From Hyphomicrobium sp. (GTDB lineage Bacteria; Pseudomonadota; Alphaproteobacteria; Rhizobiales; Hyphomicrobiaceae): a DNA stretch of 64,000 nucleotides. The DNA lies in assembly GCA_003987725.1 (NCBI GenBank), contig RXJH01000003.1:495524-559523 (forward strand). Direction: 5' to 3'. Position 1 is the first letter of the stretch, and every line of letters begins with the position of its first letter. The notes under the pieces were generated by a model. It had not been told where the DNA came from. It did not search any database and saw only the letters and a list, made by a program, of their open reading frames with translations. A program made the position numbers and the translations under genes. Positions 1-64,000 of this stretch are shown here, piece after piece.

Positions 1-869
1 GGCACCAAATTGACGATGTCCGCCCGAAGCGCTCCGATATGCCTTGCCCCTCGCACAATGTGCGGTTCGCGCTCGAGCTTTGTGCAGAGGAGGAGTTCCG
101 TGGAATACGACGCCAGATCGTTCACGGCAGCTTTGATGCACCCAATCTGTTCGGCCGGAAAACCGATGATAATTGTGTCGTACCTTCGCCGTTCAATCGC
201 GAACTTGAGGTCGTCAAGTCCACCATCGGCAGGGAGATCCTCGCGACGAACCTTCGTCGGCGCCAGATAAATCCCTTCGATCGCGGCTGATGGACCTGCA
301 ACTTCGGCGCTGGCTTTCATGGCGGCAATGAATTCGGGATCGCCGAACATTGCAATCCGCTGTCGAATTTTGCCCTGCGCCATCTTCCGGCGCACATAAT
401 GCATTCCCACGATCCGTACAGTGATCAGGAGGAACGCACTTATGCCGAACCACGTGAGGAGCCACCCTCTCGAATACCAATCGGCGAACTTGAGAATGTA
501 TAGAATTCCGAGAAGAAGAAGGAATGACGTCACAAGCACGCCGAAGATCTTGCCATATGGCACGACCGTTTGGCCGATCGAACTCGAATCGTAGAGGTCG
601 GCCCGCTTCAGAAAAAGATAAAGCGTGGCCGCCAACAGGGGAGCAGGCGCCAAATAGGGCCACCACGGCTGCATTCGGCCGATGAAAAGATCGAGGTAGA
701 GGAATTTGGCAGCGCACGCCGCCAGAATGACGGACAAAGCCTCAAAGATTGCGAGCACGGAAACGCACGTATCGCGCTTCGAAAATTTGGAAGCCCAGGC
801 AACCGGAAGCCGGAAAAACTGCCGACGACGAAGGGTGTCGAACTCAACGCGGGCACTAGTATTAGCCAT
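1..869 (-). CDS. Undecaprenyl-phosphate sugar phosphotransferase, N-terminal part (truncated by window edge)
   Basis: The minus-strand reading frame is open from an ATG at 869 to the left edge (about 289 residues). It starts MANTSARVEFDTLRRR and has four hydrophobic segments at roughly residues 38-60, 70-90, 110-128 and 135-155. A soluble Rossmann-like region follows (IAMFGDPEFIAAMKAS, then YDTIIIGFPAEQ). This is the layout of the N-terminal half of WcaJ/ExoY-type initiating glycosyl-1-phosphate transferases (CoA_binding_3 domain). The family transfers a hexose-1-phosphate to undecaprenyl phosphate at the inner membrane to start exopolysaccharide repeat units. The catalytic C-terminal domain would lie beyond the left edge, so function is inferred from the N-terminal half only. 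The gene runs away from the PPTase/PKS block and probably belongs to a polysaccharide locus outside the window. Confidence 0.72.
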   Translation of the reverse strand, partial: MANTSARVEFDTLRRRQFFRLPVAWASKFSKRDTCVSVLAIFEALSVILAACAAKFLYLDLFIGRMQPWWPYLAPAPLLAATLYLFLKRADLYDSSSIGQTVVPYGKIFGVLVTSFLLLLGILYILKFADWYSRGWLLTWFGISAFLLITVRIVGMHYVRRKMAQGKIRQRIAMFGDPEFIAAMKASAEVAGPSAAIEGIYLAPTKVRREDLPADGGLDDLKFAIERRRYDTIIIGFPAEQIGCIKAAVNDLASYSTELLLCTKLEREPHIVRGARHIGALRADIVNLV

Positions 870-1685
870 TTACGCCGCCACACAACTTAACTCAGTTCAT
901 CGTCGGACGAGCCGTAACGGGGCTTAACGCGCCCTCTTTGAAATTGACACTCGATCAATTGTTGGGAAATGCTGTTATTTTTAGGGACGATATTTAACAA
1001 TTGTTAGGTATTTCGCAAGCATTAGTCTGTAGTATGATTAAAGCGCTATGACAATTAGTCTCTCTGGCGGATACCAAACCGAATAGCTCGTCGTTTTTCT
1101 TTCGACGTCTTTCTGCATCGAAAGGCATCTGCTTTCGGTCCGCAAAGTGGATCTCGCGAAATATCCAATCGCTCTCGCCCAAGAATTAAGCTGCAGCGCA
1201 AATTGAACAAAGTCTCGGTTTCGCTCTGAGATTGCAGGCCGTCGGGTCGGAAAACAACCGAGCTATCCTTCGCTGGCTTTCATGATTTTCAGAGTCGGAA
1301 ACGGCAAAAGCCGGATTCTAACTTGTTGCCAGGCTTGGTGATTTGGGAAGGGTAGTGGAGGAAGTCGTCGCGACCAGAGGCCGGTCACGCAGATTAGTTA
1401 CGCGTCGTGCTAGGCAAAATTCTGAGCGAATTACGAATTGCCTGTGCCCGTAAAGTGCGCAGCCGGTGGCTTTAATGAGAACGGTGTTACACTATTTAGG
1501 GATATCAAAGCGCGCATTGCAGCAGTTGGGCCGGGGCGATTGTCTAGGGGCATGTACGATAAAATCTTCAATTTGCCCGGGTGTTCACCGTCGGCGTTAA
1601 ACGCAAGCCGCGAGCTTAATGCCAGCATTTCGCCGGCCTTATTCATCTTCGCCCGCTTTGTTCATCAAGGCTCGCTCCGGACGTC
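870..1685. other. Intergenic region without a supported gene
   Basis: About 815 bases lie between the divergent sugar transferase and PPTase genes. The stretch is visibly richer in A/T runs than its neighbours. Short open frames here (for example 1438-1704 plus, 994-1182 minus) have no recognisable protein signature. It should contain promoters for both flanking genes, but I could not pick convincing -35/-10 pairs. Confidence 0.5.
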
Positions 1686-2369
1686 GTGCGGACGAATGCC
1701 GTGAGCTACTTCGCAGGATTGCTCGATGCCAGAATTGCGATCGCCGAAGCGCCACTGACGGGTGAACCTCCATGTCTGCTGGCCGGCGAAGCGATCGCCG
1801 TCGCCCATGCCGTTCCGCGTCGCCGATTGGAGTTCGCCAAGGGTCGGGATTGCGCGCGGAAAGCCATGGCGTCCCTCGGCCACGCAAACGCGTCTTTGCC
1901 TCGTGGACAGGATCGAATGCCGGTTTGGCCGGACGAGCTCGTCGGCAGTATTACGCATACGGATGGGTGGACGGCATCGGCTGTGGCGCGGCGCGATCAG
2001 GGCTTCCATGCGATCGGCATCGATCTCGAGCCCGCAAATGAACTCGCGTTTGATCTCTGGGATGAGATTTGCACGCCCACGGAGCGAGCGATGCTGGCAG
2101 CGAATTGCGGTGTGACGCCGGGCGTCGCTGCTCACTTCATCTTCTGTCTGAAGGAGGCGGCCTTCAAATGCCAGTATCCAATTAGTGGGGCAATGCTGGA
2201 GTTCGCCGACTTGCTAGTCGATGTCGACGCTCAAGCCGGCACATTTGCGGCGACATATCAAAGGGCCGTACCCCAGTTTGAGATCCGTGATAGGCTTCTC
2301 GGACGTTTCGCCATCAGAGACGGTTATATCGCAAGTGCGGTCGTGGTGACGACGGAGCGCACGCCATGA
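1686..2369 (+). CDS. 4'-phosphopantetheinyl transferase, EntD type
   Basis: The 227-residue product has the size and motif order of EntD/Sfp-class phosphopantetheinyl transferases. SITHT (near residue 88) is followed by the Mg-binding GIDLEP (near 110) and FCLKEAAFKCQYP (near 153), which matches the family W/FxxKEA(F/Y)K signature. The enzyme moves 4'-phosphopantetheine from CoA to the conserved Ser of carrier domains in the cytoplasm. The obvious clients here are the PCP of the NRPS and the ACP of the PKS nearby. The chosen start is GTG at 1686; no in-frame ATG lies close by and no strong Shine-Dalgarno is visible, so the start is uncertain. The stop overlaps the next gene's start (ATGA at 2366-2369), suggesting translational coupling with the SGNH gene. 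Confidence 0.9.
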   Translation: MRTNAVSYFAGLLDARIAIAEAPLTGEPPCLLAGEAIAVAHAVPRRRLEFAKGRDCARKAMASLGHANASLPRGQDRMPVWPDELVGSITHTDGWTASAVARRDQGFHAIGIDLEPANELAFDLWDEICTPTERAMLAANCGVTPGVAAHFIFCLKEAAFKCQYPISGAMLEFADLLVDVDAQAGTFAATYQRAVPQFEIRDRLLGRFAIRDGYIASAVVVTTERTP

Positions 2370-3511
2370 GGCTGTGCATCAGTCAGCTGGGAGCCGTTCT
2401 CGCGGCTTTGACCATCCTCGGTATCAATGGAGGCTCGGCCATGAGTGAAGAAGCGCGCGGACCCTCCGTCGCGGCGGCATGGGCTGAGAGGGATCAAGTC
2501 GGCGCGTTCTACTCCGGCCATAGCCTCAGCGACGGTGTTCCGGAGGTCGTCGAACAGATCGCACGCTCGCTTGGACATCGCCTGAACTTCGAGGTCCAAA
2601 GCCTTGGCTATTCCCTCTTGCGTCAGCGGACGAAAGGTGAGGACCCGTCCTCGTCCGAGTGGCCGGGCTATCGTGCCGGCCATAACCGCCAGGGGAGCGG
2701 CCTGGATGTCGCTGAGGAACTGCGCCTGCCCAAGCGCCTGCCTCCCGGCACCAAGTATGACGTGCTGGTCGTTACGGAACGTCACGACCTTCCGGCCATT
2801 GCCCGCAGAGAGCGTACGTCTTTCTATCTGACGGAAATGGCCAAAAAGATCTTGGCCGGCAATCCCGATGCAGAAGTTCTGCTCTATCACACGTGGCTCA
2901 ACGTCGACCCTGACGCGCCATGGCCCTGGATCGACTACGAGCGGGCGGTCGCGCCGATGTGGGAATGCATCGCCAGCCGCGCGAACCTCGACTTGCCAGC
3001 GCGGGGCGATGTTCCGCGCGTCCGCGTGCTGCCGGGCGGCAGCGCGCTGGCGGAATTGGCCGCCGCTCTTTGGGATGGCAAAGTTCCGGGCGTCACGGCC
3101 AATACGCCGGCTGCGCGCGTGCGCCTTCTCTTCTCCGACACCGTGCATATGAGCGACGTCGGACGCTACTATATCGCGCTGCTGCACTACGCCATTCTCT
3201 TCGGCCAGAGCCCCGAGGGCGCAGCAATTCCCGCATTCATCTCACCGGCGATGGGCAAGTACATGCAAACGCAGGCTTGGCAATATGCGCAATCGTATGG
3301 CGAGCGCGCCAATACCGCCGCGCGGCGCGACATGGCCGCCTGCCGGACGCTGATGCAAGAGAAAGTCTGTCCGGCCTATTCGGCCTTTCGGAATAGCTCC
3401 GGAATGCCGCTACTGAAAACGCTGAAGCGCCAGATGGACACCTATTCCTGCAGGCGCGAGTACGCCGACGCACTGGATTCCGAAAATCCCTTCGCCGCGC
3501 CGAAAGATTGA
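2366..3511 (+). CDS. Secreted SGNH-hydrolase-like protein
   Basis: This 381-residue protein starts with a signal-peptide-like stretch (MRLCISQLGAVLAALTILG, cleavage plausible after GGSA). It then has a GDS-like block FYSGHSLSDGVP near residue 48 and a C-terminal DTVHMSDVGRYY near 254. The last supplies the Asp-x-x-His pair expected of SGNH/GDSL hydrolases; the Ser would be in GHSLSD. The family includes esterases and acyl or acetyl hydrolases acting on lipids and polysaccharides, usually outside the cytoplasm. The substrate cannot be read from the sequence. The 4-base overlap with the PPTase gene ties it to the natural-product cluster; a role in processing or deacylating the product is inference only. 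It ends about 27 bases before the convergent PKS stop. Confidence 0.7.
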   Translation: MRLCISQLGAVLAALTILGINGGSAMSEEARGPSVAAAWAERDQVGAFYSGHSLSDGVPEVVEQIARSLGHRLNFEVQSLGYSLLRQRTKGEDPSSSEWPGYRAGHNRQGSGLDVAEELRLPKRLPPGTKYDVLVVTERHDLPAIARRERTSFYLTEMAKKILAGNPDAEVLLYHTWLNVDPDAPWPWIDYERAVAPMWECIASRANLDLPARGDVPRVRVLPGGSALAELAAALWDGKVPGVTANTPAARVRLLFSDTVHMSDVGRYYIALLHYAILFGQSPEGAAIPAFISPAMGKYMQTQAWQYAQSYGERANTAARRDMAACRTLMQEKVCPAYSAFRNSSGMPLLKTLKRQMDTYSCRREYADALDSENPFAAPKD

Positions 3512-3537
3512 TCGGCGCTGCTGCGACGTCGGCCCAA

Positions 3538-6500
3538 TTAAATCGCGCGCGCGTCGAGAAGATCGGCTTTGCGGTCAAATTGGGTGACCGGGCCCGGACT
3601 GGCTTGTTCACGACTTGGAGCGACCGCCGTTTCGAGCGCCTTGTTAAGGTGTCCCATGAGCTCCAAGGAATTCGGTCCGAGCAGCAGTGTGTCGTGATCG
3701 CCGGAGATCACCACGGTTTCAATGCCGCCCATGATCACCTTGTCCCAACCATAGCTGGGGCCACCGCCGCTGAAGATGTAGTTCGCGCTTGCCGCCCGGA
3801 ACAGCATCGCCTTTCCGGCCCACGGCTGCGGACGATAACTCGAAGCGGCGCGCACAAAGTTATCCGTCAGCTGACGGTCTCTGAGGTCAAAGGGAACAGT
3901 TTCATCTCGTTGGAGATATTTGGCGATCTGCCGGCGCTGGAGTGCGTGGTGCAGCCACTCGAGCCTGAGCGAAATGATATTCTTGATGTAGCCGAGGCCT
4001 TCATTCCGCAGGCGTGACAGCTTGCGCTTGAAGTCCACGGTTTGGATGGGCATTTGCGGGTGGTAGGTATCGAAGAAGACGACGAGAGGCACATCCTCGC
4101 CGACTTCGGTCAGCTGCCGCGCCATTTCAAACGCGACCACGCCTCCGCCGGAATAACCCGCCAGGAGATAAGGTCCGTGGGGCTGCTGCGCGCGGATCTC
4201 GTCAACGTAGGCCTTCGCCATCTCCTGAATGGACTCGTGCGGCCGGTTCGAACCATCGATGCCGCGGGCCTGAAGACCGAAGAAGGGTTGGTCTTTAGGA
4301 AGCGCCCGGGAAATATCACGGAAGTTGAGGACGTTGCCGCCGGCGCCATGGACGCAGAACAGCGGAGGCCGATTTCCACCTTTGGTGATGTTGACCAAAT
4401 ACTGGAAGCGCTTTGGCGTGAAGGGGATTGTCGCGCCGACCTCGATTGCCGCGTCCGGAAAATTGATGCTTTTCGTAGCGTCCAGAGACGGGTGCGCTTC
4501 GTCTTCGCCGGGCTTTGACAGGCCTTCTTCTTCGTCCGCCTTGAAAGGACCGCGCAGCAGTTCAGCCGTTGCCGCAATTGTCGGAGCCTGAAACAGAACG
4601 GAGAGAGGCAGCTCGACCGTGAAATGCTTGCAAATTCGATTGAGCAGGCGGACCGCGATCAGAGATTGACCTCCGAGGTCGAAGAAGTCGTCCGTGATCG
4701 ATATACGCTGTACGCCGAGCATCTCCTTCCACATCGCCGCCAGCTCCCGCTCGACGGTGTCGCGGGGCGCGACGATATCGGCGTCACTGCCGGTGGCGTT
4801 CGCCTCTGACTGGGCCTTGGCCGTGGTCGCGTCAGAAACTTTGTGAGCGCCTGCATCCAACCGGGAAAGCCAAAGCTCCACGTCAAGTGTCGAGGCGATG
4901 ACTTGGGGAGAACTGTCATTGGCGAGAATACGGTCGAGCGCTTCCAATCCCTCTGAAGGCGTCATGCCCTCGCGCAGGTAGCCTTCCGCAGCCGTCTCCG
5001 TAGCTCGTGGCTTAGTCGAAGCGGCGGTGTCTGAGGCAGCAGCGCTCGTCGCAGCGAACGATTGTGCGCGGCGCATGATGTAGTGTTCGACGGAGACGAG
5101 CACGTTGCCTTGCTCATCGAGCAACGTGGCATCAAAAATCGCGCTCTTGCCGTCCGCAGAGCGCAATCTCACGTGGCTGTAAAGCTTTGCGGTGAGACCC
5201 CGCCGCACCAGAACACGGCCATATGAAAACGGGACATAGAATTCCTCGAGGCCGTTGAACCCCGGGATCAGCATCTGCGCTGCTCCCGTGGCCATGTCGA
5301 GCATCCCGGGGTGCAAGCCACACTCTGCAAGATCCGAATTGTAGGCATCCGGCAGTGCGATGTGGATGAGCGCTTCGCCGTCTCCCAATTGGATCGATTG
5401 GATGTTGGCCCAACGTGGTCCAAAATCCATGAAATGCTGCACGAGTCGACCGTTCGGAACCTCGACGGGACGGGAACAGCGCTCGCGGATGGCCGGTACC
5501 GATTCATGGGTGTCCGGTGGCGCATCGAAATACGCGACGCGAGCCGTCGCAAAAGGCTGCTCCTTGGAATCGCCAAACGCCGTGAAGGTGTGATCGCCGG
5601 TGCGGTTCAGTGTGATATTCAACGCCCGCGTTTCATCGGTGCCGACCGTGAACGGCTGCAGGAACGTGAGATCGCGGATCTCGATAGGTTTGTCTTCGGG
5701 CCGATGAGCCAATGCCGCGCGTGCAAGCTCCAGGTAGCCCGTGCCGGGTATCACAGCCTGGCCGCCCTTGACGACATGATCCCCGAGCAGCCAGTGCGTC
5801 TTCCGGCTGAGGACCGAGTGGAAACGCGACTGTTCAGCCTCGTCGCTCAGACAATCGCCGAGCGGCGGACCCGTATGAGCGACGGCTCGAACGCCATTCT
5901 GTTGCGGCTCACGTACCAGAGCCGCCAGCATGCCGACTTTCCACGCGTTCCAGTCGATGCTGATGGTGCGCGTGCGGCAACCCCGTGCCGAGCGGGCCTT
6001 TGCAAGTGCGTCGAGGAAAGCATTCGCGGCGGTGTAGTCCACCTGTCCCGGTAGCCCAAGGACCGAGCTGACGGATGAAAACAGGACCAGGAAATCCAGA
6101 TCGTTTTCGCCGAAGAGCGATTGCAAGACCAAGGCGCCTTTGGCCTTGACATCGAGAACCGGCGAGCTGGCCTCCGGCGGCCTGAGCGCGATCAACTGAT
6201 CCTGCAGTGCGCCTGCACTATGGAAGACGCCATCGATCCGGCCGAAGCGCCGTTGCGCCTCCGAAACCACACCCGCCATGGCCTTCCGATCCGTAACGTC
6301 GGCCGCAGCGAGCATCACCTCGGCGCCCAAGGCGCGCAGATTCCTGACACCTCTGATCCTGCGCGAGGTATCGTCATCCTCGCTGTGCTCTTTCAGCCAG
6401 GAATCCCAGGCAGTTTCTTCAGGAAGCGCGGAGCGGCCGACGCATACAAGGCGGGCTTTTCCATGCCGCGCCAGATGCTCCATGACTTCTAAGCCGATGC

Positions 6501-9500
6501 CACCAAGTCCGCCCGTAATGAGATAGACGCCGCGCTCACGCAACCATGTGCGTTGGGCCGGCGCTGGTTCGAGCGGTAGTTGATCGAAACGCTGCACCCA
6601 CCGTCCGTTCTTGCGCAGGACGACGAGGGGACTGCGATTGTCAGCTTGAACCTCGATCAGAAGACGATCCGCCAGCTGGGCTTCGGCGTCTGAGCCGGAT
6701 GGAGGAACGATCACATCCACGACAGAACACGACGCGTCAGGCGTTTCGCGCGGCAGGACGCGGCAGACGCCCGCCAAGGTCGCCTTTTCGGGATGAACCT
6801 CGCGCTCGCCTTCGAGCGCTTCGATCGCCGTACCGATTGCAGTCAGCCGGAAGCCGTCCGTACCGAAGGCAAACGTTTGCGATAGATAAAACAGGCTGTC
6901 GTAGTAGCGAACGATGTCCTGATCCCAGGCGGCAAGATCAGCTTCGGCTGCAGAGCGCAGGGGCCGCCACGGGCGCTGGGCCAAAGCCCACAGGTGTACG
7001 ACGTGGACCGGCGTCGCATTTTCCTGACGCAAGGCGACCTTCAATTTCGCGTAGTCTTCAGCATTCGACGGGTCGATGCCAAAGACCAGTCCATCGCGCA
7101 CGCTGAAGCGTGTCGACGGCTCAACGGTCGCAACCGTCACGCCTGATTTGCGAAGACGGGCGACAAGTGCAGCGGCCAACGATGAGCCGTCTGTAAATAC
7201 CAGCCATGGCTTCCGTAGCTGTTCGGCCGAAATCGGATTGGGCTGAACCGAACGATGGAATGATGGCGCAGAGAACCACTTTGTCAGATCGCTCCTGCGT
7301 CTCAGCGTCGGCTGAGCGGCGTGAGTGACGCCCTTTTCGATCCAATACCGCTGATGTTCGAAGGGATACGTGGGCAGCGGCACCCGGTGTTGAGGACCAC
7401 GCGTCAACTGGCTGAGATCGATGTCGCCGCCAGCGACCCAGACCTTGCCAACGGCTTCCAACAGGAACGCAACGTCGGAAACGCTCTCTTGAGGATGCCG
7501 CAACGTATTGGCGACAACGGCGGCCTTCACCGGCTGCTGCCGGCACAGGCTGGAAAGCGTGCGCCCCGGCCCGACCTCAAGCAGCGCGCGGCCACGAGTC
7601 TGCAGCAACGTCGCCGCGCCTTCGTCGAAGCGCACCGTATTGCGCAGGTGACGAACCCAGTAAGTCGGGTCGGTCGCTTCCGCATCGGTGATCCAGGTTC
7701 CCGTGAAGTTGGAAACAAACGGAATCCGTGGCTTCTGGAAGGCAATCTTCCGGCAGTAGCGTTCGAACTCCGGCAGGATCGGCTCAAGCATCGCCGAGTG
7801 CGCGGCCACGTCGATATGAACGCGCGTGCACTCGACCTCGGCCGCCGCGAGCTTCTGCTCGAGCTGCGCGATCGCTCGAACCGGACCCGATGCGACGCAA
7901 AGCGTTGGACCGTTGACCGCGGCAATCGAGAGTTCATCAGAGAGAAATTTACGCGCTTCTGCCTCGGGAAGCGGAATGGACAACATCGCGCCACGGGGGA
8001 GCTTTTCGAACAGCCTGCCACGCATCGCGACCAGAGAAATCGCTTCTCGCATCGAAAGGACGCCTGCGACGCAAGCAGCCGCATACTCGCCAGCACTATG
8101 CCCGATCATGGCCGCAGGCGTCACACCCCACGATGCCAGCAGTTTGACCAGTGCGTATTCGGTTGCAAAGAGAGCAGGTAACGCCAGCGATGGCGCAGCA
8201 AGTTTGAGGTTCGAAATCTCAGCCGAGCTCGGCGGCGCGAACATCAGCGAGCGCAGATCGACACCAAGTTCTGGCTGAACGACGGCAAGGCATTCGTCGA
8301 TGGCCTTGCGATATTCAGGAAACTTTGCGTAAAGCTCTGCCCCCATCCCGCAATACTGCGCCCCGCCGCCGGGGAAAAGAAAGACCGTGGAATGGGGCTC
8401 GCGCGCGGCCTTGCCCGTGAACACCTGGCGCGCGTCGTTCTCATCAAGCGGTGTTGCAGCCGACGCTGCGCTGGTCGCAACAATCGCGCGGCGATGCTCG
8501 AACGTCTCGCGCCCATTGATTAGCGTGAAGGCAACATCGTCTAGCCGCTGCTGGTGATCCGCACGCAGATGATTGGACAGGTTTTTAGAAGCTGCGTCGA
8601 GGGCCTTGTTGCTGCGCGCTGAGAGCACCAGCAACTGCGGTTCGCTTTCACCGCCAACGTCTGACCTGCGCGGCGGTGCCTCTTCGAGAACGAGGTGAGC
8701 GTTGGTACCTCCAGCGCCTAAGCTCGTGATGCCGGCGATCCGCCGCTTGCCGGACCGCGCATTCCATGGCTGAAGGCTCGCATTGACGAAGAACGGCGTA
8801 TTCGACAGATCGGCCTGCGGGTTTGGCCGCTGGTAGTGAAGAGACGCAGGAAGTTCACGGTGCTCGAGTGCACAGATCACCTTGATGAGGCCGCAAATGC
8901 CGGACGCCTCTCCCGCGTGCCCGATGTTGGATTTGAGCGAGCCAATGGCGCAAGACTGCTTCGGCACTTCCGGCCCAAACGCCTCGACAAGTGCCGCGAC
9001 CTCAATCGGATCGCCTATCAGCGTGCCGGTCCCATGGGCCTCGATGTAAGAAACATCGCTCGGCTCAATATCGGCCAGAGCGAGGGCTTCCGAAATCACT
9101 CGCGCTTGCCCGCTCACGCTGGGTGCAAGGTAGCCCACCTTGTCGGATCCGTCGTTGTTGACGGCGGAAGCCCGTATCACTGCGCGGATGCAATCTCCGT
9201 CGCGGACGGCGTCAGAAAGTCGTTTCAGCAGGACGCAACCCGTCGCTGAAGCCATGACGGTTCCACTGGCATCGGCGTCGAAGGGGCGGCAATGCCCGTC
9301 GGGCGAGAGGATCTCTCCTGGTCGATAGAGATAGCCGGTCTGCTCCGGATAGATCGTTGAAGCGCCGGCCAGCGCGACGTCGCATTCACCGTTGAGCAGA
9401 CTCTGACATGCAACGTGCACAGCAACCAAGGACGACGAACACGCCGTCTGCACGTTCATGCTTGGGCCGCTGAGGTTCAACTCATACGAAACGCGCGTGG

Positions 9501-9993
9501 CAAGAAAATTGGAGTCGTTGCCGGTATGGCGCAAAAGCCATGCTCCGACCGTCTCCAGTACCTCTTGGTTGGTGACGAGATTATAGGTGAAATATTCGGT
9601 GGCGCCGGAGGCGGCAAAGACTCCAACTCGTCCGTCGATTTTTTCGCCGACGTATCCCGCGTCCTCGAAAGCCTCCCAAGAGCATTCCAAAAAGAAACGG
9701 TGCTGAGGGTCAAAGACCGCGGCGTCGCGCGGCGACAATCCGAAAAACGCAGCGTCGAATTGGTCTATCCCGTCCAAATAGCCGCAAGCTTTTACGTAGG
9801 CCGGATCGCGAACGGTTTCGAGCGAAACGCCCGATGCAACTAATTCTTCTTCACTGAATACGCGAATGGACTCGCGGCCTTCGCGGAGGTTTTTCCAGAA
9901 GGTGGCGACGTTGGATGCGCCGGGGAACCTGCCCGACATGCCGATGATCGCAATCGCATGACCTTGGTCTTCGTTCCGATCCCCCTGTGTCAT
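3538..9993 (-). CDS. Type I modular polyketide synthase, KS-AT-KR-DH-ACP-TE
   Basis: This is a 2151-residue single-module PKS. The KS spans about 12-440, with active-site TACSSS near 184, EAHGTGT near 320 and NIGHAGE near 357. The AT spans about 535-840, with LFPGGGAQ and GHSAGEY near 633; its VAAHS motif suggests malonyl rather than methylmalonyl loading, but this is weak. A KR structural part is followed by a catalytic KR (ITGGLGGIG near 1157; Tyr in VDYTAANAF near 1321). A DH-type hot-dog domain begins near 1400 (LLGDHVVKGGQAVIPGTG). The ACP is near 1740-1810 (DDFFDLGGQSL), and a type I thioesterase near 1880-2130 (GYSGGG). The DH after the KR is not the common order. The TE makes this the likely final, releasing enzyme. 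ATG at 9993 follows a good GGAGG. It is divergent from the NRPS and probably shares its control region. Confidence 0.95.
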   Translation of the reverse strand: MTQGDRNEDQGHAIAIIGMSGRFPGASNVATFWKNLREGRESIRVFSEEELVASGVSLETVRDPAYVKACGYLDGIDQFDAAFFGLSPRDAAVFDPQHRFFLECSWEAFEDAGYVGEKIDGRVGVFAASGATEYFTYNLVTNQEVLETVGAWLLRHTGNDSNFLATRVSYELNLSGPSMNVQTACSSSLVAVHVACQSLLNGECDVALAGASTIYPEQTGYLYRPGEILSPDGHCRPFDADASGTVMASATGCVLLKRLSDAVRDGDCIRAVIRASAVNNDGSDKVGYLAPSVSGQARVISEALALADIEPSDVSYIEAHGTGTLIGDPIEVAALVEAFGPEVPKQSCAIGSLKSNIGHAGEASGICGLIKVICALEHRELPASLHYQRPNPQADLSNTPFFVNASLQPWNARSGKRRIAGITSLGAGGTNAHLVLEEAPPRRSDVGGESEPQLLVLSARSNKALDAASKNLSNHLRADHQQRLDDVAFTLINGRETFEHRRAIVATSAASAATPLDENDARQVFTGKAAREPHSTVFLFPGGGAQYCGMGAELYAKFPEYRKAIDECLAVVQPELGVDLRSLMFAPPSSAEISNLKLAAPSLALPALFATEYALVKLLASWGVTPAAMIGHSAGEYAAACVAGVLSMREAISLVAMRGRLFEKLPRGAMLSIPLPEAEARKFLSDELSIAAVNGPTLCVASGPVRAIAQLEQKLAAAEVECTRVHIDVAAHSAMLEPILPEFERYCRKIAFQKPRIPFVSNFTGTWITDAEATDPTYWVRHLRNTVRFDEGAATLLQTRGRALLEVGPGRTLSSLCRQQPVKAAVVANTLRHPQESVSDVAFLLEAVGKVWVAGGDIDLSQLTRGPQHRVPLPTYPFEHQRYWIEKGVTHAAQPTLRRRSDLTKWFSAPSFHRSVQPNPISAEQLRKPWLVFTDGSSLAAALVARLRKSGVTVATVEPSTRFSVRDGLVFGIDPSNAEDYAKLKVALRQENATPVHVVHLWALAQRPWRPLRSAAEADLAAWDQDIVRYYDSLFYLSQTFAFGTDGFRLTAIGTAIEALEGEREVHPEKATLAGVCRVLPRETPDASCSVVDVIVPPSGSDAEAQLADRLLIEVQADNRSPLVVLRKNGRWVQRFDQLPLEPAPAQRTWLRERGVYLITGGLGGIGLEVMEHLARHGKARLVCVGRSALPEETAWDSWLKEHSEDDDTSRRIRGVRNLRALGAEVMLAAADVTDRKAMAGVVSEAQRRFGRIDGVFHSAGALQDQLIALRPPEASSPVLDVKAKGALVLQSLFGENDLDFLVLFSSVSSVLGLPGQVDYTAANAFLDALAKARSARGCRTRTISIDWNAWKVGMLAALVREPQQNGVRAVAHTGPPLGDCLSDEAEQSRFHSVLSRKTHWLLGDHVVKGGQAVIPGTGYLELARAALAHRPEDKPIEIRDLTFLQPFTVGTDETRALNITLNRTGDHTFTAFGDSKEQPFATARVAYFDAPPDTHESVPAIRERCSRPVEVPNGRLVQHFMDFGPRWANIQSIQLGDGEALIHIALPDAYNSDLAECGLHPGMLDMATGAAQMLIPGFNGLEEFYVPFSYGRVLVRRGLTAKLYSHVRLRSADGKSAIFDATLLDEQGNVLVSVEHYIMRRAQSFAATSAAASDTAASTKPRATETAAEGYLREGMTPSEGLEALDRILANDSSPQVIASTLDVELWLSRLDAGAHKVSDATTAKAQSEANATGSDADIVAPRDTVERELAAMWKEMLGVQRISITDDFFDLGGQSLIAVRLLNRICKHFTVELPLSVLFQAPTIAATAELLRGPFKADEEEGLSKPGEDEAHPSLDATKSINFPDAAIEVGATIPFTPKRFQYLVNITKGGNRPPLFCVHGAGGNVLNFRDISRALPKDQPFFGLQARGIDGSNRPHESIQEMAKAYVDEIRAQQPHGPYLLAGYSGGGVVAFEMARQLTEVGEDVPLVVFFDTYHPQMPIQTVDFKRKLSRLRNEGLGYIKNIISLRLEWLHHALQRRQIAKYLQRDETVPFDLRDRQLTDNFVRAASSYRPQPWAGKAMLFRAASANYIFSGGGPSYGWDKVIMGGIETVVISGDHDTLLLGPNSLELMGHLNKALETAVAPSREQASPGPVTQFDRKADLLDARAI

Positions 9994-10314
9994 GCAACCT
10001 CCGAGAATTTACCCCATACCGACTTCCCGATAGCGAATTCCCCCATCGATGTGTTGGACGAGAAGGCCTGTGGAAAGACGCTTATTGAACCTGCATCAGC
10101 CTTTAATCAATCGCGGTCATTATACGCGAAGTGTTGATTTAAAATTAGTGTAAGGATGGATAGGTTGCCCTGCATCAAAACACGTGTCCCGCCCTCTAGG
10201 TCAAAAGGTATAGGTCCTGCAAAGAAATCGCGTTCAATTCCGGGCTTAGCCGTTCGGATATGAACCGCGGATTAATTAATTCTGCATGCGGACATCCTAT
10301 TGAAAGTTCGAACA
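9994..10314. promoter_or_regulatory. Divergent control region between PKS and NRPS
   Basis: About 320 A/T-rich bases separate the two large divergent synthase genes, so the promoters for both must lie here unless the NRPS is transcribed from further away. Visible features are the PKS Shine-Dalgarno (GGAGG on the minus strand just before 9993), a CACGTG palindrome at about 10181-10186 and a direct repeat TAGGTC at 10197-10202 and 10211-10216. No Fur-, Irr- or LuxR-type box was recognised. Assigning any of these as an operator would be guesswork. Confidence 0.45.
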
Positions 10315-13300
10315 ATGATCGAAGATTCGTATCCTCTATCGCCGCTCCAGCAGGGAATGCTGTTTCACCATCTTGAGGCGCAGGTTCCCGGCGTCGACGT
10401 GGAGCAGCTGGAGGTCGAATTCAACGAGCCGATCGACGCTAACCTGCTCGCACGTGCGTGGGCCATTGTCGCCGCGCAACATCCGATCCTGCGCACCCGG
10501 TTCAGCTGGAAGGATTTACGGAATCCGGTCCAGGAGGTTCTGACCGAAGTCAAAGTTCCATTTGAAGTTCGAGATTTATCAGCATTATCGCCGGCCAACC
10601 AGTTGGCGACGCTGAGTGCCTTCCTGACGGAAGACAGATTGACGGCTTTACCTTTGGATCAGGCACCGCTCTGGCGCGTAACCCTGTTTAACCTTGGTCC
10701 AAGCCGACACCATCTCGTATTCACGTATTCCCACGCGATCCTCGACTCCTGCTTCGCATTTGTTGTCCAGGAAGTAATGGACGCCTACGCAGCTCTAATT
10801 CGCGGTGAGCAACCTTCCTTTGCCGAGCGGCCGCCTTATCGCGATTTTATAGCGTGGCTCGGCGAGCATCTTGCTTCCAGCGCGGATGCCGCCGAGACCT
10901 TTTGGCGGACGGCTCTCGCGGGGTTTCAAACGCCCACCAATTTAGAGGCGCTGCGTCTTCCGGGCGGCTCAACGCGCACATCCGGGCCTCACGCCACACT
11001 CGAATTGGAACTGTCTCCGGAGCGCACCGCAAAGCTTCACGCGCTCTGCGATAGGGCGGGGCTGCGCACGTCCACAGTCATAGAGGCGGCCTGGGCGCTC
11101 GTACTTTCAGCGTTTTCCGGTCGTGACGATGTGGTTTTTGGCGTTACGCGGACTTGCCGTCGGTCATCAATTCAGGACGCCGATCGGATCGTCGGGCTTT
11201 TCATCAATACGTTGCCCGTGCGGGTCAAGCTTGACGGCGATGTGAGTGCGCTCGAACTCTGCCAACAATTGCGACGCAACCAGGTGAATACGCGCGCCTT
11301 CGAGCATTCTCCGTTGCCGGATGTTCTTCGCCACAGCGAGTTGCCTCGCACGCAAAATCTCTTCGACACCATTATCGTCTTCAACGCTGAGACCAACGAC
11401 GCACGATTCAAGTCGTTTGGACCAGAATGGAAAAATCGGCACTTCAAGCTGCACGACCAGACGAACTTTCCATTCAATGTGATGGCCTACGACGGGCCTC
11501 AAATATCGTTCAAGCTGTCTTACGATACCAGTTGCTTTTCCCGATCGGCGGTCGACAGGATCGGCGACCTGCTGCGCGTGCTGCTGGACGCGATCGCAGA
11601 TAATCCGGATGCGAAGATTGGCGATCTGCCACGACTCCCATCGCGGGATTCCAGCTTTGTGCTGGAGACGTGGAACGCAACGGACAAGCCGTTGCCTGGT
11701 CCGAACTGCGTTCACGAAGCCTTCGAAGCGCAGGCCGATCGGACACCGGACGCCGTAGCACTCGTTGATGGCGACAGGTCAATCACCTACCGCGAGTTGG
11801 ATAAACGCGCCAATCAAGTGGCGCACGAGATCCTCGCACAAGGCGTGGCGCCGGATCAGATGGTTGGCATTTTTATCGAACGCTCCATCGAGATGATGGT
11901 CGGCCTGCTTGGCATTTTGAAAGCCGGCGCGGCCTATGTGCCGATGGACCCGTCTTACCCCGCCGAGCGCCTCGCGATCATTCTCGAAGATACGCGAGCC
12001 CGGATCGTCGTTACGACATCAGACCTGCGCAGCAAATTGCCGGCGGGATTAAATCTCATCTGCGCTGACACAGCCGGGCAGCATGGAAATGGCGAGCGGC
12101 CGCGGATTGCGGTGACCGGCAACAACTTGGCGTACGTCATATTCACGTCCGGCTCCACCGGACGTCCCAAAGGCGTGATGCTGGAGCACCGCAACGTAAC
12201 AAGCTTCTTCACCGCGATGGACCAAGCTTTGGGAACGGCGCCCGGCATTTGGCTCGCGACAACCAGCATCGCCTTCGACATTTCGGTGCTCGAGCTGTTT
12301 TGGACGCTGGCACGCGGATTTACAGTGGTGATCCAGAAAGAAGCTGAGCGCGACGGACGCGCGGCCGCCCAGCGAGGAAGCGCCACACCCATCGATTTCA
12401 GCCTGTTCTATTTCGCAGCCGACTCCAATGAGGCTGCCGGCGATACCGGCAGTAGATACCGCCTGCTGCTTGAAGGCGCAAAATTTGCTGACGAGAACGG
12501 CTTTTCTGCGATCTGGACACCGGAACGTCACTTCCACGCGTTTGGCGGTTTGTACCCGAACCCTGCGGTGACGGGCGCAGCGGTCGCGGCGGTGACCCGG
12601 CGCGTCGCCATCCGCGCCGGTAGCGTCGTGCTTCCCTTGCACAGTCCGCTCCGCATCGCGGAAGAGTGGTCGGTGGTGGACAATCTGTCGAACGGCCGTG
12701 TCGGTCTGAGCTTCGCTTCTGGCTGGCACGTACGTGATTTCGCTCTGCAACCTCAAAACTACAAAAACCGACGCGAACTTTTTGCCCGCGGCATCGAAAC
12801 CGTCAAAGCGCTGTGGCGCGGCGAAGCCATCGAGACGATCGATGGCGATGGGCAGGCGGTTGAGGTGAAGACCTTCCCGCCGCCGGTGCAGAAAGAACCG
12901 AAATTGTGGGTAACGGCGAGTTCGCACCCCGATACGTTTGCACTCGCAGGGCGGCTCGGCGCCAACATCCTGACGAACCTCCTGGTGATGAAGCCGGAGC
13001 AGTTCGTTGAGAATGTCGCCGTTTATCGCAAGGCCTGGGCGGAAGCGGGTCACGCCGGCCGGGGAACGGTGTCACTGATGCTGCACACGTTCGTCGGCGC
13101 CAATGAAGACGAGGTGCGACGTAAAGTTCACAGCCCCTTCATTGAATACCTCAAGACGTCCACCGACCTAGTCGCGAAAATGCGGTGGGAGTTGACGCCC
13201 TTCGCCAAGCGCGATGACCGCGACGCTTCCGATCCTCGTATGGCCCTGGCGGATCTTCAGCCCGAAGAACTCGACGCCATCATGGAGCACGCCTTCGCAC

Positions 13301-15897
13301 GCTATTTTGAAACCGCGGGCTTGTTTGGAACTCCGGCGTCGTGTGTCGCCAAGGTCGAGAAACTGAAGGCGTACGGCGTCGACGAAATTGCCTGCCTGAT
13401 CGATTTCGGCATCTCTTCCGATGACGTACTGGCGAACCTTCCGCACCTTGATGAATTGCGTCGTTTGTCCAATCCTGGCGCCGATGAGCTGCACCAGGAT
13501 ATTCCCTCACAAATCGCCCGGCATGGCGTGACCCACCTGCAGGCCACGCCATCCCTTGCAAGCATTCTGGCGTCAGACGATGCTTCACTCAATGCATTGG
13601 GCGATTTGCGCATGCTGCTACTGGGCGGCGAGGCGCTCCCGCGTGCGCTGATCGAGCGTTTGCGTTCGAGATACCACGGGCCGATCAACAATATGTACGG
13701 CCCAACCGAAACCTGCATCTGGTCGACGACAGCCAAGGTCGGCGGTGCCGGTGATCCGATCACCATTGGCGGGCCGATCGCGAACACCCGTGTTTACGTG
13801 GTCGATCAATCGCTCCGCCAACAGCCGATTGGAGTGCCTGGCGAAATTGTCATCGGCGGCGCAGGCGTTGCGCGCGGCTATCTGGGACGGCCGGAGCTGA
13901 CCGAAGAACGGTTCGTCCGCAATCCGTTTGGCCGGGACGATGAGCGTCTCTACCGCACGGGCGATCTCGGGCGTTGGCTCGAGAATGGTACGATCGAGTA
14001 CCTCGGCCGGCTCGATCACCAGGTTAAGATTCGCGGTCACAGGATTGAGCCCGGCGAGATCGAGTCCGTACTGGACCGGCATCCCTCGGTGAAACAAAGC
14101 GCAGTCGTCCCGCGCTCCGATGAAGGCAGCAGCGAGCAGCGCCTCATCGCCTATGTCGTGCAGGCGGCCAACGCCAGCGGGGCGTCGGCAGCTCCGACCA
14201 CGGCGCATTGGGAAACAATCTGGGACGAGACGTATCGCGGTACCGGTGACGCGGTCGCCGAAACGGTGGGCTGGAAAAGCAGTTACACCGGCGAGCAAAT
14301 CCCTGAAGAGCAGATGCAGGATTGGATCGAGCGGACGGTGGAGCGGGTCCAGGATCTCCGGCCGCAACGCATCCTCGAGATCGGCTGTGGAACTGGCATG
14401 ATCCTTTTGCGCGTTGCGCCGAACTGCGATCGCTACCACGGAATAGACCTCTCCGAGGCGGCCCTTGCCCGCGTGAGGGCCGAAGCCGATCACAAGGGCC
14501 TAGGCAACGTTGTTCTCACTCAGATGGCCGCGAATGCGGTGGCTTCTTTGGACGGCGGACCGTTCGACACGATCGTCATAAATTCGGTCGCGCAGTACTT
14601 TCCGAACGTCGATTACTTTGTCGATGTTCTGAAGCAGTGTCTCGAGAAGCTGGCCCCGGGCGGGGCGATCTTCGTCGGCGATGTGCGGAGCCGGGCCCTT
14701 CTTGAAGTCATGTTGGCAGAAATTGAATTGCTCAGGGCCTCGCCGGAGACGCCGACGGATGAATTCCGTACGCGCCTGCGCAAGCGGCACGATGACGAGG
14801 CGGAATTGGTGCTGGACCCCGAGCTGTTCCTGACGATGCCGAGATTCATTCCCTCGGTCGAAAGTGTCGAAGTGGAACTGAAAACCGGGCGCGCGCCGAG
14901 CGAGATGACGCGCTTCCGGTACGACGTCGTCATCCGGAAGCAAGGCGGGATCACGCTTGCACACCCGGCGACAACGACCAAGCAGGCACCGCAACCATGC
15001 ACGATTGAGGCGTTGGGCGACATCTTCCGATCCGCACAATCGCCCATCCGTGTGACCGGAATTCCAAATGCCCGGGTGGCATCGGCGGTTGCGGTAATTG
15101 ATAAGCTCAACGCGCGGCCACCTTCGGAGAAATTAGGTTCTCTGGCCGGTCGCTCCAGCCACGGCAATTTGCAAACCGAGGGAATCGATCCCGAAGACGT
15201 GAGATCGCTCGCTGAAAATCGCGATGTGGCCATCGAGTGGTCAGCCGCCGGACGAGGGTTCTTCGATGCTGTTTATCGGCCTCACGTTCTGGACGCGACA
15301 CGCACGAATAATACGGGCGCAATTGGCATTGCCACGCCGGTTGATAGCGCTGCGCCGGATTGGTCTCAGTATGCCAATCGCCCAGTGCTTCGTGGGACTG
15401 GGGAAGAATCTTTGGCGTCGGCTTTGCGTCAGCACCTGCGCAAAACGCTGCCGGAATACATGCTGCCGGCGGCCTTTGTCATGCTCGACGCGTTGCCTTT
15501 AACTCCGAACGGCAAACTCGACCGGCAAGCTCTGCCGGCGCCCGATCGCGCACGTCACGAGACTGCGACGGCCTTTGTCGCGCCAACGACGGACGTGGAA
15601 CGCGAACTCGCGAGCATCTTCCAGGATGTTCTGGGGCTGGCTGAGGTCGGGCTCGATGACAACTTCTTCGACCTTGGCGCCAGTTCCTTGACGATGGTAA
15701 GCGTGGTCGAGAAGATCCGCACGCGGATGGGTGCGAAAGTGTCACTTGTGCGCCTGTTTCAGTTCCCAACTTTGCGAAGCCTCGCCGCTTCGCTCGCAAA
15801 CCGCGAGCGTGATGCGGCAACGGCGGCGCCGGAGCAGAGCCGAGCCAATTTACGCAAGGATATGATGCAGCGTCGGCGTGAAGCACGCGCCCGATAG
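10315..15897 (+). CDS. Single-module NRPS, C-A(luciferase-like monooxygenase + methyltransferase insertions)-PCP
   Basis: The product has about 1860 residues. A condensation domain (1-440) starts SYPLSPLQQGMLFH and has SHAILDS in place of HHxxxDG, keeping the catalytic His. The A domain begins near 470, with FTSGSTGRPKG near 610 and FDISVLELF near 653. From about 691 to 1050 a luciferase-like FMN monooxygenase interrupts it (IDFSLFYFAAD through SFASGWHVRDF and WVTASSHPDTFALAG). The A domain resumes (LLLGGEALP, NNMYGPTETCIW, YRTGDLGRW). Between A8 and A9 sits a SAM methyltransferase (LEIGCGTGMILL near 1352). Then LPEYMLPAAFV, LTPNGKLDR and a PCP (DDNFFDLGASSL) follow. There is no TE or epimerase. 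The pocket read by eye is D-I-L-Q-L-G-M-I-W, which I know as a glycine code. ATG 10315 is preferred; a TTG at 10300 is the alternative. The partner PKS probably supplies release. Confidence 0.95.
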   Translation: MIEDSYPLSPLQQGMLFHHLEAQVPGVDVEQLEVEFNEPIDANLLARAWAIVAAQHPILRTRFSWKDLRNPVQEVLTEVKVPFEVRDLSALSPANQLATLSAFLTEDRLTALPLDQAPLWRVTLFNLGPSRHHLVFTYSHAILDSCFAFVVQEVMDAYAALIRGEQPSFAERPPYRDFIAWLGEHLASSADAAETFWRTALAGFQTPTNLEALRLPGGSTRTSGPHATLELELSPERTAKLHALCDRAGLRTSTVIEAAWALVLSAFSGRDDVVFGVTRTCRRSSIQDADRIVGLFINTLPVRVKLDGDVSALELCQQLRRNQVNTRAFEHSPLPDVLRHSELPRTQNLFDTIIVFNAETNDARFKSFGPEWKNRHFKLHDQTNFPFNVMAYDGPQISFKLSYDTSCFSRSAVDRIGDLLRVLLDAIADNPDAKIGDLPRLPSRDSSFVLETWNATDKPLPGPNCVHEAFEAQADRTPDAVALVDGDRSITYRELDKRANQVAHEILAQGVAPDQMVGIFIERSIEMMVGLLGILKAGAAYVPMDPSYPAERLAIILEDTRARIVVTTSDLRSKLPAGLNLICADTAGQHGNGERPRIAVTGNNLAYVIFTSGSTGRPKGVMLEHRNVTSFFTAMDQALGTAPGIWLATTSIAFDISVLELFWTLARGFTVVIQKEAERDGRAAAQRGSATPIDFSLFYFAADSNEAAGDTGSRYRLLLEGAKFADENGFSAIWTPERHFHAFGGLYPNPAVTGAAVAAVTRRVAIRAGSVVLPLHSPLRIAEEWSVVDNLSNGRVGLSFASGWHVRDFALQPQNYKNRRELFARGIETVKALWRGEAIETIDGDGQAVEVKTFPPPVQKEPKLWVTASSHPDTFALAGRLGANILTNLLVMKPEQFVENVAVYRKAWAEAGHAGRGTVSLMLHTFVGANEDEVRRKVHSPFIEYLKTSTDLVAKMRWELTPFAKRDDRDASDPRMALADLQPEELDAIMEHAFARYFETAGLFGTPASCVAKVEKLKAYGVDEIACLIDFGISSDDVLANLPHLDELRRLSNPGADELHQDIPSQIARHGVTHLQATPSLASILASDDASLNALGDLRMLLLGGEALPRALIERLRSRYHGPINNMYGPTETCIWSTTAKVGGAGDPITIGGPIANTRVYVVDQSLRQQPIGVPGEIVIGGAGVARGYLGRPELTEERFVRNPFGRDDERLYRTGDLGRWLENGTIEYLGRLDHQVKIRGHRIEPGEIESVLDRHPSVKQSAVVPRSDEGSSEQRLIAYVVQAANASGASAAPTTAHWETIWDETYRGTGDAVAETVGWKSSYTGEQIPEEQMQDWIERTVERVQDLRPQRILEIGCGTGMILLRVAPNCDRYHGIDLSEAALARVRAEADHKGLGNVVLTQMAANAVASLDGGPFDTIVINSVAQYFPNVDYFVDVLKQCLEKLAPGGAIFVGDVRSRALLEVMLAEIELLRASPETPTDEFRTRLRKRHDDEAELVLDPELFLTMPRFIPSVESVEVELKTGRAPSEMTRFRYDVVIRKQGGITLAHPATTTKQAPQPCTIEALGDIFRSAQSPIRVTGIPNARVASAVAVIDKLNARPPSEKLGSLAGRSSHGNLQTEGIDPEDVRSLAENRDVAIEWSAAGRGFFDAVYRPHVLDATRTNNTGAIGIATPVDSAAPDWSQYANRPVLRGTGEESLASALRQHLRKTLPEYMLPAAFVMLDALPLTPNGKLDRQALPAPDRARHETATAFVAPTTDVERELASIFQDVLGLAEVGLDDNFFDLGASSLTMVSVVEKIRTRMGAKVSLVRLFQFPTLRSLAASLANRERDAATAAPEQSRANLRKDMMQRRREARAR

Positions 15898-15939
15898 TTG
15901 ACCGCTTGACTGGAACTCCGAGGCGCGAGGCGTTTGCGG

Positions 15940-17172
15940 CTATACGGCAAACAATGCCAGCGCATCCGGGAGCTGGGGCGCAACCAGAACGGCGCCAATC
16001 ATCGCCCGGAGCGATTGCTCCCGGAAGCGGGAGACCACGTCGAACAAAGTTCGGCTCCTATAGCCTTTGCGAACCGAAAATCCGCCGGAATATGAGATGA
16101 CTTCCGGCTCCCAGCGAGCCTTCGAAATATCGGCGCCTGTAGAAAGGTTCACGATGCGGAATTTGTTATCGATGGCCCATTTAATGGCCTCCACGACGAC
16201 CGTCGTCATCACGCTATAGCGGGCCCAGCGGGGATCGTAACCCGAGTAATAGAGATATAATTCGTCGCCGAATTTGAAGCCGATTCTGGTCGCAACGACC
16301 TCATCGTTGATGACGAGCTGGAAAATTCGCAGCGCCCCGCGCCGTGCGAGTTCGGTGCAATACTGAAGCATAAACGCGCGGCTGACAGGGGATGCAAACA
16401 CATCCGGATGTTTGATCGAAGCGGCGACGCTAGCACGCGCTGAATGAAGAGTAAAAAGCCGATCGAGCGCTGCTGGGACCTCCCCCGGCTTGTCAATGAT
16501 GCGAAGCTGGTACGTGATCTTTTCGGCCCCAAGCGAATTGTAGCACTTTCTAATGGCCTGCTTCATATTCCTGGATAAATTCGCTCTGAGCTGTTCCCAG
16601 CTCGATGGCAGATGCAGAATATGAACTGTCGTTTCTAGGTTAGGCGTTTGACGTATTTCCGCAGGCAATATCGTCGATGTATTTTGCAATCTGAGCCCGC
16701 GCCACTGCACCCAGTCGGCGCCATTTGCGTTATCCAGAAATGCAGAGATCGAGCGAACAACCGCTGGCGTGTGCTCAGGCGAACAGAGCGGCCCGCGAAA
16801 TTCAGTGACGTTTGAATCCGCGCCAAAAAACTGAAGCTCCTTGGCGTTCAGCGGACCATAGCCCGGGCGTTGAGAGACGACCATCGGGGCAACCGCGATT
16901 AGCTCGCCACTGTCGTTACGCAATAGGAAAAGGCGGGGAAAGTCTTTCGCCTTTACATTGCTGCGTTTGTAATGTTGCCACCAAATCGAAGCCCATAAAT
17001 GCGTCGTAAACGGCAGGCGAGGCGAGATGCGCTCATGGAGCGAATCCCACTGCGCAATCAAGTCGTGCAGGCCGGAATCGTCGATGATCGTCTCGACGCT
17101 GAGCATCGGATCCCCTTCGGCACAAAGGTGTGCGGAAGCTACGATGCTTGCCTCTGATTTCATCATCGTCAT
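15940..17172 (-). CDS. GNAT-fold acyltransferase, BioF2-like/CelD family
   Basis: This 410-residue protein resembles the BioF2-like/GNAT_6 family that includes CelD-type proteins of polysaccharide and capsule loci. It has an N-terminal segment with LWASIWWQHY near residue 60 and AVAPMVV near 92. The C-terminal half carries RNMKQAIRKCYN, then VATRIGFKFGDELYLYYSGY followed by a conserved-looking WAIDNKF and NLSTGAD. These proteins are thought to transfer acyl groups, but few substrates are known. The gene converges on the NRPS and ends 43 bases from its stop, so it may be part of the cluster or of the neighbouring envelope genes. The start is uncertain among three Met codons in the first four residues. 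Confidence 0.7.
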   Translation of the reverse strand: MTMMKSEASIVASAHLCAEGDPMLSVETIIDDSGLHDLIAQWDSLHERISPRLPFTTHLWASIWWQHYKRSNVKAKDFPRLFLLRNDSGELIAVAPMVVSQRPGYGPLNAKELQFFGADSNVTEFRGPLCSPEHTPAVVRSISAFLDNANGADWVQWRGLRLQNTSTILPAEIRQTPNLETTVHILHLPSSWEQLRANLSRNMKQAIRKCYNSLGAEKITYQLRIIDKPGEVPAALDRLFTLHSARASVAASIKHPDVFASPVSRAFMLQYCTELARRGALRIFQLVINDEVVATRIGFKFGDELYLYYSGYDPRWARYSVMTTVVVEAIKWAIDNKFRIVNLSTGADISKARWEPEVISYSGGFSVRKGYRSRTLFDVVSRFREQSLRAMIGAVLVAPQLPDALALFAV

Positions 17173-17491
17173 TCTGATCGCAGATGCGCTCTGGTATCGA
17201 AATTGAACACGGTAAGCTCTAGTCAGCTAGCGAAAAAGCTCGGCAATTACATTCCTAAGTCAGAATTTAGAAATTATAGATGAATTAGCGGCAAAAACAG
17301 TGGCTGATACATCAAGAAAACACCATATGGCGCATAATGTGAAGTCGCAACTGAAGTAGTGCTTAGATCTTTGAAATGTCGAGCGAGTGGCAGTTCTACG
17401 CCTTTCCTTATTGATCAATAATTTTATGATGAGGAAAAAATTTCCCGGAGACGACCCTTTCAGAGGCCTTGAGGAGATTTCGGGCTCTCGA
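17173..17491. other. Intergenic region, no gene seen
   Basis: This A/T-rich 319-base gap lies between the acyltransferase start and the stop of the last RND pump gene. It should hold the acyltransferase promoter and the end of the efflux operon transcript. I see no clear hairpin with a T-run and no convincing open frame. Confidence 0.45.
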
Positions 17492-20400
17492 TTAGGCGCG
17501 TTCGGCTGTCGAAACCGCCGACGAACTCTTCTCGCCATCGCCTGAAAACCTTGCCTTGAGCTTCTCGAGCAGCAGGTAGATCACCGGCGTCGTGTAGAGC
17601 GTTAGCACCTGCGAGACGACGAGCCCGCCGATAATCGTGATGCCGAGCGGACGGCGCAATTCCGACCCCGGACCGATCGCGACGGCCAGGGGAACGGCGC
17701 CGAGTAGAGCCGCGAGCGTCGTCATCAGGATGGGGCGGAAGCGCTGCAGGCAGGCATCATAGATTGCGTCATGCGGCGATAGGCCGTTCTCGCGTTCCGC
17801 GTGCAGGGCGAAATCGACGAGCATGATCCCGTTCTTCTTCACGATGCCGATCAGCAGAATGACGCCAATCAGCGCAATGACCGATAGGTCCATGCTTGCC
17901 ATCTGCAACGCGAGCAGCGCACCGAGACCCGCGGATGGCAGCGTCGAGATGATCGTCAGGGGATGTGCAAGGCTTTCGTAGAGAACGCCGAGCACGATGT
18001 AGATCGCGACCAGCGCCGCCAGTATCAGCAGCGTCTGCATGCGCGCCTGTTCGATGAAGGCCTTGGCGTCGCCTGCCGCTTCGCCGTGGATTGACTCAGG
18101 CAGATGCAGGCGCTGGAGAGCCTCGTCTATGCCATGAAGACTCGTATCCAAGCTCACGCCCGGCCGCAGATTGTAGTTGATCGTCACGGCCGGGAAGGGC
18201 CCCTGATGGTTGACCACCAGCGGCGCGATGCTTTCGCTCGTTGAAACAAGGCTCGACAGCGGGATCTGCTGGGTGCGGTCGATGGTCGGCACATAAAGGC
18301 GCGAAAGATCCTTGGGGTGAACCTGCAGCTTTGGATCGATTTCCAGAATGACTTTGTATTGGTTGCGGTCGCCGTAAATCGTCGAGAACTGCGTCTGCGC
18401 AAAGGCATTGGAGAGGGCATTATCGATATCGGCAATCGCCACGTTCAGCCGCGACGCGACATCGCGATTGATGTTGACGTTGAGCTGCAGGCCGCCCGCC
18501 TCGCGGTCGGACGTGACGTCTGCCAGTCCCGGCACGGCTCGTACCGCCTCGATGACCTTCGGTATCGATGCGTAGAGATCGTCGGCATTGAGTGACCATA
18601 GCGTGTATTGATAATCCGCTTTGCCGGCGCGCGCCCCGGCGCGAATGTCTCGCGACGGCATCAGCCGCGTTGCGAGGCCGGCAACCTTGCCAAGCGGCGC
18701 GCGCAGCCGATCGATCACGACCGCCGTCGAAACGCCGCCGCGGTCTTCGATCGGCTTCAGGCTGATGAACATGCGGCCTTGGTTCTGTGTCGGATTGGGG
18801 CCGCCCGCACCGATCGAAGAGCCGACGTTATCGACCGCCGGATCGGCGAGGATGATATTGAGCGATTGCCTCTGCAGCCTGCTCATCTCGGCGAACGAGA
18901 CGTCGGTGCTGGCTTCCGTTGCGGCGATGATCAGGCCCGTATCGTCATCCGGCAGATAGCCCTTCGGCAGCACGCTGTAGAAATGGATCGTCAATACGAT
19001 CGTCGCAACGAAGACCGCGAGCATGACGAGCTGATTACGTAGCGCAATTCTGAGCGTGAAGGCATAGGCCCTGACGACCATCGCCAGCGCGCCTTCGAAA
19101 ATGCGGTCGGCGAGGTTTCTGTGTTCTTCCGCGCCGGACTTGATGAAGTGCGCGCAGATCATCGGCGTCACCGTCAGCGAGACGATCGCGGAGATGACGA
19201 TCGCGAACGTCAGCGTCAACGCAAACTCGTGCAGAAGCCGGCCGACGATGCCGGTCATGAACAGCACAGGAATGAACGCCGCGATCAGCGATACCGATAT
19301 CGAAATGACCGTGAAGCCGATTTGATGTGATCCGGCGAGCGCCGCCGCGTAGGGCTTCATGCCCTTTTCCATGTTGCGGTAGACGTTCTCGATCATGACA
19401 ATCGCGTCGTCGACAACGAACCCGACGGCGACGGCAAGCGCCATTAGTGTCAGATTATTGACTGAAAACCCGGCCGCCCACATCGCGGCGCACGTGCCGG
19501 CGAGCGACAGAGGGACCGTAATCCCGGCCGCGATCGTCGGTGTCGAACGCCTGAGAAAGACGAACACGACGGACATGACGAGCAGGATCGTCAAGCCGAG
19601 CGTGAACTGCATGTCGTGCACCGACGCGCGAATCGTCGCCGTCCGGTCGGTCAGAATTGATATGTCTATGCCCGCCGGGATCCATTCCTTGAGCTGCGGC
19701 AGCAGCGCCTTCACGCGGTCGACCGTATCGATGACGTTCGCCTCGGGCGTCTTCGTGATGATCAGAAGCACCGCCGGATCGTGGCCGAAACGCGCCGACG
19801 AACGCGCGTTCCGCGTCGCCTTGATGACCTTCGCAACGTCGCCCACCTTGACGATATCGCCGTTGGGCAGGTTCTTCACGACGATGTCTTTGTATTCGTC
19901 CGGCTCGGTCATCTGCGTATTGGATTGCAGGATGATCGTCTGCCGCTCGCCGTCCACCGAGCCGATCGGTGAGAGATCATTGGCGTTTGAGACGGCGTTC
20001 TTCACGTCGTCGAAGCTGACGCCCATCGAAGCGACGAGCGTGGGATCGACCTGGATGCGCGTCGCCGGCTGGTCTGCGCCGCTCACCGTCACGTCCGCGA
20101 CACCCTGGACCTGCGAAATGCGCTGCCCGATAACCGTGTCGGCGGTATCGTAGATGTCGCTGGTCGTCATCGTCTTCGACGTCAACGCCAGAATGAGAAT
20201 GGGCGATGCGGACGGATTGGCCTTGCGGAATGTCGGAACCTGCGGCAGGTCGCCCGGAAGATCCGCAGTTGCAGCGTTCAATGCGGCCTGCACGTCGCGG
20301 CCCGCGCCGTCGATATTGCGATTGAGATCGAACTGCATCGCGATCGTCGTCGATCCGAGCGAGTTCGTCGAGGTCATCTCCGTGACGCCGGCGATCTCGC

Positions 20401-20614
20401 CGAGCCGCCGTTCGAGCGGTGAGGCAACGCTGGACGCCATCGTGGCCGGATCGGCGCCGGGGCGCGTCGCCATGATGCGCACGGTCGGAAAATCGATTGC
20501 CGGCATGCTGGCGACAGGAAGCAGACCGTAGGCGACGGCGCCCGCGAGGAACAAGCCGACGGCGAGCAACGCGGTTCCGATAGGTCTCTCGATGAAGATG
20601 CGTGAGACGTTCAT
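17492..20614 (-). CDS. RND efflux permease, MdtC/MexQ-like
   Basis: The 1040-residue inner-membrane HAE1-type RND transporter begins MNVSRIFIERPIGTALLAVG. It has the twin aspartates in TM4 (GFVVDDAIVMIENVY near residue 405) and the TM10 lysine (GIVKKNGIMLVDFAL near 920), which carry the proton-relay residues. Full-length compared with the usual 1030-1050. It starts 3 bases after the preceding pump gene stops, so it is the third gene of a minus-strand operon with the adaptor (23767-25140) and the second RND pump. Two different pumps behind one adaptor is the MdtABC arrangement, where the pumps form a heterotrimer. No outer-membrane TolC-type channel is encoded alongside. Substrates are unknown; export of the neighbouring NRPS-PKS product is possible but unproven. 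Confidence 0.93.
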   Translation of the reverse strand: MNVSRIFIERPIGTALLAVGLFLAGAVAYGLLPVASMPAIDFPTVRIMATRPGADPATMASSVASPLERRLGEIAGVTEMTSTNSLGSTTIAMQFDLNRNIDGAGRDVQAALNAATADLPGDLPQVPTFRKANPSASPILILALTSKTMTTSDIYDTADTVIGQRISQVQGVADVTVSGADQPATRIQVDPTLVASMGVSFDDVKNAVSNANDLSPIGSVDGERQTIILQSNTQMTEPDEYKDIVVKNLPNGDIVKVGDVAKVIKATRNARSSARFGHDPAVLLIITKTPEANVIDTVDRVKALLPQLKEWIPAGIDISILTDRTATIRASVHDMQFTLGLTILLVMSVVFVFLRRSTPTIAAGITVPLSLAGTCAAMWAAGFSVNNLTLMALAVAVGFVVDDAIVMIENVYRNMEKGMKPYAAALAGSHQIGFTVISISVSLIAAFIPVLFMTGIVGRLLHEFALTLTFAIVISAIVSLTVTPMICAHFIKSGAEEHRNLADRIFEGALAMVVRAYAFTLRIALRNQLVMLAVFVATIVLTIHFYSVLPKGYLPDDDTGLIIAATEASTDVSFAEMSRLQRQSLNIILADPAVDNVGSSIGAGGPNPTQNQGRMFISLKPIEDRGGVSTAVVIDRLRAPLGKVAGLATRLMPSRDIRAGARAGKADYQYTLWSLNADDLYASIPKVIEAVRAVPGLADVTSDREAGGLQLNVNINRDVASRLNVAIADIDNALSNAFAQTQFSTIYGDRNQYKVILEIDPKLQVHPKDLSRLYVPTIDRTQQIPLSSLVSTSESIAPLVVNHQGPFPAVTINYNLRPGVSLDTSLHGIDEALQRLHLPESIHGEAAGDAKAFIEQARMQTLLILAALVAIYIVLGVLYESLAHPLTIISTLPSAGLGALLALQMASMDLSVIALIGVILLIGIVKKNGIMLVDFALHAERENGLSPHDAIYDACLQRFRPILMTTLAALLGAVPLAVAIGPGSELRRPLGITIIGGLVVSQVLTLYTTPVIYLLLEKLKARFSGDGEKSSSAVSTAERA

Positions 20615-20617
20615 CGC

Positions 20618-23600
20618 CTACTCCGCGGCCTCCGAAAGGCTATCCGGTCTCCCCGCCATTCCGGCCGTCGCGGGCTCCGCGGCCGGCCCTTCGCCCGTGT
20701 CAACCTGGCGTCCGCTGAGGCGCGCGCGAATGCGCTCCATCGTCAGGTAGATGACCGGCGTGGTGTAAAGCGTCAGCAGCTGGCTCAACAACAGACCGCC
20801 GACGATCGTAATGCCGAGCGGGTTTCTGAGTTCCGATCCCGTTCCGCTCTCGAGTGCCAGCGGCAGGGCGCCGAAAAGCGCCGCGAGCGTGGTCATCATG
20901 ATCGGCCGGAAGCGAAGCAGCGCCGCCTCCTTGATCGAATCCCGCGGCGACAGTCCGCGCTCGCGCTCCGCCTCGAGCGCGAAGTCGATCATCATGATCG
21001 CGTTTTTCTTCACGATGCCCATGAGCAGAATGATGCCGATGAGCGCGACGAACGAGAGATCGTTGCCGGTGAGTTCCAGCGCCAGGGCCGCGCCGATGCC
21101 GGCCGACGGCAGCGTCGTCAAAATCGTGAACGGATGGATGAGGCTTTCGTAGAGAACGCCAAGCACGATGTAGATCGTCACGATGGCTGCGAGGATCAGC
21201 CAGGGCTGATTCTCGAGCGACTTCGAGAATTCGGCCGCATCGCCATAGAACGTGCCCGTCACCGACGCGGGCAGGTCGATCGATTTCTTGGCAGTATCGA
21301 TTGCCGCAAGCGCATCGCTGAGCGACGCATTGGGCGCGAGGTTGAAGCTGATCGTGATGGCCGGAAACTGATCCTGATGGCTGATCGCGAGCGGCGCGGT
21401 ATCATACTTCACCGAAGCGACGGAGGTCAGCAGAACCTGCGTACCCGTCGTACTCGAAGGTACATAAAGCCGGTCCAGCCGCGACGGATCGCTGCGATAT
21501 TCCGGCGCCGCTTCGAGAACGACGCGATACTGGTTGGCCTGCTCGTAGATCGTCGAGACCTGACGCTGGCCGAAGGCGTTGCTCAGCGCATCGTTGACGG
21601 CCTGCATGGTGACGCCGAGCCGCCCGGCGGTGACGCGATCGACGTCGACACGCGCAATCAAGCCGCCGTCGACCTCTTCGGATGCGACGTTGCGAAATAC
21701 GCGCGACTCATGAAGCGCGGCAGCCATCTTTTTCGCCCATTCGGATACCTCGTCGACGTCGGTGCTCGCGAGCGTGTACTGGTAGCGGGCGCGGCTTGCC
21801 TGCGTCGAGATCTGTACGTCCTGCACGGGTTGGAAGTAGACGATCGTGCCGGCATTCGGTCTGACGGCGTGTTTCAGCCGCTCGATCACCTGCACGACAT
21901 TCGATTTTCGTTCGTCGCGCGGCTTCAGCATGATCTTGAGGCTGCCGACGTTCTGCGTGGCGTTGAGCTGTCCGATGCCGACGATCGAGGCGACGCCGGA
22001 AACATCGGGGTCAGCAGCGGCAATGGCCGCGATGTCCTTTTGTAAGCGCGTCATTTCGGCAAATGAAATTTGCGGGCCACCTTCGACCACGGCGGTGATG
22101 GCGCCGGTATCCTGGTCCGGCAGGAAGCCCTTCGGCATGATGACGTAGAGCCAAACCGTAACGACAACGGTCAGCAGCGCCACCACGAGCGTTGCGCCCT
22201 GATGCCGGAACACGAATTCCAGAGTGCGGCCGTAGCCGCTGATCACGCGCTCGAAAAAGCGGCCGATCACGCCCGCCTTTTCGTCATGCCCGCCGGCGCG
22301 CAGAAGCCTGGAGCACATCATCGGAGTCAGCGTTAGCGACACGACGGCCGAGACGACGACGGCGATCGTCAGCGTCATCGCGAATTCGCGGAACATGCGT
22401 CCGACGAGACCAGTCATGAACAGCAACGGGATGAAGACGGCGATCAGCGACAGCGTCAGCGATATCACCGTGAAGCCGATTTCGCGCGCACCATCGAGCG
22501 CGGCTTTCATCGGCTTTTCGCCCTTTTCGATGTGCCGCACGACGTTCTCGATCATCACGATCGCATCGTCGACGACGAAGCCGGTGCCGATGGTCAACGC
22601 CATCAGCGAGAGATTGTCCAGACTGAAGCCGCAGAAATACATGACGCCGAAGGTGGCGATCAGCGACACCGGCAATGCGACGCCCGCGATGATCGTCGCC
22701 CGCATCGAGCGCAGGAACAAGAGCACGACCATGATGACCAGCCCGACGCTCAGAACCAGCGTGAACTGCACGTCGTTGACGGACGCTTTGATCGTGCCGG
22801 TGCGATCGCTGACGACTTGCAGATTGACGCCTGCGGGCATGCTGCTTTCGACGCGCGGCAGCTCTGCCTTGATGCGCGCAACGGTATCGAGGACGTTGGC
22901 GCCGGGCTGTCTTTGCACGTCGACGATGACGGCGGGCTTGCCATTGTACCAGCCGCCGACGCGCGTGTTCTCGAGGCCCTCCGAGACGCGCGCCACGTCC
23001 TTGATACGAACCGGCGCGCTGTTGCGATAGGCGATGATGACGTCTTCGTAGACGTGCGCCTGATCGATCTGGTCATTGGCGGCGATCGTGTACGATTGCT
23101 TCTCGCCGTCGAGCGAACCTTTGGGACCGGCGACGTTGGCGCTGGCGATGGCGGAGCTGAGGTCTGCCATGCTGAGGCCGTAGCTCGCGAGGCGCGAGAC
23201 GTCGGCCTCGACGCGCACGGCAGGCTTGATGCCGCCCTCGATGGCGACGTGACCGACGCCCGACACGGAAGCCAGCCGCTGCGCCAGCAGCGTATCCGCG
23301 AGATCCGAAAGTGAGCGGAGCGATTGGGTATCCGATGTCAGCGCCAGCGTGACGATCGGCGTATCCGCGGGATTGACCTTCGAATAGGTCGGCGGGTAGG
23401 GCAGGTTTCGCGGCAGCGTCGAACCGGCGGCGTTGATGGCCGCCTGCACGTCCTGTGCCGCAGCGTCGATATCGCGGTCGAGATTGAACTGCAGCGTGAT
23501 GCGGCTGAGACCGAACGAACTCGTCGATGACATCGACGCCAGCGATTGGATCTGCCCGAACTGGCGTTCGAGCGACGCCGTGACGAGCGTCGACATCGTC

Positions 23601-23770
23601 TCGGGGCTCGCGCCCGGAAGCTCGGTCGTCACCTCGACGGTCGGAAAATCGACCTGCGGCAACGACGATACCGGCAACGAGAGGTAGCCGAGGATACCGC
23701 CGAGAATGGTCGCGACCGCGAGAAGGAATGTCGCGATCGGCCGCTCGATAAAGGGCCGGGAAACGCTCAT
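20618..23770 (-). CDS. RND efflux permease, MdtB-like
   Basis: This second HAE1-type RND pump has 1050 residues and starts MSVSRPFIERPIATFLLAVA. TM4 shows GFVVDDAIVMIENVV (near residue 405) and TM10 GIVKKNAIMMIDFAL (near 925). Thus both the Asp pair and the Lys of the proton pathway are present and it should be an active antiporter rather than a structural subunit only. Its ATG lies inside the stop of the adaptor gene (ATGA, 23767-23770), so translation is coupled. It is more similar in layout to its operon partner than to AcrB, consistent with an MdtB/MdtC-type duplication. The C-terminus is a short acidic tail of unknown role. Confidence 0.93.
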   Translation of the reverse strand: MSVSRPFIERPIATFLLAVATILGGILGYLSLPVSSLPQVDFPTVEVTTELPGASPETMSTLVTASLERQFGQIQSLASMSSTSSFGLSRITLQFNLDRDIDAAAQDVQAAINAAGSTLPRNLPYPPTYSKVNPADTPIVTLALTSDTQSLRSLSDLADTLLAQRLASVSGVGHVAIEGGIKPAVRVEADVSRLASYGLSMADLSSAIASANVAGPKGSLDGEKQSYTIAANDQIDQAHVYEDVIIAYRNSAPVRIKDVARVSEGLENTRVGGWYNGKPAVIVDVQRQPGANVLDTVARIKAELPRVESSMPAGVNLQVVSDRTGTIKASVNDVQFTLVLSVGLVIMVVLLFLRSMRATIIAGVALPVSLIATFGVMYFCGFSLDNLSLMALTIGTGFVVDDAIVMIENVVRHIEKGEKPMKAALDGAREIGFTVISLTLSLIAVFIPLLFMTGLVGRMFREFAMTLTIAVVVSAVVSLTLTPMMCSRLLRAGGHDEKAGVIGRFFERVISGYGRTLEFVFRHQGATLVVALLTVVVTVWLYVIMPKGFLPDQDTGAITAVVEGGPQISFAEMTRLQKDIAAIAAADPDVSGVASIVGIGQLNATQNVGSLKIMLKPRDERKSNVVQVIERLKHAVRPNAGTIVYFQPVQDVQISTQASRARYQYTLASTDVDEVSEWAKKMAAALHESRVFRNVASEEVDGGLIARVDVDRVTAGRLGVTMQAVNDALSNAFGQRQVSTIYEQANQYRVVLEAAPEYRSDPSRLDRLYVPSSTTGTQVLLTSVASVKYDTAPLAISHQDQFPAITISFNLAPNASLSDALAAIDTAKKSIDLPASVTGTFYGDAAEFSKSLENQPWLILAAIVTIYIVLGVLYESLIHPFTILTTLPSAGIGAALALELTGNDLSFVALIGIILLMGIVKKNAIMMIDFALEAERERGLSPRDSIKEAALLRFRPIMMTTLAALFGALPLALESGTGSELRNPLGITIVGGLLLSQLLTLYTTPVIYLTMERIRARLSGRQVDTGEGPAAEPATAGMAGRPDSLSEAAE

Positions 23771-25140
23771 GGCGATGCGCCGTTATCCCGATGTGAATGA
23801 TGATGTTTGCCGGAGGACTTGCCGCCTTCGTTCGTCGAGCCCGTCACGAGAGCCGCGTCCGGTGCTGCGGCCGAGGCTGCGGGCTGTGCCATCGCCTGCG
23901 CGGCTTGCACGCCGACGGTCGTCGTGTCGCTGGCGCTGGCGGCCTTCTTGCGATCCTTGCCGTCGGCCGATTTCTTGGACAGCGCGGGCGGGCTCGGCTG
24001 GGGCGCATTGCCGTCGCTGACAGAGACGGTCGCGCCGTCCTTGAGCCGGCCGAAACCGCTCGTGACGACCTTCTCGCCAGCTGCAAGCCCATCGGCGATC
24101 ACGGCGTATTTATCAGTCTGCCGCGAAATTTTCACCTGACGCATCTCGGCCGTGTTGTCGGCGCCGACGACGTAGACGTATGTGCCGTCCGGGCCGCGCT
24201 GCACGGCTTCCGGCGGAGCGACGATCACGCCCTTGAGCGTATCGACGAGCAGGCGGACGTTGACGAATTGCCCCGGCCAAAGCTGCCGCTTGTCGTTTGG
24301 AAAATCGGCCTTGAGGCGGATCGTGCCGGTCTGCTGATCGACTTGGTTGTCGATCACCTTCAGCGTGCCGGTATCGAGTTCGCTCTGGCTGTCCGTCGTC
24401 AGCGCATAGGCAGTGAGGACGCCTTCCGAGATCGATTTGGTCAGTGTCGGTAGTTGCTGCTGCGGCAGCGTGAACAGGACCGAGATAGGCTGCACCTGCG
24501 TAATCACGACGATGCCGCCGGCGTCTCCGGAGTGCACGAGGTTGCCTTCATCGACGAGCCGGATGCCCGTCCGCCCATCGAACGGCGCGACGATTGTCGT
24601 ATAGCCGAGGATCGCGTTTGCGTTCTCGATCGCGGCGGCATCGGCTTTGATCTGCGCCGTCTGCTGCGCGACCAGCGCAACCTGCGTGTCGATCTGCTGC
24701 TGCGAGATAGCAAGCGTACCGACCTTCTGGTAGCGCTCGAGATCCTTCTTGGTATTGGCGAGCAGAGCTTCGTCCAAAGCCTTCTTCGCTATGGCCTGAT
24801 CGAGCTGCGCCTGGTAGGTTATGGGATCGATCTTCGCCAGCACGTCGCCCTTCTTGACGTCCTGGCCTTCCTTGAAATTGACGCTCAGCAGGCGGCCGTC
24901 GACCTGGGCGCGCACGGTTGCGGTGTTGAGCGCTTTGACCGAGCCGACGCCTTCGAGATAGACCGGCACGTCCGCCGTCTCGGCGTTTTTCGCAATGACG
25001 GCCACGGGCCCGCCGCCCATGCCAGGACCGCGCCGGCTAGCGCTCGCGCTCTCGGACACCGGCTGGTGCGTCGTATAGTAAACGCCGCCGGCGATAGCGC
25101 CCACAAACACAATCGTAGAAACCCACCGCAGTAGCGTCAT
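23767..25140 (-). CDS. RND efflux periplasmic adaptor, MdtA/HlyD family
   Basis: The membrane-fusion protein has about 457 residues. An N-terminal membrane anchor (WVSTIVFVGAIAGGVYY) is followed by the biotinyl/lipoyl half-motif (ATVRAQVDGRLLSVNFKEG), an alpha-hairpin (about 110-170), a second lipoyl half (VAPFDGRTGIRLVDEGNLV) and the beta-barrel. It bridges the RND pumps to an outer-membrane channel across the periplasm. I start it at ATG 25140; the frame stays open upstream to 25296, but that extension has no adaptor-like sequence. The last 90 residues are unusual: Ala/Lys-rich low complexity ending in a Lys/His cluster (GKHHHSHRDN), absent from typical MdtA. It overlaps the next gene by 4 bases. 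Confidence 0.92.
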   Translation of the reverse strand: MTLLRWVSTIVFVGAIAGGVYYTTHQPVSESASASRRGPGMGGGPVAVIAKNAETADVPVYLEGVGSVKALNTATVRAQVDGRLLSVNFKEGQDVKKGDVLAKIDPITYQAQLDQAIAKKALDEALLANTKKDLERYQKVGTLAISQQQIDTQVALVAQQTAQIKADAAAIENANAILGYTTIVAPFDGRTGIRLVDEGNLVHSGDAGGIVVITQVQPISVLFTLPQQQLPTLTKSISEGVLTAYALTTDSQSELDTGTLKVIDNQVDQQTGTIRLKADFPNDKRQLWPGQFVNVRLLVDTLKGVIVAPPEAVQRGPDGTYVYVVGADNTAEMRQVKISRQTDKYAVIADGLAAGEKVVTSGFGRLKDGATVSVSDGNAPQPSPPALSKKSADGKDRKKAASASDTTTVGVQAAQAMAQPAASAAAPDAALVTGSTNEGGKSSGKHHHSHRDNGASP

Positions 25141-25567
25141 CGCCGCTCTTTTCCGCTTTGAACCCCGTCGGGCGCCGTGACAACACGGCACACATCGGCT
25201 TTTCGTCCTAACACCCGGACATGAAACGCGCAGTTCGGATGAATCCGTTGCCCCATCGCGTGTGAAGTGAATATCCCGGCGCCCATGATGCGACATACAA
25301 CACGCGGTGGGCGCCGTGACCTAGTCTATCCGGCCAATCTTTCGAAAGAGGCCTAATTCCAAGGCGGTTTTATGCTCAGGAGGGCCCCGCCGCTGAGCCA
25401 CTGCGTCGGCAGTATCCAGGGCGGAGGCTGGCCAGGGCGAGAGGGGTGAGCGGCTGCCCGCCGAATTCAGGGTTAGTGCTGGATACGCCGCACACGGAAA
25501 ACGCAAGGGCCGCCGCGGGAATGCGCGGCGGCCCTTGGAACATATCGACGACCCCGGTCGCGGCGTC
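25141..25567. other. Intergenic region upstream of the efflux operon
   Basis: This 427-base gap lies between the adaptor start and msrB stop, both on the minus strand. It contains the msrB terminator near 25497-25536 and must hold the efflux promoter. A small frame at 25321-25506 has no recognisable product. No TetR- or MarR-type regulator gene adjoins the operon. Confidence 0.5.
25497..25536 (-). terminator. Rho-independent terminator of msrB
   Basis: Inverted arms at 25505-25517 and 25524-25536 (AAGGGCCGCCGCG and its complement) form a 13-bp stem with a 6-base loop. On the minus strand it is followed by GCGTTTTCC. It sits about 30 bases after the msrB stop. Confidence 0.8.
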
Positions 25568-26068
25568 TTATCCCGCCGCCTTCGGCTCGAATTTCAGTGC
25601 GACGCCATTCATGCAGTAGCGGAGGCCAGTCGGCTTCGGCCCGTCGTCGAAGACGTGACCGAGATGGCCGCCGCAGCGGCGGCAATGAACTTCCGTTCGC
25701 GTCATGAAATAGCTGTTGTCGGTCGTCGTCGCGACGGCGTTGTCGAGGGGCTTCCAAAAGCTCGGCCAACCCGTGCCGCTGTGAAACTTCGTGTCCGAGG
25801 AAAAGAGCGCCAACGTGCAACCTGCGCAGAGGTAAGTGCCGGCGGCATCGTTTTGATCGAGGGGCGAACTTCCGGCGCGCTCCGTGCCCTGCTTGCGCAG
25901 AACGTCAAACTGCTCCGGCGTCAGCTCCTTCTTCCACTCGGCATCGGACTTCGTGACCTCGAACTTTTCGGAGGTCCCCTCAGCGGCAAACCCCGTCGCG
26001 GACCTGAGTGTTGCGAAGCCCCCGGCCAGGGCGATGCCCAGCCTCGAAAAATCGCGCCGTGAATACAT
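25568..26068 (-). CDS. msrB: Peptide-methionine (R)-S-oxide reductase with twin-arginine signal
   Basis: This 166-residue MsrB reduces the R-epimer of methionine sulfoxide in oxidised proteins. The core has the two Zn-binding CxxC pairs (CAGC near residue 82, CRRC near 128), the SGTGWPSFW substrate motif near 97 and the active-site RYCMNGVAL near 150. In front is a signal of the Tat kind: [11 protein letters not shown] followed by a hydrophobic stretch to about residue 29. So the enzyme is probably exported folded to the periplasm, unlike cytosolic MsrB. No MsrA is fused or adjacent. Confidence 0.95.
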
Positions 26069-26177
26069 GGCTCGTTACCTTGGTTTCGTTTCCTTTGCCG
26101 GCGCCCTAACGCCGTCTTGTCGGAGAGTACGAAGCCTCTCTCTTTTTCGTTTCAGCCGTTGACCGGCTTTTCTGACG

Positions 26178-26894
26178 TCAAATCTGTATATCGAGCCTCT
26201 TCTCGACCGTGATTTCCGAAGGGCTGAGGCGGCACCTATAGCAGAGCATTTCGACTCCGGAAGCTGCGGCTGTCTGAAATGCCGCGGCATAAGCGGGGTC
26301 GATGTCGGCCGCTACCGAGAATTTCTCGGCGTCGCTGCGCTGCACAAGGAACACCATGACCGCGCGATGGCCTTCCTCGACCATGCTGGCGAGCTCGCGT
26401 AAGTGCTTGGCGCCCCGTTCGGTTTTGCTGTCGGGGAATTCGGCGGCTCCCGCATTGCGCATCAGGTGCACGTTTTTCACCTCGACATAGCAATCGTGAG
26501 GGCTCTTGCCGCCCGACAGGAGAACGTCGATCCGGCTGTTGACGCCATACTTCACTTCGCGCCGCAGCGACGCATAACCGGCGAGTTCCGCGATCAGTCC
26601 CTGCTGAATGGCCTCCGTCACGAGGCCGTTCGGGCGGCTGGAATTGATGCCGACGAGATGCGGCCCTTGGCCGAGATCGGCCTCGATCATTTCCCAGGTA
26701 TGGCGATATTTGCGCGTCGGGCTGTCGCTTTCGGACAGCCACACCCGGGACCCGGGCGTCGCGAGCCCCAGCATCGAGCCCGTGTTGGGACAGCTGGCCG
26801 TAACCGTAACGCCGTCCGCGGTCGTCACGTCCGCGAGGAAGCGTTTGTAGCGTTGAATGAGAATGCCGGGAACGAGGGGATGTGCAAATTTCAT
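26178..26894 (-). CDS. sfsA: SfsA, sugar fermentation stimulation protein homologue
   Basis: The 238-residue product matches SfsA from MKFAHPLVPGILIQRYKRF through ASCPNTGSM, NSSRPN and the nuclease-like core DVLLSG...CYVEVKNVHL. The last is reminiscent of a PD-(D/E)XK arrangement. In E. coli SfsA was described as a DNA-binding regulator of maltose genes, but its biochemical role is unsettled. I start at ATG 26894; the frame is open to 27098 but the upstream residues are not SfsA-like. It is divergent from the CinA-type gene with about 80 bases between starts. Confidence 0.93.
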   Translation of the reverse strand: MKFAHPLVPGILIQRYKRFLADVTTADGVTVTASCPNTGSMLGLATPGSRVWLSESDSPTRKYRHTWEMIEADLGQGPHLVGINSSRPNGLVTEAIQQGLIAELAGYASLRREVKYGVNSRIDVLLSGGKSPHDCYVEVKNVHLMRNAGAAEFPDSKTERGAKHLRELASMVEEGHRAVMVFLVQRSDAEKFSVAADIDPAYAAAFQTAAASGVEMLCYRCRLSPSEITVEKRLDIQI

Positions 26895-26972
26895 CGCCAC
26901 GGCATATCGGCCAACGAGATGAGCGAGCAAGTGTTTTCGTGCCGCGACTTCAGATGCTAAGACGAGACGGCA

Positions 26973-27728
26973 ATGCAGACATCGGTGAGCGGGACCTTGG
27001 CTGAAGAACGGATCGTGACGGCAGCTCTGCTCGTCATCGGCGACGAAATCCTTTCCGGACGAACGAAGGATCGGAATATCGGTGCGGTGGCCGAGCATCT
27101 GACCAATATCGGCATCAGGCTCCGCGAAGTTCGCGTCGTGCCCGACGATGAGGATGCAATCGTCGCCGCCGTCGATGCTCTAAGAACTCGCTACGATTAT
27201 CTCTTCACGACCGGGGGCATCGGCCCGACCCACGACGACATCACGGCGGACACGATAGCGAAGGCTTTCGGCGTGCCGATCGGCGTCGACGCGAGAGCCG
27301 AGAAAATTCTGAGCGATTATTACGCGGCCAAGGGGTTGGGCCTGACCCCGGCGCGCCTGCGCATGGCGCGGGTGCCGTCGGGCGCGGACTTGATCGAAAA
27401 CCCGGTCTCAGGTGCGCCGGGCTTTCGCATCGGCAATGTCTTCGTCATGGCCGGTGTGCCAGTGATTGCCGACGCGATGCTGCGAAGGGTGACGCCGGAC
27501 CTGAAGACGGGCGCCCGGCTGCTGTCGGTGACCATTCCGGTCAATCGCCCGGAAAGCGAGATCGCCGACGTTTTTTCCGCTCACCAGCAGCTTTATCGCG
27601 ATGTGCAGATGGGAAGCTATCCGTTACTTCGCGACGGCCGCCCCGCATCCGATCTGGTTCTGCGCTGCTCGGATGAGAACCGTCTCGCCGAAGCTGCGGA
27701 GACGCTGAAGGTCGCCTTGCGCCTTTAG
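26973..27728 (+). CDS. Competence/damage-inducible CinA N-terminal (MoCF-domain) protein
   Basis: At 251 residues this is a stand-alone molybdopterin-binding-like domain as in the N-terminal half of CinA. Motifs are ALLVIGDEILSGRTKDRN near residue 16 and FTTGGIGPTHDDIT near 80. The fold family includes MoaB/MogA; full-length CinA adds a nicotinamide mononucleotide deamidase domain that is missing here. Its role in alphaproteobacteria is unclear; a nucleotide-sugar or ADP-ribose pyrophosphatase activity is known for some CinA N-domains. The start at 26973 could be moved to a later codon, since the first dozen residues are not family-like. Confidence 0.85.
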   Translation: MQTSVSGTLAEERIVTAALLVIGDEILSGRTKDRNIGAVAEHLTNIGIRLREVRVVPDDEDAIVAAVDALRTRYDYLFTTGGIGPTHDDITADTIAKAFGVPIGVDARAEKILSDYYAAKGLGLTPARLRMARVPSGADLIENPVSGAPGFRIGNVFVMAGVPVIADAMLRRVTPDLKTGARLLSVTIPVNRPESEIADVFSAHQQLYRDVQMGSYPLLRDGRPASDLVLRCSDENRLAEAAETLKVALRL

Positions 27729-27803
27729 CGAATACGCCGCCCATGTTCGGATCTTTGGAACAAGCGCCGGTTCGCGCTGGGCCGCAAAACGCGGCCCGCT
27801 GGG

Positions 27804-28418
27804 TCAATTCAGCCGGACCCGCTCGCTCTCGTCGAACTCAGCGGCGCGCGCATTCGACGTCGCAGGCGCATCGCCGCCAAAGAGATCGTACTGAACGTCG
27901 AGCGCGTCGAGGAACGCGGCGGCCATGTCGAGAAGCGGCCCGAGAGCGATGCGTTTCGCGACAAGGAAGTTATCGTCGATCGTCAGATCCGAAGCGACGC
28001 GCACGGTCGGTGCGTCCGGCGCGATGAGGCCGCGGCTGCGGACATAGGCGACAATGTCGTCGGCGGTGTCGAAATCGGTGCTCCGCGCATCGCCGCTTTC
28101 CTCGACCGCGTCGAGCAGAATGGCGGTGCCGGAAACGAACAGCTTCGCGATGGTGCGGAAGCGGTCGTCGCATTCGGCGAGCGAGCTTGCGTGGGTGCGG
28201 GCCTTCAGCACGCGGGCGACGAGCATGAGTTCGAGGCTACGAACCTCCTCTGCCACCGCGCGCTGCCGCACGATGAAGTCGCCCGGATCGGAAGGCGTCT
28301 CCGCCAGCGCCCGCCAGTCGCCGCCGCGCGCCATCAGGTCCTCGCCGGCCGCCAGCGCGGCATCGAGATGATCGGCGAGCATGTAGACCGACAAGGGGGC
28401 CCGCACCTGGTGTGCCAT
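27804..28418 (-). CDS. Conserved-looking protein of unknown function
   Basis: I do not recognise this 204-residue protein. It is predicted to be cytoplasmic, mostly alpha-helical and acidic, with no signal peptide or membrane segment. Recognisable landmarks are LMLVARVLKARTHA near residue 67, ILLDAVEESGDARSTDFDT near 102 and a C-terminal LDALDVQYDLFGGD near 180. Start at ATG 28418 is supported by GGAG seven bases upstream; an upstream frame extension of seven codons is less likely. Codon use fits the neighbours. It converges on the CinA-type gene. Confidence 0.55.
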   Translation of the reverse strand: MAHQVRAPLSVYMLADHLDAALAAGEDLMARGGDWRALAETPSDPGDFIVRQRAVAEEVRSLELMLVARVLKARTHASSLAECDDRFRTIAKLFVSGTAILLDAVEESGDARSTDFDTADDIVAYVRSRGLIAPDAPTVRVASDLTIDDNFLVAKRIALGPLLDMAAAFLDALDVQYDLFGGDAPATSNARAAEFDESERVRLN

Positions 28419-28694
28419 CTCTAACTCCGCCTTCCTCAAGATTTATCTGGGCGGAAAATGCCCTGATTCGTGAGGCACTAACCAGCTTCACGCGAATCGT
28501 TCGAGGGACAATGGGGAGCGATGAGGATAAGGTGTGGACCGTGCGGGCAGACTTATTACGAATGCGATAAAAACGGCGAAAAACCGGGCATCTTTGGGCA
28601 ATCCGAGGGAATCGCGTTTGCGCGAGACCGGTGCTGAATCACGCCATTGAGCCGAGGATTAGCGCCTCTCAGTCAGCATAAGGCGCGGCGATAT

Positions 28695-29699
28695 TCACAA
28701 CTCTGTCGCCGAAAGAATACGAAAGCGGCGTTGCGGCACCCCTACAACCCGAGTCTGCGCCTGCGCCGAAGCGAGAATAGTCTCGGCATCGACCTTACGG
28801 ACGATGCGCCGGACCGGCGTTTTACCCGGCACGCTTCGCGGCACGAGCACCTTCATTTCCTTCGTAACCGCCTTCTCGGCTGGCTTTCGGCTAGCCTTCG
28901 GAACCGTGATGACCTTGCGACTGCGCGACTCTTTCAGCCGGATATCGAGCCTCGGCGCGACCTCGCCGAGCCTCCGTGCACGAAGCGCCACCGATTTCGT
29001 CGCGGCTGTTCGCGCAACCAGGGGAGCAGCTGCCGTCTCAGGCTCCGGCGCCGGATCTTCGCTGAATTCAGACGGCGTCAGAGGCATCGGCACGGCCGGT
29101 GCGGGCCCCGGATCTGATGGCGCTGGTCCGAATGCAATCGGTTCGGGATTCGGCGCGATTGGTATGATTGGCTGCGGCGGCAGCGTCGCTGCAATGTTCG
29201 GCTTTTGCAGCACCGTCGGCGGTGGCGTTGGAGCGAGGGTCGCCCCGATGCTTGGCTTCAGCGCCGTACGGGCTGAAGGCTTTGGTGCCTCTGCAGTTTC
29301 GGCGATCTGCCTATAGGCGGCAGCAACGGCTCGGGAGACGTTGGGCGTTGCGGCCTCGGCGGATGATCGCGGCGAAACGTAATCACGAGCTGGCGCGGGC
29401 TTCGGCACATTTGCGGCCGGAGGGGCAGGGGCGGGAGCTGTTGCGGCAACTGAAAGCGGCGCCGCAGCTGCTTTCGGTGCAACCGTCTCTTCAGCCTTCG
29501 TTAGCGCGTCTGCGTTCGATGATCGTCGTGCCCGAGCGCGGCGGCCAAGCCAGGAAAAAAACCGGAAAACGAGGCCGCTGGCGATGACGAAGAGCAGGGC
29601 CCAGGCGAGGGCGGCGACTTCCGGCGGCAAGGGAACCTCCAACGGCAACGCTACGCTGAATAACGTCCTCAAACGCCGCTGCGCGTCAACTGTCAGCAC
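28695..29699 (-). CDS. Ala/Pro-rich single-pass membrane protein of unknown function
   Basis: This 334-residue protein has one membrane segment near the N-terminus (VAALAWALLFVIASGLVFRFF, about 28-48) followed by a basic patch. A long Ala/Pro-rich disordered region (about 65-240) and a basic C-terminal part (about 245-334) follow. No enzymatic motif is visible. The start is GTG at 29699 without a clear ribosome-binding site, so it may be shorter. The low-complexity bulk means homology searches would be dominated by composition; I assign no function. Confidence 0.5.
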   Translation of the reverse strand: MLTVDAQRRLRTLFSVALPLEVPLPPEVAALAWALLFVIASGLVFRFFSWLGRRARARRSSNADALTKAEETVAPKAAAAPLSVAATAPAPAPPAANVPKPAPARDYVSPRSSAEAATPNVSRAVAAAYRQIAETAEAPKPSARTALKPSIGATLAPTPPPTVLQKPNIAATLPPQPIIPIAPNPEPIAFGPAPSDPGPAPAVPMPLTPSEFSEDPAPEPETAAAPLVARTAATKSVALRARRLGEVAPRLDIRLKESRSRKVITVPKASRKPAEKAVTKEMKVLVPRSVPGKTPVRRIVRKVDAETILASAQAQTRVVGVPQRRFRILSATEL

Positions 29700-29741
29700 A
29701 AAAATTATTCACACGGGCAGCCCCCGAATGGCAGCGCCATG

Positions 29742-29775
29742 AAAAAAGGCGCGGGCCTCGAGGGCGCGCGCCTTT
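29742..29775 (-). terminator. Rho-independent terminator of the PiT gene
   Basis: On the minus strand, AAAGGCGCG (29775-29767) pairs with CGCGCCTTT after a 13-base loop and ends in a T6 tract (29747-29742). It lies about 30 bases after the transporter stop. Confidence 0.85.
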
Positions 29776-29802
29776 CCAATCCCTGTTCTGACTTTTGACC
29801 GA

Positions 29803-31425
29803 TCAGAACAATTTCGAGAAAACGAAGTAGAGCGAGCCGGCGAGAACGACCGAGACCGGCAGCGTCAGCACCCAGGCCATGATCAGGTTGCGCACGGTTG
29901 CCCACTGCAGACCCGACCCGTTGGCGGCCATCGTTCCGGCGACACCCGACGACAGAACGTGGGTGGTCGAAACCGGCAAGCCGTAGGCATCGGCGGCGCC
30001 GATGGTCGCCATCGCGACGAGTTCGGCTGACGCGCCCTGCGCGTAGGTCAGATGCGTTTTGCCGATCTTCTCGCCCACCGTCACGACGATGCGTTTCCAG
30101 CCGATCATCGTGCCGAGGCCGAGCGCGATCGCGACCGCCACCTTCACCCAGAGCGGGATGAAGCGCGTTGCCTTGTCGAGCGAGCCCTTGAATGAGGTGA
30201 TCGCCTTGACTTCGTCGGCCTTCAGATTGTTGGCCTTGTCCTTGAGCAGGAAGCGGAGAGCCTCCGATGCCAGGTACATGTCGTTACGGACGTTCGAGAC
30301 CGCGGCCGCAGGAACCTTGTCGAGCGCGCCGTAGGAGTCGACCTGCTGGGAGATCTCGCGCACCAGAACCGCGAGGCTCGGATACGTGCCTTCGTTGATC
30401 GTGCGCGCCGAGATGTAGGCTTCGACGGCCGGGCGCGGATTGCCCAGTACGTTATAGCCCGACGCCTGCTTCTCGATCACGGTAGCGGCAGCCGCAGCGT
30501 TCGCCTTGAACTCGACGATCTGCGACGGACCCGGGGTCCGGTTGAGAGCGTAGGCCATCGGAACGGTACCGATGAGGATCAGCATGATAAGGCCCATGCC
30601 CTTCTGTCCGTCGTTCGAGCCGTGCGCGAACGAAACGCCGGTGCAGGTGAGGATCAGCAGGCCGCGGATCCACCACGGCGGCGGCTGCTTGCCTTCCGGT
30701 TCCTTGTAGAGCGCGGGATTGCGGAGAACGAACTTCAGGATGAGAAGCAGCAGCGCCGCGAAGCCGAAGCCGACGAGCGGCGAAACGAGCAGCGAGGTGC
30801 CGATTTCTTGAGCCTTACCCCAGTCGACACCCGAGGTGCCGTTGCCGCCATGGAGCAGCGAGTTGGCGACGCCGACGCCGATGATCGAGCCGATCAGGGT
30901 ATGCGATGACGACGACGGCAGCCCGAGCCACCACGTTCCGAGGTTCCAGATGATGGCCGCGATCAACAGCGCGAACACCATCGCGAAACCGGCGCTGGAG
31001 CCGACCTGCAGAATGAGCTCGACGGGAAGAAGCGAGATGATGCCGAAGGCGACGGCGCCCGTCGAAAGCAGCACGCCGAGGAAGTTGAAGAACCCCGACC
31101 AGAGCACGGCGACGTTGGCCGGCATCGAGTGCGTATAGATGACGGTCGCGACGGCGTTGGCCGTATCGTGGAAGCCGTTGACGAATTCGAAGCCGAGCGC
31201 GATCAGCAGGGCGACGCCGAGCATCAAGAGCGGCAGCCAGGTCGTAACCGGAACCTCGGCGGCTGAGATGTCCTGATAGAGACTGTAGGCGGTGAAGAAC
31301 AGGCCACCGGCCAGCAGTGCGAGGAAAATGAAAACAGTTACCGTGTTGGCACCGTGATCGAGATTGGGCTTACTGCTTGGTGTGCCCGCCCCCGCCAGTG
31401 TGCCGTTCAACGCTACGTCAGACAT
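29803..31425 (-). CDS. pit: Inorganic phosphate transporter, PiT family
   Basis: The 540-residue protein has about ten membrane segments and the two PiT signature repeats. GFEFVNGFHDTANAVATV lies near residue 75 in the N-terminal half; ASAELVAMATIGAADAYGLP with STTHVLSSG lies in the C-terminal half. SFAHGSNDGQKGMG is near 270. PiT carriers import phosphate as a metal-phosphate complex with protons at low affinity. The central loop (about 300-420) is long, as in the PitA type. Start at ATG 31425 (MSDVALNG) follows GGGGGCGGAA; the open frame upstream to 31575 lacks transporter sequence. No phoU-like partner is adjacent. Confidence 0.95.
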   Translation of the reverse strand: MSDVALNGTLAGAGTPSSKPNLDHGANTVTVFIFLALLAGGLFFTAYSLYQDISAAEVPVTTWLPLLMLGVALLIALGFEFVNGFHDTANAVATVIYTHSMPANVAVLWSGFFNFLGVLLSTGAVAFGIISLLPVELILQVGSSAGFAMVFALLIAAIIWNLGTWWLGLPSSSSHTLIGSIIGVGVANSLLHGGNGTSGVDWGKAQEIGTSLLVSPLVGFGFAALLLLILKFVLRNPALYKEPEGKQPPPWWIRGLLILTCTGVSFAHGSNDGQKGMGLIMLILIGTVPMAYALNRTPGPSQIVEFKANAAAAATVIEKQASGYNVLGNPRPAVEAYISARTINEGTYPSLAVLVREISQQVDSYGALDKVPAAAVSNVRNDMYLASEALRFLLKDKANNLKADEVKAITSFKGSLDKATRFIPLWVKVAVAIALGLGTMIGWKRIVVTVGEKIGKTHLTYAQGASAELVAMATIGAADAYGLPVSTTHVLSSGVAGTMAANGSGLQWATVRNLIMAWVLTLPVSVVLAGSLYFVFSKLF

Positions 31426-31718
31426 GATTATTCCGCCCCCGGATAAGAATTTCCGGCGCGAAATAGCGCCGCTATTGTTACAAAGCCGTGACAATTCACC
31501 GAAGAGGAAGCGGAAGGAATTTCTCCCATTTCGTGGAGGGAAATAATTGTGCGCAAGACGCTGCTCGCGCCGCAACCAAATGAATTACTGGTCCGTCGCA
31601 CTGAGAATTTCCTGCAGAGCATTTCACTTTATATTCGTTCGCTTTTCGGGAACCCCTCCGTAGCGTGGCAGAGCAGCTCAGGACTAGGCTGTGACCACCT
31701 CTCGGGGAGAGACCAAGA

Positions 31719-31979
31719 ATGAAGATCGCGAAATTGATTTTGCTCGGAGCATTCGCTCTGGGGGCGAGCGCATCTGCGCATGCCGCAACATCGGCGCCGA
31801 AGCTGCATGCCGACGGCAAGGTTGCCACCCTCGTCAAGGCCGACAAGGACGAGAAGAAGAAAAAGCCCGCACATGCGCACCGCGTGAAAAAGCACAAGGT
31901 CGCGCAAGCGCAGCCGAAGAAGCCGAAAGCGCCCAAGGCTCACGCGCACAAGCCGAAGAAGGACAAGGACAAGCACTGA
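31719..31979 (+). CDS. Small secreted Lys/Ala/His-rich protein
   Basis: This is an 86-residue product with a clean signal peptide (MKIAKLILLGAFALGASASAHA, cleavage after AHA) and a mature part of about 64 residues made largely of Lys, Ala, His and Pro (KKHKVAQAQPKKPKAPKAH). A strong Shine-Dalgarno (GGGGAGAG) precedes the ATG. The charge resembles histone H1-like or polyphosphate/DNA-binding tails, but export would place it in the periplasm. No domain is recognised; function unknown. Confidence 0.7.
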   Translation: MKIAKLILLGAFALGASASAHAATSAPKLHADGKVATLVKADKDEKKKKPAHAHRVKKHKVAQAQPKKPKAPKAHAHKPKKDKDKH

Positions 31980-32026
31980 CCCCTGATCGCGTTCCGGCCG
32001 GGGGGCAGGGATAGCGTCATCAGCCG

Positions 32027-32076
32027 CCGCCAAAGGGCACTTTCCGTATTCGCGTTCGGAAAGTGCCCTTGGCGGG
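32027..32076. repeat. Long inverted repeat between convergent genes
   Basis: Arms at 32027-32046 and 32057-32076 are complementary over about 19 pairs with one bulged A, around a 10-base loop. It lies between the convergent small secreted protein and the PLD-like gene. It has no T-run on either side, so it may act as a weak bidirectional terminator or mRNA end stabiliser. Confidence 0.7.
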
Positions 32077-32080
32077 TCAT

Positions 32081-32830
32081 CTATTGGAGTTCAATATTCG
32101 CTGTTTGCCAAAGAGATTCATGCGTGCTTATCAATTGGGAAAGGACGTCGCCAGTTTGTTGAATTATCGTTGATCCAGCAGTCGTGGGACCATCCTTGAA
32201 TGAGGAGCCCGACTCGTATGCGGACGATTTGTCCAAGAAAATATACCTCTGGTGATGATCGTTGTGCGATCGAATCTCGATGCTAACGCCATGCTGTGTT
32301 TTGAACGCCGTTGCCAAAGGGATCAGAGAGAGAAGCGCTTTTTCAGTCTTAGCATCTCGGCGCGTCAACAACCGTATCGACACCCCATCGCTCACGAGCG
32401 GCAAAAATTGAGAAGCAAAACTGCCGTTCAGATAGCGATCGACAAATAGGATGTCGGTCTTGGCTAAGCTGATGATTTTTCTCATCGCATCCATGTAATC
32501 GAATACATGCCCTTGACCGATAGCCAAATTTGCAGGCCCGATCGTCTTCATTCGTAGGTCGTTATGGGCTTGATGGAGGAGCATGATGACGCGCGCTCGG
32601 CCATCAGCGGAAATACCGCCTCGTCGGAGGTCATTTACTGCCATGGTCCAGGCCACCGATTTTGCCATCGACCAATTTTCAATGACGGCAGTGGCTCGAC
32701 CTAACCAAGCCAGCACATCGAGGCTATCCCAATGAAGCTTGTCCGTATCAGGCATGGCCCGAATGACGTCCTCGATTTCTGCCAGAACCTGATGCTTTGT
32801 AAGTCCTGTCAGGACGTCCGCTCCACCCAT
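32081..32830 (-). CDS. Possible PLD-fold (single HKD-like) accessory protein
   Basis: The 249-residue product is not one I can name. The N-terminal half (about 1-110) is helical (HQVLAEIEDVIRAMPD, MAKSVAWTMAVNDL). The C-terminal half (about 115-249) looks like one half of a phospholipase D fold: DILFVDRYLNGSFASQFL, then SIRLLTRR, and near residue 200 HHQRYIFLD followed by SGSS. The pattern H-x-R-x4-D resembles the HxKx4D motif with Lys replaced by Arg. Single-HKD proteins of this shape occur in nucleases and in some defence modules, working as dimers. The DNA here is less GC-rich than its neighbours. ATG 32830 is preferred over a TTG four codons upstream. Fold assignment is tentative. Confidence 0.6.
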   Translation of the reverse strand: MGGADVLTGLTKHQVLAEIEDVIRAMPDTDKLHWDSLDVLAWLGRATAVIENWSMAKSVAWTMAVNDLRRGGISADGRARVIMLLHQAHNDLRMKTIGPANLAIGQGHVFDYMDAMRKIISLAKTDILFVDRYLNGSFASQFLPLVSDGVSIRLLTRRDAKTEKALLSLIPLATAFKTQHGVSIEIRSHNDHHQRYIFLDKSSAYESGSSFKDGPTTAGSTIIQQTGDVLSQLISTHESLWQTANIELQ

Positions 32831-32840
32831 GGAATATCTC

Positions 32841-32879
32841 AAGAAACGCGAACGCGATCCGGCTAAACCGGATCGCGTT
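32841..32879 (-). terminator. Terminator of nrdJ
   Basis: A perfect 12-bp stem (arms 32868-32879 and 32851-32862, AACGCGATCCGG and its complement) with a 5-base loop follows the nrdJ stop on the minus strand. It leads into CGCGTTTCTTG, so the T-run is short. Confidence 0.7.
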
Positions 32880-32899
32880 GGTCGTCTATGGCTCCGAGT

Positions 32900-35800
32900 T
32901 CAAGAACACCCGCTCGTGCTTCCGCACGTGTCGCACTTCAGGCACGTGCCGTTACGCACCATCGTGAAGTTGTGGCACTCGCTGCACGAGACGCCTTCAT
33001 AACCGCGCAATTTCGCTTCCGAGACGCGCTGCTTGAAGATCTCCGACTTCGTCAGAACCGGAGCCGCAGAAACCACCGCGTGCAACTCCTCGCTCGCAAC
33101 CGAGAGAGCATTGGCGCCGTGCGTCAGCGTCTGCTCGACGAAACGCGAGGTCACATCGTAGCTCTCGCTTTGAACGGCCGCCGCGCCAAGCGATGATGCT
33201 TTGGTCCCGGATACGCTCGTCGTCGTCCGGCTCGCGAGGCGAACGACAGGCGCGCCGCGCACGAGCCCCTTCGACACCATCTTCGTTACGCTTTCCGGCA
33301 GATCGAACGCCAGCTGCTCGTCCGTCGTGTCATCGCTTGAGCCGAGACCCGTCTCGCCGACGATCTCGCGCGGATCGACGTGTGCGAGGTCGTGACGGCC
33401 CAGATACGACACGGCCAATTCGCGGAAGATGTAGTCGAGGATCGACGTCGCGTTCTTGATCGTCTCGTTGCCCTGCACGAGGCCGGCCGGCTCGAAGCGC
33501 GTGAAGGTGAAAGCCTCCACGTATTCTTCCAGCGGCACGCCGTACTGCAGGCCGAGCGAGATGGCGATGGCGAAGTTGTTCATCAACGAGCGGAAGGCGG
33601 CGCCTTCCTTGTGCATGTCGATGAAGATCTCGCCGACGCGGCCGTCGTCGTATTCGCCGGTACGCAGATAGACCTTATGCCCACCGACGGAGGCCTTCTG
33701 CGTATAGCCCTTGCGACGGCCAGGGAGCTTGTCGCGGCCCTGTGCCTTTTCCTTTTCGACGTAGATGACACGCTCGACGATCTTCTCGACGATCTTTTCC
33801 GTGACAGTTGCCGTGCGTGCCGCCATCGACTGCGCCATCAGCGCGTCGGCGGCTTCCTCGGCATCCTCGACGTCATCGCCCAGGATCTGGCTGTTCAACG
33901 GCTGCGAGAGCTTCGAGCCGTCGCGATAGAGCGCGTTGGCTTTGAGCGCCAGCTTCCACGACAGCATGTAGGATTGCTTGCAATCCTCGACGGTCGCGTC
34001 GTTCGGCATGTTGATCGTCTTCGAGATGGCACCCGAGATGAACGGCTGCGACGCCGCCATCATGCGAATGTGGCTCTCGACCGACAGATAGCGCTTGCCT
34101 TTCTTGCCGCACGGATTGGCGCAATCGAACACCGGCAGGTGCTCCGCTTTGAGATGCGGCGCGCCTTCGAGCGTCATCGCTCCGCAGACGTGCTCGTTCG
34201 CAGCGTCGACGTCGCGCTTCGAGAAGCCGAGATGCGCGAAGAGATCGAACGACGGGTCGTTGAGCTTGTCGGCCGGAATGCCGAGTTTGCCGGTCATGAA
34301 CTCGTCACCGAGCGTCCAGCGGTTGAACACGAACTTGATGTCGAACGCCGTGCCGAGACCCTTCTCGATCTTGGCGAGCGCCTCATCCGTGAAGCCGCGA
34401 GCTTTCAGCGTCTGCGTGTTGATCGCGGGCGCTTGCGCAAGCGACCCATGACCGACGGCGTAGACTTCGATCTCCGCGATCTGGTTTTCGCGATACCCGA
34501 GAGCGCGCAGCGCTTCCGGCACCGACTGGTTGATGATCTTGAAGTAACCGCCGCCCGCGAGCTTCTTGAATTTGACGAGCGCGAAGTCGGGTTCGATGCC
34601 GGTCGTGTCGCAGTCCATCACGAGGCCGATCGTGCCGGTCGGTGCGACGACGGTTGCCTGCGCGTTGCGATACCCGTGCTCCTGGCCGAGCTCGAGGGCG
34701 CTGTCCCAGGCGCGCTTTGCAGCTTCACCGAGACGTGCATCCGTCAGCGACGCGTGGTCCAGCGGAACGGGCGCCGTTGCAAGCTTCTCGTAGAACTCCG
34801 ATTCACCGTGCGCCGCGCGACGATGGTTGCGCATCACGCGCAGCATGTCCTGCGCATTCGGCTCGTATCCCGGGAACGGTCCGAGTTCCGACGACATTTC
34901 CGCACTCGTCGCGTAGGCGACACCGGTCATGATCGCGGAAATCGCGCCGCAGATCGCACGGCCCTCGGCCGAGTCGTAAGGGATGCCCGCCGACATCAGC
35001 AAGCCGCCGATGTTCGCGAAGCCGAGGCCGAGGGTCCGATAGCGGTAGGAAAGTTCAGCGATCTGCCGCGACGGGAACTGCGCCATCAGCACCGAGATCT
35101 CGAGCACGATCGTCCAAAGGCGGCAGCCATGCTCGTAGGCTTCGATGTCGAACGACGTATCGTCCCGGCGGAAGCGCAAGAGATTGAGCGACGCGAGATT
35201 GCATGCCGTATCGTCGAGGAACATGTATTCCGAGCACGGATTCGAGGCGCGGATCGGCCCCGACTGCGGGCACGTATGCCAGTCGTTGATCGTCGTGTGG
35301 AACTGGATGCCGGGATCGGCCGAAGCCCATGCCGCGAAACCAATCTGCTCCCAAAGATCCTGGGCACGGATGGTCTTGGTCACTTTGTCGTTGAGACGGG
35401 CGCGGAGGTTCCACTCCTTGTCGTCGGCGACGGCATTGAGGAATTCATCGGTGACGCGAACCGAGTTGTTCGAGTTCTGGCCGGCAACCGTCAGATAAGC
35501 TTCGCTGTCCCAGTCGGTATCGTAGGTGTCGAACTCGATGTCCTTGTAGCCCTGCTTGGCGAACTGGACGACGCGCAGGATGTAGTTCTGCGGAACGCCG
35601 TCGCGCTTGGCTTCACGGATCGCGATTTTGAGCTTCGGATTTTTCGTCGGCTCGAAACAGGCGTCGCCTTCGGCTTCGCAATTGACGCAAGCCTTCATGA
35701 CGGCCTTGAGCCGCTTCTGGCAGATCTTCGAGCCGGTGACGAGAGCCGCAACCTTCTGCTCCTCGCGCACCTTCCAGGTGATGTATTCCTCGATATCCGG

Positions 35801-36661
35801 ATGATCGACGTCGACGACGACCATCTTGGCCGCGCGGCGCGTCGTACCGCCCGACTTGATGGCGCCCGCCGCACGGTCGCCGATCTTCAGGAAGCTCATC
35901 AGGCCCGACGAGCGTCCGCCGCCCGACAGTTTTTCATTTGCGCCGCGGAGCGACGAGAAGTTCGAACCCGTGCCCGAGCCGTACTTGAAGAGGCGCGCCT
36001 CGCGGACCCAGAGATCCATGATGCCGCCTTCGTTGACGAGATCGTCGGCGACGGACTGGATGAAGCAGGCGTGCGGCTGCGGATGCTCGTAAGCGGACGA
36101 CGAGTGAACTAGCTCGCCCGTCTGATAATCGACGTACATGTGCCCTTGGCCGGGGCCGTCGATGCCGTAGGCCCAGTGCAGGCCCGTGTTGAACCACTGC
36201 GGCGAGTTTGGCGCTGCCATCTGCATCGCGAGCATGTAGCGAAGCTCGTCGAAGAAGGCCTGAGCATCGCTTTCGGACGTGAAGTAGCCGCCCTTCCAGC
36301 CCCAGTAGGTCCATGTGCCGGCAAGCCGGTCGAACACCTGCCGTGCGTCGTTTTCGCCGCCGAATCGCTCATTCTCGGGAAGTTCGGCGAGGGCTGCTTC
36401 GTCGGGAGCCGAGCGCCAGAGCCATGAGGGAACCTGCGTCTCTTCGCAACGGCGCAAGCGGCGCGCCACGCCCGCCTTGCGGAAGTACTTCTGCGCCAGA
36501 ATGTCTGCTGCGACTTGGCTGAAGTGCTCGGGAACGTCGAAGCCAGCGAGTTTGAAAACGATAGAGCCGTCGGGATTCTTGATTTCGGAGGTCGCACGAC
36601 GGAACGGGATCGAGGCATAAGGCGAGTTTCCGGCTTCAGTGAAACGCCGTGTAATCTTCAT
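32900..36661 (-). CDS. nrdJ: Adenosylcobalamin-dependent (class II) ribonucleoside-diphosphate reductase
   Basis: The 1253-residue class II reductase makes deoxyribonucleotides using adenosylcobalamin to form the active-site thiyl radical. Landmarks include [16 protein letters not shown] near residue 185, [13 protein letters not shown] near 225, [20 protein letters not shown] near 480 and [19 protein letters not shown] near 680. The C-terminal Cys cluster (CSECHNF...CLKCDTCG) carries the redox/zinc cysteines. Length and layout match the long alphaproteobacterial NrdJ. ATG 36661 (MKITRRF) is chosen; the frame runs open to 36811 without homologous sequence. The gene has a 680-base upstream gap with a probable NrdR-box pair, and nrdR itself lies at 48.5 kb. 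No B12 riboswitch was recognised. Confidence 0.97.
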
Positions 36662-37344
36662 AGGTAGGTGCCCCCGAGATTTCGCGGCAGACGGACGTTC
36701 GTCCGCTTGCCGTATGGAATGGAACGCCTCGAATCGGACCCTGCTTTCCGATGCTTGGCGGGATGACAACGCATGACTGACGCACACACACAGGCCGAGT
36801 TCAGAGCGCACACCTCCCGCACCAGCGACGACGGTCGATGACCGCGATCTGCCGGCGTTTTGCCGACCACAAGGTGTTTGATGGCGACGAGGTGCTCGTG
36901 CGCTACTCTGAACGCGACTGGAAACGACGCTTGAAAACGGTTGGTCTCAAAACGGCGATAGCGCGATCCACAATTCCCCCTTCGGACCGTCGCACGTTCG
37001 CCGCACAGTCACAAAGCTAGGACGATTCGAGCCCCACGTCACGCATTCTGGGATATATATTGGGGTGGCAGAGGCAACAGAGCACTACATCTAGTGGTGT
37101 TAGCAACTTCCAGCGGGTTGCCGCAAATCCGGCCCAAACCCTTATGTTTCACCTTGATAAAATCGCGTCCGCCATGTGGACGAAGGTGAATGGAGCTGTT
37201 TTGCTCAGCCCACGGCCAAGAGCTTAGTGCGATTCCGCATCGTGGATGTTGCGCCACTGCATCGCCTCCCTACCGTCTGGACATGTGCACTGCAGAGCAG
37301 CTAAGTCCAACGCCAGCGGCGGCGAAAAAAAGGACCCTAAGGAC
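36662..37344. other. Intergenic region upstream of nrdJ
   Basis: About 680 bases lie between the divergent nrdJ and NDUFA12-type genes. A 60-codon frame at 36838-37020 has no signature and no good ribosome-binding site. The region carries the NrdR-type palindromes near 37049-37097, which would leave nrdJ with an unusually long leader of roughly 380 bases. Cobalamin riboswitch core motifs were looked for and not found. Confidence 0.5.
37049..37097 (-). promoter_or_regulatory. Probable tandem NrdR boxes for nrdJ
   Basis: CACTACATCTAGTG (37083-37096) is a near-exact match to the NrdR-box palindrome (ACACTATATATAGTGT). A second, degenerate box around TATATATTGGG is centred near 37057. The centres are 32 bases apart, about three helical turns, the usual spacing for NrdR pairs. 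NrdR represses ribonucleotide reductase genes when dATP is high. The distance to nrdJ is long, so the target could also be the plus-strand gene. Confidence 0.6.
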
Positions 37345-37743
37345 ATGAGCTTACTCAGCGAGATCTTCAGCTGGTGGGGCGGCAACACCTGGGGCACGAG
37401 ATTCTTCACCTGGCGCAAAGGCAAGCTCGTCGGCCAGGACCAGTTCGGAAATCGCTACTTTGTGCAGAAGAGCGGCGTCGGCCCGCTTGGCGTTCCGGCG
37501 CGCTGGGTCATTTATCCGAAGCTCTCCGAGGCGAGCCAGGTGCCCCCCGAGTGGCACGGCTGGCTACATTACACGGTCGATACGCTGCCGACCGAGGAGC
37601 GCTATCAGCGGCGCCCCTGGGAAAAGACGCATCAGATGAACCTGACCGGCACGCCGGGCGCATATCGTCCGAAAGGCTCGATCCTTGGGAAGGGCGAGCG
37701 CGCGAAGTCGACCAGCGATTATAAGGCCTGGAAGCCGCACTGA
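37345..37743 (+). CDS. NADH:ubiquinone oxidoreductase accessory subunit, NDUFA12 family
   Basis: This 132-residue protein matches the NDUFA12/B17.2 accessory subunit of complex I as found in alphaproteobacteria. Landmarks are GTRFFTWRKGKLVGQDQFGN near residue 17, RWVIYPKLSEASQVPPEWHGW near 50 and RPWEKTHQMNLTGTPGAYRP near 93. It sits on the matrix/cytoplasmic arm of complex I. Start at ATG 37345 has AAGGA just upstream; an upstream frame from 37246 is not homologous. Its neighbour is a DUF2155 protein, a pairing that recurs in alphaproteobacteria. Confidence 0.95.
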   Translation: MSLLSEIFSWWGGNTWGTRFFTWRKGKLVGQDQFGNRYFVQKSGVGPLGVPARWVIYPKLSEASQVPPEWHGWLHYTVDTLPTEERYQRRPWEKTHQMNLTGTPGAYRPKGSILGKGERAKSTSDYKAWKPH

Positions 37744-37783
37744 TCGCGCCCATCGAAAAATCGCCCGTTTTGAGGCCCAAGCG

Positions 37784-38410
37784 ATGGCCTCGCTGGACGA
37801 TCGCCCCCAACTGGATTTTGAATTGAGAACGCCCTTGCTTTTGAAACTTGCGCCGAGCGTAGGGCCACTCCAGCGCGGAACAGCCGCCGTGTCGTTTGCG
37901 CTTATGCTCGCCGCCTTGACGAGCGTCGCGTCAGCGCCCGCCCATGCCGATCGGATAGAAAATCAAGTCGCGGTCTTTTCAGCACTCGACAAGGTTACGG
38001 CCCATATCTCGAAATTCGAGGTGGCGATCGGCCAGACGGCGGCCTTCGGCGCTTTGAAGATCACGCCGCGCGCCTGCTACTCGCGCCCGCCGACCGAAGA
38101 ACCCAAGACGACGACATTCGTCGAGATCGACGAAACGCAGCTCGACGGTTCGGAAAAGCGGATTTTCACCGGCTGGATGTTCGCGGAAAGCCCCGGCATC
38201 TACGGCCTCGAGCATCCGACGTATGACGTCTGGCTGACGGAATGCAACAAACCGATCCGAACCATCGCCGAACAGCCGCCGGCGGGCGCGCCGCGCACCG
38301 TCACCGAGGCGCCGGCAGATGCCCCGGACCAGACGGCGCCTGAGACCGGCTTTCAGGATAACGGCGACGCCGCCGCCGATCAGGATTTCCGCCGCCGCGT
38401 TCGCCGCTAG
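37784..38410 (+). CDS. DUF2155 domain-containing exported protein
   Basis: The 208-residue product has an N-terminal hydrophobic signal region (VSFALMLAALTSVASAPAHA, about 30-50). It then has the DUF2155 core with TPRACYSRPPTE near residue 90 and the hallmark GWMFAESPGIYGLEHPTYDV near 125 followed by WLTEC. The C-terminus is acidic/Ala-Pro-rich. Function is unknown, but it is exported and regularly found next to the NDUFA12 gene. ATG 37784 is supported by GAGG eight bases upstream and avoids overlap with the previous gene. Confidence 0.88.
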   Translation: MASLDDRPQLDFELRTPLLLKLAPSVGPLQRGTAAVSFALMLAALTSVASAPAHADRIENQVAVFSALDKVTAHISKFEVAIGQTAAFGALKITPRACYSRPPTEEPKTTTFVEIDETQLDGSEKRIFTGWMFAESPGIYGLEHPTYDVWLTECNKPIRTIAEQPPAGAPRTVTEAPADAPDQTAPETGFQDNGDAAADQDFRRRVRR

Positions 38411-38476
38411 AACTGCCAGCGAACTCAGAACCGCTTTAGCGAACCGTCCATCCTTGGATTTCAAATCGAATGGCGA

Positions 38477-38935
38477 CTATCGCTCGACCGTCACAAGATC
38501 CGTGTGTCCAAAACCTTTGGAATAGTCGAGAACGGAAATGACGGTTGGCGTGACGCGGAAAATGCGGATGTCTTCTGGCTTTGGCATTGCGATCGTTAGG
38601 CCGGTCTGCCGCGGATATTTATTTGGAAGCTCGGCCAGCACTTTTTCGGCCTCACTTTGATCCGTGACCGCCTCCGCGCGCGCCGCCATCGATAGTCCTT
38701 CGATTTGCATGAGCTGGGATGCGTCGTGGCCTATCGTCAACGACACGCGATCGTCATGCGCAAGATTTGCCGCCTTCTGACTGGCTTTTCCGCAAAGAAA
38801 ATAGAGCAACAAGCCCTTGTTGGCGTAGCCGACAGTGGTCGCCTGAGGCCAACCGTCGGGCCTTACCGTCGCGATCGTCATGATCCTGTTCTGGTCGAGA
38901 AGCTTCAGAATCTTTCGTCGGATACCTTCATCCAT
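38477..38935 (-). CDS. Pyridoxamine 5'-phosphate oxidase-fold flavin/heme-binding protein
   Basis: This 152-residue split-barrel protein of the PNPOx-like family starts with an HTH-less N-terminus (DEGIRRKILKLLDQNRIMTI). It then has ATVRPDGWPQATTVGYAN and LLLYFLCGKASQKAANL, which is the FMN- or F420/heme-binding strand pattern of the family. The specific reaction is not readable; members are oxidases, heme-utilisation proteins or uncharacterised reductases. ATG 38935 with GGAG eight bases upstream is preferred over a start ten codons earlier. It is monocistronic. Confidence 0.8.
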   Translation of the reverse strand: MDEGIRRKILKLLDQNRIMTIATVRPDGWPQATTVGYANKGLLLYFLCGKASQKAANLAHDDRVSLTIGHDASQLMQIEGLSMAARAEAVTDQSEAEKVLAELPNKYPRQTGLTIAMPKPEDIRIFRVTPTVISVLDYSKGFGHTDLVTVER

Positions 38936-39063
38936 AACGAGATCTCCATCACGTGGCGCAGCCATTGCTCATGCTGCGTGTCCGGGAGCTTCTCACTGTC
39001 CAGTGATGCGCGACATGCTCTAGATCAAATGTCTTCCGACGCTCGCAGTGTGAACGCCGCCAC

Positions 39064-39130
39064 CGTCATCCTCGGACGAGCGCGGCAAAGCCGCGTCGGT
39101 CTCGCGCCGCTCGTCCGCTCGAGAATGACG
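39064..39130. repeat. Interspersed palindromic repeat, copy 1
   Basis: It begins CGTCATCCTCGGACGAGCG and ends GAGAATGACG. An internal perfect inverted repeat (CGGACGAGCG at 39073-39082, CGCTCGTCCG at 39108-39117) gives a long hairpin. The first half shares CGTCATCCTCGG with a second copy at 59718. It lies just after the hemB stop. Confidence 0.7.
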
Positions 39131-39137
39131 AAGGCCG

Positions 39138-40340
<1,203 letters not shown>

Positions 40341-41540
40341 CTAATCGCAGATTTTGGTAAACTTCCGCTCGGCCATGTCGACGTGGAAATGATTGCGGTG
40401 ATCTGCGTTCGCCTCCGGCCCAAGCGTCGTGCCGAAAATCCGGCAGGCGGCTTTGTGGGCTTCATGCAGGAAGGCCTGCACTTCGGCATCCGGAGCGGGG
40501 CTCGCGGCGAGCGCCACCTGCGCCGCCTTTTGCGCGAGAGGCCCCTTTTTGCCGGGCTTCGCCAGCGGGCCGCCCAATCTGTTCGGAGCGGCCGCTTCGG
40601 ACGTCGCTACAAGTTTGGCGCCCGCTGCTGGTACACCTTCGATGATTGTCGACCGCGCGAGTTCGGCTGCGGCGGCCCCGGCCGTCAAAGGCACCGCCAG
40701 CGGCAGCGCGGCTTGCACAGGATTGGCCGCCGTACCCGTTCCCGCCGTCTTGGCGGCGGCCTCGTCTGCGGCACGCTTTGCCGCCTCGGCTTCTGCGAGA
40801 ATTTCCCGTTGCGGCTTGCCCCAGTCGTCCAGCACCTCGGCGGTCTTCGTCGTTGCGGTCACGAAACCGCCGATATCCAGCGCATTCGCCAAGCCGTGCT
40901 CGCTGAGCTTCGTTTTCTTGCGCCCGTAGGCGTTCCGGCACGAATAGGAGCTCATCGTCTCGATCGTGACGATTTCCGATTTGAGATGCTTGCGCGCCAG
41001 CGGCTGCACGTCGTTCTCGAACCATTGGGTGAGCGCTTCGGCGAGATCGCACGTCACGATCGCCGGTGGCGACAGCGCGACCTGCGGTTTATCGCCGATG
41101 CTGACGAGTTCGATGGGGGCGGGCGCGCCGCACGCGCCTTCCTTGATCGGTTCATGCGGCAAGGCAACGGCGTGGATGCGCTTCAACACGACGGCGCAAT
41201 GCGCCTTGGCATCGGCGATCTCGGCCGCTGACCACGCAGGCGGTTTCGGCGAGGCGTCCGCAGAAGCTTTCGAGTCCGCCTCGGGTTTGGCTTGCTCTCC
41301 GGGCTTTGCGCCCGCGTTTTGTGATGAATTGGCGTCGGTGTTGGGAGCAGGCTGCGCCGCCTGTGCAGCGTCCTTGTTGTCGGGCGTGGCGTCCGCCGCC
41401 GGATGCACGGCTTTTTGCTTCGCCTGAGCATCCCGAGCCCCGCAGACGGCACAGAATGACAAGATCACAAGGACCGCAGCAATGATGAGCCGGAAGCTCG
41501 CTCCGTGGGTGCTGCCATGTGCGCGAGCGGGCGTCGTCAT
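40341..41540 (-). CDS. Exported extensin-like (M15-type fold) protein
   Basis: The 399-residue protein has a signal region (FRLIIAAVLVILSFCAVCGA, about 16-35) and a Pro/Ala/Asp-rich linker to about 100. The extensin-like C-terminal domain carries CAVVLKRIHAVALPHEPI, METMSSYSCRN, the metal-ligand-like SEHGLANALDIGGF near 215 and DHRNHFHVDM near 383. The His/Asp spacing resembles D-Ala-D-Ala carboxypeptidase-like M15 peptidases, so a periplasmic peptidoglycan-cleaving role is plausible. A roughly 70-residue Ala-rich insertion separates the two motifs. It is followed on the same strand by hemB (148 bases). Confidence 0.85.
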   Translation of the reverse strand: MTTPARAHGSTHGASFRLIIAAVLVILSFCAVCGARDAQAKQKAVHPAADATPDNKDAAQAAQPAPNTDANSSQNAGAKPGEQAKPEADSKASADASPKPPAWSAAEIADAKAHCAVVLKRIHAVALPHEPIKEGACGAPAPIELVSIGDKPQVALSPPAIVTCDLAEALTQWFENDVQPLARKHLKSEIVTIETMSSYSCRNAYGRKKTKLSEHGLANALDIGGFVTATTKTAEVLDDWGKPQREILAEAEAAKRAADEAAAKTAGTGTAANPVQAALPLAVPLTAGAAAAELARSTIIEGVPAAGAKLVATSEAAAPNRLGGPLAKPGKKGPLAQKAAQVALAASPAPDAEVQAFLHEAHKAACRIFGTTLGPEANADHRNHFHVDMAERKFTKICD

Positions 41541-41809
41541 TTCTGTCTGTACATCCTTGGCGAGCGCTCTAAAAAGCCGGCAACGAGCCCATCCGGCACA
41601 GGGTTAATAGTTGCAGAATTCCTCTTGCAGGCCAAGGTGCTACCTGACCTCGGCTTTGGATGCGATGACGATGCGGCGCAGATTTGCAGAGGGTAACATG
41701 CAGCTTATAGCCGCAAAACATGGCGAGTTCGGGTGAAACACGCCATAGCATCGCAACAATCATTCGAATCGTTGGCGAAATCGTCTGGACGATACCGACA
41801 GAGTTGGCC

Positions 41810-42925
41810 GTGAACGAACACAACATCGATCTCAGAACGGCAACGGCCGAGCAGCCGTTGAAGATCATTGCGGCCCAGTCCGGGGCGGTGCAGACGTTCA
41901 CGCTCGACCGGCCGAACGCCCTCAATGCCCTCGATGACGAGATGTGCCGGACGTTGGCGAGTGCCATCCCGCGCGTTGCTCGCAATCCCGACGTTTATAT
42001 CGTGGCGCTGCTCTCGAACCATCCGCGGGCATTTTGCGCGGGCGGCGACGTTCGCGCGCTGTCGGCCGCCGCGAAGCGCGATATCGAGACGGCCAAGACC
42101 TACCTCCGCACCGAATATTCGCTGAACTGGCTTCTCGAATGCTTTTCGAAGCCGACCGTATCGTTTGTCAACGGGCTATGTATGGGCTCAGGCGTCGGCC
42201 TGACCGCGTACAATACCCATCGGATCGCTGGCGAAGGCTTCAAGTGGGCGATGCCCGAAACGAAGATCGGACTTTTCCCGGATGTCGGCGTCGGCCGCGT
42301 TCTGGCAAAGCTGCCCTGGCCCATCGGTATCTATTTGGGATTGACCGGCCGCACGATTGGCCGCGCCGATGCGCAATGGCTCGGCCTCGTTACTCATTGC
42401 ATTTCGTCGACGCATTTTTCGGGCATTCTCGACAAATTGAAGGATGCCGAGCCGGTCGATCCGATGCTCGATGGTTTGCATGAACTTCAACAGCCCGGCG
42501 ATTTGCAGAAAGACAAGGGCCATATCATCGAGCATTTTTCCGAGCCGACGCTCGAAGGCATCTTGCGGTCGCTGACCAATGCCGAGGTGAAAGGATCCGA
42601 GTGGGCGCGGCAAACGCTGGCGGATTTAGGTAAGTGCTCGCCATTATCGATGGAGATTACGGTCCGCCATATCCAATCGGCCTTGGCGTTCGATATCCGG
42701 CAGACCCTCATCGAAGATTATCGCCTTGCGGTGCGGTGCCTGGAGGGTCACGACTTCCACGAAGGGGTTCGTGCGCTACTTATTGACAAGGATGGCAATC
42801 CTGCATGGAAACCCAAACGCTACGATGCGAGTATGGCAATCGTAGTCGATGAATATTTTGCGCCATTGCCAGATGGTGAACTGGAATTGCCAACGAGATC
42901 AGAAATGCAGGCTGCACGCGTTTAA
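41810..42925 (+). CDS. Enoyl-CoA hydratase/isomerase family, 3-hydroxyisobutyryl-CoA hydrolase-like
   Basis: The crotonase-fold protein has about 371 residues. NHPRAFCAGGDVRAL lies near 68 and GLCMGSGVGLTAYNTHRIAG near 118, forming the oxyanion holes. MPETKIGLFPDVG near 145 holds the catalytic Glu typical of the HIBCH branch. The extra C-terminal domain (about 250-371) fits HIBCH length rather than simple enoyl-CoA hydratases. The likely reaction is hydrolysis of 3-hydroxyisobutyryl-CoA in valine breakdown, which would link to mmsA at 58 kb. GTG 41810 is chosen because residues before it look random; ATG 41720 is the alternative in frame. Confidence 0.85.
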   Translation: MNEHNIDLRTATAEQPLKIIAAQSGAVQTFTLDRPNALNALDDEMCRTLASAIPRVARNPDVYIVALLSNHPRAFCAGGDVRALSAAAKRDIETAKTYLRTEYSLNWLLECFSKPTVSFVNGLCMGSGVGLTAYNTHRIAGEGFKWAMPETKIGLFPDVGVGRVLAKLPWPIGIYLGLTGRTIGRADAQWLGLVTHCISSTHFSGILDKLKDAEPVDPMLDGLHELQQPGDLQKDKGHIIEHFSEPTLEGILRSLTNAEVKGSEWARQTLADLGKCSPLSMEITVRHIQSALAFDIRQTLIEDYRLAVRCLEGHDFHEGVRALLIDKDGNPAWKPKRYDASMAIVVDEYFAPLPDGELELPTRSEMQAARV

Positions 42926-43142
42926 GTTTTGCTGGCCGCGTTGCTTCGAATTCTCTCCGCTCCGTAAGGGAGAAATTTACCAATCTGGAATTTTCGCCTG
43001 AGTATTGGTTAAAAATTTATTCCAAAGACACCCCCCTACTATTCTTTTACTATATCTATTTAGCCGAAATTCAGGCCTCCGAGTTATCAATTTGTCAAAA
43101 CCCGGGCCAACCGGGTGGCGTCAACATTTGTGAGGCAGGGTT

Positions 43143-43652
43143 ATGAGTTTAGCGTACGATATGGCGCGTCACCGCGCGCCGGCCCAGGAAGAAGGGTTTC
43201 GCGGTGAGTATCTTCAGGCGCTCCGATTGATCGAGCGTCTCCACCGTCTCCTCCTCGACGTCATCAAGGACGAGTTTGACCGTCGCGGCGGAGCCGAGCT
43301 CAATAGCGTGCAGGCCTTGCTCCTCTACAACATCGGCGAGAGCGAGCTGACGGCTGGCGAGCTCAAGACGAGGGGTTACTACCTCGGGTCGAACGTGTCC
43401 TACAATCTGAAGAAGCTCGTCGATATGGGCTACATCCACTACAAGCGGTCCGATACGGATCGCCGGTCGGTGCGTGTCAGCCTGACCGACAAGGGCCTTG
43501 AGGCGCGGGACATCGTCAGCAAGCTCTATCTTCGTCAGCTGGGCTCGGTGCAGACGGTCGGCGAAGTCTCCAATGAGGACGTCAAGGGCCTGAACAAGGC
43601 ATTGGTGCGCCTCGAGCGTTTCTGGTCGGATCAGATCCGCTACCGGCTCTAA
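43143..43652 (+). CDS. ldtR: LdtR, MarR-family transcriptional regulator
   Basis: This 169-residue winged-helix MarR protein matches LdtR of Liberibacter and other Hyphomicrobiales. It has a helical N-terminal dimer part (YLQALRLIERLHRLLLDV), a wHTH with TAGELKTRGYYLGSNVSYNL near residue 76 and the wing KRSDTDRRSVRVSLTDKG near 100. It controls L,D-transpeptidase expression in those species and is tunable by small ligands. A good GAGGCAGGG precedes ATG 43143. The next gene on the same strand is an L,D-transpeptidase, the known target pairing, but a terminator separates the two, so control would act at the downstream promoter. Confidence 0.92.
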   Translation: MSLAYDMARHRAPAQEEGFRGEYLQALRLIERLHRLLLDVIKDEFDRRGGAELNSVQALLLYNIGESELTAGELKTRGYYLGSNVSYNLKKLVDMGYIHYKRSDTDRRSVRVSLTDKGLEARDIVSKLYLRQLGSVQTVGEVSNEDVKGLNKALVRLERFWSDQIRYRL

Positions 43653-43705
43653 TTACGGCTGACGCCAATAACCTGCTCTAAGCGCGGTCACCGGACCGGC
43701 GCACG

Positions 43706-43742
43706 GGGACTTCTTTGCTGGAAGCAGAGAAGTCCCTTTTTT
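43706..43742 (+). terminator. Rho-independent terminator of ldtR
   Basis: Arms GGGACTTCT (43706-43714) and AGAAGTCCC (43728-43736) with a 13-base loop are followed by T6. It cleanly separates ldtR from the L,D-transpeptidase transcript. Confidence 0.9.
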
Positions 43743-43854
43743 GTTTTGTCCGTGTCCAAGTTGCCCGGACGCGCAGCTACCACATGTCAAATACTCGAAA
43801 CTCAGATAGTCTAGCCCCAACGAAATTCGCAATCTGAAGCGTCGGGGGACGGCG

Positions 43855-45195
43855 GTGGACCGCGGGAAACAGAAGTCTGGGGCAGCGGCCGGCCGTTCGC
43901 GCGGACACCTGGCCAACATCCTGACCATTGGTTTCGTTGCATTATCGGCCGCCGGCGGGCTCGTCGGCGACGCGTCAGCTCAGAGCTTCGGCTGGTTCAA
44001 TTTTGGTCCAACCGGCAACGACGGCCCTTCCTATTCGACGAACCGGGCGGATCCGGATTTCGTCCGCGAATGGGAGGCGAACCCGCCGAAAGGCTACGCG
44101 ACTCTCGCCAAGGCCAACATCGAAGCGACCAAAATGGCGGTCCGCCAATACACGATGATCGTGGGGAAGGGCGGCTGGCCCCAAATCGCCGAGCCGCCGC
44201 CAAAGACGCTTCGCGACGATCTCATGCAGTTCGGAACGACCCGTCCTGACGTCGCGCTTCTGCGCGCGCGCCTCGCAGCCTCCGGCGACTTGCGGAGCGC
44301 CAATACAACTTCAAATTACTTCGACAGCGACGTCGAGAAGGCGCTGCAGCGGTTCCAGGCCTCGAACGGCCTGACGCCGACGGGCATTGCCGATAAGCGG
44401 ACGATCGTTGCTCTGAATGTGCCGGCGGATGTGCGCCTGAAGCAATTGAAGATCAACCTGACGCGCCTGCAGGAAGCCATCCCGACGACGTCGAAGCGAT
44501 ACGTGGTCGTCAATATTCCGGCGGCCCAGATCGAGGCCGTGGAGAACGGCGCGATCGTCGCCCGCTACGCTGGCGTCGTCGGCAAGCCCGAACGTCCGAC
44601 GCCGCTTCTTCGGACGCCAATCACGGACTTGAATTTCAACCCGATGTGGCGGCTGCCGCCGACGGTCGTTTCAGAAGACCTGATCCCGCGCGGACGCGAG
44701 ATGCAGAAGAAGGGGCAGAACGTCCTTCTGAAGTTCGGCATCGACGCCTATGCCGGCGGCAAGAAAGTCGACCCGCAAAGTATCAACTGGGAGAAGGTGA
44801 CGCCGGGCACCTACACGTACAGCCAGCAGCCGGGCAAGGAGAACCCGCTCGGGTTCCTGAAGATCAATTTCGACAGCGCCCATTCCGTCTACATGCACGA
44901 TACGCCGTCGGATCGGATTTTCGGCCGCAACTTTCGCTCCGAAAGCTCGGGCTGCATCCGCGTCCACAACATCGAGAATCTGGCCGCCTGGCTACTTGCC
45001 GATCAAAAAGGCTGGAATGCCGACCGCATCGCCCAGATCAAGCAGCAGGGCGAGCGGATGGACGTCCGCCTCAAAAAGCCCGTTCAATTGCTGTTCGTCT
45101 ATATCAGCGCCTGGGCGACGGAGGACGGCGTTGTCCAATTTCGACGCGACATTTACCAGAAGGATGGTATCGGCGAGGTCGCATCATCCTATTAA
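43855..45195 (+). CDS. Exported L,D-transpeptidase with peptidoglycan-binding domain (LdtP-like)
   Basis: The 446-residue periplasmic enzyme has a signal region (LTIGFVALSAAGGLVGDASA), a scaffold with a peptidoglycan-binding helix set (DSDVEKALQRFQASNGLTP near residue 160) and a YkuD catalytic domain. The HDTPSDRIFGRNF then SSGCIRVHN near 360 supply the conserved His and active Cys of the HxxxSxGC(I/V)R motif. It forms 3-3 or lipoprotein/murein cross-links. Start is GTG 43855 with GGGGGAC upstream. It is the expected partner of LdtR. A paralogue lies at 54271-55629. Confidence 0.93.
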   Translation: MDRGKQKSGAAAGRSRGHLANILTIGFVALSAAGGLVGDASAQSFGWFNFGPTGNDGPSYSTNRADPDFVREWEANPPKGYATLAKANIEATKMAVRQYTMIVGKGGWPQIAEPPPKTLRDDLMQFGTTRPDVALLRARLAASGDLRSANTTSNYFDSDVEKALQRFQASNGLTPTGIADKRTIVALNVPADVRLKQLKINLTRLQEAIPTTSKRYVVVNIPAAQIEAVENGAIVARYAGVVGKPERPTPLLRTPITDLNFNPMWRLPPTVVSEDLIPRGREMQKKGQNVLLKFGIDAYAGGKKVDPQSINWEKVTPGTYTYSQQPGKENPLGFLKINFDSAHSVYMHDTPSDRIFGRNFRSESSGCIRVHNIENLAAWLLADQKGWNADRIAQIKQQGERMDVRLKKPVQLLFVYISAWATEDGVVQFRRDIYQKDGIGEVASSY

Positions 45196-45420
45196 CTCCC
45201 CAATGGCAGCGTAGGGCTGGTATGCACTAGTCTCAATGCAACTCGCTGCAGGGAGGGCCGGCTGCCGAAATAGGGTTTGTCGGCCAGACGAAAGTCCGTT
45301 CGGAGCCTGACCAAATTTTCATCACCAACGCGACGAAACGGCACTGGTCCTTTGGCGTCCCTGGGTTCATAAACAGAACAAAATAATGAACGCCGTGCTT
45401 ATGGGAGCGGAAATCGACTG

Positions 45421-46653
45421 ATGAATTACGAGCAGATGCTCTCGGAGGCCCTCGATACCGTAAAGCGCGAGGGGCGTTATCGGGTTTTCGCTGATGTGAA
45501 GCGTCGCCGCGGGGCGTTTCCAAAAGCCGATGTCGTCAAAGGCGAAGACGCAAAGCAGATAACCGTTTGGTGCTCCAACGATTATCTCGGCATGGGCCAG
45601 CATCCGAAGGTGCTCGCCGCCATGCATGAGGCGATCGATCTCGTCGGCGCCGGTTCAGGCGGCACGCGCAACATCGCAGGCACGACGCATTATCACGTCG
45701 AGCTGGAGCGCGAGCTTGCCGACCTCCACGGTAAGGAGATGGCGCTTCTGTTCACCTCCGCCTTCGTCGCCAACGAGGCGGCCCTTTCGACGCTCGCCAC
45801 GCTCTTTCCCGGCTGCGTAATCTTTTCCGACGAGAAGAATCACGCGTCGATGATTGCCGGCATCCGCAACGGTCGCGGACCAAAGCAGATCTTCGTCCAC
45901 AACGACCTCGCCGATCTCGAAGAGCGGCTGAAGAAGGTGCCGCGCGACACACCGAAGATCATCGCCTTCGAAAGCGTCTACTCGATGGACGGCCATATCG
46001 CCCCCATCGCCGCAATCTGCGATCTGGCGGAAAAGTACAACGCACTCACGTATCTCGATGAGGTCCACGCGGTCGGGCTCTATGGCCCGCGCGGCGGCGG
46101 TGTCGCCGAGCGCGAAGGCGTGATGCATCGCGTCGATATCATCAACGGCACGCTCGCCAAAGGCTTTGGCGTCATGGGCGGCTACATCGCCGCGTCGCGG
46201 ACGCTCTGCGATGCTATCCGTTCCTATGCACCGGGCTTCATCTTCACGACGTCGCTGGCGCCCGCAATCGCGGCTGGCGCGGTTGCATCGATCCGGCATC
46301 TGAAGACGAGCAATGTCGAGCGCGAAATGCACCAGGAGCGTGCGCGTACGCTGAAGCGCCGTCTGGTCGCCGCCGACTTCCCCGTCATCTCCGGCCCGAG
46401 CCACATCGTGCCCGTGTTGGTGGCCGATCCGGTCCGCTGCAAGGCGCTGACGGACGTGCTGCTCGACCGCTACGGTATCTATGTTCAACCGATCAACTAC
46501 CCGACGGTTCCGCGTGGCACCGAACGCCTGCGGCTGACGCCATCGCCTCAGCACACGGACGCCGATATGGAGCATCTCGTTGGTGCTCTGTCCGACCTCT
46601 GGTCACAGTGCCCCTTGGCGCTGATGGAGAGCCTCGCCGAAGCGGCGGAGTAA
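45421..46653 (+). CDS. hemA: 5-aminolevulinate synthase
   Basis: The 410-residue PLP enzyme condenses glycine with succinyl-CoA to 5-aminolevulinate, the alphaproteobacterial (Shemin) entry to heme and cobalamin. Motifs: [13 protein letters not shown] near residue 50, [15 protein letters not shown] near 77, [13 protein letters not shown] near 142, [20 protein letters not shown] near 210, and the PLP Lys in [14 protein letters not shown] near 245. GGGAGCGGAA precedes ATG 45421. Cobalamin made from this pathway would supply the B12-dependent NrdJ. No FNR box was recognised in the 225-base upstream gap. Confidence 0.97.
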
Positions 46654-46851
46654 GGCCAAGACCGGTAAGCCCGCAGCAACGCACCGGCTGAGTTGCGCTG
46701 CAATACCCGCGCCCGCGCCCTTATTACGCGGGTGCGGATAGAGTTGAGCGCTGGCATAGTAGCTCGCAACTATGGTTGAAAGCCGGTCCGGGCTTGCTCC
46801 AAAGTGCCCGCCAGCGCTAAAAAAACGTTTCCCCAATTCAGAGGAAAGCCC

Positions 46852-48153
46852 ATGTCGACTGCACCGGCAGCAACTTCGCAAACCTCCCGCTTCTTCAAGG
46901 CGCACCTGTCCGAGACCGATCCTGAGGTCTTCAGCGCGATCCAGAAGGAATTCGGGCGTCAGCAGAACGAAATCGAGCTGATCGCTTCGGAAAACATCGT
47001 CTCCCAGGCCGTGCTCGACGCTGCAGGTTCGGTCCTCACGAACAAGTATGCCGAAGGCTACCCCGGCAAGCGCTACTACGGTGGCTGCCAGTACGTCGAC
47101 ATCGCTGAAGAACTCGCGATCGATCGCGCCAAGAAGCTCTTCAACTGCGGCTTCGCCAACGTGCAGCCGAACTCGGGCTCGCAGGCGAACCAGGGTGTCT
47201 TCAATGCGCTCGCCAAGCCTGGCGACACCATCCTCGGCCTGTCGCTCGCAGCCGGCGGTCACTTGACCCACGGCGCGACCGTCAACCAGTCGGGCAAGTG
47301 GTTCAACGCCGTCCACTACATGGTGAAGCCCGATACGCACCTCATCGACTTGGACGAAGTGCGCAAGCTCGCACACGAGCACAAGCCGCGCATCATCATC
47401 GCTGGCGGCTCCGCCTATCCGCGCAAGATCGACTTCGCTGCTTTCCGCGCCATCGCGGATGAAGTCGGCGCGCATTTCCTCGTCGACATGGCGCACTTCG
47501 CCGGTCTCGTTGCGGCCGGCCTCATCCCGAGCCCGTTCCCGCACGCCCACGTCGTCACCACGACGACGCACAAGACGCTGCGCGGTCCGCGCGGCGGCAT
47601 GATCCTGACCAACGACGAAGACATCGCGAAGAAGGTCAACTCGGCGATCTTCCCTGGCATCCAGGGCGGCCCGCTGATGCACGTCATCGCCGCGAAGGCC
47701 GTTGCCTTCGGTGAAGCGCTGCGTCCTGACTTCAAGGTTTACATCAAGAGCGTGATGGATAACGCCAAGGCGCTGGGCGAAGTGCTCGTTCAGAACGGCT
47801 TCGCGCTCGTGTCCGGCGGCACCGATACGCACGTCGTGCTCGTCGATCTCCGTCCGAAGAAGATCACCGGCAACAAGGCTGAGAAGTCGCTCGGCCGTGC
47901 GCACATCACCTGCAACAAGAACGGCATCCCGTTCGACCCCGAGAAGCCGATGGTGACGTCGGGCATCCGCCTGGGTTCGCCCGCTGGCACGACGCGCGGT
48001 TTCGGCATTGCCGAGTTCCAGGAAATCGGCCGCCTGATCACCGAAGTTCTCGAAGGTCTGGCGAAGAACGGCGAAGAGGGCAACGCCGAGGTCGAAGCCG
48101 CCGTCAAGGCGAAGGCCACGGCTCTCTGCCATCGCTTCCCGATCTACGCCTGA
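46852..48153 (+). CDS. glyA: Serine hydroxymethyltransferase
   Basis: The 433-residue PLP enzyme interconverts serine and glycine with tetrahydrofolate. Motifs are [20 protein letters not shown] near residue 42, [18 protein letters not shown] near 65, [13 protein letters not shown] near 103, [20 protein letters not shown] near 210 and the PLP Lys in [17 protein letters not shown] near 235. ATG 46852 follows AGAGGAAAG; an upstream in-frame ATG at 46804 adds 16 unsupported residues. Upstream of a one-carbon hub and next to nrdR and riboflavin genes, it is a typical housekeeping cluster in this order. Confidence 0.97.
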
Positions 48154-48510
48154 GCTAAAGGCCCGATCTAATTGATGGGAGCGCTGGATTCGTCCGGCGC
48201 TCTTTTCTTTTGGGCCGCGCCTGTGGTGCGCGCTGGGATAGCCAAACTGAACCCGACGGTGATGTGACATGTGACAGCGCTTCATGAGAAGCGCGGCCAA
48301 GTTCACTGTAAATTCCGCTAATCTTCCCTCGGGAGCTAAGATCGGGTTTACGACAGATCTCTTTCACATTGTTGAAAACCTCACTGAAGGGCATCTCGGC
48401 AATGTGTGTCGCCGCCGGAATCTGGCTTGTGGTGAAGACGAAGTCTGTTTGAGCGGAAACAAGGCGCCGCCACTCCGGTGCGAGACCGGCGGAATGCGAG
48501 GAGCTGAAGG
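48154..48510. other. Intergenic region between glyA and nrdR
   Basis: These 357 bases hold the glyA terminator (48179-48211) and presumably the promoter of the nrdR-rib operon. A 124-codon frame at 48284-48658 overlaps nrdR in another phase and is not credible. No FMN riboswitch core was seen. Confidence 0.5.
48179..48211 (+). terminator. Rho-independent terminator of glyA
   Basis: Arms GAGCGC (48179-48184) and GCGCTC (48197-48202), extendable by further loop pairing, are followed by TTTTCTTTT. Confidence 0.8.
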
Positions 48511-49038
48511 ATGCGCTGTCCATTTTGCGGAAGCGAGGATAGCCAGGTCAAAGACAGCCGGCCGTCGGATGAAAATTCGGCGATCCGCCGGAGGCGTATC
48601 TGCGCCGATTGCGGCGGTCGCTTCACGACTTTCGAACGCGTTCAGCTTCGCGAATTGACCGTCCTCAAGCGTTCGGGCCGCAAGGTTCTGTTCGACCGCG
48701 ATAAGCTTTTGAAGTCCATCTCGGTCGCGATGCGCAAGCGTCCGTTCGAGCAGGAACGGATCGATCGGCTCGTCTCCGGCCTCGTTCGACAGCTCGAAAG
48801 CTCGGGCGAAACGGAAATCACGTCTGCCGAGATTGGTGAACTCGTCATGGCCGCCTTGCGCGAACTCGATCCTGTCGCGTATGTGCGCTTCGCGTCCGTG
48901 TATCGCGATTTTCGCGACGCTGCGGATTTTCACGCGGTTCTCCGCGAGCTCGCGAGCAATGTCCACGATCCGCTCGATTTGACCGAACGGTTCGGAACGC
49001 CCTCCCTCGATGAGATCGCGATTCAGAAGAAGCACTGA
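48511..49038 (+). CDS. nrdR: NrdR transcriptional repressor of ribonucleotide reductase
   Basis: This 175-residue NrdR has the N-terminal zinc ribbon ([18 protein letters not shown], then [12 protein letters not shown]) and the ATP-cone ([18 protein letters not shown] onward, about 50-135) that senses ATP/dATP. It represses RNR genes through paired NrdR boxes, such as those seen at 37.05-37.10 kb. It starts 6 bases before ribD, heading the riboflavin operon, an arrangement common in Proteobacteria. Strong AGGAG/GAAGG signals precede the ATG. Confidence 0.97.
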
Positions 49039-49044
49039 GCAGGT

Positions 49045-50163
49045 ATGTCGAGTTCCCGAGGTTGTGCGTTCGACGACGAGATGATGGCAGTCGCGCTGCG
49101 TATGGCCGAGCGCGGGCTTGGCGCGACCTGGCCGAACCCATCCGTTGGCGCTGTCATTGCGAATGAAAAGACCGGCGAGCTGATCTCGCGTGCGCGGACC
49201 GCAAATCGCGGCCGTCCACACGCCGAGACGACCGCGATTGCACTGGCTGGCGACAAGGCACGGGGCGCAACCATTTACGTCACGCTCGAGCCGTGCTCGC
49301 ACTACGGCCAGACGGGCCCCTGTGCCGACGCGATTGTTGCGGCAGGATTGAAGCGCGCCGTCGTCGCCATCGAAGATCCCGATCCGCGCGTCGCCGGTCG
49401 TGGTCTCGACCGGTTGCGGGACGCCGGCATCGAAGTCGTTCGCGGCGTCGGCGCAGCCAAAGCGCGATGGATCACCCGCGGCCACGTCGTTCGCGTCACC
49501 GAGCGGCGACCGTTCGTCTCGCTGAAGCTCGCACTCGATGCAAATGGCGATATCGCCAGGGGATCCGGCACTCAACCCGTCTGGGTGACGGGCGAAAGAT
49601 CGCGCGCTCACGCCATGGTGCTGCGAAGCGAGTTCGACGCCATCCTCGTCGGAGCTGCAACGGTCCGGGACGACGATCCGGAATTGACGTGCCGGCTGCC
49701 GGGTCTCTTCGATCGCTCGCCGGTGCGCATTGTTCTTTCACGCTCGCTTGATCTGCCGGTCGAAGCCAAGCTCTTTCGAACCGCCGCGAAAGTTCCGGTT
49801 TGGCTGGTGACCGGCCCCGGCGGCAATGCAGATAAGAAAGGTGCAATCACCGCGGGCGGCACGGACATCATCGAAGCCGGTGTCGTAGGCAACACACTTT
49901 GGCTGCCTTCGATCATGGAAGCGCTCGTCGCGCGCGGCATCACACGTTTGCTCGTCGAAGGCGGCCCCGCGATCTGGCGTGCCTTCGCGAAGGCGTCTCT
50001 CGCCGATGAGATCGTCCTTTACATGGCCGGGAAGCCCACCGACGTTGATGCGCAGAATGCAGTTGCGCGCTGGCTCGGCCCGCTCGGCACGACGGTCGTC
50101 GAGCGGCGGGCAATTGGCACCGACACGATGTGGCGGCTTCACCGCCTTGCAGACAAAGCCTAG
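49045..50163 (+). CDS. ribD: Bifunctional pyrimidine deaminase/reductase of riboflavin synthesis
   Basis: The 372-residue RibD performs the deamination and the NADPH reduction after GTP cyclohydrolase II. The deaminase half (about 1-145) has the zinc motif HAETTAIAL near residue 58 with PCSHYGQTGPC near 82. The reductase half (about 155-372) shows RPFVSLKLALDANGDIA near 150 and LLVEGGPAIWRAF near 300. It follows nrdR by 6 bases and is 38 bases before ribE, so all are cotranscribed. No FMN riboswitch precedes the operon visibly. Confidence 0.96.
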   Translation: MSSSRGCAFDDEMMAVALRMAERGLGATWPNPSVGAVIANEKTGELISRARTANRGRPHAETTAIALAGDKARGATIYVTLEPCSHYGQTGPCADAIVAAGLKRAVVAIEDPDPRVAGRGLDRLRDAGIEVVRGVGAAKARWITRGHVVRVTERRPFVSLKLALDANGDIARGSGTQPVWVTGERSRAHAMVLRSEFDAILVGAATVRDDDPELTCRLPGLFDRSPVRIVLSRSLDLPVEAKLFRTAAKVPVWLVTGPGGNADKKGAITAGGTDIIEAGVVGNTLWLPSIMEALVARGITRLLVEGGPAIWRAFAKASLADEIVLYMAGKPTDVDAQNAVARWLGPLGTTVVERRAIGTDTMWRLHRLADKA

Positions 50164-50201
50164 CGGACAAGGCCAAGCGGACATGGAAGGACGCTGATCA
50201 G

Positions 50202-50795
50202 ATGTTTACCGGATTGATTACGGATGTCGGCGAGGTGATCGCCAGATCGCCGGGCGGCTTTACTTTGAAAACGGCCTATAGGCTCAAGCCGGAAGAAACC
50301 GGGCTTTCGATCTGCTGCGACGGCGTATGTCTGACCGCGACCACCATCAAGCCGCTTGCCGACGGCGCCGAATTTACGGTCGACGTTTCGAACGAGACAT
50401 TGGCCAAAAGCACGCTCGACAAGTGGCAACCCGGCCGGCGCGTCAATTTGGAACGGTCGTTGCGGGCGGGAGACGAGCTTGGCGGCCACATCGTCTCCGG
50501 TCACGTCGACGGTATCGCCAAAATCATCGCCATCACCAGCGACGGAGAAAGCAAACGCTTTCTTTTGGAGGCGCCCGAGCATCTTTCCCGCTATATAGCC
50601 CCCAAGGGGTCCGTGGCCTTGGACGGCACCTCGCTGACCGTCAACGAGGTTGCGGAAGCCCGTTTTGGCGTCAATCTCATTCCGCATAGCTTGACGGTGA
50701 CGACGTGGGGCGCGAAAACCCCCGGCGATCTGGTCAATCTGGAAGTCGATGTGTTCGCGCGCTACGTCGCGCGCCTGATGGAGTTTCGCCCATGA
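50202..50795 (+). CDS. ribE: Riboflavin synthase, alpha subunit
   Basis: The 197-residue enzyme dismutates two 6,7-dimethyl-8-ribityllumazine molecules to riboflavin. Two lumazine-binding repeats are visible: MFTGLITDVGEVIAR with SICCDGVCLTAT (about 1-95) and HIVSGHVDGIAKI with LDGTSLTVNEV (about 100-190). Start ATG 50202 (GATCAG-ATG, GGAAGGA upstream) is chosen; the frame extends 24 codons upstream over the ribD end. Its stop overlaps the ribBA start (ATGA at 50792-50795). Confidence 0.96.
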   Translation: MFTGLITDVGEVIARSPGGFTLKTAYRLKPEETGLSICCDGVCLTATTIKPLADGAEFTVDVSNETLAKSTLDKWQPGRRVNLERSLRAGDELGGHIVSGHVDGIAKIIAITSDGESKRFLLEAPEHLSRYIAPKGSVALDGTSLTVNEVAEARFGVNLIPHSLTVTTWGAKTPGDLVNLEVDVFARYVARLMEFRP

Positions 50796-51946
50796 TGACG
50801 GGCTCGACGAATTTGCAGTCCACTCATAGCGGTAGCGCGCTCTCGCCGATCGAGGAGATCGTCGAGGAGATGCAGAACGGCCGCATGGTCATTCTCGTCG
50901 ACGCGGAGGATCGCGAGAACGAAGGCGATCTCATCATCCCCGCGCAAATGGCGACGCCCGACGCCATCAACTTCATGGCCAAGCATGGCCGCGGATTGAT
51001 CTGCCTCGCGTTGACCGCGGCGCGCGCCAAGGATCTCAATCTCGATTTCATGGTACGCTCGAACGGCTCGCGCAACCGCACGGCCTTCACGCAGTCGATC
51101 GAAGCGCGCGAAGGCATCTCGACCGGCATCTCGGCATTCGATAGAGCGCGCACGATCGCGACCGCCATTGATCCGTCGAAGGGCGCGGCCGACATCGTCT
51201 CGCCGGGCCACGTTTTCCCGCTGATCGCGCGCGATGGCGGCGTCCTCGTCCGGGCTGGCCACACCGAAGCATCGATCGATCTCGCGAAGCTCGCAGGCCT
51301 CTCGCCAGCCGCCGTCATCTGCGAAGTGATGAACGAAGACGGCACGATGGCGCGCATGGCCGATCTTGCCCGCTTCGCCAAGATTCATAATCTCAAGATC
51401 GGCGCCATCGAGGATCTGATCGCCTACCGCCTCAAGAACGATCGCATCGTGAAGCGCGTTGCGCAGACGCCGGTCGAGACGACGACCGCGGGCAACTTCG
51501 ATCTCTACGTTTACGAGACCACGGTCGAGGTCGGCGAGCATCTGGCGCTCGTCAAAGGCAATGTCGCGAAGGGTGGGCCGGTCCTGGTGCGCGTCCACGC
51601 TGTCAACGTGCTGCACGACGTGCTCGACATCAATGGCCACGGCGAGACCGGTTCCGTCGTCGAACAGTCGATGCGCGCCATCGAAGCCGAGGGCCGCGGC
51701 GTCATCGTCCTCATTCGTGACTTGCGTCCCAAATCCGTGTCTGATTGGGTGATGCGGAGAAACACCCCCGGCGCCCTCGCGGACCTGAGCAAGGAACGGC
51801 GCCAGGTCGAAATCGGCGTCGGCTCGCAGATCCTCGCCGATCTTGGCGTCAAGGACATGGTGCTTCTCACGACATCGCCTCAGCACGTCTACGTCGGCCT
51901 CGAAGCATTCGGGCTGCGTGTGACCGGAACAAGAAAAATCGAGTAG
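50792..51946 (+). CDS. ribBA: 3,4-dihydroxy-2-butanone-4-phosphate synthase fused to a degenerate GTP cyclohydrolase II domain
   Basis: The 384-residue fusion has a complete RibB half (about 20-225: VILVDAEDRENEGDLIIPAQ, GLICLALT, STGISAFDRA, SPGHVFPLIARDGGVL, GHTEASIDLA). It makes the four-carbon unit for lumazine. The C-terminal half (about 230-384) aligns with GTP cyclohydrolase II (VLVRVHAVNVLHDV, DLRPKS, GVGSQILADLGV) but the zinc-binding Cys triad (GDVFGSLRCDCG in active enzymes) is replaced by Cys-free sequence (DINGHGETGSVVEQ). So the GCH II half is probably inactive and a separate ribA is needed elsewhere. Such RibBX proteins are known from proteobacteria. Coupled to ribE by ATGA. 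Confidence 0.94.
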   Translation: MMTGSTNLQSTHSGSALSPIEEIVEEMQNGRMVILVDAEDRENEGDLIIPAQMATPDAINFMAKHGRGLICLALTAARAKDLNLDFMVRSNGSRNRTAFTQSIEAREGISTGISAFDRARTIATAIDPSKGAADIVSPGHVFPLIARDGGVLVRAGHTEASIDLAKLAGLSPAAVICEVMNEDGTMARMADLARFAKIHNLKIGAIEDLIAYRLKNDRIVKRVAQTPVETTTAGNFDLYVYETTVEVGEHLALVKGNVAKGGPVLVRVHAVNVLHDVLDINGHGETGSVVEQSMRAIEAEGRGVIVLIRDLRPKSVSDWVMRRNTPGALADLSKERRQVEIGVGSQILADLGVKDMVLLTTSPQHVYVGLEAFGLRVTGTRKIE

Positions 51947-51954
51947 CTCGACAC

Positions 51955-52458
51955 ATGGTTCAGAAAGCCCCAGGAGCCCCGCGGGATGACAATGGCGCGG
52001 CTCCCATTCGCGCGCATATCCTTCTCATCGAAGCGCGTTTCTACAACGACATCGCCGATCTGCTCATCGAAGGGGCGATTGCCGAGTGCACCAAGCGCGG
52101 CGCAACCTATGAGCGGATTGCCGTTCCGGGCGCGCTCGAAATTCCGCAGGTGCTGTCCGCAGCAGCGGAGGCGCGGGAAGCCGGACGAACGGCGTTCGAT
52201 GGCGCCGTCGCTCTCGGTTGCGTTATTCGCGGAGATACGGGTCACTATGATATCGTCTGCAACAATGCGAACCATTGGCTGATGGATGTGGCCGTGCGCC
52301 AGAACGTTCCGGTCGGCAATGCCATTCTCACCGTTGAAACGCGCGAGCAGGCATTGGTGCGCGCTGAAGGCGGTATTGCCGGGAAGGGCGGAGACGCCGC
52401 ACGCGCGTGCTTGCGATTGATCGAGACGAAGCGCGCTTTCTGGGGAACGCCGGCATGA
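51955..52458 (+). CDS. ribH: 6,7-dimethyl-8-ribityllumazine synthase
   Basis: The 167-residue enzyme joins the pyrimidine intermediate with the four-carbon phosphate to make the lumazine. Motifs are ARFYNDIADLLIEGA near residue 29, VPGALEIPQVL near 60 and the active-site His region GCVIRGDTGHYDIVCN near 92; NAILTVETREQAL is near 124. ATG 51955 is chosen; a long in-frame extension from 51745 overlaps ribBA and is not homologous. The nusB start overlaps its stop (ATGA at 52455-52458). Confidence 0.95.
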   Translation: MVQKAPGAPRDDNGAAPIRAHILLIEARFYNDIADLLIEGAIAECTKRGATYERIAVPGALEIPQVLSAAAEAREAGRTAFDGAVALGCVIRGDTGHYDIVCNNANHWLMDVAVRQNVPVGNAILTVETREQALVRAEGGIAGKGGDAARACLRLIETKRAFWGTPA

Positions 52459-52952
52459 CCGCCAAAGGCAAGTCGAAGCTGGCGGAAATTACGCCGCGGA
52501 CGGCAGCGCGGATCGCGGCCGTGCAGGCGCTTTATCAAATGGATATGGCTGGCACGGACGTCAACGACGTCATCGCCGAATTCATCGAGCAGCGCTTTGA
52601 AGGCGACAATCGCGACGAGGTCCTGGCGACCGCGGACCGGGTTTTCTTCGCCGACATTCTGCGCGCGGTTATACGCCGTCAGCGCGAGATCGATCCGATG
52701 GTGGATGAGCAGCTCGCGACCGGCTGGAGCCTCGTGCGCGTCGATTCCATTCTGCGCGCGATCCTGCGCGGCGGCGTTGCCGAGCTTCTCGACCGTGACG
52801 ACGTTCCGGCGCGCGTTGCCATAAACGAATACGTCAACGTCGCGCACGTCTTTTTCTCCGAAGACGAGCCGCGAGTCGTGAACGGCGTGCTCGACAAGAT
52901 CGCGCGACGGGTTCGAGGCCACGAATTCGTAAGGCGGGTTACGCCATCCTGA
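52455..52952 (+). CDS. nusB: Transcription antitermination factor NusB
   Basis: The 165-residue RNA-binding all-helical protein matches NusB: TPRTAARIAAVQALYQMD near residue 14, DILRAVIRRQREIDPMV near 70, VRVDSILRAILRGGVAELL near 94 and VFFSEDEPRVVNGVLDKIAR near 132. It binds the boxA of rRNA leaders with NusE. The ribH-nusB-thiL order is widely conserved. Start ATG 52455 overlaps ribH by 4 bases, arguing for coupling. Confidence 0.95.
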   Translation: MTAKGKSKLAEITPRTAARIAAVQALYQMDMAGTDVNDVIAEFIEQRFEGDNRDEVLATADRVFFADILRAVIRRQREIDPMVDEQLATGWSLVRVDSILRAILRGGVAELLDRDDVPARVAINEYVNVAHVFFSEDEPRVVNGVLDKIARRVRGHEFVRRVTPS

Positions 52953-52986
52953 AGATTTAAGCGCGCGAGCGCTGGGCTTGGAAAAG

Positions 52987-54024
52987 ATGCCGCCATCGCA
53001 CGCCGACGGACGAGAAGCCACCAACGGGCCAACTGGCCGGATCGAAAACGAAACCGATCTCATCCAGACCTATTTGGCGCCCCTCGCTGACGGTGTTCCA
53101 GGCGCCTTCGGACTTCGCGATGACGCGGGACTGATCTCTCCCGAGCCCGGAACCGATCTCGTCGTCAGCAGCGACCCCGTCATCGCCGGCGTGCACTTTT
53201 TCCCGAATGACGCTCCGGAGGACGTCGCCTGGAAGGCGCTCGCCGCCAACGCTTCCGACATGGCTGCGAAAGGCGCGACGCCGCTCGCATATATCTTGAC
53301 GCTCGCTCTACCCGAGGCGCCGGCGCGCGACTGGATGGCAAGATTTTCGGAAGGCCTGAAAAAAGCGCAGGACAGTTTTGGCTGCCGTCTTTTGGGTGGA
53401 GACACGGATCGCACGCCCGGTCCGCTCTCGATTGGCATCACGATGCTGGGCTCGGTGCCCGCTGGCAAATTCGTCCGCCGTCAAGGCGCCCGATGTGGAG
53501 ACCACGTCTTCGTAACGGGAACCATCGGCGACTCGGCACTGGGGCTCGCCGTCCGCAACGATCCGTCGGCCTTCGATAAGGTCCTGAGCGACGAAGAACG
53601 CGCCTTCGTACTCGACCGCTATCTCCGTCCGCGACCGCGGCTGGCGCTCGCTCGAACCCTTCGAGATCATGCCTCGGCCGCGCTCGATATTTCCGATGGC
53701 CTCGTGAAAGATCTTGCCCGGCTCGCCGGACCGTCGGGAATTTCTCTCCGGCTGGATACCGTTCCGGTCTCGCCCGCCGTTGCAACGGCGCTCGCCCATG
53801 ACGCCGGCATCGCCCGGCTCGTCCTCGCAGGAGGGGACGACTACGAACTCCTTGTCGCAGTGCCGCCCGCCTCCGTGGCAGACTTCACACACGGCGCGGA
53901 TAGGGCAGGAATCGCCGTCGCGCAGATCGGCGTCCTTGAAGCAGGGCGGCCGCTTGAAATACGGGATGCGAACGGAACGCCCTTGGACCTCAAGCGGTTT
54001 GGTTACGACCACTTTGGCGGATGA
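52987..54024 (+). CDS. thiL: Thiamine-monophosphate kinase
   Basis: The 345-residue PurM-like kinase phosphorylates thiamine monophosphate to the active diphosphate. Motifs: ENETDLIQTYLAPLAD, FGLRDDAGLISPEPGTDLV near residue 40, DVAWKALAANASDMAAKGATP near 80, GGDTDRTPGPLSIGITMLG near 137, ALDISDGLVKDLARLA near 235 and VLAGGDDYELLVAVP near 280. ATG 52987 with GGAAAAG upstream is preferred to the TTG at 52978. It ends the nrdR-rib-nusB run; the gap to nusB is 34 bases. Confidence 0.95.
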   Translation: MPPSHADGREATNGPTGRIENETDLIQTYLAPLADGVPGAFGLRDDAGLISPEPGTDLVVSSDPVIAGVHFFPNDAPEDVAWKALAANASDMAAKGATPLAYILTLALPEAPARDWMARFSEGLKKAQDSFGCRLLGGDTDRTPGPLSIGITMLGSVPAGKFVRRQGARCGDHVFVTGTIGDSALGLAVRNDPSAFDKVLSDEERAFVLDRYLRPRPRLALARTLRDHASAALDISDGLVKDLARLAGPSGISLRLDTVPVSPAVATALAHDAGIARLVLAGGDDYELLVAVPPASVADFTHGADRAGIAVAQIGVLEAGRPLEIRDANGTPLDLKRFGYDHFGG

Positions 54025-54270
54025 GTCGCATAGTCCCGAGCGCCAGATGATGAGCGGCAAGTGCGCAACACAGACCTGCATTTTGGTGCCTGTCTGCGAC
54101 GGGTTCGCTTTGCTAGATCGTCACTGTTTGGCCATATGCGTGATGGCAGTTAAGTGGCTGAAAAGGCACGTATGCTGCAGTATGGATGAACACTGTCGAA
54201 ATTCAAAAGCGCGCCACGCCGAAGTTTTATAACAGGTACGCATCGTTTTACGGAAAGCCGGACAAGCGGG

Positions 54271-55629
54271 ATGAGGGATTTGATTTTGACGACACGGTCG
54301 GGAGCGTCCGTTCTGCGAGCAGCCGCGCTGATGCTGCTTGTTTCGACCCTTCAACTCTTTCCGCAATTCGTGACGCCGGGGCACGCCCAGATCAGCATCT
54401 GGGATCAGCTGCAGGGACCGAGCTACGGCCGTGGCGCATCCGATGCGCCGCCTCCCAAAGTCGATACGCTTGACGATCTGCGGCCGGACGCAACGCCATG
54501 GCGCAGCGACGTCATGGTCAACGCCATGGCGGCGGCAATCGAGCGCTATCAGAAAATTGTCGATAGCGGCGGCTGGCCCGTGGTTCCGCAGGGCCGCATG
54601 TTGCGCGAAGGCGACGACGATCCGCGCGTTCCCATTTTGCGGAAGCGCCTCAGGATCAGCGGCGACATGCCTGCGAAAGGCTCCTATTACGACTCGGAGA
54701 CGTTCGATTCCGAACTGACCGACGGCGTGAAGCGTTTTCAAAAGCGCAACGGCATTCGTGAAACGGGACGCATCGAGCAGTCCGTCTATCCGGTGCTGAA
54801 CATCACCGCCGAGCAACGGCTCGCGCAGCTCAAGCTGAACTTCGACCGTCTTCGCGGTCTGATGATCGGCGTCGAAGAGCGCTACGTCCTGGTCAATGTT
54901 CCGGCGTTTCAGCTCGAAGCCGTCGACAAGTTCGAAGTGCAACTTCGCCATCGTGTGATTGTCGGCCGCCCCGGCCGCGAAACGCCCGATGTGAAGGCGA
55001 CTATCAGAGCTCTCAACTTCTTCCCATACTGGCGCGTGCCCGAGAGTGTCGCGACACTCGATCTTATTCCGCGTCTTCGCAAAGAACCGGGCTATCTCGA
55101 GGAAGAGGGCATCCGCGTCTACAACGGCGTCAACGGCCCGGAACTCGATCGCAAGACAATCGATTGGTCATCGCCCCAGACCGCCAATTACAAGTTCAAG
55201 CAGGACCCGGGCGAAAAAAATGCGCTTGGCCTGCTGCGGTTGGATATGTCCAACCAATACGGCGTCTACATGCACGACACGCCGATGAAGAACCTGTTTG
55301 ACCAGCGCAGCCGCGCCTTCAGCGCCGGATGCGTTCGCGTGAAGAACGTCTTCGATCTTGGCGATTGGGTCGCGCATTACGAGCCCGGCTGGGAGCAGCC
55401 CGGCCGTGTCCGCCAGCAGCTCGACACCGGCCAGCCGATGGAACTGAAGCTGACGCGCCCCATACCGGTGTACTTCACCTACATCACGGCATGGGCTGAG
55501 CCTTCCAACGGCTCGATCGAATTCCGTCCCGACATCTATGGCCGCGACGGTGCCGCGATGCAGACGTCGTATCAGCGCGACGCCGACGATGCGCCGCCCG
55601 CATCTGCCGCCGCGGCTCTCGCGCCCTGA
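54271..55629 (+). CDS. Exported L,D-transpeptidase, second paralogue
   Basis: The 452-residue protein starts with a signal region (SVLRAAALMLLVSTLQLFPQF), then has a long N-terminal scaffold with a peptidoglycan-binding segment (ELTDGVKRFQKRNGIRETGR near 150). The YkuD catalytic domain ends HDTPMKNLFDQRSRAFSAGC near 330-350, which supplies His and the active Cys (SAGCVRVKN). It is homologous to the 43855-45195 gene over most of its length. It is separate from LdtR and 246 bases after thiL, with no other envelope gene beside it. A short Ala-rich tail ends the protein. Confidence 0.93.
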   Translation: MRDLILTTRSGASVLRAAALMLLVSTLQLFPQFVTPGHAQISIWDQLQGPSYGRGASDAPPPKVDTLDDLRPDATPWRSDVMVNAMAAAIERYQKIVDSGGWPVVPQGRMLREGDDDPRVPILRKRLRISGDMPAKGSYYDSETFDSELTDGVKRFQKRNGIRETGRIEQSVYPVLNITAEQRLAQLKLNFDRLRGLMIGVEERYVLVNVPAFQLEAVDKFEVQLRHRVIVGRPGRETPDVKATIRALNFFPYWRVPESVATLDLIPRLRKEPGYLEEEGIRVYNGVNGPELDRKTIDWSSPQTANYKFKQDPGEKNALGLLRLDMSNQYGVYMHDTPMKNLFDQRSRAFSAGCVRVKNVFDLGDWVAHYEPGWEQPGRVRQQLDTGQPMELKLTRPIPVYFTYITAWAEPSNGSIEFRPDIYGRDGAAMQTSYQRDADDAPPASAAAALAP

Positions 55630-55644
55630 GTGGCGTATCCCGCT

Positions 55645-56124
55645 CTATGGTAGCAAGCTCGATCCCGGCAGGGGTCGGCTTGTGACCTCGCGCAGCACGA
55701 AGCTCGAATGTAGTCGGGAGATGCCGGGGAGGCGCGAAAGCTCCTCTTTATGAATCCGCTCGAAATCTGCGAGATCGCGCGCGTACACCGTAATCAGATA
55801 ATCGTCCTGACCCGACATCATATTGCAGGACACAACTGACGGCGCCGCCGCTGCCGCTCGTTCGAAAGCCGCTAGCAGGTCTTCGTTTTGGCTCTCGAGG
55901 CTGATCTGCACGACGACCATCATCGTGAGGCCGAGCGCCTTGCGATTGATTTTGGCCTCATATCCCGCGATCACGCCGGACTGCTCCAGCGCCCGGATGC
56001 GGCGGGCGATGGCAGTTGGTGATAGCGGGACACGCTGCGCCAGCTCGACCTGGCTCTGACGGCCGTCGGCAAGAAGAGCAGCGAGAATCGCCTTATCCAG
56101 CGCGTCCATGGCTACTTCCGCCAT
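55645..56124 (-). CDS. Lrp/AsnC-family transcriptional regulator
   Basis: This 159-residue Lrp-type protein has an N-terminal HTH (LDKAILAALLADGRQSQVEL, PLSPTAIARRIRALEQSGVI) and a RAM/AsnC effector domain (GLTMMVVVQISLES, VVSCNMMSGQDDYLI, SRLHSSFVLREV). It lies divergent from ald with 139 bases between starts. That is the arrangement of AldR-type activators of alanine dehydrogenase, so ald and alanine sensing are the likely target and ligand. ATG 56124 has GGAGG upstream; a longer open frame to 56409 runs through the ald gene and is not credible. Confidence 0.92.
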   Translation of the reverse strand: MAEVAMDALDKAILAALLADGRQSQVELAQRVPLSPTAIARRIRALEQSGVIAGYEAKINRKALGLTMMVVVQISLESQNEDLLAAFERAAAAAPSVVSCNMMSGQDDYLITVYARDLADFERIHKEELSRLPGISRLHSSFVLREVTSRPLPGSSLLP

Positions 56125-56263
56125 TTTTCTGCGTCCTCCAGCCGATTTGCAGCGATTTTCGTCGTATTTCGGTTCTATGACAACCAGAATTGCTAGGTAA
56201 CGGCGCACCTTTTGTGTCAACCATACAACATGGAAGCGGGGTGGCAGCGGAGGGGTCGATACG

Positions 56264-57388
56264 ATGCGGATCGGTGTTCCAACTGAAATCAAGCCGGATG
56301 AATTTCGCGTGGGCCTTGTCCCAGGCTCCGTTCGCGAGCTGACGGCGCGGGGCCACGAGCTCATCGTCCAAGCCGGCGCCGGGGCCGGCATTTTCGTCGA
56401 CGACGCCATCTATGAAAGAGCGGGCGCCCGCATCGTCGCCACGGCGGATCAGGTCTTCGCCGAGGCGCAGATGATCGTGAAGGTTAAGGAGCCGCAGCCC
56501 GTCGAGTGGAAGCGCCTGAGGCCCGATCAGATCCTCTTCACCTATTTGCACCTTGCCCCGGACGCGCCGCAGGCGATCGGCCTGATGGAGTCGGGTGCCT
56601 CGGCGATCGCCTATGAGACCGTGACGGACCCCGCAGGCGGCCTGCCGCTGCTGGCGCCGATGAGCGAGGTCGCGGGCCGTCTTTCGATTGAAGCCGCCGC
56701 TGTGGCTCTGCGTCGCCCGACGGGCGGACGTGGCGTGCTGATGGGCGGCGTTCCGGGCGTTAAGCCGGCGAAGGTCGTCGTGCTCGGCGGCGGTGTCGTC
56801 GGAACGCATGCCGCGCGGATGGCAGCCGGCCTCGGTGCCGAAGTTTCCATCATCGACCGTTCGCTTCCGCGTCTTCGTCTGCTCGACGAGATGTTCGAAG
56901 GCCGCGTCCGCACGCTCGCTTCAACCATGGAGATGATCGAGAATGAAGTGCTTGCCGCCGATGTCGTGATCGGCGCCGTGCTGGTCGCGGGCGCGAGCGC
57001 TCCGAAGCTCGTCACGCGTGCGATGTTGAAAGAGATGAAAAAGGGCGCCGTGCTCGTCGACGTGTCGATCGATCAGGGTGGCTGTTTCGAAACGTCAAAG
57101 CCGACGACCCATGCCCATCCGACGTTCGAGATCGATGGTGTTATTCACTACTGCGTCGCGAATATGCCGGGCGCCGTTCCCGTCACATCGGCGCAGGCCC
57201 TCAATAATGCAACGCTGCCATTCGTCATCAAACTTGCGGAAAGAGGCCTTGCAGCGTTTGATAGAGATCCCCATCTCGCAGCAGGATTGAACGTCAAGGA
57301 CGGGCGCATCATGCATCAGGCTGTTGCGGCGTCTCTCGGCTTCGACAGCATAGAGACCAGCCGCAAAATTCGTCTCGCTGCGGAATAA
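56264..57388 (+). CDS. ald: Alanine dehydrogenase
   Basis: The 374-residue enzyme interconverts L-alanine with pyruvate and ammonia using NAD. Motifs: MRIGVPTEIKPDEFRVGLVP, VKVKEPQPVEW near residue 72, the Rossmann GGGVVGTHAARMAAG near 175 and VDVSIDQGGCFETSKPTTH near 265 with HYCVANMPGAVP near 297. GGAGGGG precedes ATG 56264. The short palindrome CCAT-N5-ATGG at 56221-56233 just upstream could belong to the divergent Lrp-type regulator but is not proof. A terminator follows at 57434. Confidence 0.96.
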   Translation: MRIGVPTEIKPDEFRVGLVPGSVRELTARGHELIVQAGAGAGIFVDDAIYERAGARIVATADQVFAEAQMIVKVKEPQPVEWKRLRPDQILFTYLHLAPDAPQAIGLMESGASAIAYETVTDPAGGLPLLAPMSEVAGRLSIEAAAVALRRPTGGRGVLMGGVPGVKPAKVVVLGGGVVGTHAARMAAGLGAEVSIIDRSLPRLRLLDEMFEGRVRTLASTMEMIENEVLAADVVIGAVLVAGASAPKLVTRAMLKEMKKGAVLVDVSIDQGGCFETSKPTTHAHPTFEIDGVIHYCVANMPGAVPVTSAQALNNATLPFVIKLAERGLAAFDRDPHLAAGLNVKDGRIMHQAVAASLGFDSIETSRKIRLAAE

Positions 57389-57433
57389 AATTCGAGACCC
57401 CCGTGCCGCCGGAACCCTCACCGGTGGCCATCC

Positions 57434-57472
57434 GCCGGTCGCTCCTTCCCCCCAGGAGCGGCCGGCTTTTCT
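57434..57472 (+). terminator. Rho-independent terminator of ald
   Basis: Arms GCCGGTCGCTCC (57434-57445) and GGAGCGGCCGGC (57455-57466), with one mismatch, form a GC-rich stem followed by TTTTCT. Confidence 0.9.
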
Positions 57473-57664
57473 ATGCCGGACTTGTTCTCGCGAGCGGTTT
57501 ATCGGCGACGATTGATCCGATACCTGCCTTCGAATTGTCGCGAACTCACCTCATGTTTCCTCAATGATTCAGCAAGACTTGTGATCGTTTCGCGGCATAG
57601 CGACGGATCATTCCGTGGGCTGCGTTTGGTGGGACAGGAACATCGTTACGGTGGGAACGCATCA

Positions 57665-58021
57665 ATGATCAAACTGAGAAAATGTATCGCATCATCGCTC
57701 GTTGCCGTGACCATGATGGCAACTTTTGCGGCGGCCGGGCAAGCAACTGCAGCACCGTTCAATGCGGGCGGAGCTGCGATTTCGAAAACAGCGAACCCCG
57801 TGACCGACGTTGGCTGGCACGGCGGCGGCTGGGGTTGGGGTCCGGGAGCACTGGTTGGTGGCATCATCGGTGGCGCACTGATCGCGTCGGCAGTCGCCGA
57901 GCATCGCGCCGATCGTGTCGACATGGATCGCTGCGCGCGGGACTTCCCTGAGTTCAGCTATCGTACCGGCACCTACATCGATCGCCGTGGCGTCGAGCGT
58001 GTCTGCCCATATCTTCGCTGA
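57665..58021 (+). CDS. Exported BA14K-like protein
   Basis: This 118-residue protein has a signal peptide (KCIASSLVAVTMMATFAAAG, mature after about residue 28). Next comes a Gly/Trp stretch (WHGGGWGWGPGALVGG) and a BA14K-type C-terminus with CARDFPEFSYRTGTYIDRRG near residue 85 ending VCPYLR. BA14K was named from an immunoreactive Brucella protein; the family is envelope-associated and lectin-like activity has been reported. ATG 57665 follows GGTGGGAA. A frame extending upstream to 57473 crosses the ald terminator and is unlikely. Confidence 0.78.
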   Translation: MIKLRKCIASSLVAVTMMATFAAAGQATAAPFNAGGAAISKTANPVTDVGWHGGGWGWGPGALVGGIIGGALIASAVAEHRADRVDMDRCARDFPEFSYRTGTYIDRRGVERVCPYLR

Positions 58022-58116
58022 AGTCGCGTCCGGAACTTCGCCCGGATCCTTGCAGTCGTACCTTCCGGCGGCCGCGAGATCCAACTCCTGACCGGACGGG
58101 GTCATTCGCGTACGAA

Positions 58117-58163
58117 GAAAAAAATGCGGCGCCGGATATTCCTGATCCGGCGCCGCATTTTTA
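58117..58163. terminator. Bidirectional terminator between BA14K and mmsA genes
   Basis: A perfect 14-bp stem (arms 58124-58137 and 58145-58158, ATGCGGCGCCGGAT and its complement) is flanked by A-runs and T-runs. It would stop transcription from both convergent genes. Confidence 0.92.
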
Positions 58164-58186
58164 TTTGGTCGCGCGATGACGCGCCG

Positions 58187-59683
58187 TTATTTCAAGCTTG
58201 GGAAATTGAACTCCGCGCCCTTGCGGATGCCCGCGGGCCAGCGCGCTGTGACCGTTTTCAGGCGCGTATAGAAGTGCACGCCTTCGGGCCCATAGATCGA
58301 GTGATCTCCGAACATCGACCGCTTCCATCCGCCGAATGAATGATAGGCGACCGGAACCGGCAGCGGCACGTTGATGCCGACCATGCCGACTTCGATGCGG
58401 TCGGCGAAGGCGCGGGCCGTGTCGCCGTCGCGCGTGAAGATCGCGGTGCCGTTGCCGTATTCGTGCGTGTTGATGAGGTCGGCTGCCTCGTCGTAGTTCT
58501 GCGCGCGAACGACCGAAAGCACCGGCCCAAAGATTTCCTCGCGGTAGATCGACATGTCGCGCGTGACGCGATCGAACAAGGTGCCGCCAAGGAAGAAGCC
58601 GTTCTCGTACCCCTGAAGCGTGAGACCGCGGCCGTCCACGACCAGCTTCGCGCCTTCCGCCACGCCCTTGTCGATGAGCGAGGTGATGCGGCGCTTCGCG
58701 TCCGCCGTCACCACGGGCCCCATTTCGGATTCTGCATCCGTCGAAGGGCCGACCTTCAGATTGGCGACGCGCGGCGCAAGAGCCTCGACGAGCCGGTCAG
58801 CCGTCTTTTCGCCGACAGGCACCGCAACCGAGATCGCCATGCAGCGCTCGCCAGCCGAGCCATAGCCCGCGCCCATGAGTGCGTCGACAGCCTGATCCAT
58901 ATCGGCGTCCGGCATCACGATCATGTGGTTCTTCGCGCCGCCCAAGGCCTGCACGCGCTTGCCGTTGGCCGAGCCACGCCCGTAGATGTACTGCGCGACG
59001 GGTGTCGAGCCGACGAACGAAACGGCCGCGATATCCGGATGATCGAGGATTGCGTCGACGATCGTCTTGTCGCCGTGGACGATATTGAAAACGCCGGGTG
59101 GCAGGCCCGCTTCCTGGAACAACTCCCAGATCAGCATCGGCGCCGACGGATCGCGCTCCGACGGCTTCAGGATGAACGTGTTTCCGCACGCGATGGCGAC
59201 GGGGAACATCCACATCGGCACCATGGCCGGGAAGTTGAAAGGCGTGATGCCCGCGACGACGCCGAGCGGCTGGCGATCCGACCAGCTGTCGATATCCGGC
59301 CCGACGTTGCGGCTGAATTCGCCCTTCAGAAGATGCGGAATTCCGCAGGCGAAATCGACGACGTCAATGCCTCGTGCGAGTTCACCGAGCGCATCCGCAT
59401 GCGTCTTGCCGTGCTCGCGCGAAATCGCGCGCGCGATCTCGTCCGAGTTCTTTTCGAGAAGCTCCTTGAATTTGAAGAGCGGCCTCACGCGCTTCATCGG
59501 CGGCGTCGTACCCCACGACTGAGCGGCAGCCTTCGCTGCTGCGACCGCCGCATTCAGGTCCTCGACGCTCGACAGCGGAAGCCGTGCGACTTCCTCACCG
59601 GTCGCTGGATTGAAGACGGGCATCGTGCGCGCGGCATGGACGGCGGCGCGGCGGCCGTTGATGGCGTTCTCGATCATGTGCAT
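58187..59683 (-). CDS. mmsA: CoA-acylating methylmalonate/malonate-semialdehyde dehydrogenase
   Basis: The 498-residue aldehyde dehydrogenase of the MmsA/IolA type converts methylmalonate semialdehyde to propionyl-CoA and malonate semialdehyde to acetyl-CoA. Motifs are [20 protein letters not shown] near residue 145, [14 protein letters not shown] near 173, [15 protein letters not shown] near 225, and the catalytic Cys in [11 protein letters not shown] near 285 with [10 protein letters not shown] near 390. MHMIEN has GAGAG upstream. Its semialdehyde substrates come from the adjacent transaminase (beta-alanine) and from valine breakdown, for which a HIBCH-like gene is at 41.8 kb. Confidence 0.95.
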
Positions 59684-59717
59684 TGGGAAACTCTCGCTCT
59701 AAACGTTTTTTCCGCTT

Positions 59718-59860
59718 CGTCATCCTCGGCCGAGCGCAGCAAGCTGCGTCGAGGGCCGGGGATCCAGCATGAGACTCGTCGAAGACGCTCTTGAGCCTAC
59801 GGCGCTTCTTACGCTGGATCCCCGATGCGTTTCGCGATGCTCACCGCATCGAGGATGACG
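59718..59860. repeat. Interspersed palindromic repeat, copy 2
   Basis: Outer arms CGTCATCCTC (59718-59727) and GAGGATGACG (59851-59860) bracket inner arms GGGGATCCAGC (59758-59768) and GCTGGATCCCC (59813-59823), giving a long nested hairpin. It shares CGTCATCCTCGG plus CGAGCGC with the copy at 39064. It fills the gap between mmsA and the transaminase gene. Confidence 0.8.
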
Positions 59861-59862
59861 GG

Positions 59863-61185
59863 TTAGTTCATCGACTTCAGCACCTTGGTGAAGGTGTCGA
59901 AGAGCTGATCGATTTCACCCTTGGAGATGACGAGCGGCGGCGACAGCGCGATGATGTCGCCCGTCTGCCGCACGAGAAGGCCTGCCTCGAACGCCTTGAC
60001 GAAGCGCTCGTACGCGCGCTTGCCGGGCTGCGCCGGATCGGGCGCGAATTCGACGGCGCCGATCAGTCCGATGTTCCGAATGTCGATGACGTGCGGCAGC
60101 CCCTTGAGCGCATGGACGCGCTCTTCCCAATACGGCGCAAGCTCGGCTGCGCGCGTCAGCAAGCCTTCGTCGGCATAGGTGTCGAGCGTGCCGATGGCCG
60201 CCGCGCAAGCGACCGGATGGCCCGAGTACGTGTAGCCGTGGAAGAGATCGATCATCCACTCGGGCCCGTTCATGAACGCTTCGTGGATATGCGACTTGAC
60301 GAATACAGCGCCCATCGGAACGGTACCATTGGTCACGCCCTTCGCCGTCGTAATGATGTCGGGCGAGATGCCGAAGTAATCGGAACCGAACGGCACGCCC
60401 AGGCGTCCGAACGCCGTGATAACTTCGTCGGCAATCAGCAGGATGTCGTACTTGCGCGCGATGGCTTCGAGGCGCTTCAGGTAGCCCTTCGGCGGGATGA
60501 GAACGCCGGTCGAGCAGGCGACCGGCTCGACGATAACCGCTGCGATCGTCGAGGCATCGTGCAAGGCGACGAGACGCTCGAGATCGTCGGCAAGCTCAGC
60601 GCCGTGCTCGGGCTCGCCGCGCGAAAAAGCGTTGCGGGCGATATCGTGCGTATGGCGCAGATGATCGACGCCGGCAACGAGCGCACCGAACGCCTTCCGG
60701 TTTGGACCAATGCCGCCAACCGACATGCCGCCGAAGTTGACACCGTGATAGCCGCGCTCACGGCCGATCAGGCGCACCTTCGAGGCATTGCCCTTTGCGC
60801 GGTGATAGGCAATCGCCATTTTGAGGGCGGTCTCGACCGATTCCGAACCGGAGTTCGTGAAGAAGACGTGGTCGAAGCCTTCGGGTGCGAGATCGACGAG
60901 GCGGGTCGCGGCTTCGAAAGCGCGCGTATGGCCCATCTGGAATGTGCCGGCGAAGTCCAGCGTCTCGACTTGCGCCTTGATGGCGTCCGCGATCTTCGGA
61001 CGGCAGTGACCGGCGTTAACGCACCAGAGACCCGACGTTCCGTCGAGAACCCGCCGCCCGTCGTTGGTGATGTAGTGCATGTCCTTGGCGCCGACGAAGA
61101 GACGCGGATTGGCCTTGAACTGCTTGTTCGCGGTGAACGGCATCCAGAACGCTTCAAGATCGTTCGGTTTGATTTGGACGTTCAT
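59863..61185 (-). CDS. Omega-amino acid (beta-alanine):pyruvate transaminase
   Basis: The 440-residue class III PLP aminotransferase starts MNVQIKPNDLEAFWMPFTAN, the usual opening of beta-alanine:pyruvate transaminases. PLP motifs are NSGSESVETALKMAIAYH near residue 115, YHGVNFGGMSVGG near 150, ILLIADEVITAFGRLG near 250 and the Lys in ITTAKGVTNGTVPMG near 280. ATG 61185 is used; the upstream open frame to 61500 overlaps gabT and is out of phase. Its product malonate semialdehyde would pass to MmsA next door. AptA would be the family name. Confidence 0.9.
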   Translation of the reverse strand: MNVQIKPNDLEAFWMPFTANKQFKANPRLFVGAKDMHYITNDGRRVLDGTSGLWCVNAGHCRPKIADAIKAQVETLDFAGTFQMGHTRAFEAATRLVDLAPEGFDHVFFTNSGSESVETALKMAIAYHRAKGNASKVRLIGRERGYHGVNFGGMSVGGIGPNRKAFGALVAGVDHLRHTHDIARNAFSRGEPEHGAELADDLERLVALHDASTIAAVIVEPVACSTGVLIPPKGYLKRLEAIARKYDILLIADEVITAFGRLGVPFGSDYFGISPDIITTAKGVTNGTVPMGAVFVKSHIHEAFMNGPEWMIDLFHGYTYSGHPVACAAAIGTLDTYADEGLLTRAAELAPYWEERVHALKGLPHVIDIRNIGLIGAVEFAPDPAQPGKRAYERFVKAFEAGLLVRQTGDIIALSPPLVISKGEIDQLFDTFTKVLKSMN

Positions 61186-61238
61186 GGTCTCTCTATCCTC
61201 TACTTCGCCGGTCTTGGCGGAGCCGCCAAGGTCAAATC

Positions 61239-62534
61239 TCAAGCCGCGCGGGCGACGGCATCCGTCAATGCCGCCTCGAAAACGTCCATGCCTTCGCGAA
61301 CCAGCTCGTCGCTCGCCGTCAGCGGCACGAGAAAGCGGATGACGTTGCCGTACGTGCCACACGATAGCAGGATCAGGCCGCGCTCGTTGGCGGCTTTCAG
61401 CAGGGCTGCCGTGAGTTCGGGCGCCGGCTCGCCGCTCGCTTTGTCCTTGACGAGTTCGACCGCGCACATGGCGCCGAGACCGCGAACGTCGCCGATGCAA
61501 TTGAGGTTCGAGTTGCTCTCAAGCGCCTTGCAGCGATCGACGATGATCTTGCCGATGGCGTTGGCGCGATCGCAAAGCTTTTCGGATTCGATCACGTCGA
61601 TCACGGCATGAGCGGCGGCGCACGCGATGGGGTTGCCGGCATATGTGCCGCCGAGACCGCCAGGGTTCGACGCGTCCATGACGTCGGCGCGGCCGACGAT
61701 GGCGGAAAGCGGCAGGCCGCCCGCAAGCCCCTTCGCCATGGTGACGACGTCGGCTTTGACGCCATAGTGCTCCATCGCGAAGAGCTTGCCGGTGCGTGCG
61801 AAGCCCGTCTGGATCTCATCCGCGATCAGCAGGATGCCGTGATCGTCGCAAAGCTTCCGCAGCGCGACCAGGAAGTCCTTCGGCACGATGTTGAAACCAC
61901 CTTCGCCTTGGACCGGCTCGATGATGATCGCGGCGATGCTCGACGGGTCGGCCGTATGCTTGAAGAGCGATTTCAGGCTCTTGATGCTCTGTTCGGTGCT
62001 GACGCCGTGATAGAGGTTCGGGAATTCGACATTGTAGACATCGGACGGAAACGGCCCATAGCCCTTCTTGTACGGAACAACCTTGCCGGTCAGCGCCATG
62101 CCCATGTGCGTGCGGCCGTGGAATCCGCCCGCGAACGAAATGATGCCCGGACGGCCAGTGAACGCCCGCGCAACCTTGACGGCGTTTTCGACGGCTTCCG
62201 CGCCCGTCGAAATGAGCATCGTCTTCGCGGGGCCTGGAACCGGCGCGATGGCGTTCAGGCGCTCGGCGAGGCTGACGTAGTTTTCATAGGGCGTGACCTG
62301 GAAGCAGACGTGGCTGAAGGCCTTCAACTGCTCTTCGATCGCTGCAACGACGCGCGGATGCTGATGCCCGGTGTTGACGACCGCGATGCCCGCGCCGAAA
62401 TCGATATAGCGCTTGCCGTCCTCGCTCCAGATCTCGGCGTTCTTCGCCTTCTTGGCGAAAATCTGCGTGACGTTGCCGACGCCGCGTGGAACCGCAGCGA
62501 CACGACGGGCCTGGAGTTCGGCTGAAGTAGCCAT
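61239..62534 (-). CDS. gabT: 4-aminobutyrate--2-oxoglutarate transaminase
   Basis: The 431-residue class III aminotransferase moves the amino group of GABA to 2-oxoglutarate, giving succinate semialdehyde. Motifs are IDFGAGIAVVNTGHQHPRVV near residue 48, ISTGAEAVENAVKVAR near 108, FHGRTHMGMALTGKVVPYK near 138, ILLIADEIQTGFARTG near 237 and the PLP Lys in VTMAKGLAGGLPLSA near 266. ATG 62534 has AAGGA six bases upstream; an extended frame to 62861 overlaps gabD. It lies between the transaminase and gabD. Confidence 0.95.
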   Translation of the reverse strand: MATSAELQARRVAAVPRGVGNVTQIFAKKAKNAEIWSEDGKRYIDFGAGIAVVNTGHQHPRVVAAIEEQLKAFSHVCFQVTPYENYVSLAERLNAIAPVPGPAKTMLISTGAEAVENAVKVARAFTGRPGIISFAGGFHGRTHMGMALTGKVVPYKKGYGPFPSDVYNVEFPNLYHGVSTEQSIKSLKSLFKHTADPSSIAAIIIEPVQGEGGFNIVPKDFLVALRKLCDDHGILLIADEIQTGFARTGKLFAMEHYGVKADVVTMAKGLAGGLPLSAIVGRADVMDASNPGGLGGTYAGNPIACAAAHAVIDVIESEKLCDRANAIGKIIVDRCKALESNSNLNCIGDVRGLGAMCAVELVKDKASGEPAPELTAALLKAANERGLILLSCGTYGNVIRFLVPLTASDELVREGMDVFEAALTDAVARAA

Positions 62535-62619
62535 GGACGATCCTTCGTTTCCGGTATTGAGCTGAAGTTCTTGGCGGTCAGCGGAGCAATAAACGAATTG
62601 CCCCGCCGATACTTGACTG

Positions 62620-64000
62620 CTAGGCGCTGATCCCGCCAAGGCAGATGAATTTCGTCTCGAGATATTCGTCGAGACCTTCCTGCGCGCCCTCCCGGCCAAG
62701 ACCCGACTGCTTGATGCCGCCGAACGGCACGACCTCGTTGGAGAAGACGCCTTCGTTGACACCGACCATGCCGGCTTCGAGGGCTTCCGCCACCCGCCAC
62801 GCCCGGGAAATGTTCTGGCTGAACAGGTAAGCGGCAAGTCCGAACGGCGTGTTATTGGCAATGCGGATCGCGTCCGCTTCCGTCTCGAAGCGGAAGATTG
62901 AAGCGACCGGCCCGAAGATCTCTTCTGACGCCAGCGCCATTTTATCCGTGATGCCGGTCACGATGGTCGGCGAGAAGAACAGCTTGCCGTGATCGTCAGG
63001 CTTTCCGCCCATCTCGATCTTCGCGCCGTGCGAAACGGCGTCCGAGAGGAGGGATTTCACCTTATCGATGGCTTCTCCGTTGATCAGCGGCCCGATGGTG
63101 GATTTGGCATCCCGGCCAGGCGCAACGACGAGCTTGCCGGCGGCGGCTTTGAGAGCAGCGACGAACTTGTCGAAGATACCGGCCTGTACGAGAATGCGGT
63201 TGGCGCAAACGCACGTCTGGCCAGCGTTGCGAAACTTCGAAGCCATCGTGCCCGCAATCGCCTGATCGAGATCCGCGTCATCGAAAACGATCAGCGGCGC
63301 GTTGCCGCCAAGCTCGAGCGTGAGCTTTTTGATCGTATCGGCCGACTGGCGATAGAGGATGCGGCCGACCTCGGTCGATCCCGTGAACGTCAACTTCCGG
63401 ACGCGGTCATCTGCGGTGAGAACCTTTCCACAGCCGGGGCCATCGAGCGTCGTGATGACGTTGAACACGCCCGCGGGAACACCAGCATCGACGGCGAGCT
63501 TGGCGAGAGCGATTGCGGAAAGAGGCGTCTCTTCCGAAGGCTTGACGACGATGGTGCAACCGGCTGCGAGCGCGCAACCGACTTTGCGCGTGATCATCGC
63601 GATCGGGAAGTTCCAAGGCGTGATCGCTGCGCAAACGCCGATCGGCTGCTTGATGGTGACATAGCGGCGCGAAGCAACGGTGGTCGGGATCGTATGGCCG
63701 TAGGCGCGTTTCCCTTCCTCCGCGAACCATTCGATGAAGGATGCGCCGTAGACGACCTCGCCGCGTGCCTCGGTGAGCGGCTTGCCCTGCTCGGCCGTCA
63801 TGAGCTGAGCGAGCGACTCCGTCTCGGAGATGATCAGATCAAACCAGCGCCTGAGAATTTGCGCGCGCTCCTTGGCGGGCTTCGCGGCCCACGCCGGGAA
63901 CGCCTTCGCGGCTGCATCGATGGCGCGCTTGGTGTCGTCTGGCGTCAGGTCCGGCACGTCCGCGATCTTCTCACCCGTGGCCGGGTCGAGAACCGCGAAC
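62620..64000 (-). CDS. gabD: Succinate-semialdehyde dehydrogenase (5' end beyond right edge)
   Basis: The visible 459 residues are an NAD(P)-dependent aldehyde dehydrogenase of the GabD branch; the frame is open past the right edge (reading FAVLDPATGEKIADVPDL at the edge), so the N-terminus of roughly 25 residues is missing. Motifs: AAITPWNFPIAMITRKVG near 125 of the visible part, LTFTGSTEVGRIL, LELGGNAPLIVFDDADLDQA and catalytic Cys in RNAGQTCVCANRIL. It oxidises the semialdehyde from GabT to succinate. It precedes gabT on the same strand with an 85-base gap. A GTG inside the frame at 63957 is not the likely start. Confidence 0.93.
   Translation of the reverse strand, partial: FAVLDPATGEKIADVPDLTPDDTKRAIDAAAKAFPAWAAKPAKERAQILRRWFDLIISETESLAQLMTAEQGKPLTEARGEVVYGASFIEWFAEEGKRAYGHTIPTTVASRRYVTIKQPIGVCAAITPWNFPIAMITRKVGCALAAGCTIVVKPSEETPLSAIALAKLAVDAGVPAGVFNVITTLDGPGCGKVLTADDRVRKLTFTGSTEVGRILYRQSADTIKKLTLELGGNAPLIVFDDADLDQAIAGTMASKFRNAGQTCVCANRILVQAGIFDKFVAALKAAAGKLVVAPGRDAKSTIGPLINGEAIDKVKSLLSDAVSHGAKIEMGGKPDDHGKLFFSPTIVTGITDKMALASEEIFGPVASIFRFETEADAIRIANNTPFGLAAYLFSQNISRAWRVAEALEAGMVGVNEGVFSNEVVPFGGIKQSGLGREGAQEGLDEYLETKFICLGGISA

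Follow-up and report, generated by a model that had tools for sequence, protein, structure and literature searches.

How can one adenylation (A) domain hold two further catalytic domains, and what would become of the amino acid that it activates? The question is raised by an NRPS gene that, together with a neighboring PKS gene, belongs to Hyphomicrobium sp., a soil methylotroph. It lies in a 64,000-nucleotide stretch of contig RXJH01000003.1 that was analysed as a whole (the window). An earlier note had read the A domain of this single-module protein as split by a luciferase-like monooxygenase (LLM) and again by a SAM methyltransferase (MT). The protein has 1860 aa and the order C-A-PCP, and is encoded in one intact frame from the ATG at 10315 to the stop codon that ends at 15897. 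A TTG is found 15 bases 5' of this ATG. The gene can be subdivided as follows:

10315..15897, plus strand: NRPS gene, C-A(LLM)(N-MT)-PCP (frame call, Pfam and TIGRFAM profiles)
10321..11646, plus strand: Condensation (C) domain (PF00668; residues 3-444)
11722..12354, plus strand: N half of the A domain, A1-A4 (PF00501; AMP-binding, residues 470-680)
12397..13461, plus strand: embedded luciferase-like FMN monooxygenase (LLM), inserted at A4/A5 (TIGR04020)
13504..14184, plus strand: A domain, A5-A8 (AA-adenyl-dom resumes, residues 1064-1264)
14242..14994 (approximate boundaries), plus strand: embedded SAM methyltransferase, backbone N-MT type (PF08242 and others; TioS match)
14995..15384 (approximate boundaries), plus strand: C-terminal extension of the N-MT insert (alignment; partial 5WMM match)
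15412..15564, plus strand: A domain, A9-A10, LPEYMLP to NGKLDR (motifs, 5WMM alignment)
15604..15789, plus strand: PCP, DNFFDLGASSL (PF00550; residues 1764-1825)
15835..15894, plus strand: basic C-terminal tail (SRANLRKDMMQRRRE...), putative docking element for the PKS (tail pattern comparison)

Both insertion sites are where the earlier note had placed them. The motif FDISVLELF occupies residues 654-662 and GFTVVI ends at residue 673; the LLM begins about 20 residues past A4 and before A5. Its match to TIGR04020 scores 486.4 bits (cut-off 244.45) and covers the full model (1-341 of 341; residues 695-1049), so that it belongs to this family by score and whole-model coverage, and the Pfam Bac_luciferase match spans residues 698-1023. 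Its P-E-R-H-F..F-G residues are invariant across 37 aligned rows. The nearest solved LLM is 6KET, the flavin monooxygenase domain of PuwE (355 bits), which differs in having been solved as an isolated domain and without an MT. An AlphaFold2 model of A-LLM-A (mean pLDDT 83.1, pTM 0.56) matches 6KET, an NRPS/PKS flavin monooxygenase domain, with a TM of 0.90-0.92 of the target at 2.3-3.0 Å. Against A domains, about 780-840 columns are matched at an rmsd of 6-17 Å. Because this rmsd is high, the modelled mutual placement of the parts is not reliable.

The second interruption lies between A8 (HQVKIRGHRIEPGE, residues 1235-1248) and A9/A10 (LPEYMLP at 1712, NGKLDR at 1732), and the Pfam AMP-binding_C match falls in two stretches. 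The MT core (about residues 1353-1451) contains the SAM motif LEIGCGTG. Across the 13 rows of the alignment, L, E, G and GTG of this motif do not vary, nor do NSV, Q and FP of INSVAQYFP. The luciferase fold and the key SAM residues, whose absence would have overturned the reading of the earlier note, are thus both present. With an MT at A8/A9, an intact SAM motif and A9/A10 behind it, the protein has the layout of an interrupted A domain. The best solved match of the MT is TioS (5WMM; 149 bits, second best 42), an A-M-A chain with a backbone N-MT at the same A8/A9 site, and the second half of the extension together with A9/A10 aligns with 5WMM 807-924 (37 bits). TioS differs in its substrate, and its solved chain carries no LLM. 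The assignment of the MT to the backbone N-methylating type is made from the nearest solved relative and motif, not from a phylogeny of typed MTs.

The earlier note had left three targets for the methyl group. Since the nearest solved relative of the MT is a backbone N-MT, N-methylation combined with a C-alpha-hydroxyl appears better supported than methylation of an oxygen on carbon or nitrogen. N-hydroxylation with an N-methoxy group was dropped, as the papers found on the MupA/Atu3671-type LLM family give no support for it. The MT might also methylate the newly formed alpha-hydroxyl, yielding alpha-methoxyglycine. LLM and MT share one A domain, and in L134 and L138 (Nostoc and Streptomyces) an LLM is combined with an FkbM-type MT at the same site as the MT of the window. 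Most FkbM enzymes methylate oxygen, and O-methylation may apply to these variants. In the window, however, the gap between TioS and the next solved protein, and the part of the extension that aligns to the TioS chain too, make alpha-methoxyglycine very unlikely.

The double insertion is not unique to the window, as further loci carry both inserts. The form with LLM and N-MT was found at 12 distinct loci including the window, in Hyphomicrobium, Bradyrhizobium and one Gemmatimonadaceae MAG, and these loci fall into one group in a quick tree without bootstrap. L007 contains both inserts, and no PCP was found within its 7.3 kb contig. The loci are a non-random sample: a search with the window protein gave 67, one round drew on 16 selected regions, and 12 of the 78 plasmid records with a match were examined. 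Some loci were met repeatedly across searches (L072/L004, L088/L005, L087/L006, L127 and L109/L068). A literature search that covered few subscription papers returned nothing on A domains that combine LLM and MT. A review of interrupted A domains is said to describe two MTs in one A domain. ColG (columbamide, A-Ms-Mb-A) likewise has two tailoring domains in one A domain, but these are two methyltransferases at one site, with no oxygenase (PMC11355689, accessible part).

In comparison with four relatives, dN/dS was 0.066-0.088 for the LLM, 0.107-0.173 for the MT and 0.225-0.355 for its faster-evolving extension. The other segments gave 0.113-0.144 (C domain), 0.113-0.197 (the two large A parts), 0.039-0.123 (A9-A10) and 0.028-0.190 (PCP); the ratios against L068 are rough, as dS exceeds 1 in all eight segments. 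Judged by these ratios, both inserts are under purifying selection. That one or both are inactive scaffolds, a reading to which the faster extension lends itself, is hardly credible in view of this selection and the invariant motif residues. The single frame, the 12 distinct loci and a dN/dS well below 1 also rule out chance or a frameshift artefact as the source of the double insertion.

The substrate specificity was read from both A parts. With code positions placed by eye on GrsA numbering, the window's A domain reads DILQLGMIW, one position different from the glycine code DILQLGLIWK. The A domain would therefore load glycine. A glycine-like code is present in 51 of the 53 distinct LLM-embedded A domains (L033 included, despite its weak A1/A2 similarity of 24-25%) vs 5 of the 112 LLM-free A domains of the same loci whose code was read completely, and shared descent explains part of this frequency. 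Duplicates among the 53 and among the 211 control domains were removed by way of the opening 120 residues of their A1 match; 99 of these controls, whose code was not fully readable, were set aside. The code of L136 is DMVQLGMVW. Together, the glycine code, a MupA/Atu3671-type LLM nearest to PuwE and a TioS-type N-MT favor the oxidised and methylated glycine unit that the earlier note had suggested.

The protein is indeed a single module, but it has to be seen as one of two protein partners. The other partner is encoded divergently:

3538..9993, minus strand: partner type I PKS, KS-AT-KR-DH-ACP-TE (profiles, synteny)

A KS-AT-KR-DH PKS adjoins the NRPS, or is one gene off, in 26 of 30 loci (the window and 25 of 29 others), and the window belongs to the family of LLM-NRPS and KS-AT-KR-DH PKS pairs proposed here. 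The count excludes L026, L028, L123, L134, L136, L138 and L142 (other architectures), L130 (contig end) and pieces too short, such as L001, L007, L013, L017, L071-L082 and L087-L111. The pairing holds for 9/9 loci (the window, L004, L005, L006, L068, L116, L126, L128, L129), for 13/13 (L117-L122, L124, L125, L132, L133, L135, L140, L143) and for 4/8 C-type loci without MT. Of the latter, L009, L010, L012 and L014 are paired; L008, L011, L069 and L070 show no PKS within the DNA pieces examined (for L011, only about 1 kb downstream). A single gene separates PKS and NRPS in L121, L124, L125 and L135. The PKS bears a TE in 21/26 loci (preceded in L119 and L133 by an additional C-A-PCP); none was seen in L010 and L014, and the sequences of L126, L129 and L140 are cut off before TE and ACP.

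In the profile search, this PKS was the only type I PKS of the genome. Beyond the NRPS/PKS pair, the genome showed no second C domain, PS-DH domain or PKS-type KS linker (KAsynt_C_assoc), and the one further AT-like frame has 345 aa, the size of FabD. The pair is therefore probably the whole assembly line, and another NRPS/PKS of the genome is an improbable loader. Further genes of the cluster are:

1686..2369, plus strand: 4'-phosphopantetheinyl transferase (profile; conserved in three Hyphomicrobium loci)
2366..3511, plus strand: SGNH/DUF4886-like hydrolase or acyltransferase (DUF4886 below cut-off; fold match 4I8I)
15940..17172, minus strand: GNAT (Acetyltransf_6), accessory (profile, synteny)
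17492..25296, minus strand: MdtABC/MuxABC-like RND pump, two permeases and adaptor (profiles, synteny)

The SGNH protein has a signal-like N terminus by eye; its model (mean pLDDT 71.2) gave a single PDB fold match with E <0.001, namely 4I8I (E 7e-7). The GNAT and RND pump genes are present in the Hyphomicrobium loci and absent from the Bradyrhizobium pieces examined.

By analogy to MupA (mupirocin), the LLM is predicted to be an FMNH2-dependent alpha-hydroxylase of a carrier-bound thioester. MupA has the same NCBI family name (MupA/Atu3671), but is a stand-alone enzyme acting on a beta-ketoacyl ACP. According to the accessible part of PMC10952193, it hydroxylates alpha to the carrier-bound thioester in vitro and accepts a beta-keto substrate, while a beta-hydroxy substrate is not hydroxylated. 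The LLM could thus act on a beta-ketoacyl chain on the partner PKS ACP, its carriage by a glycine module being incidental, and LLM relatives do occur beside or inside PKS modules (L032, L083, L095, L131, L141). This reading is doubtful, however: nearly all embedded LLMs sit in glycine-code A domains, some of them (L026, L028, L123) with no PKS in the DNA pieces examined, and the variants with LLM and FkbM are most easily read as methylation of an in-cis hydroxyl. As far as the accessible part of PMC10204066 goes, LLM-type hydroxylation takes place on glycine in myxothiazol, melithiazol and solanimycin B. The glycine A domain of SolF (solanimycin) also has an embedded flavin monooxygenase and alpha-hydroxyglycine is kept in the product; the monooxygenase is situated at A8/A9 instead, and that part mentions no embedded MT.

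The earlier note had compared the protein with MtaG, and the likeness is real for insertion site and substrate: MtaG and MelG carry a monooxygenase at A4/A5 that hydroxylates the glycine C-alpha (PMC10204066, in part). In those systems, compared here by description and without alignment, a TE comes after the module and release yields an amide, and the available text mentions no embedded N-MT. The window NRPS contains no TE in a Pfam profile search of the whole protein; after its PCP none follows, and the only one is on the partner PKS. An MtaG-like off-loading would start from an acyl chain of the PKS or another source and N-methylglycine. C-alpha hydroxylation and collapse of the carbinolamide would then yield an acyl N-methylamide, and the glyoxylyl thioester would be cleared by a TE. 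The sole type I PKS found in the genome could make the chain, and a TE is available on it. That TE, however, would free the chain before the hand-over. Other Alphaproteobacteria have a formyltransferase in place of the C domain, and all six Pfam-scanned relatives of this type begin with it and have no Condensation match, so that the usual uptake of an acyl chain is impossible there. Moreover, the A4/A5 LLM module of L026 stands mid-line, its PCP being followed by another C domain, and hence the site does not imply release. Oxidative off-loading is therefore considered unlikely.

A glycine-loading NRPS with two additional in-cis reactions, the product of which is passed to the divergent PKS, is the preferred reading (probability about 0.5). 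By sequence, the C, A, LLM, N-MT and PCP domains of this NRPS are all complete and lie in register. The favored unit for the PKS would be an N-methylated, C-alpha-hydroxylated glycine rather than an MtaG-style amide, as far as chemistry and product can be deduced from domain content. After loading of glycine, the N-MT would methylate the PCP-bound amine, as described for TioS, and the C domain would cap this nitrogen with an acyl group. Supplied with FMNH2 by a separate reductase, the LLM would then hydroxylate the alpha carbon beside the thioester, generating N-acyl-N-methyl-alpha-hydroxyglycyl-S-PCP; given MupA's beta-keto preference, it could also act one step later. The basic C-terminal tail would dock on the PKS, which would add malonate, reduce and dehydrate. 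Finally, the PKS TE would release a short acid or lactone, e.g. gamma-(N-methylamido)-gamma-hydroxy-crotonate or the matching butenolide.

As NRPS and PKS are divergent in the window, gene order alone does not fix the direction. The direction from NRPS to PKS is suggested by the TE on the PKS, the formyltransferase starts in relatives and the similar basic tails, which fit in 13/16 cases (misses: L120, L124, L135) a pattern drawn up after inspection of the tails. Counting against this hand-over are the PKS upstream of the NRPS in L124, L125 and L135 and the half of the C-type loci without MT that lack an adjacent PKS in the piece examined. The C domain is of an elongation-like kind, with McyB (242 bits) as its best solved match. 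At the HHxxxDG position it reads SHAILDS, with second His and Asp retained, and SHxxxDS is an odd motif of the window's clade. This elongation-like domain counts against the acyl cap, as does the missing acyl source: the scanned cluster genes include neither a loading module nor a gene for an acyl-CoA ligase or a free ACP.

The form that starts with a formyltransferase is often located close to polysaccharide genes. It resembles formylating initiation modules such as OzmO and LgrA, where OzmO formylates glycyl-S-PCP; the accessible part of PMC4979870 mentions no LLM, and the window NRPS carries C in place of F. A literature search covering few subscription papers found neither a paper on the LLM-NRPS/PKS cluster type nor a description of its product. 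Speculatively, and at rather long odds, the pair might be a widespread two-protein machine of several phyla that makes a C4 aminal block (N-capped gamma-amino-gamma-hydroxy-crotonate or butenolide). This block would be N-formylated for envelope or exopolysaccharide decoration in many Alphaproteobacteria. In the Hyphomicrobium/Bradyrhizobium branch, an acyl cap and N-methyl group would have replaced the formyl group in a secreted metabolite system.

One module would thus combine acylation, adenylation, oxidation and methylation of one carrier-bound amino acid, in a natural A domain into which an oxygenase and an N-methyltransferase are inserted at separate sites. As the A4/A5 LLM insertion is tied to glycine, the MtaG amide-release model becomes testable against an elongation model, and a pathway of two genes lends itself to expression and testing. 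The loci suggest that such two-protein PKS/NRPS systems recur as a family among soil and marine bacteria, and the Hyphomicrobium pair seems to be one branch of this broader, uncharacterised set of small-molecule pathways.

The NRPS gene lies in a 4.25-Mb genome with a completeness of 99.98%, and its nearest named relative by NRPS protein is Hyphomicrobium facile (88%); a Proteobacteria MAG reaches 91%. The window features discussed here are the following.

Features of the NRPS/PKS region
2366-3511: SGNH/DUF4886-like protein that looks secreted; its gene shares 4 bases with the PPTase gene and accompanies the NRPS/PKS pair in relatives
3538-9993, reverse strand: partner PKS, KS-AT-KR-DH-ACP-TE by domain profiles (KR before DH), divergent from the NRPS
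10315-15897, forward strand: NRPS, uninterrupted frame of 1860 residues
17492-25296: MdtABC-like RND pump, adjoining the NRPS in Hyphomicrobium

Pfam and NCBIfam models place in the NRPS, in this order, a condensation (C) domain, AMP-binding, Bac_luciferase/TIGR04020, AMP-binding, a SAM methyltransferase, the A-domain end and a PCP, and neither library detects a TE. The earlier note had placed both a luciferase-like monooxygenase (LLM) and a methyltransferase (MT) inside one A domain, and this arrangement is real: the frame is uninterrupted, TIGR04020 is matched along its entire length at about twice its curated cut-off, and the MT is TioS-like. The flavin-binding luciferase fold at the LLM position is likewise borne out, as the closest solved structure is PuwE (6KET, 355 bits) and an AlphaFold2 model of A-LLM-A (28 sequences, pLDDT 83.1, pTM 0.56) matches 6KET at 2.3-3.0 A. 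The same model matches A domains over their full length, with a high rmsd. For the MT, the closest solved structure, at 149 bits, is 5WMM, the TioS A domain with an N-methyltransferase embedded in it; the runner-up reaches 42. 5WMM also aligns to the region behind the MT (residues ~1617-1742, comprising A9/A10 and the latter half of the extension), whereas most other A domains align there only from A9 onward. In the C domain, the HHxxxDG motif reads SHAILDS (10729-10749), with the second His and the Asp kept and the first His and the Gly replaced by Ser. SHAILDS recurs in all nine long loci of the same clade that were read (among them L127, a duplicate of L068), whereas the other 16 C-type loci read, one of them L007, lack it.

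Reading the A-domain pocket by eye against the GrsA numbering gives D I L Q L G M I W, which differs at one position from the glycine code DILQLGLIW(K). By script at the same positions, a glycine-like pattern (DIL[QH].G.[IV]W) was found in 51 of 53 distinct LLM-embedded A domains of related loci, the exceptions being L136 and L033, and in 5 of the 112 LLM-free A domains of these loci that were readable in full (a further 99, incompletely read, were dropped). Shared descent of the LLM insert accounts for part of this enrichment. The glycine-like domains include ones from Alphaproteobacteria, Gammaproteobacteria MAGs, Gemmatimonadota, Planctomycetota, Bacteroidota, Bacillota, a Nostoc, a Deinococcus and Streptomyces; the code is unchanged across very different LLM-bearing assembly lines.

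The double insert is not unique to the window. LLM and N-MT occur together in 12 distinct loci, the window and 11 others: Hyphomicrobium-type loci account for five (window included), Bradyrhizobium-type loci for six and a Gemmatimonadaceae MAG (L007) for one. A tree of 50 A-LLM-A sequences, built by a quick method without bootstrap, separates these 12 from the rest by a single branch (SH-aLRT 97, starred). In L007, no PCP was found downstream of A10 within its short contig; at 6273-7301, the frame end matches Peptidase_M24. Between the window and four relatives, the LLM has a dN/dS of 0.066-0.088 and the MT one of 0.107-0.173; the two large A segments range over 0.113-0.197 and the MT extension over 0.225-0.355. 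At E 1e-60, LLM matches are present in 5/22 genomes of the genus, 16/397 of the order, 11/385 of the class, 19/398 of the phylum and 10/242 of the Bradyrhizobium-type genus, the counts outside the own genus taking in LLMs without A-domain embedding.

A second double insert was observed in Nostoc sp. C052 (L134, 9691-15153) and Streptomyces sp. KN37 (L138, 4003-9084). In these glycine-code A domains the LLM occupies A4/A5, and a methyltransferase of the FkbM family (PF05050) follows the main A part and precedes the PCP, at the site of A8/A9. Both fall outside the N-MT group in the tree. Since FkbM enzymes are mostly O-methyltransferases, these modules may make alpha-methoxyglycine.

The PKS and NRPS remain paired across the Hyphomicrobium and Bradyrhizobium loci. 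MT-free LLM-NRPSs in many other bacteria adjoin the same kind of PKS, several head-to-tail (for example L009, L012, L014, L122, L143), and a KS-AT-KR-DH PKS adjoins the LLM-NRPS or lies one gene away in 26 of 30 loci of this type with sufficient length. Against the pairing, however, four of eight C-type loci without the MT show no PKS in the sequence piece examined. All 23 aligned PKS frames retain Cys and His in the KS, Ser in the AT, and His and Asp in the DH; the DH Pro is replaced by Cys in L119, and ACP and TE are absent from some frames, where the piece ends early or the protein lacks them.

In other relatives the C domain is replaced. All six alphaproteobacterial relatives of this kind scanned with Pfam start with a formyltransferase (PF00551 + PF02911) and none (0/6) has a Condensation match. 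BLAST adds formyltransferases in L119, L125, L132, L133, L135 and L143, and in L140 a formyltransferase-like protein is encoded by a separate gene. This formyl-type set comprises 13 loci (L117-L122, L124, L125, L132, L133, L135, L140, L143), each with a glycine LLM-NRPS and a KS-AT-KR-DH PKS; no described product of such clusters was found in the literature. PPTase, SGNH protein or polysaccharide genes lie close to several. Polysaccharide genes (for glycosyltransferases, O-antigen ligase, or the export or chain length of polysaccharides) are near 7/13 (L117, L121, L124, L125, L132 Aminobacter, L135 Ruegeria, L140 Deinococcus), a count based on neighbours of ten loci, these seven plus L118, L122 and L133. 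None lies within the annotated stretch of L133 Aliiroseovarius, and two scanned neighbours of L118 and one of L122 gave no such match.

In L119 and L133 the PKS runs on into C-A-PCP-TE. The NRPS C-terminal tails are basic and alike, 13/16 fitting [DNKS]R[GA]..R, a pattern composed after their inspection. The C domain, the PS-DH domain and the PKS-type KS linker each occur once in the window's genome, which beyond the partner PKS has one AT-like frame (345 aa, FabD-sized); the partner PKS is the only type I PKS found. Taken together, the pairing, the formyltransferase starts, the L119/L133 extensions, the tails and these domain counts point to an order of NRPS first, PKS second and TE last. The window LLM-NRPS belongs to a proposed two-protein NRPS/PKS family.

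The SGNH-like gene recurs beside L011, L124, L125, L132 and those Hyphomicrobium/Bradyrhizobium loci that extend that far; its structure model is closest to the DUF4886 protein 4I8I, and weakly resembles PatB and esterases. The RND pump was not found in the Bradyrhizobium pieces examined, and its scanned neighbours include no gene for an outer-membrane channel. The remaining scanned genes are housekeeping or without match. The cluster genes of the window show no FMN reductase. In L136 (Streptomyces sp. NBC_01343), a flavin reductase gene (9051-9572), a candidate FMNH2 supplier, directly follows the LLM-NRPS.

Domain content, glycine-like code, conservation and NRPS/PKS pairing are established, and the following catalytic sequence can be proposed. 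The A domain would load glycine, the N-MT would methylate its nitrogen and the C domain would N-acylate the unit. The LLM would then hydroxylate C-alpha, by analogy with MupA and the FMOs of the solanimycin paper. MupA has been shown in vitro to hydroxylate a beta-ketoacyl ACP (PMC10952193), and the A4/A5 FMO domains of myxothiazol and melithiazol are reported to perform C-alpha hydroxylation of glycine followed by cleavage to the amide (PMC10204066). SolF, whose FMO lies at A8/A9 instead, is reported to give an alpha-hydroxyglycine that is retained (PMC10204066). For the window module, release in the manner of MtaG is less likely. Hydroxylation with retention of the unit would be followed by transfer of the NRPS product to the PKS and release of the final product by the TE. 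The altered SHAILDS motif of the C domain, the four C-type loci showing no PKS and the FMN reductase missing from the cluster genes count against this scheme. The oxidised and methylated glycine unit suggested in the earlier note holds in outline, with chemical steps that we infer. The PKS could iterate instead of completing one cycle. For a single cycle that retains the glycine carbons and extends them by one malonate with KR and DH, our guess at the product is a crotonate or butenolide bearing gamma-hydroxy and gamma-amido groups.
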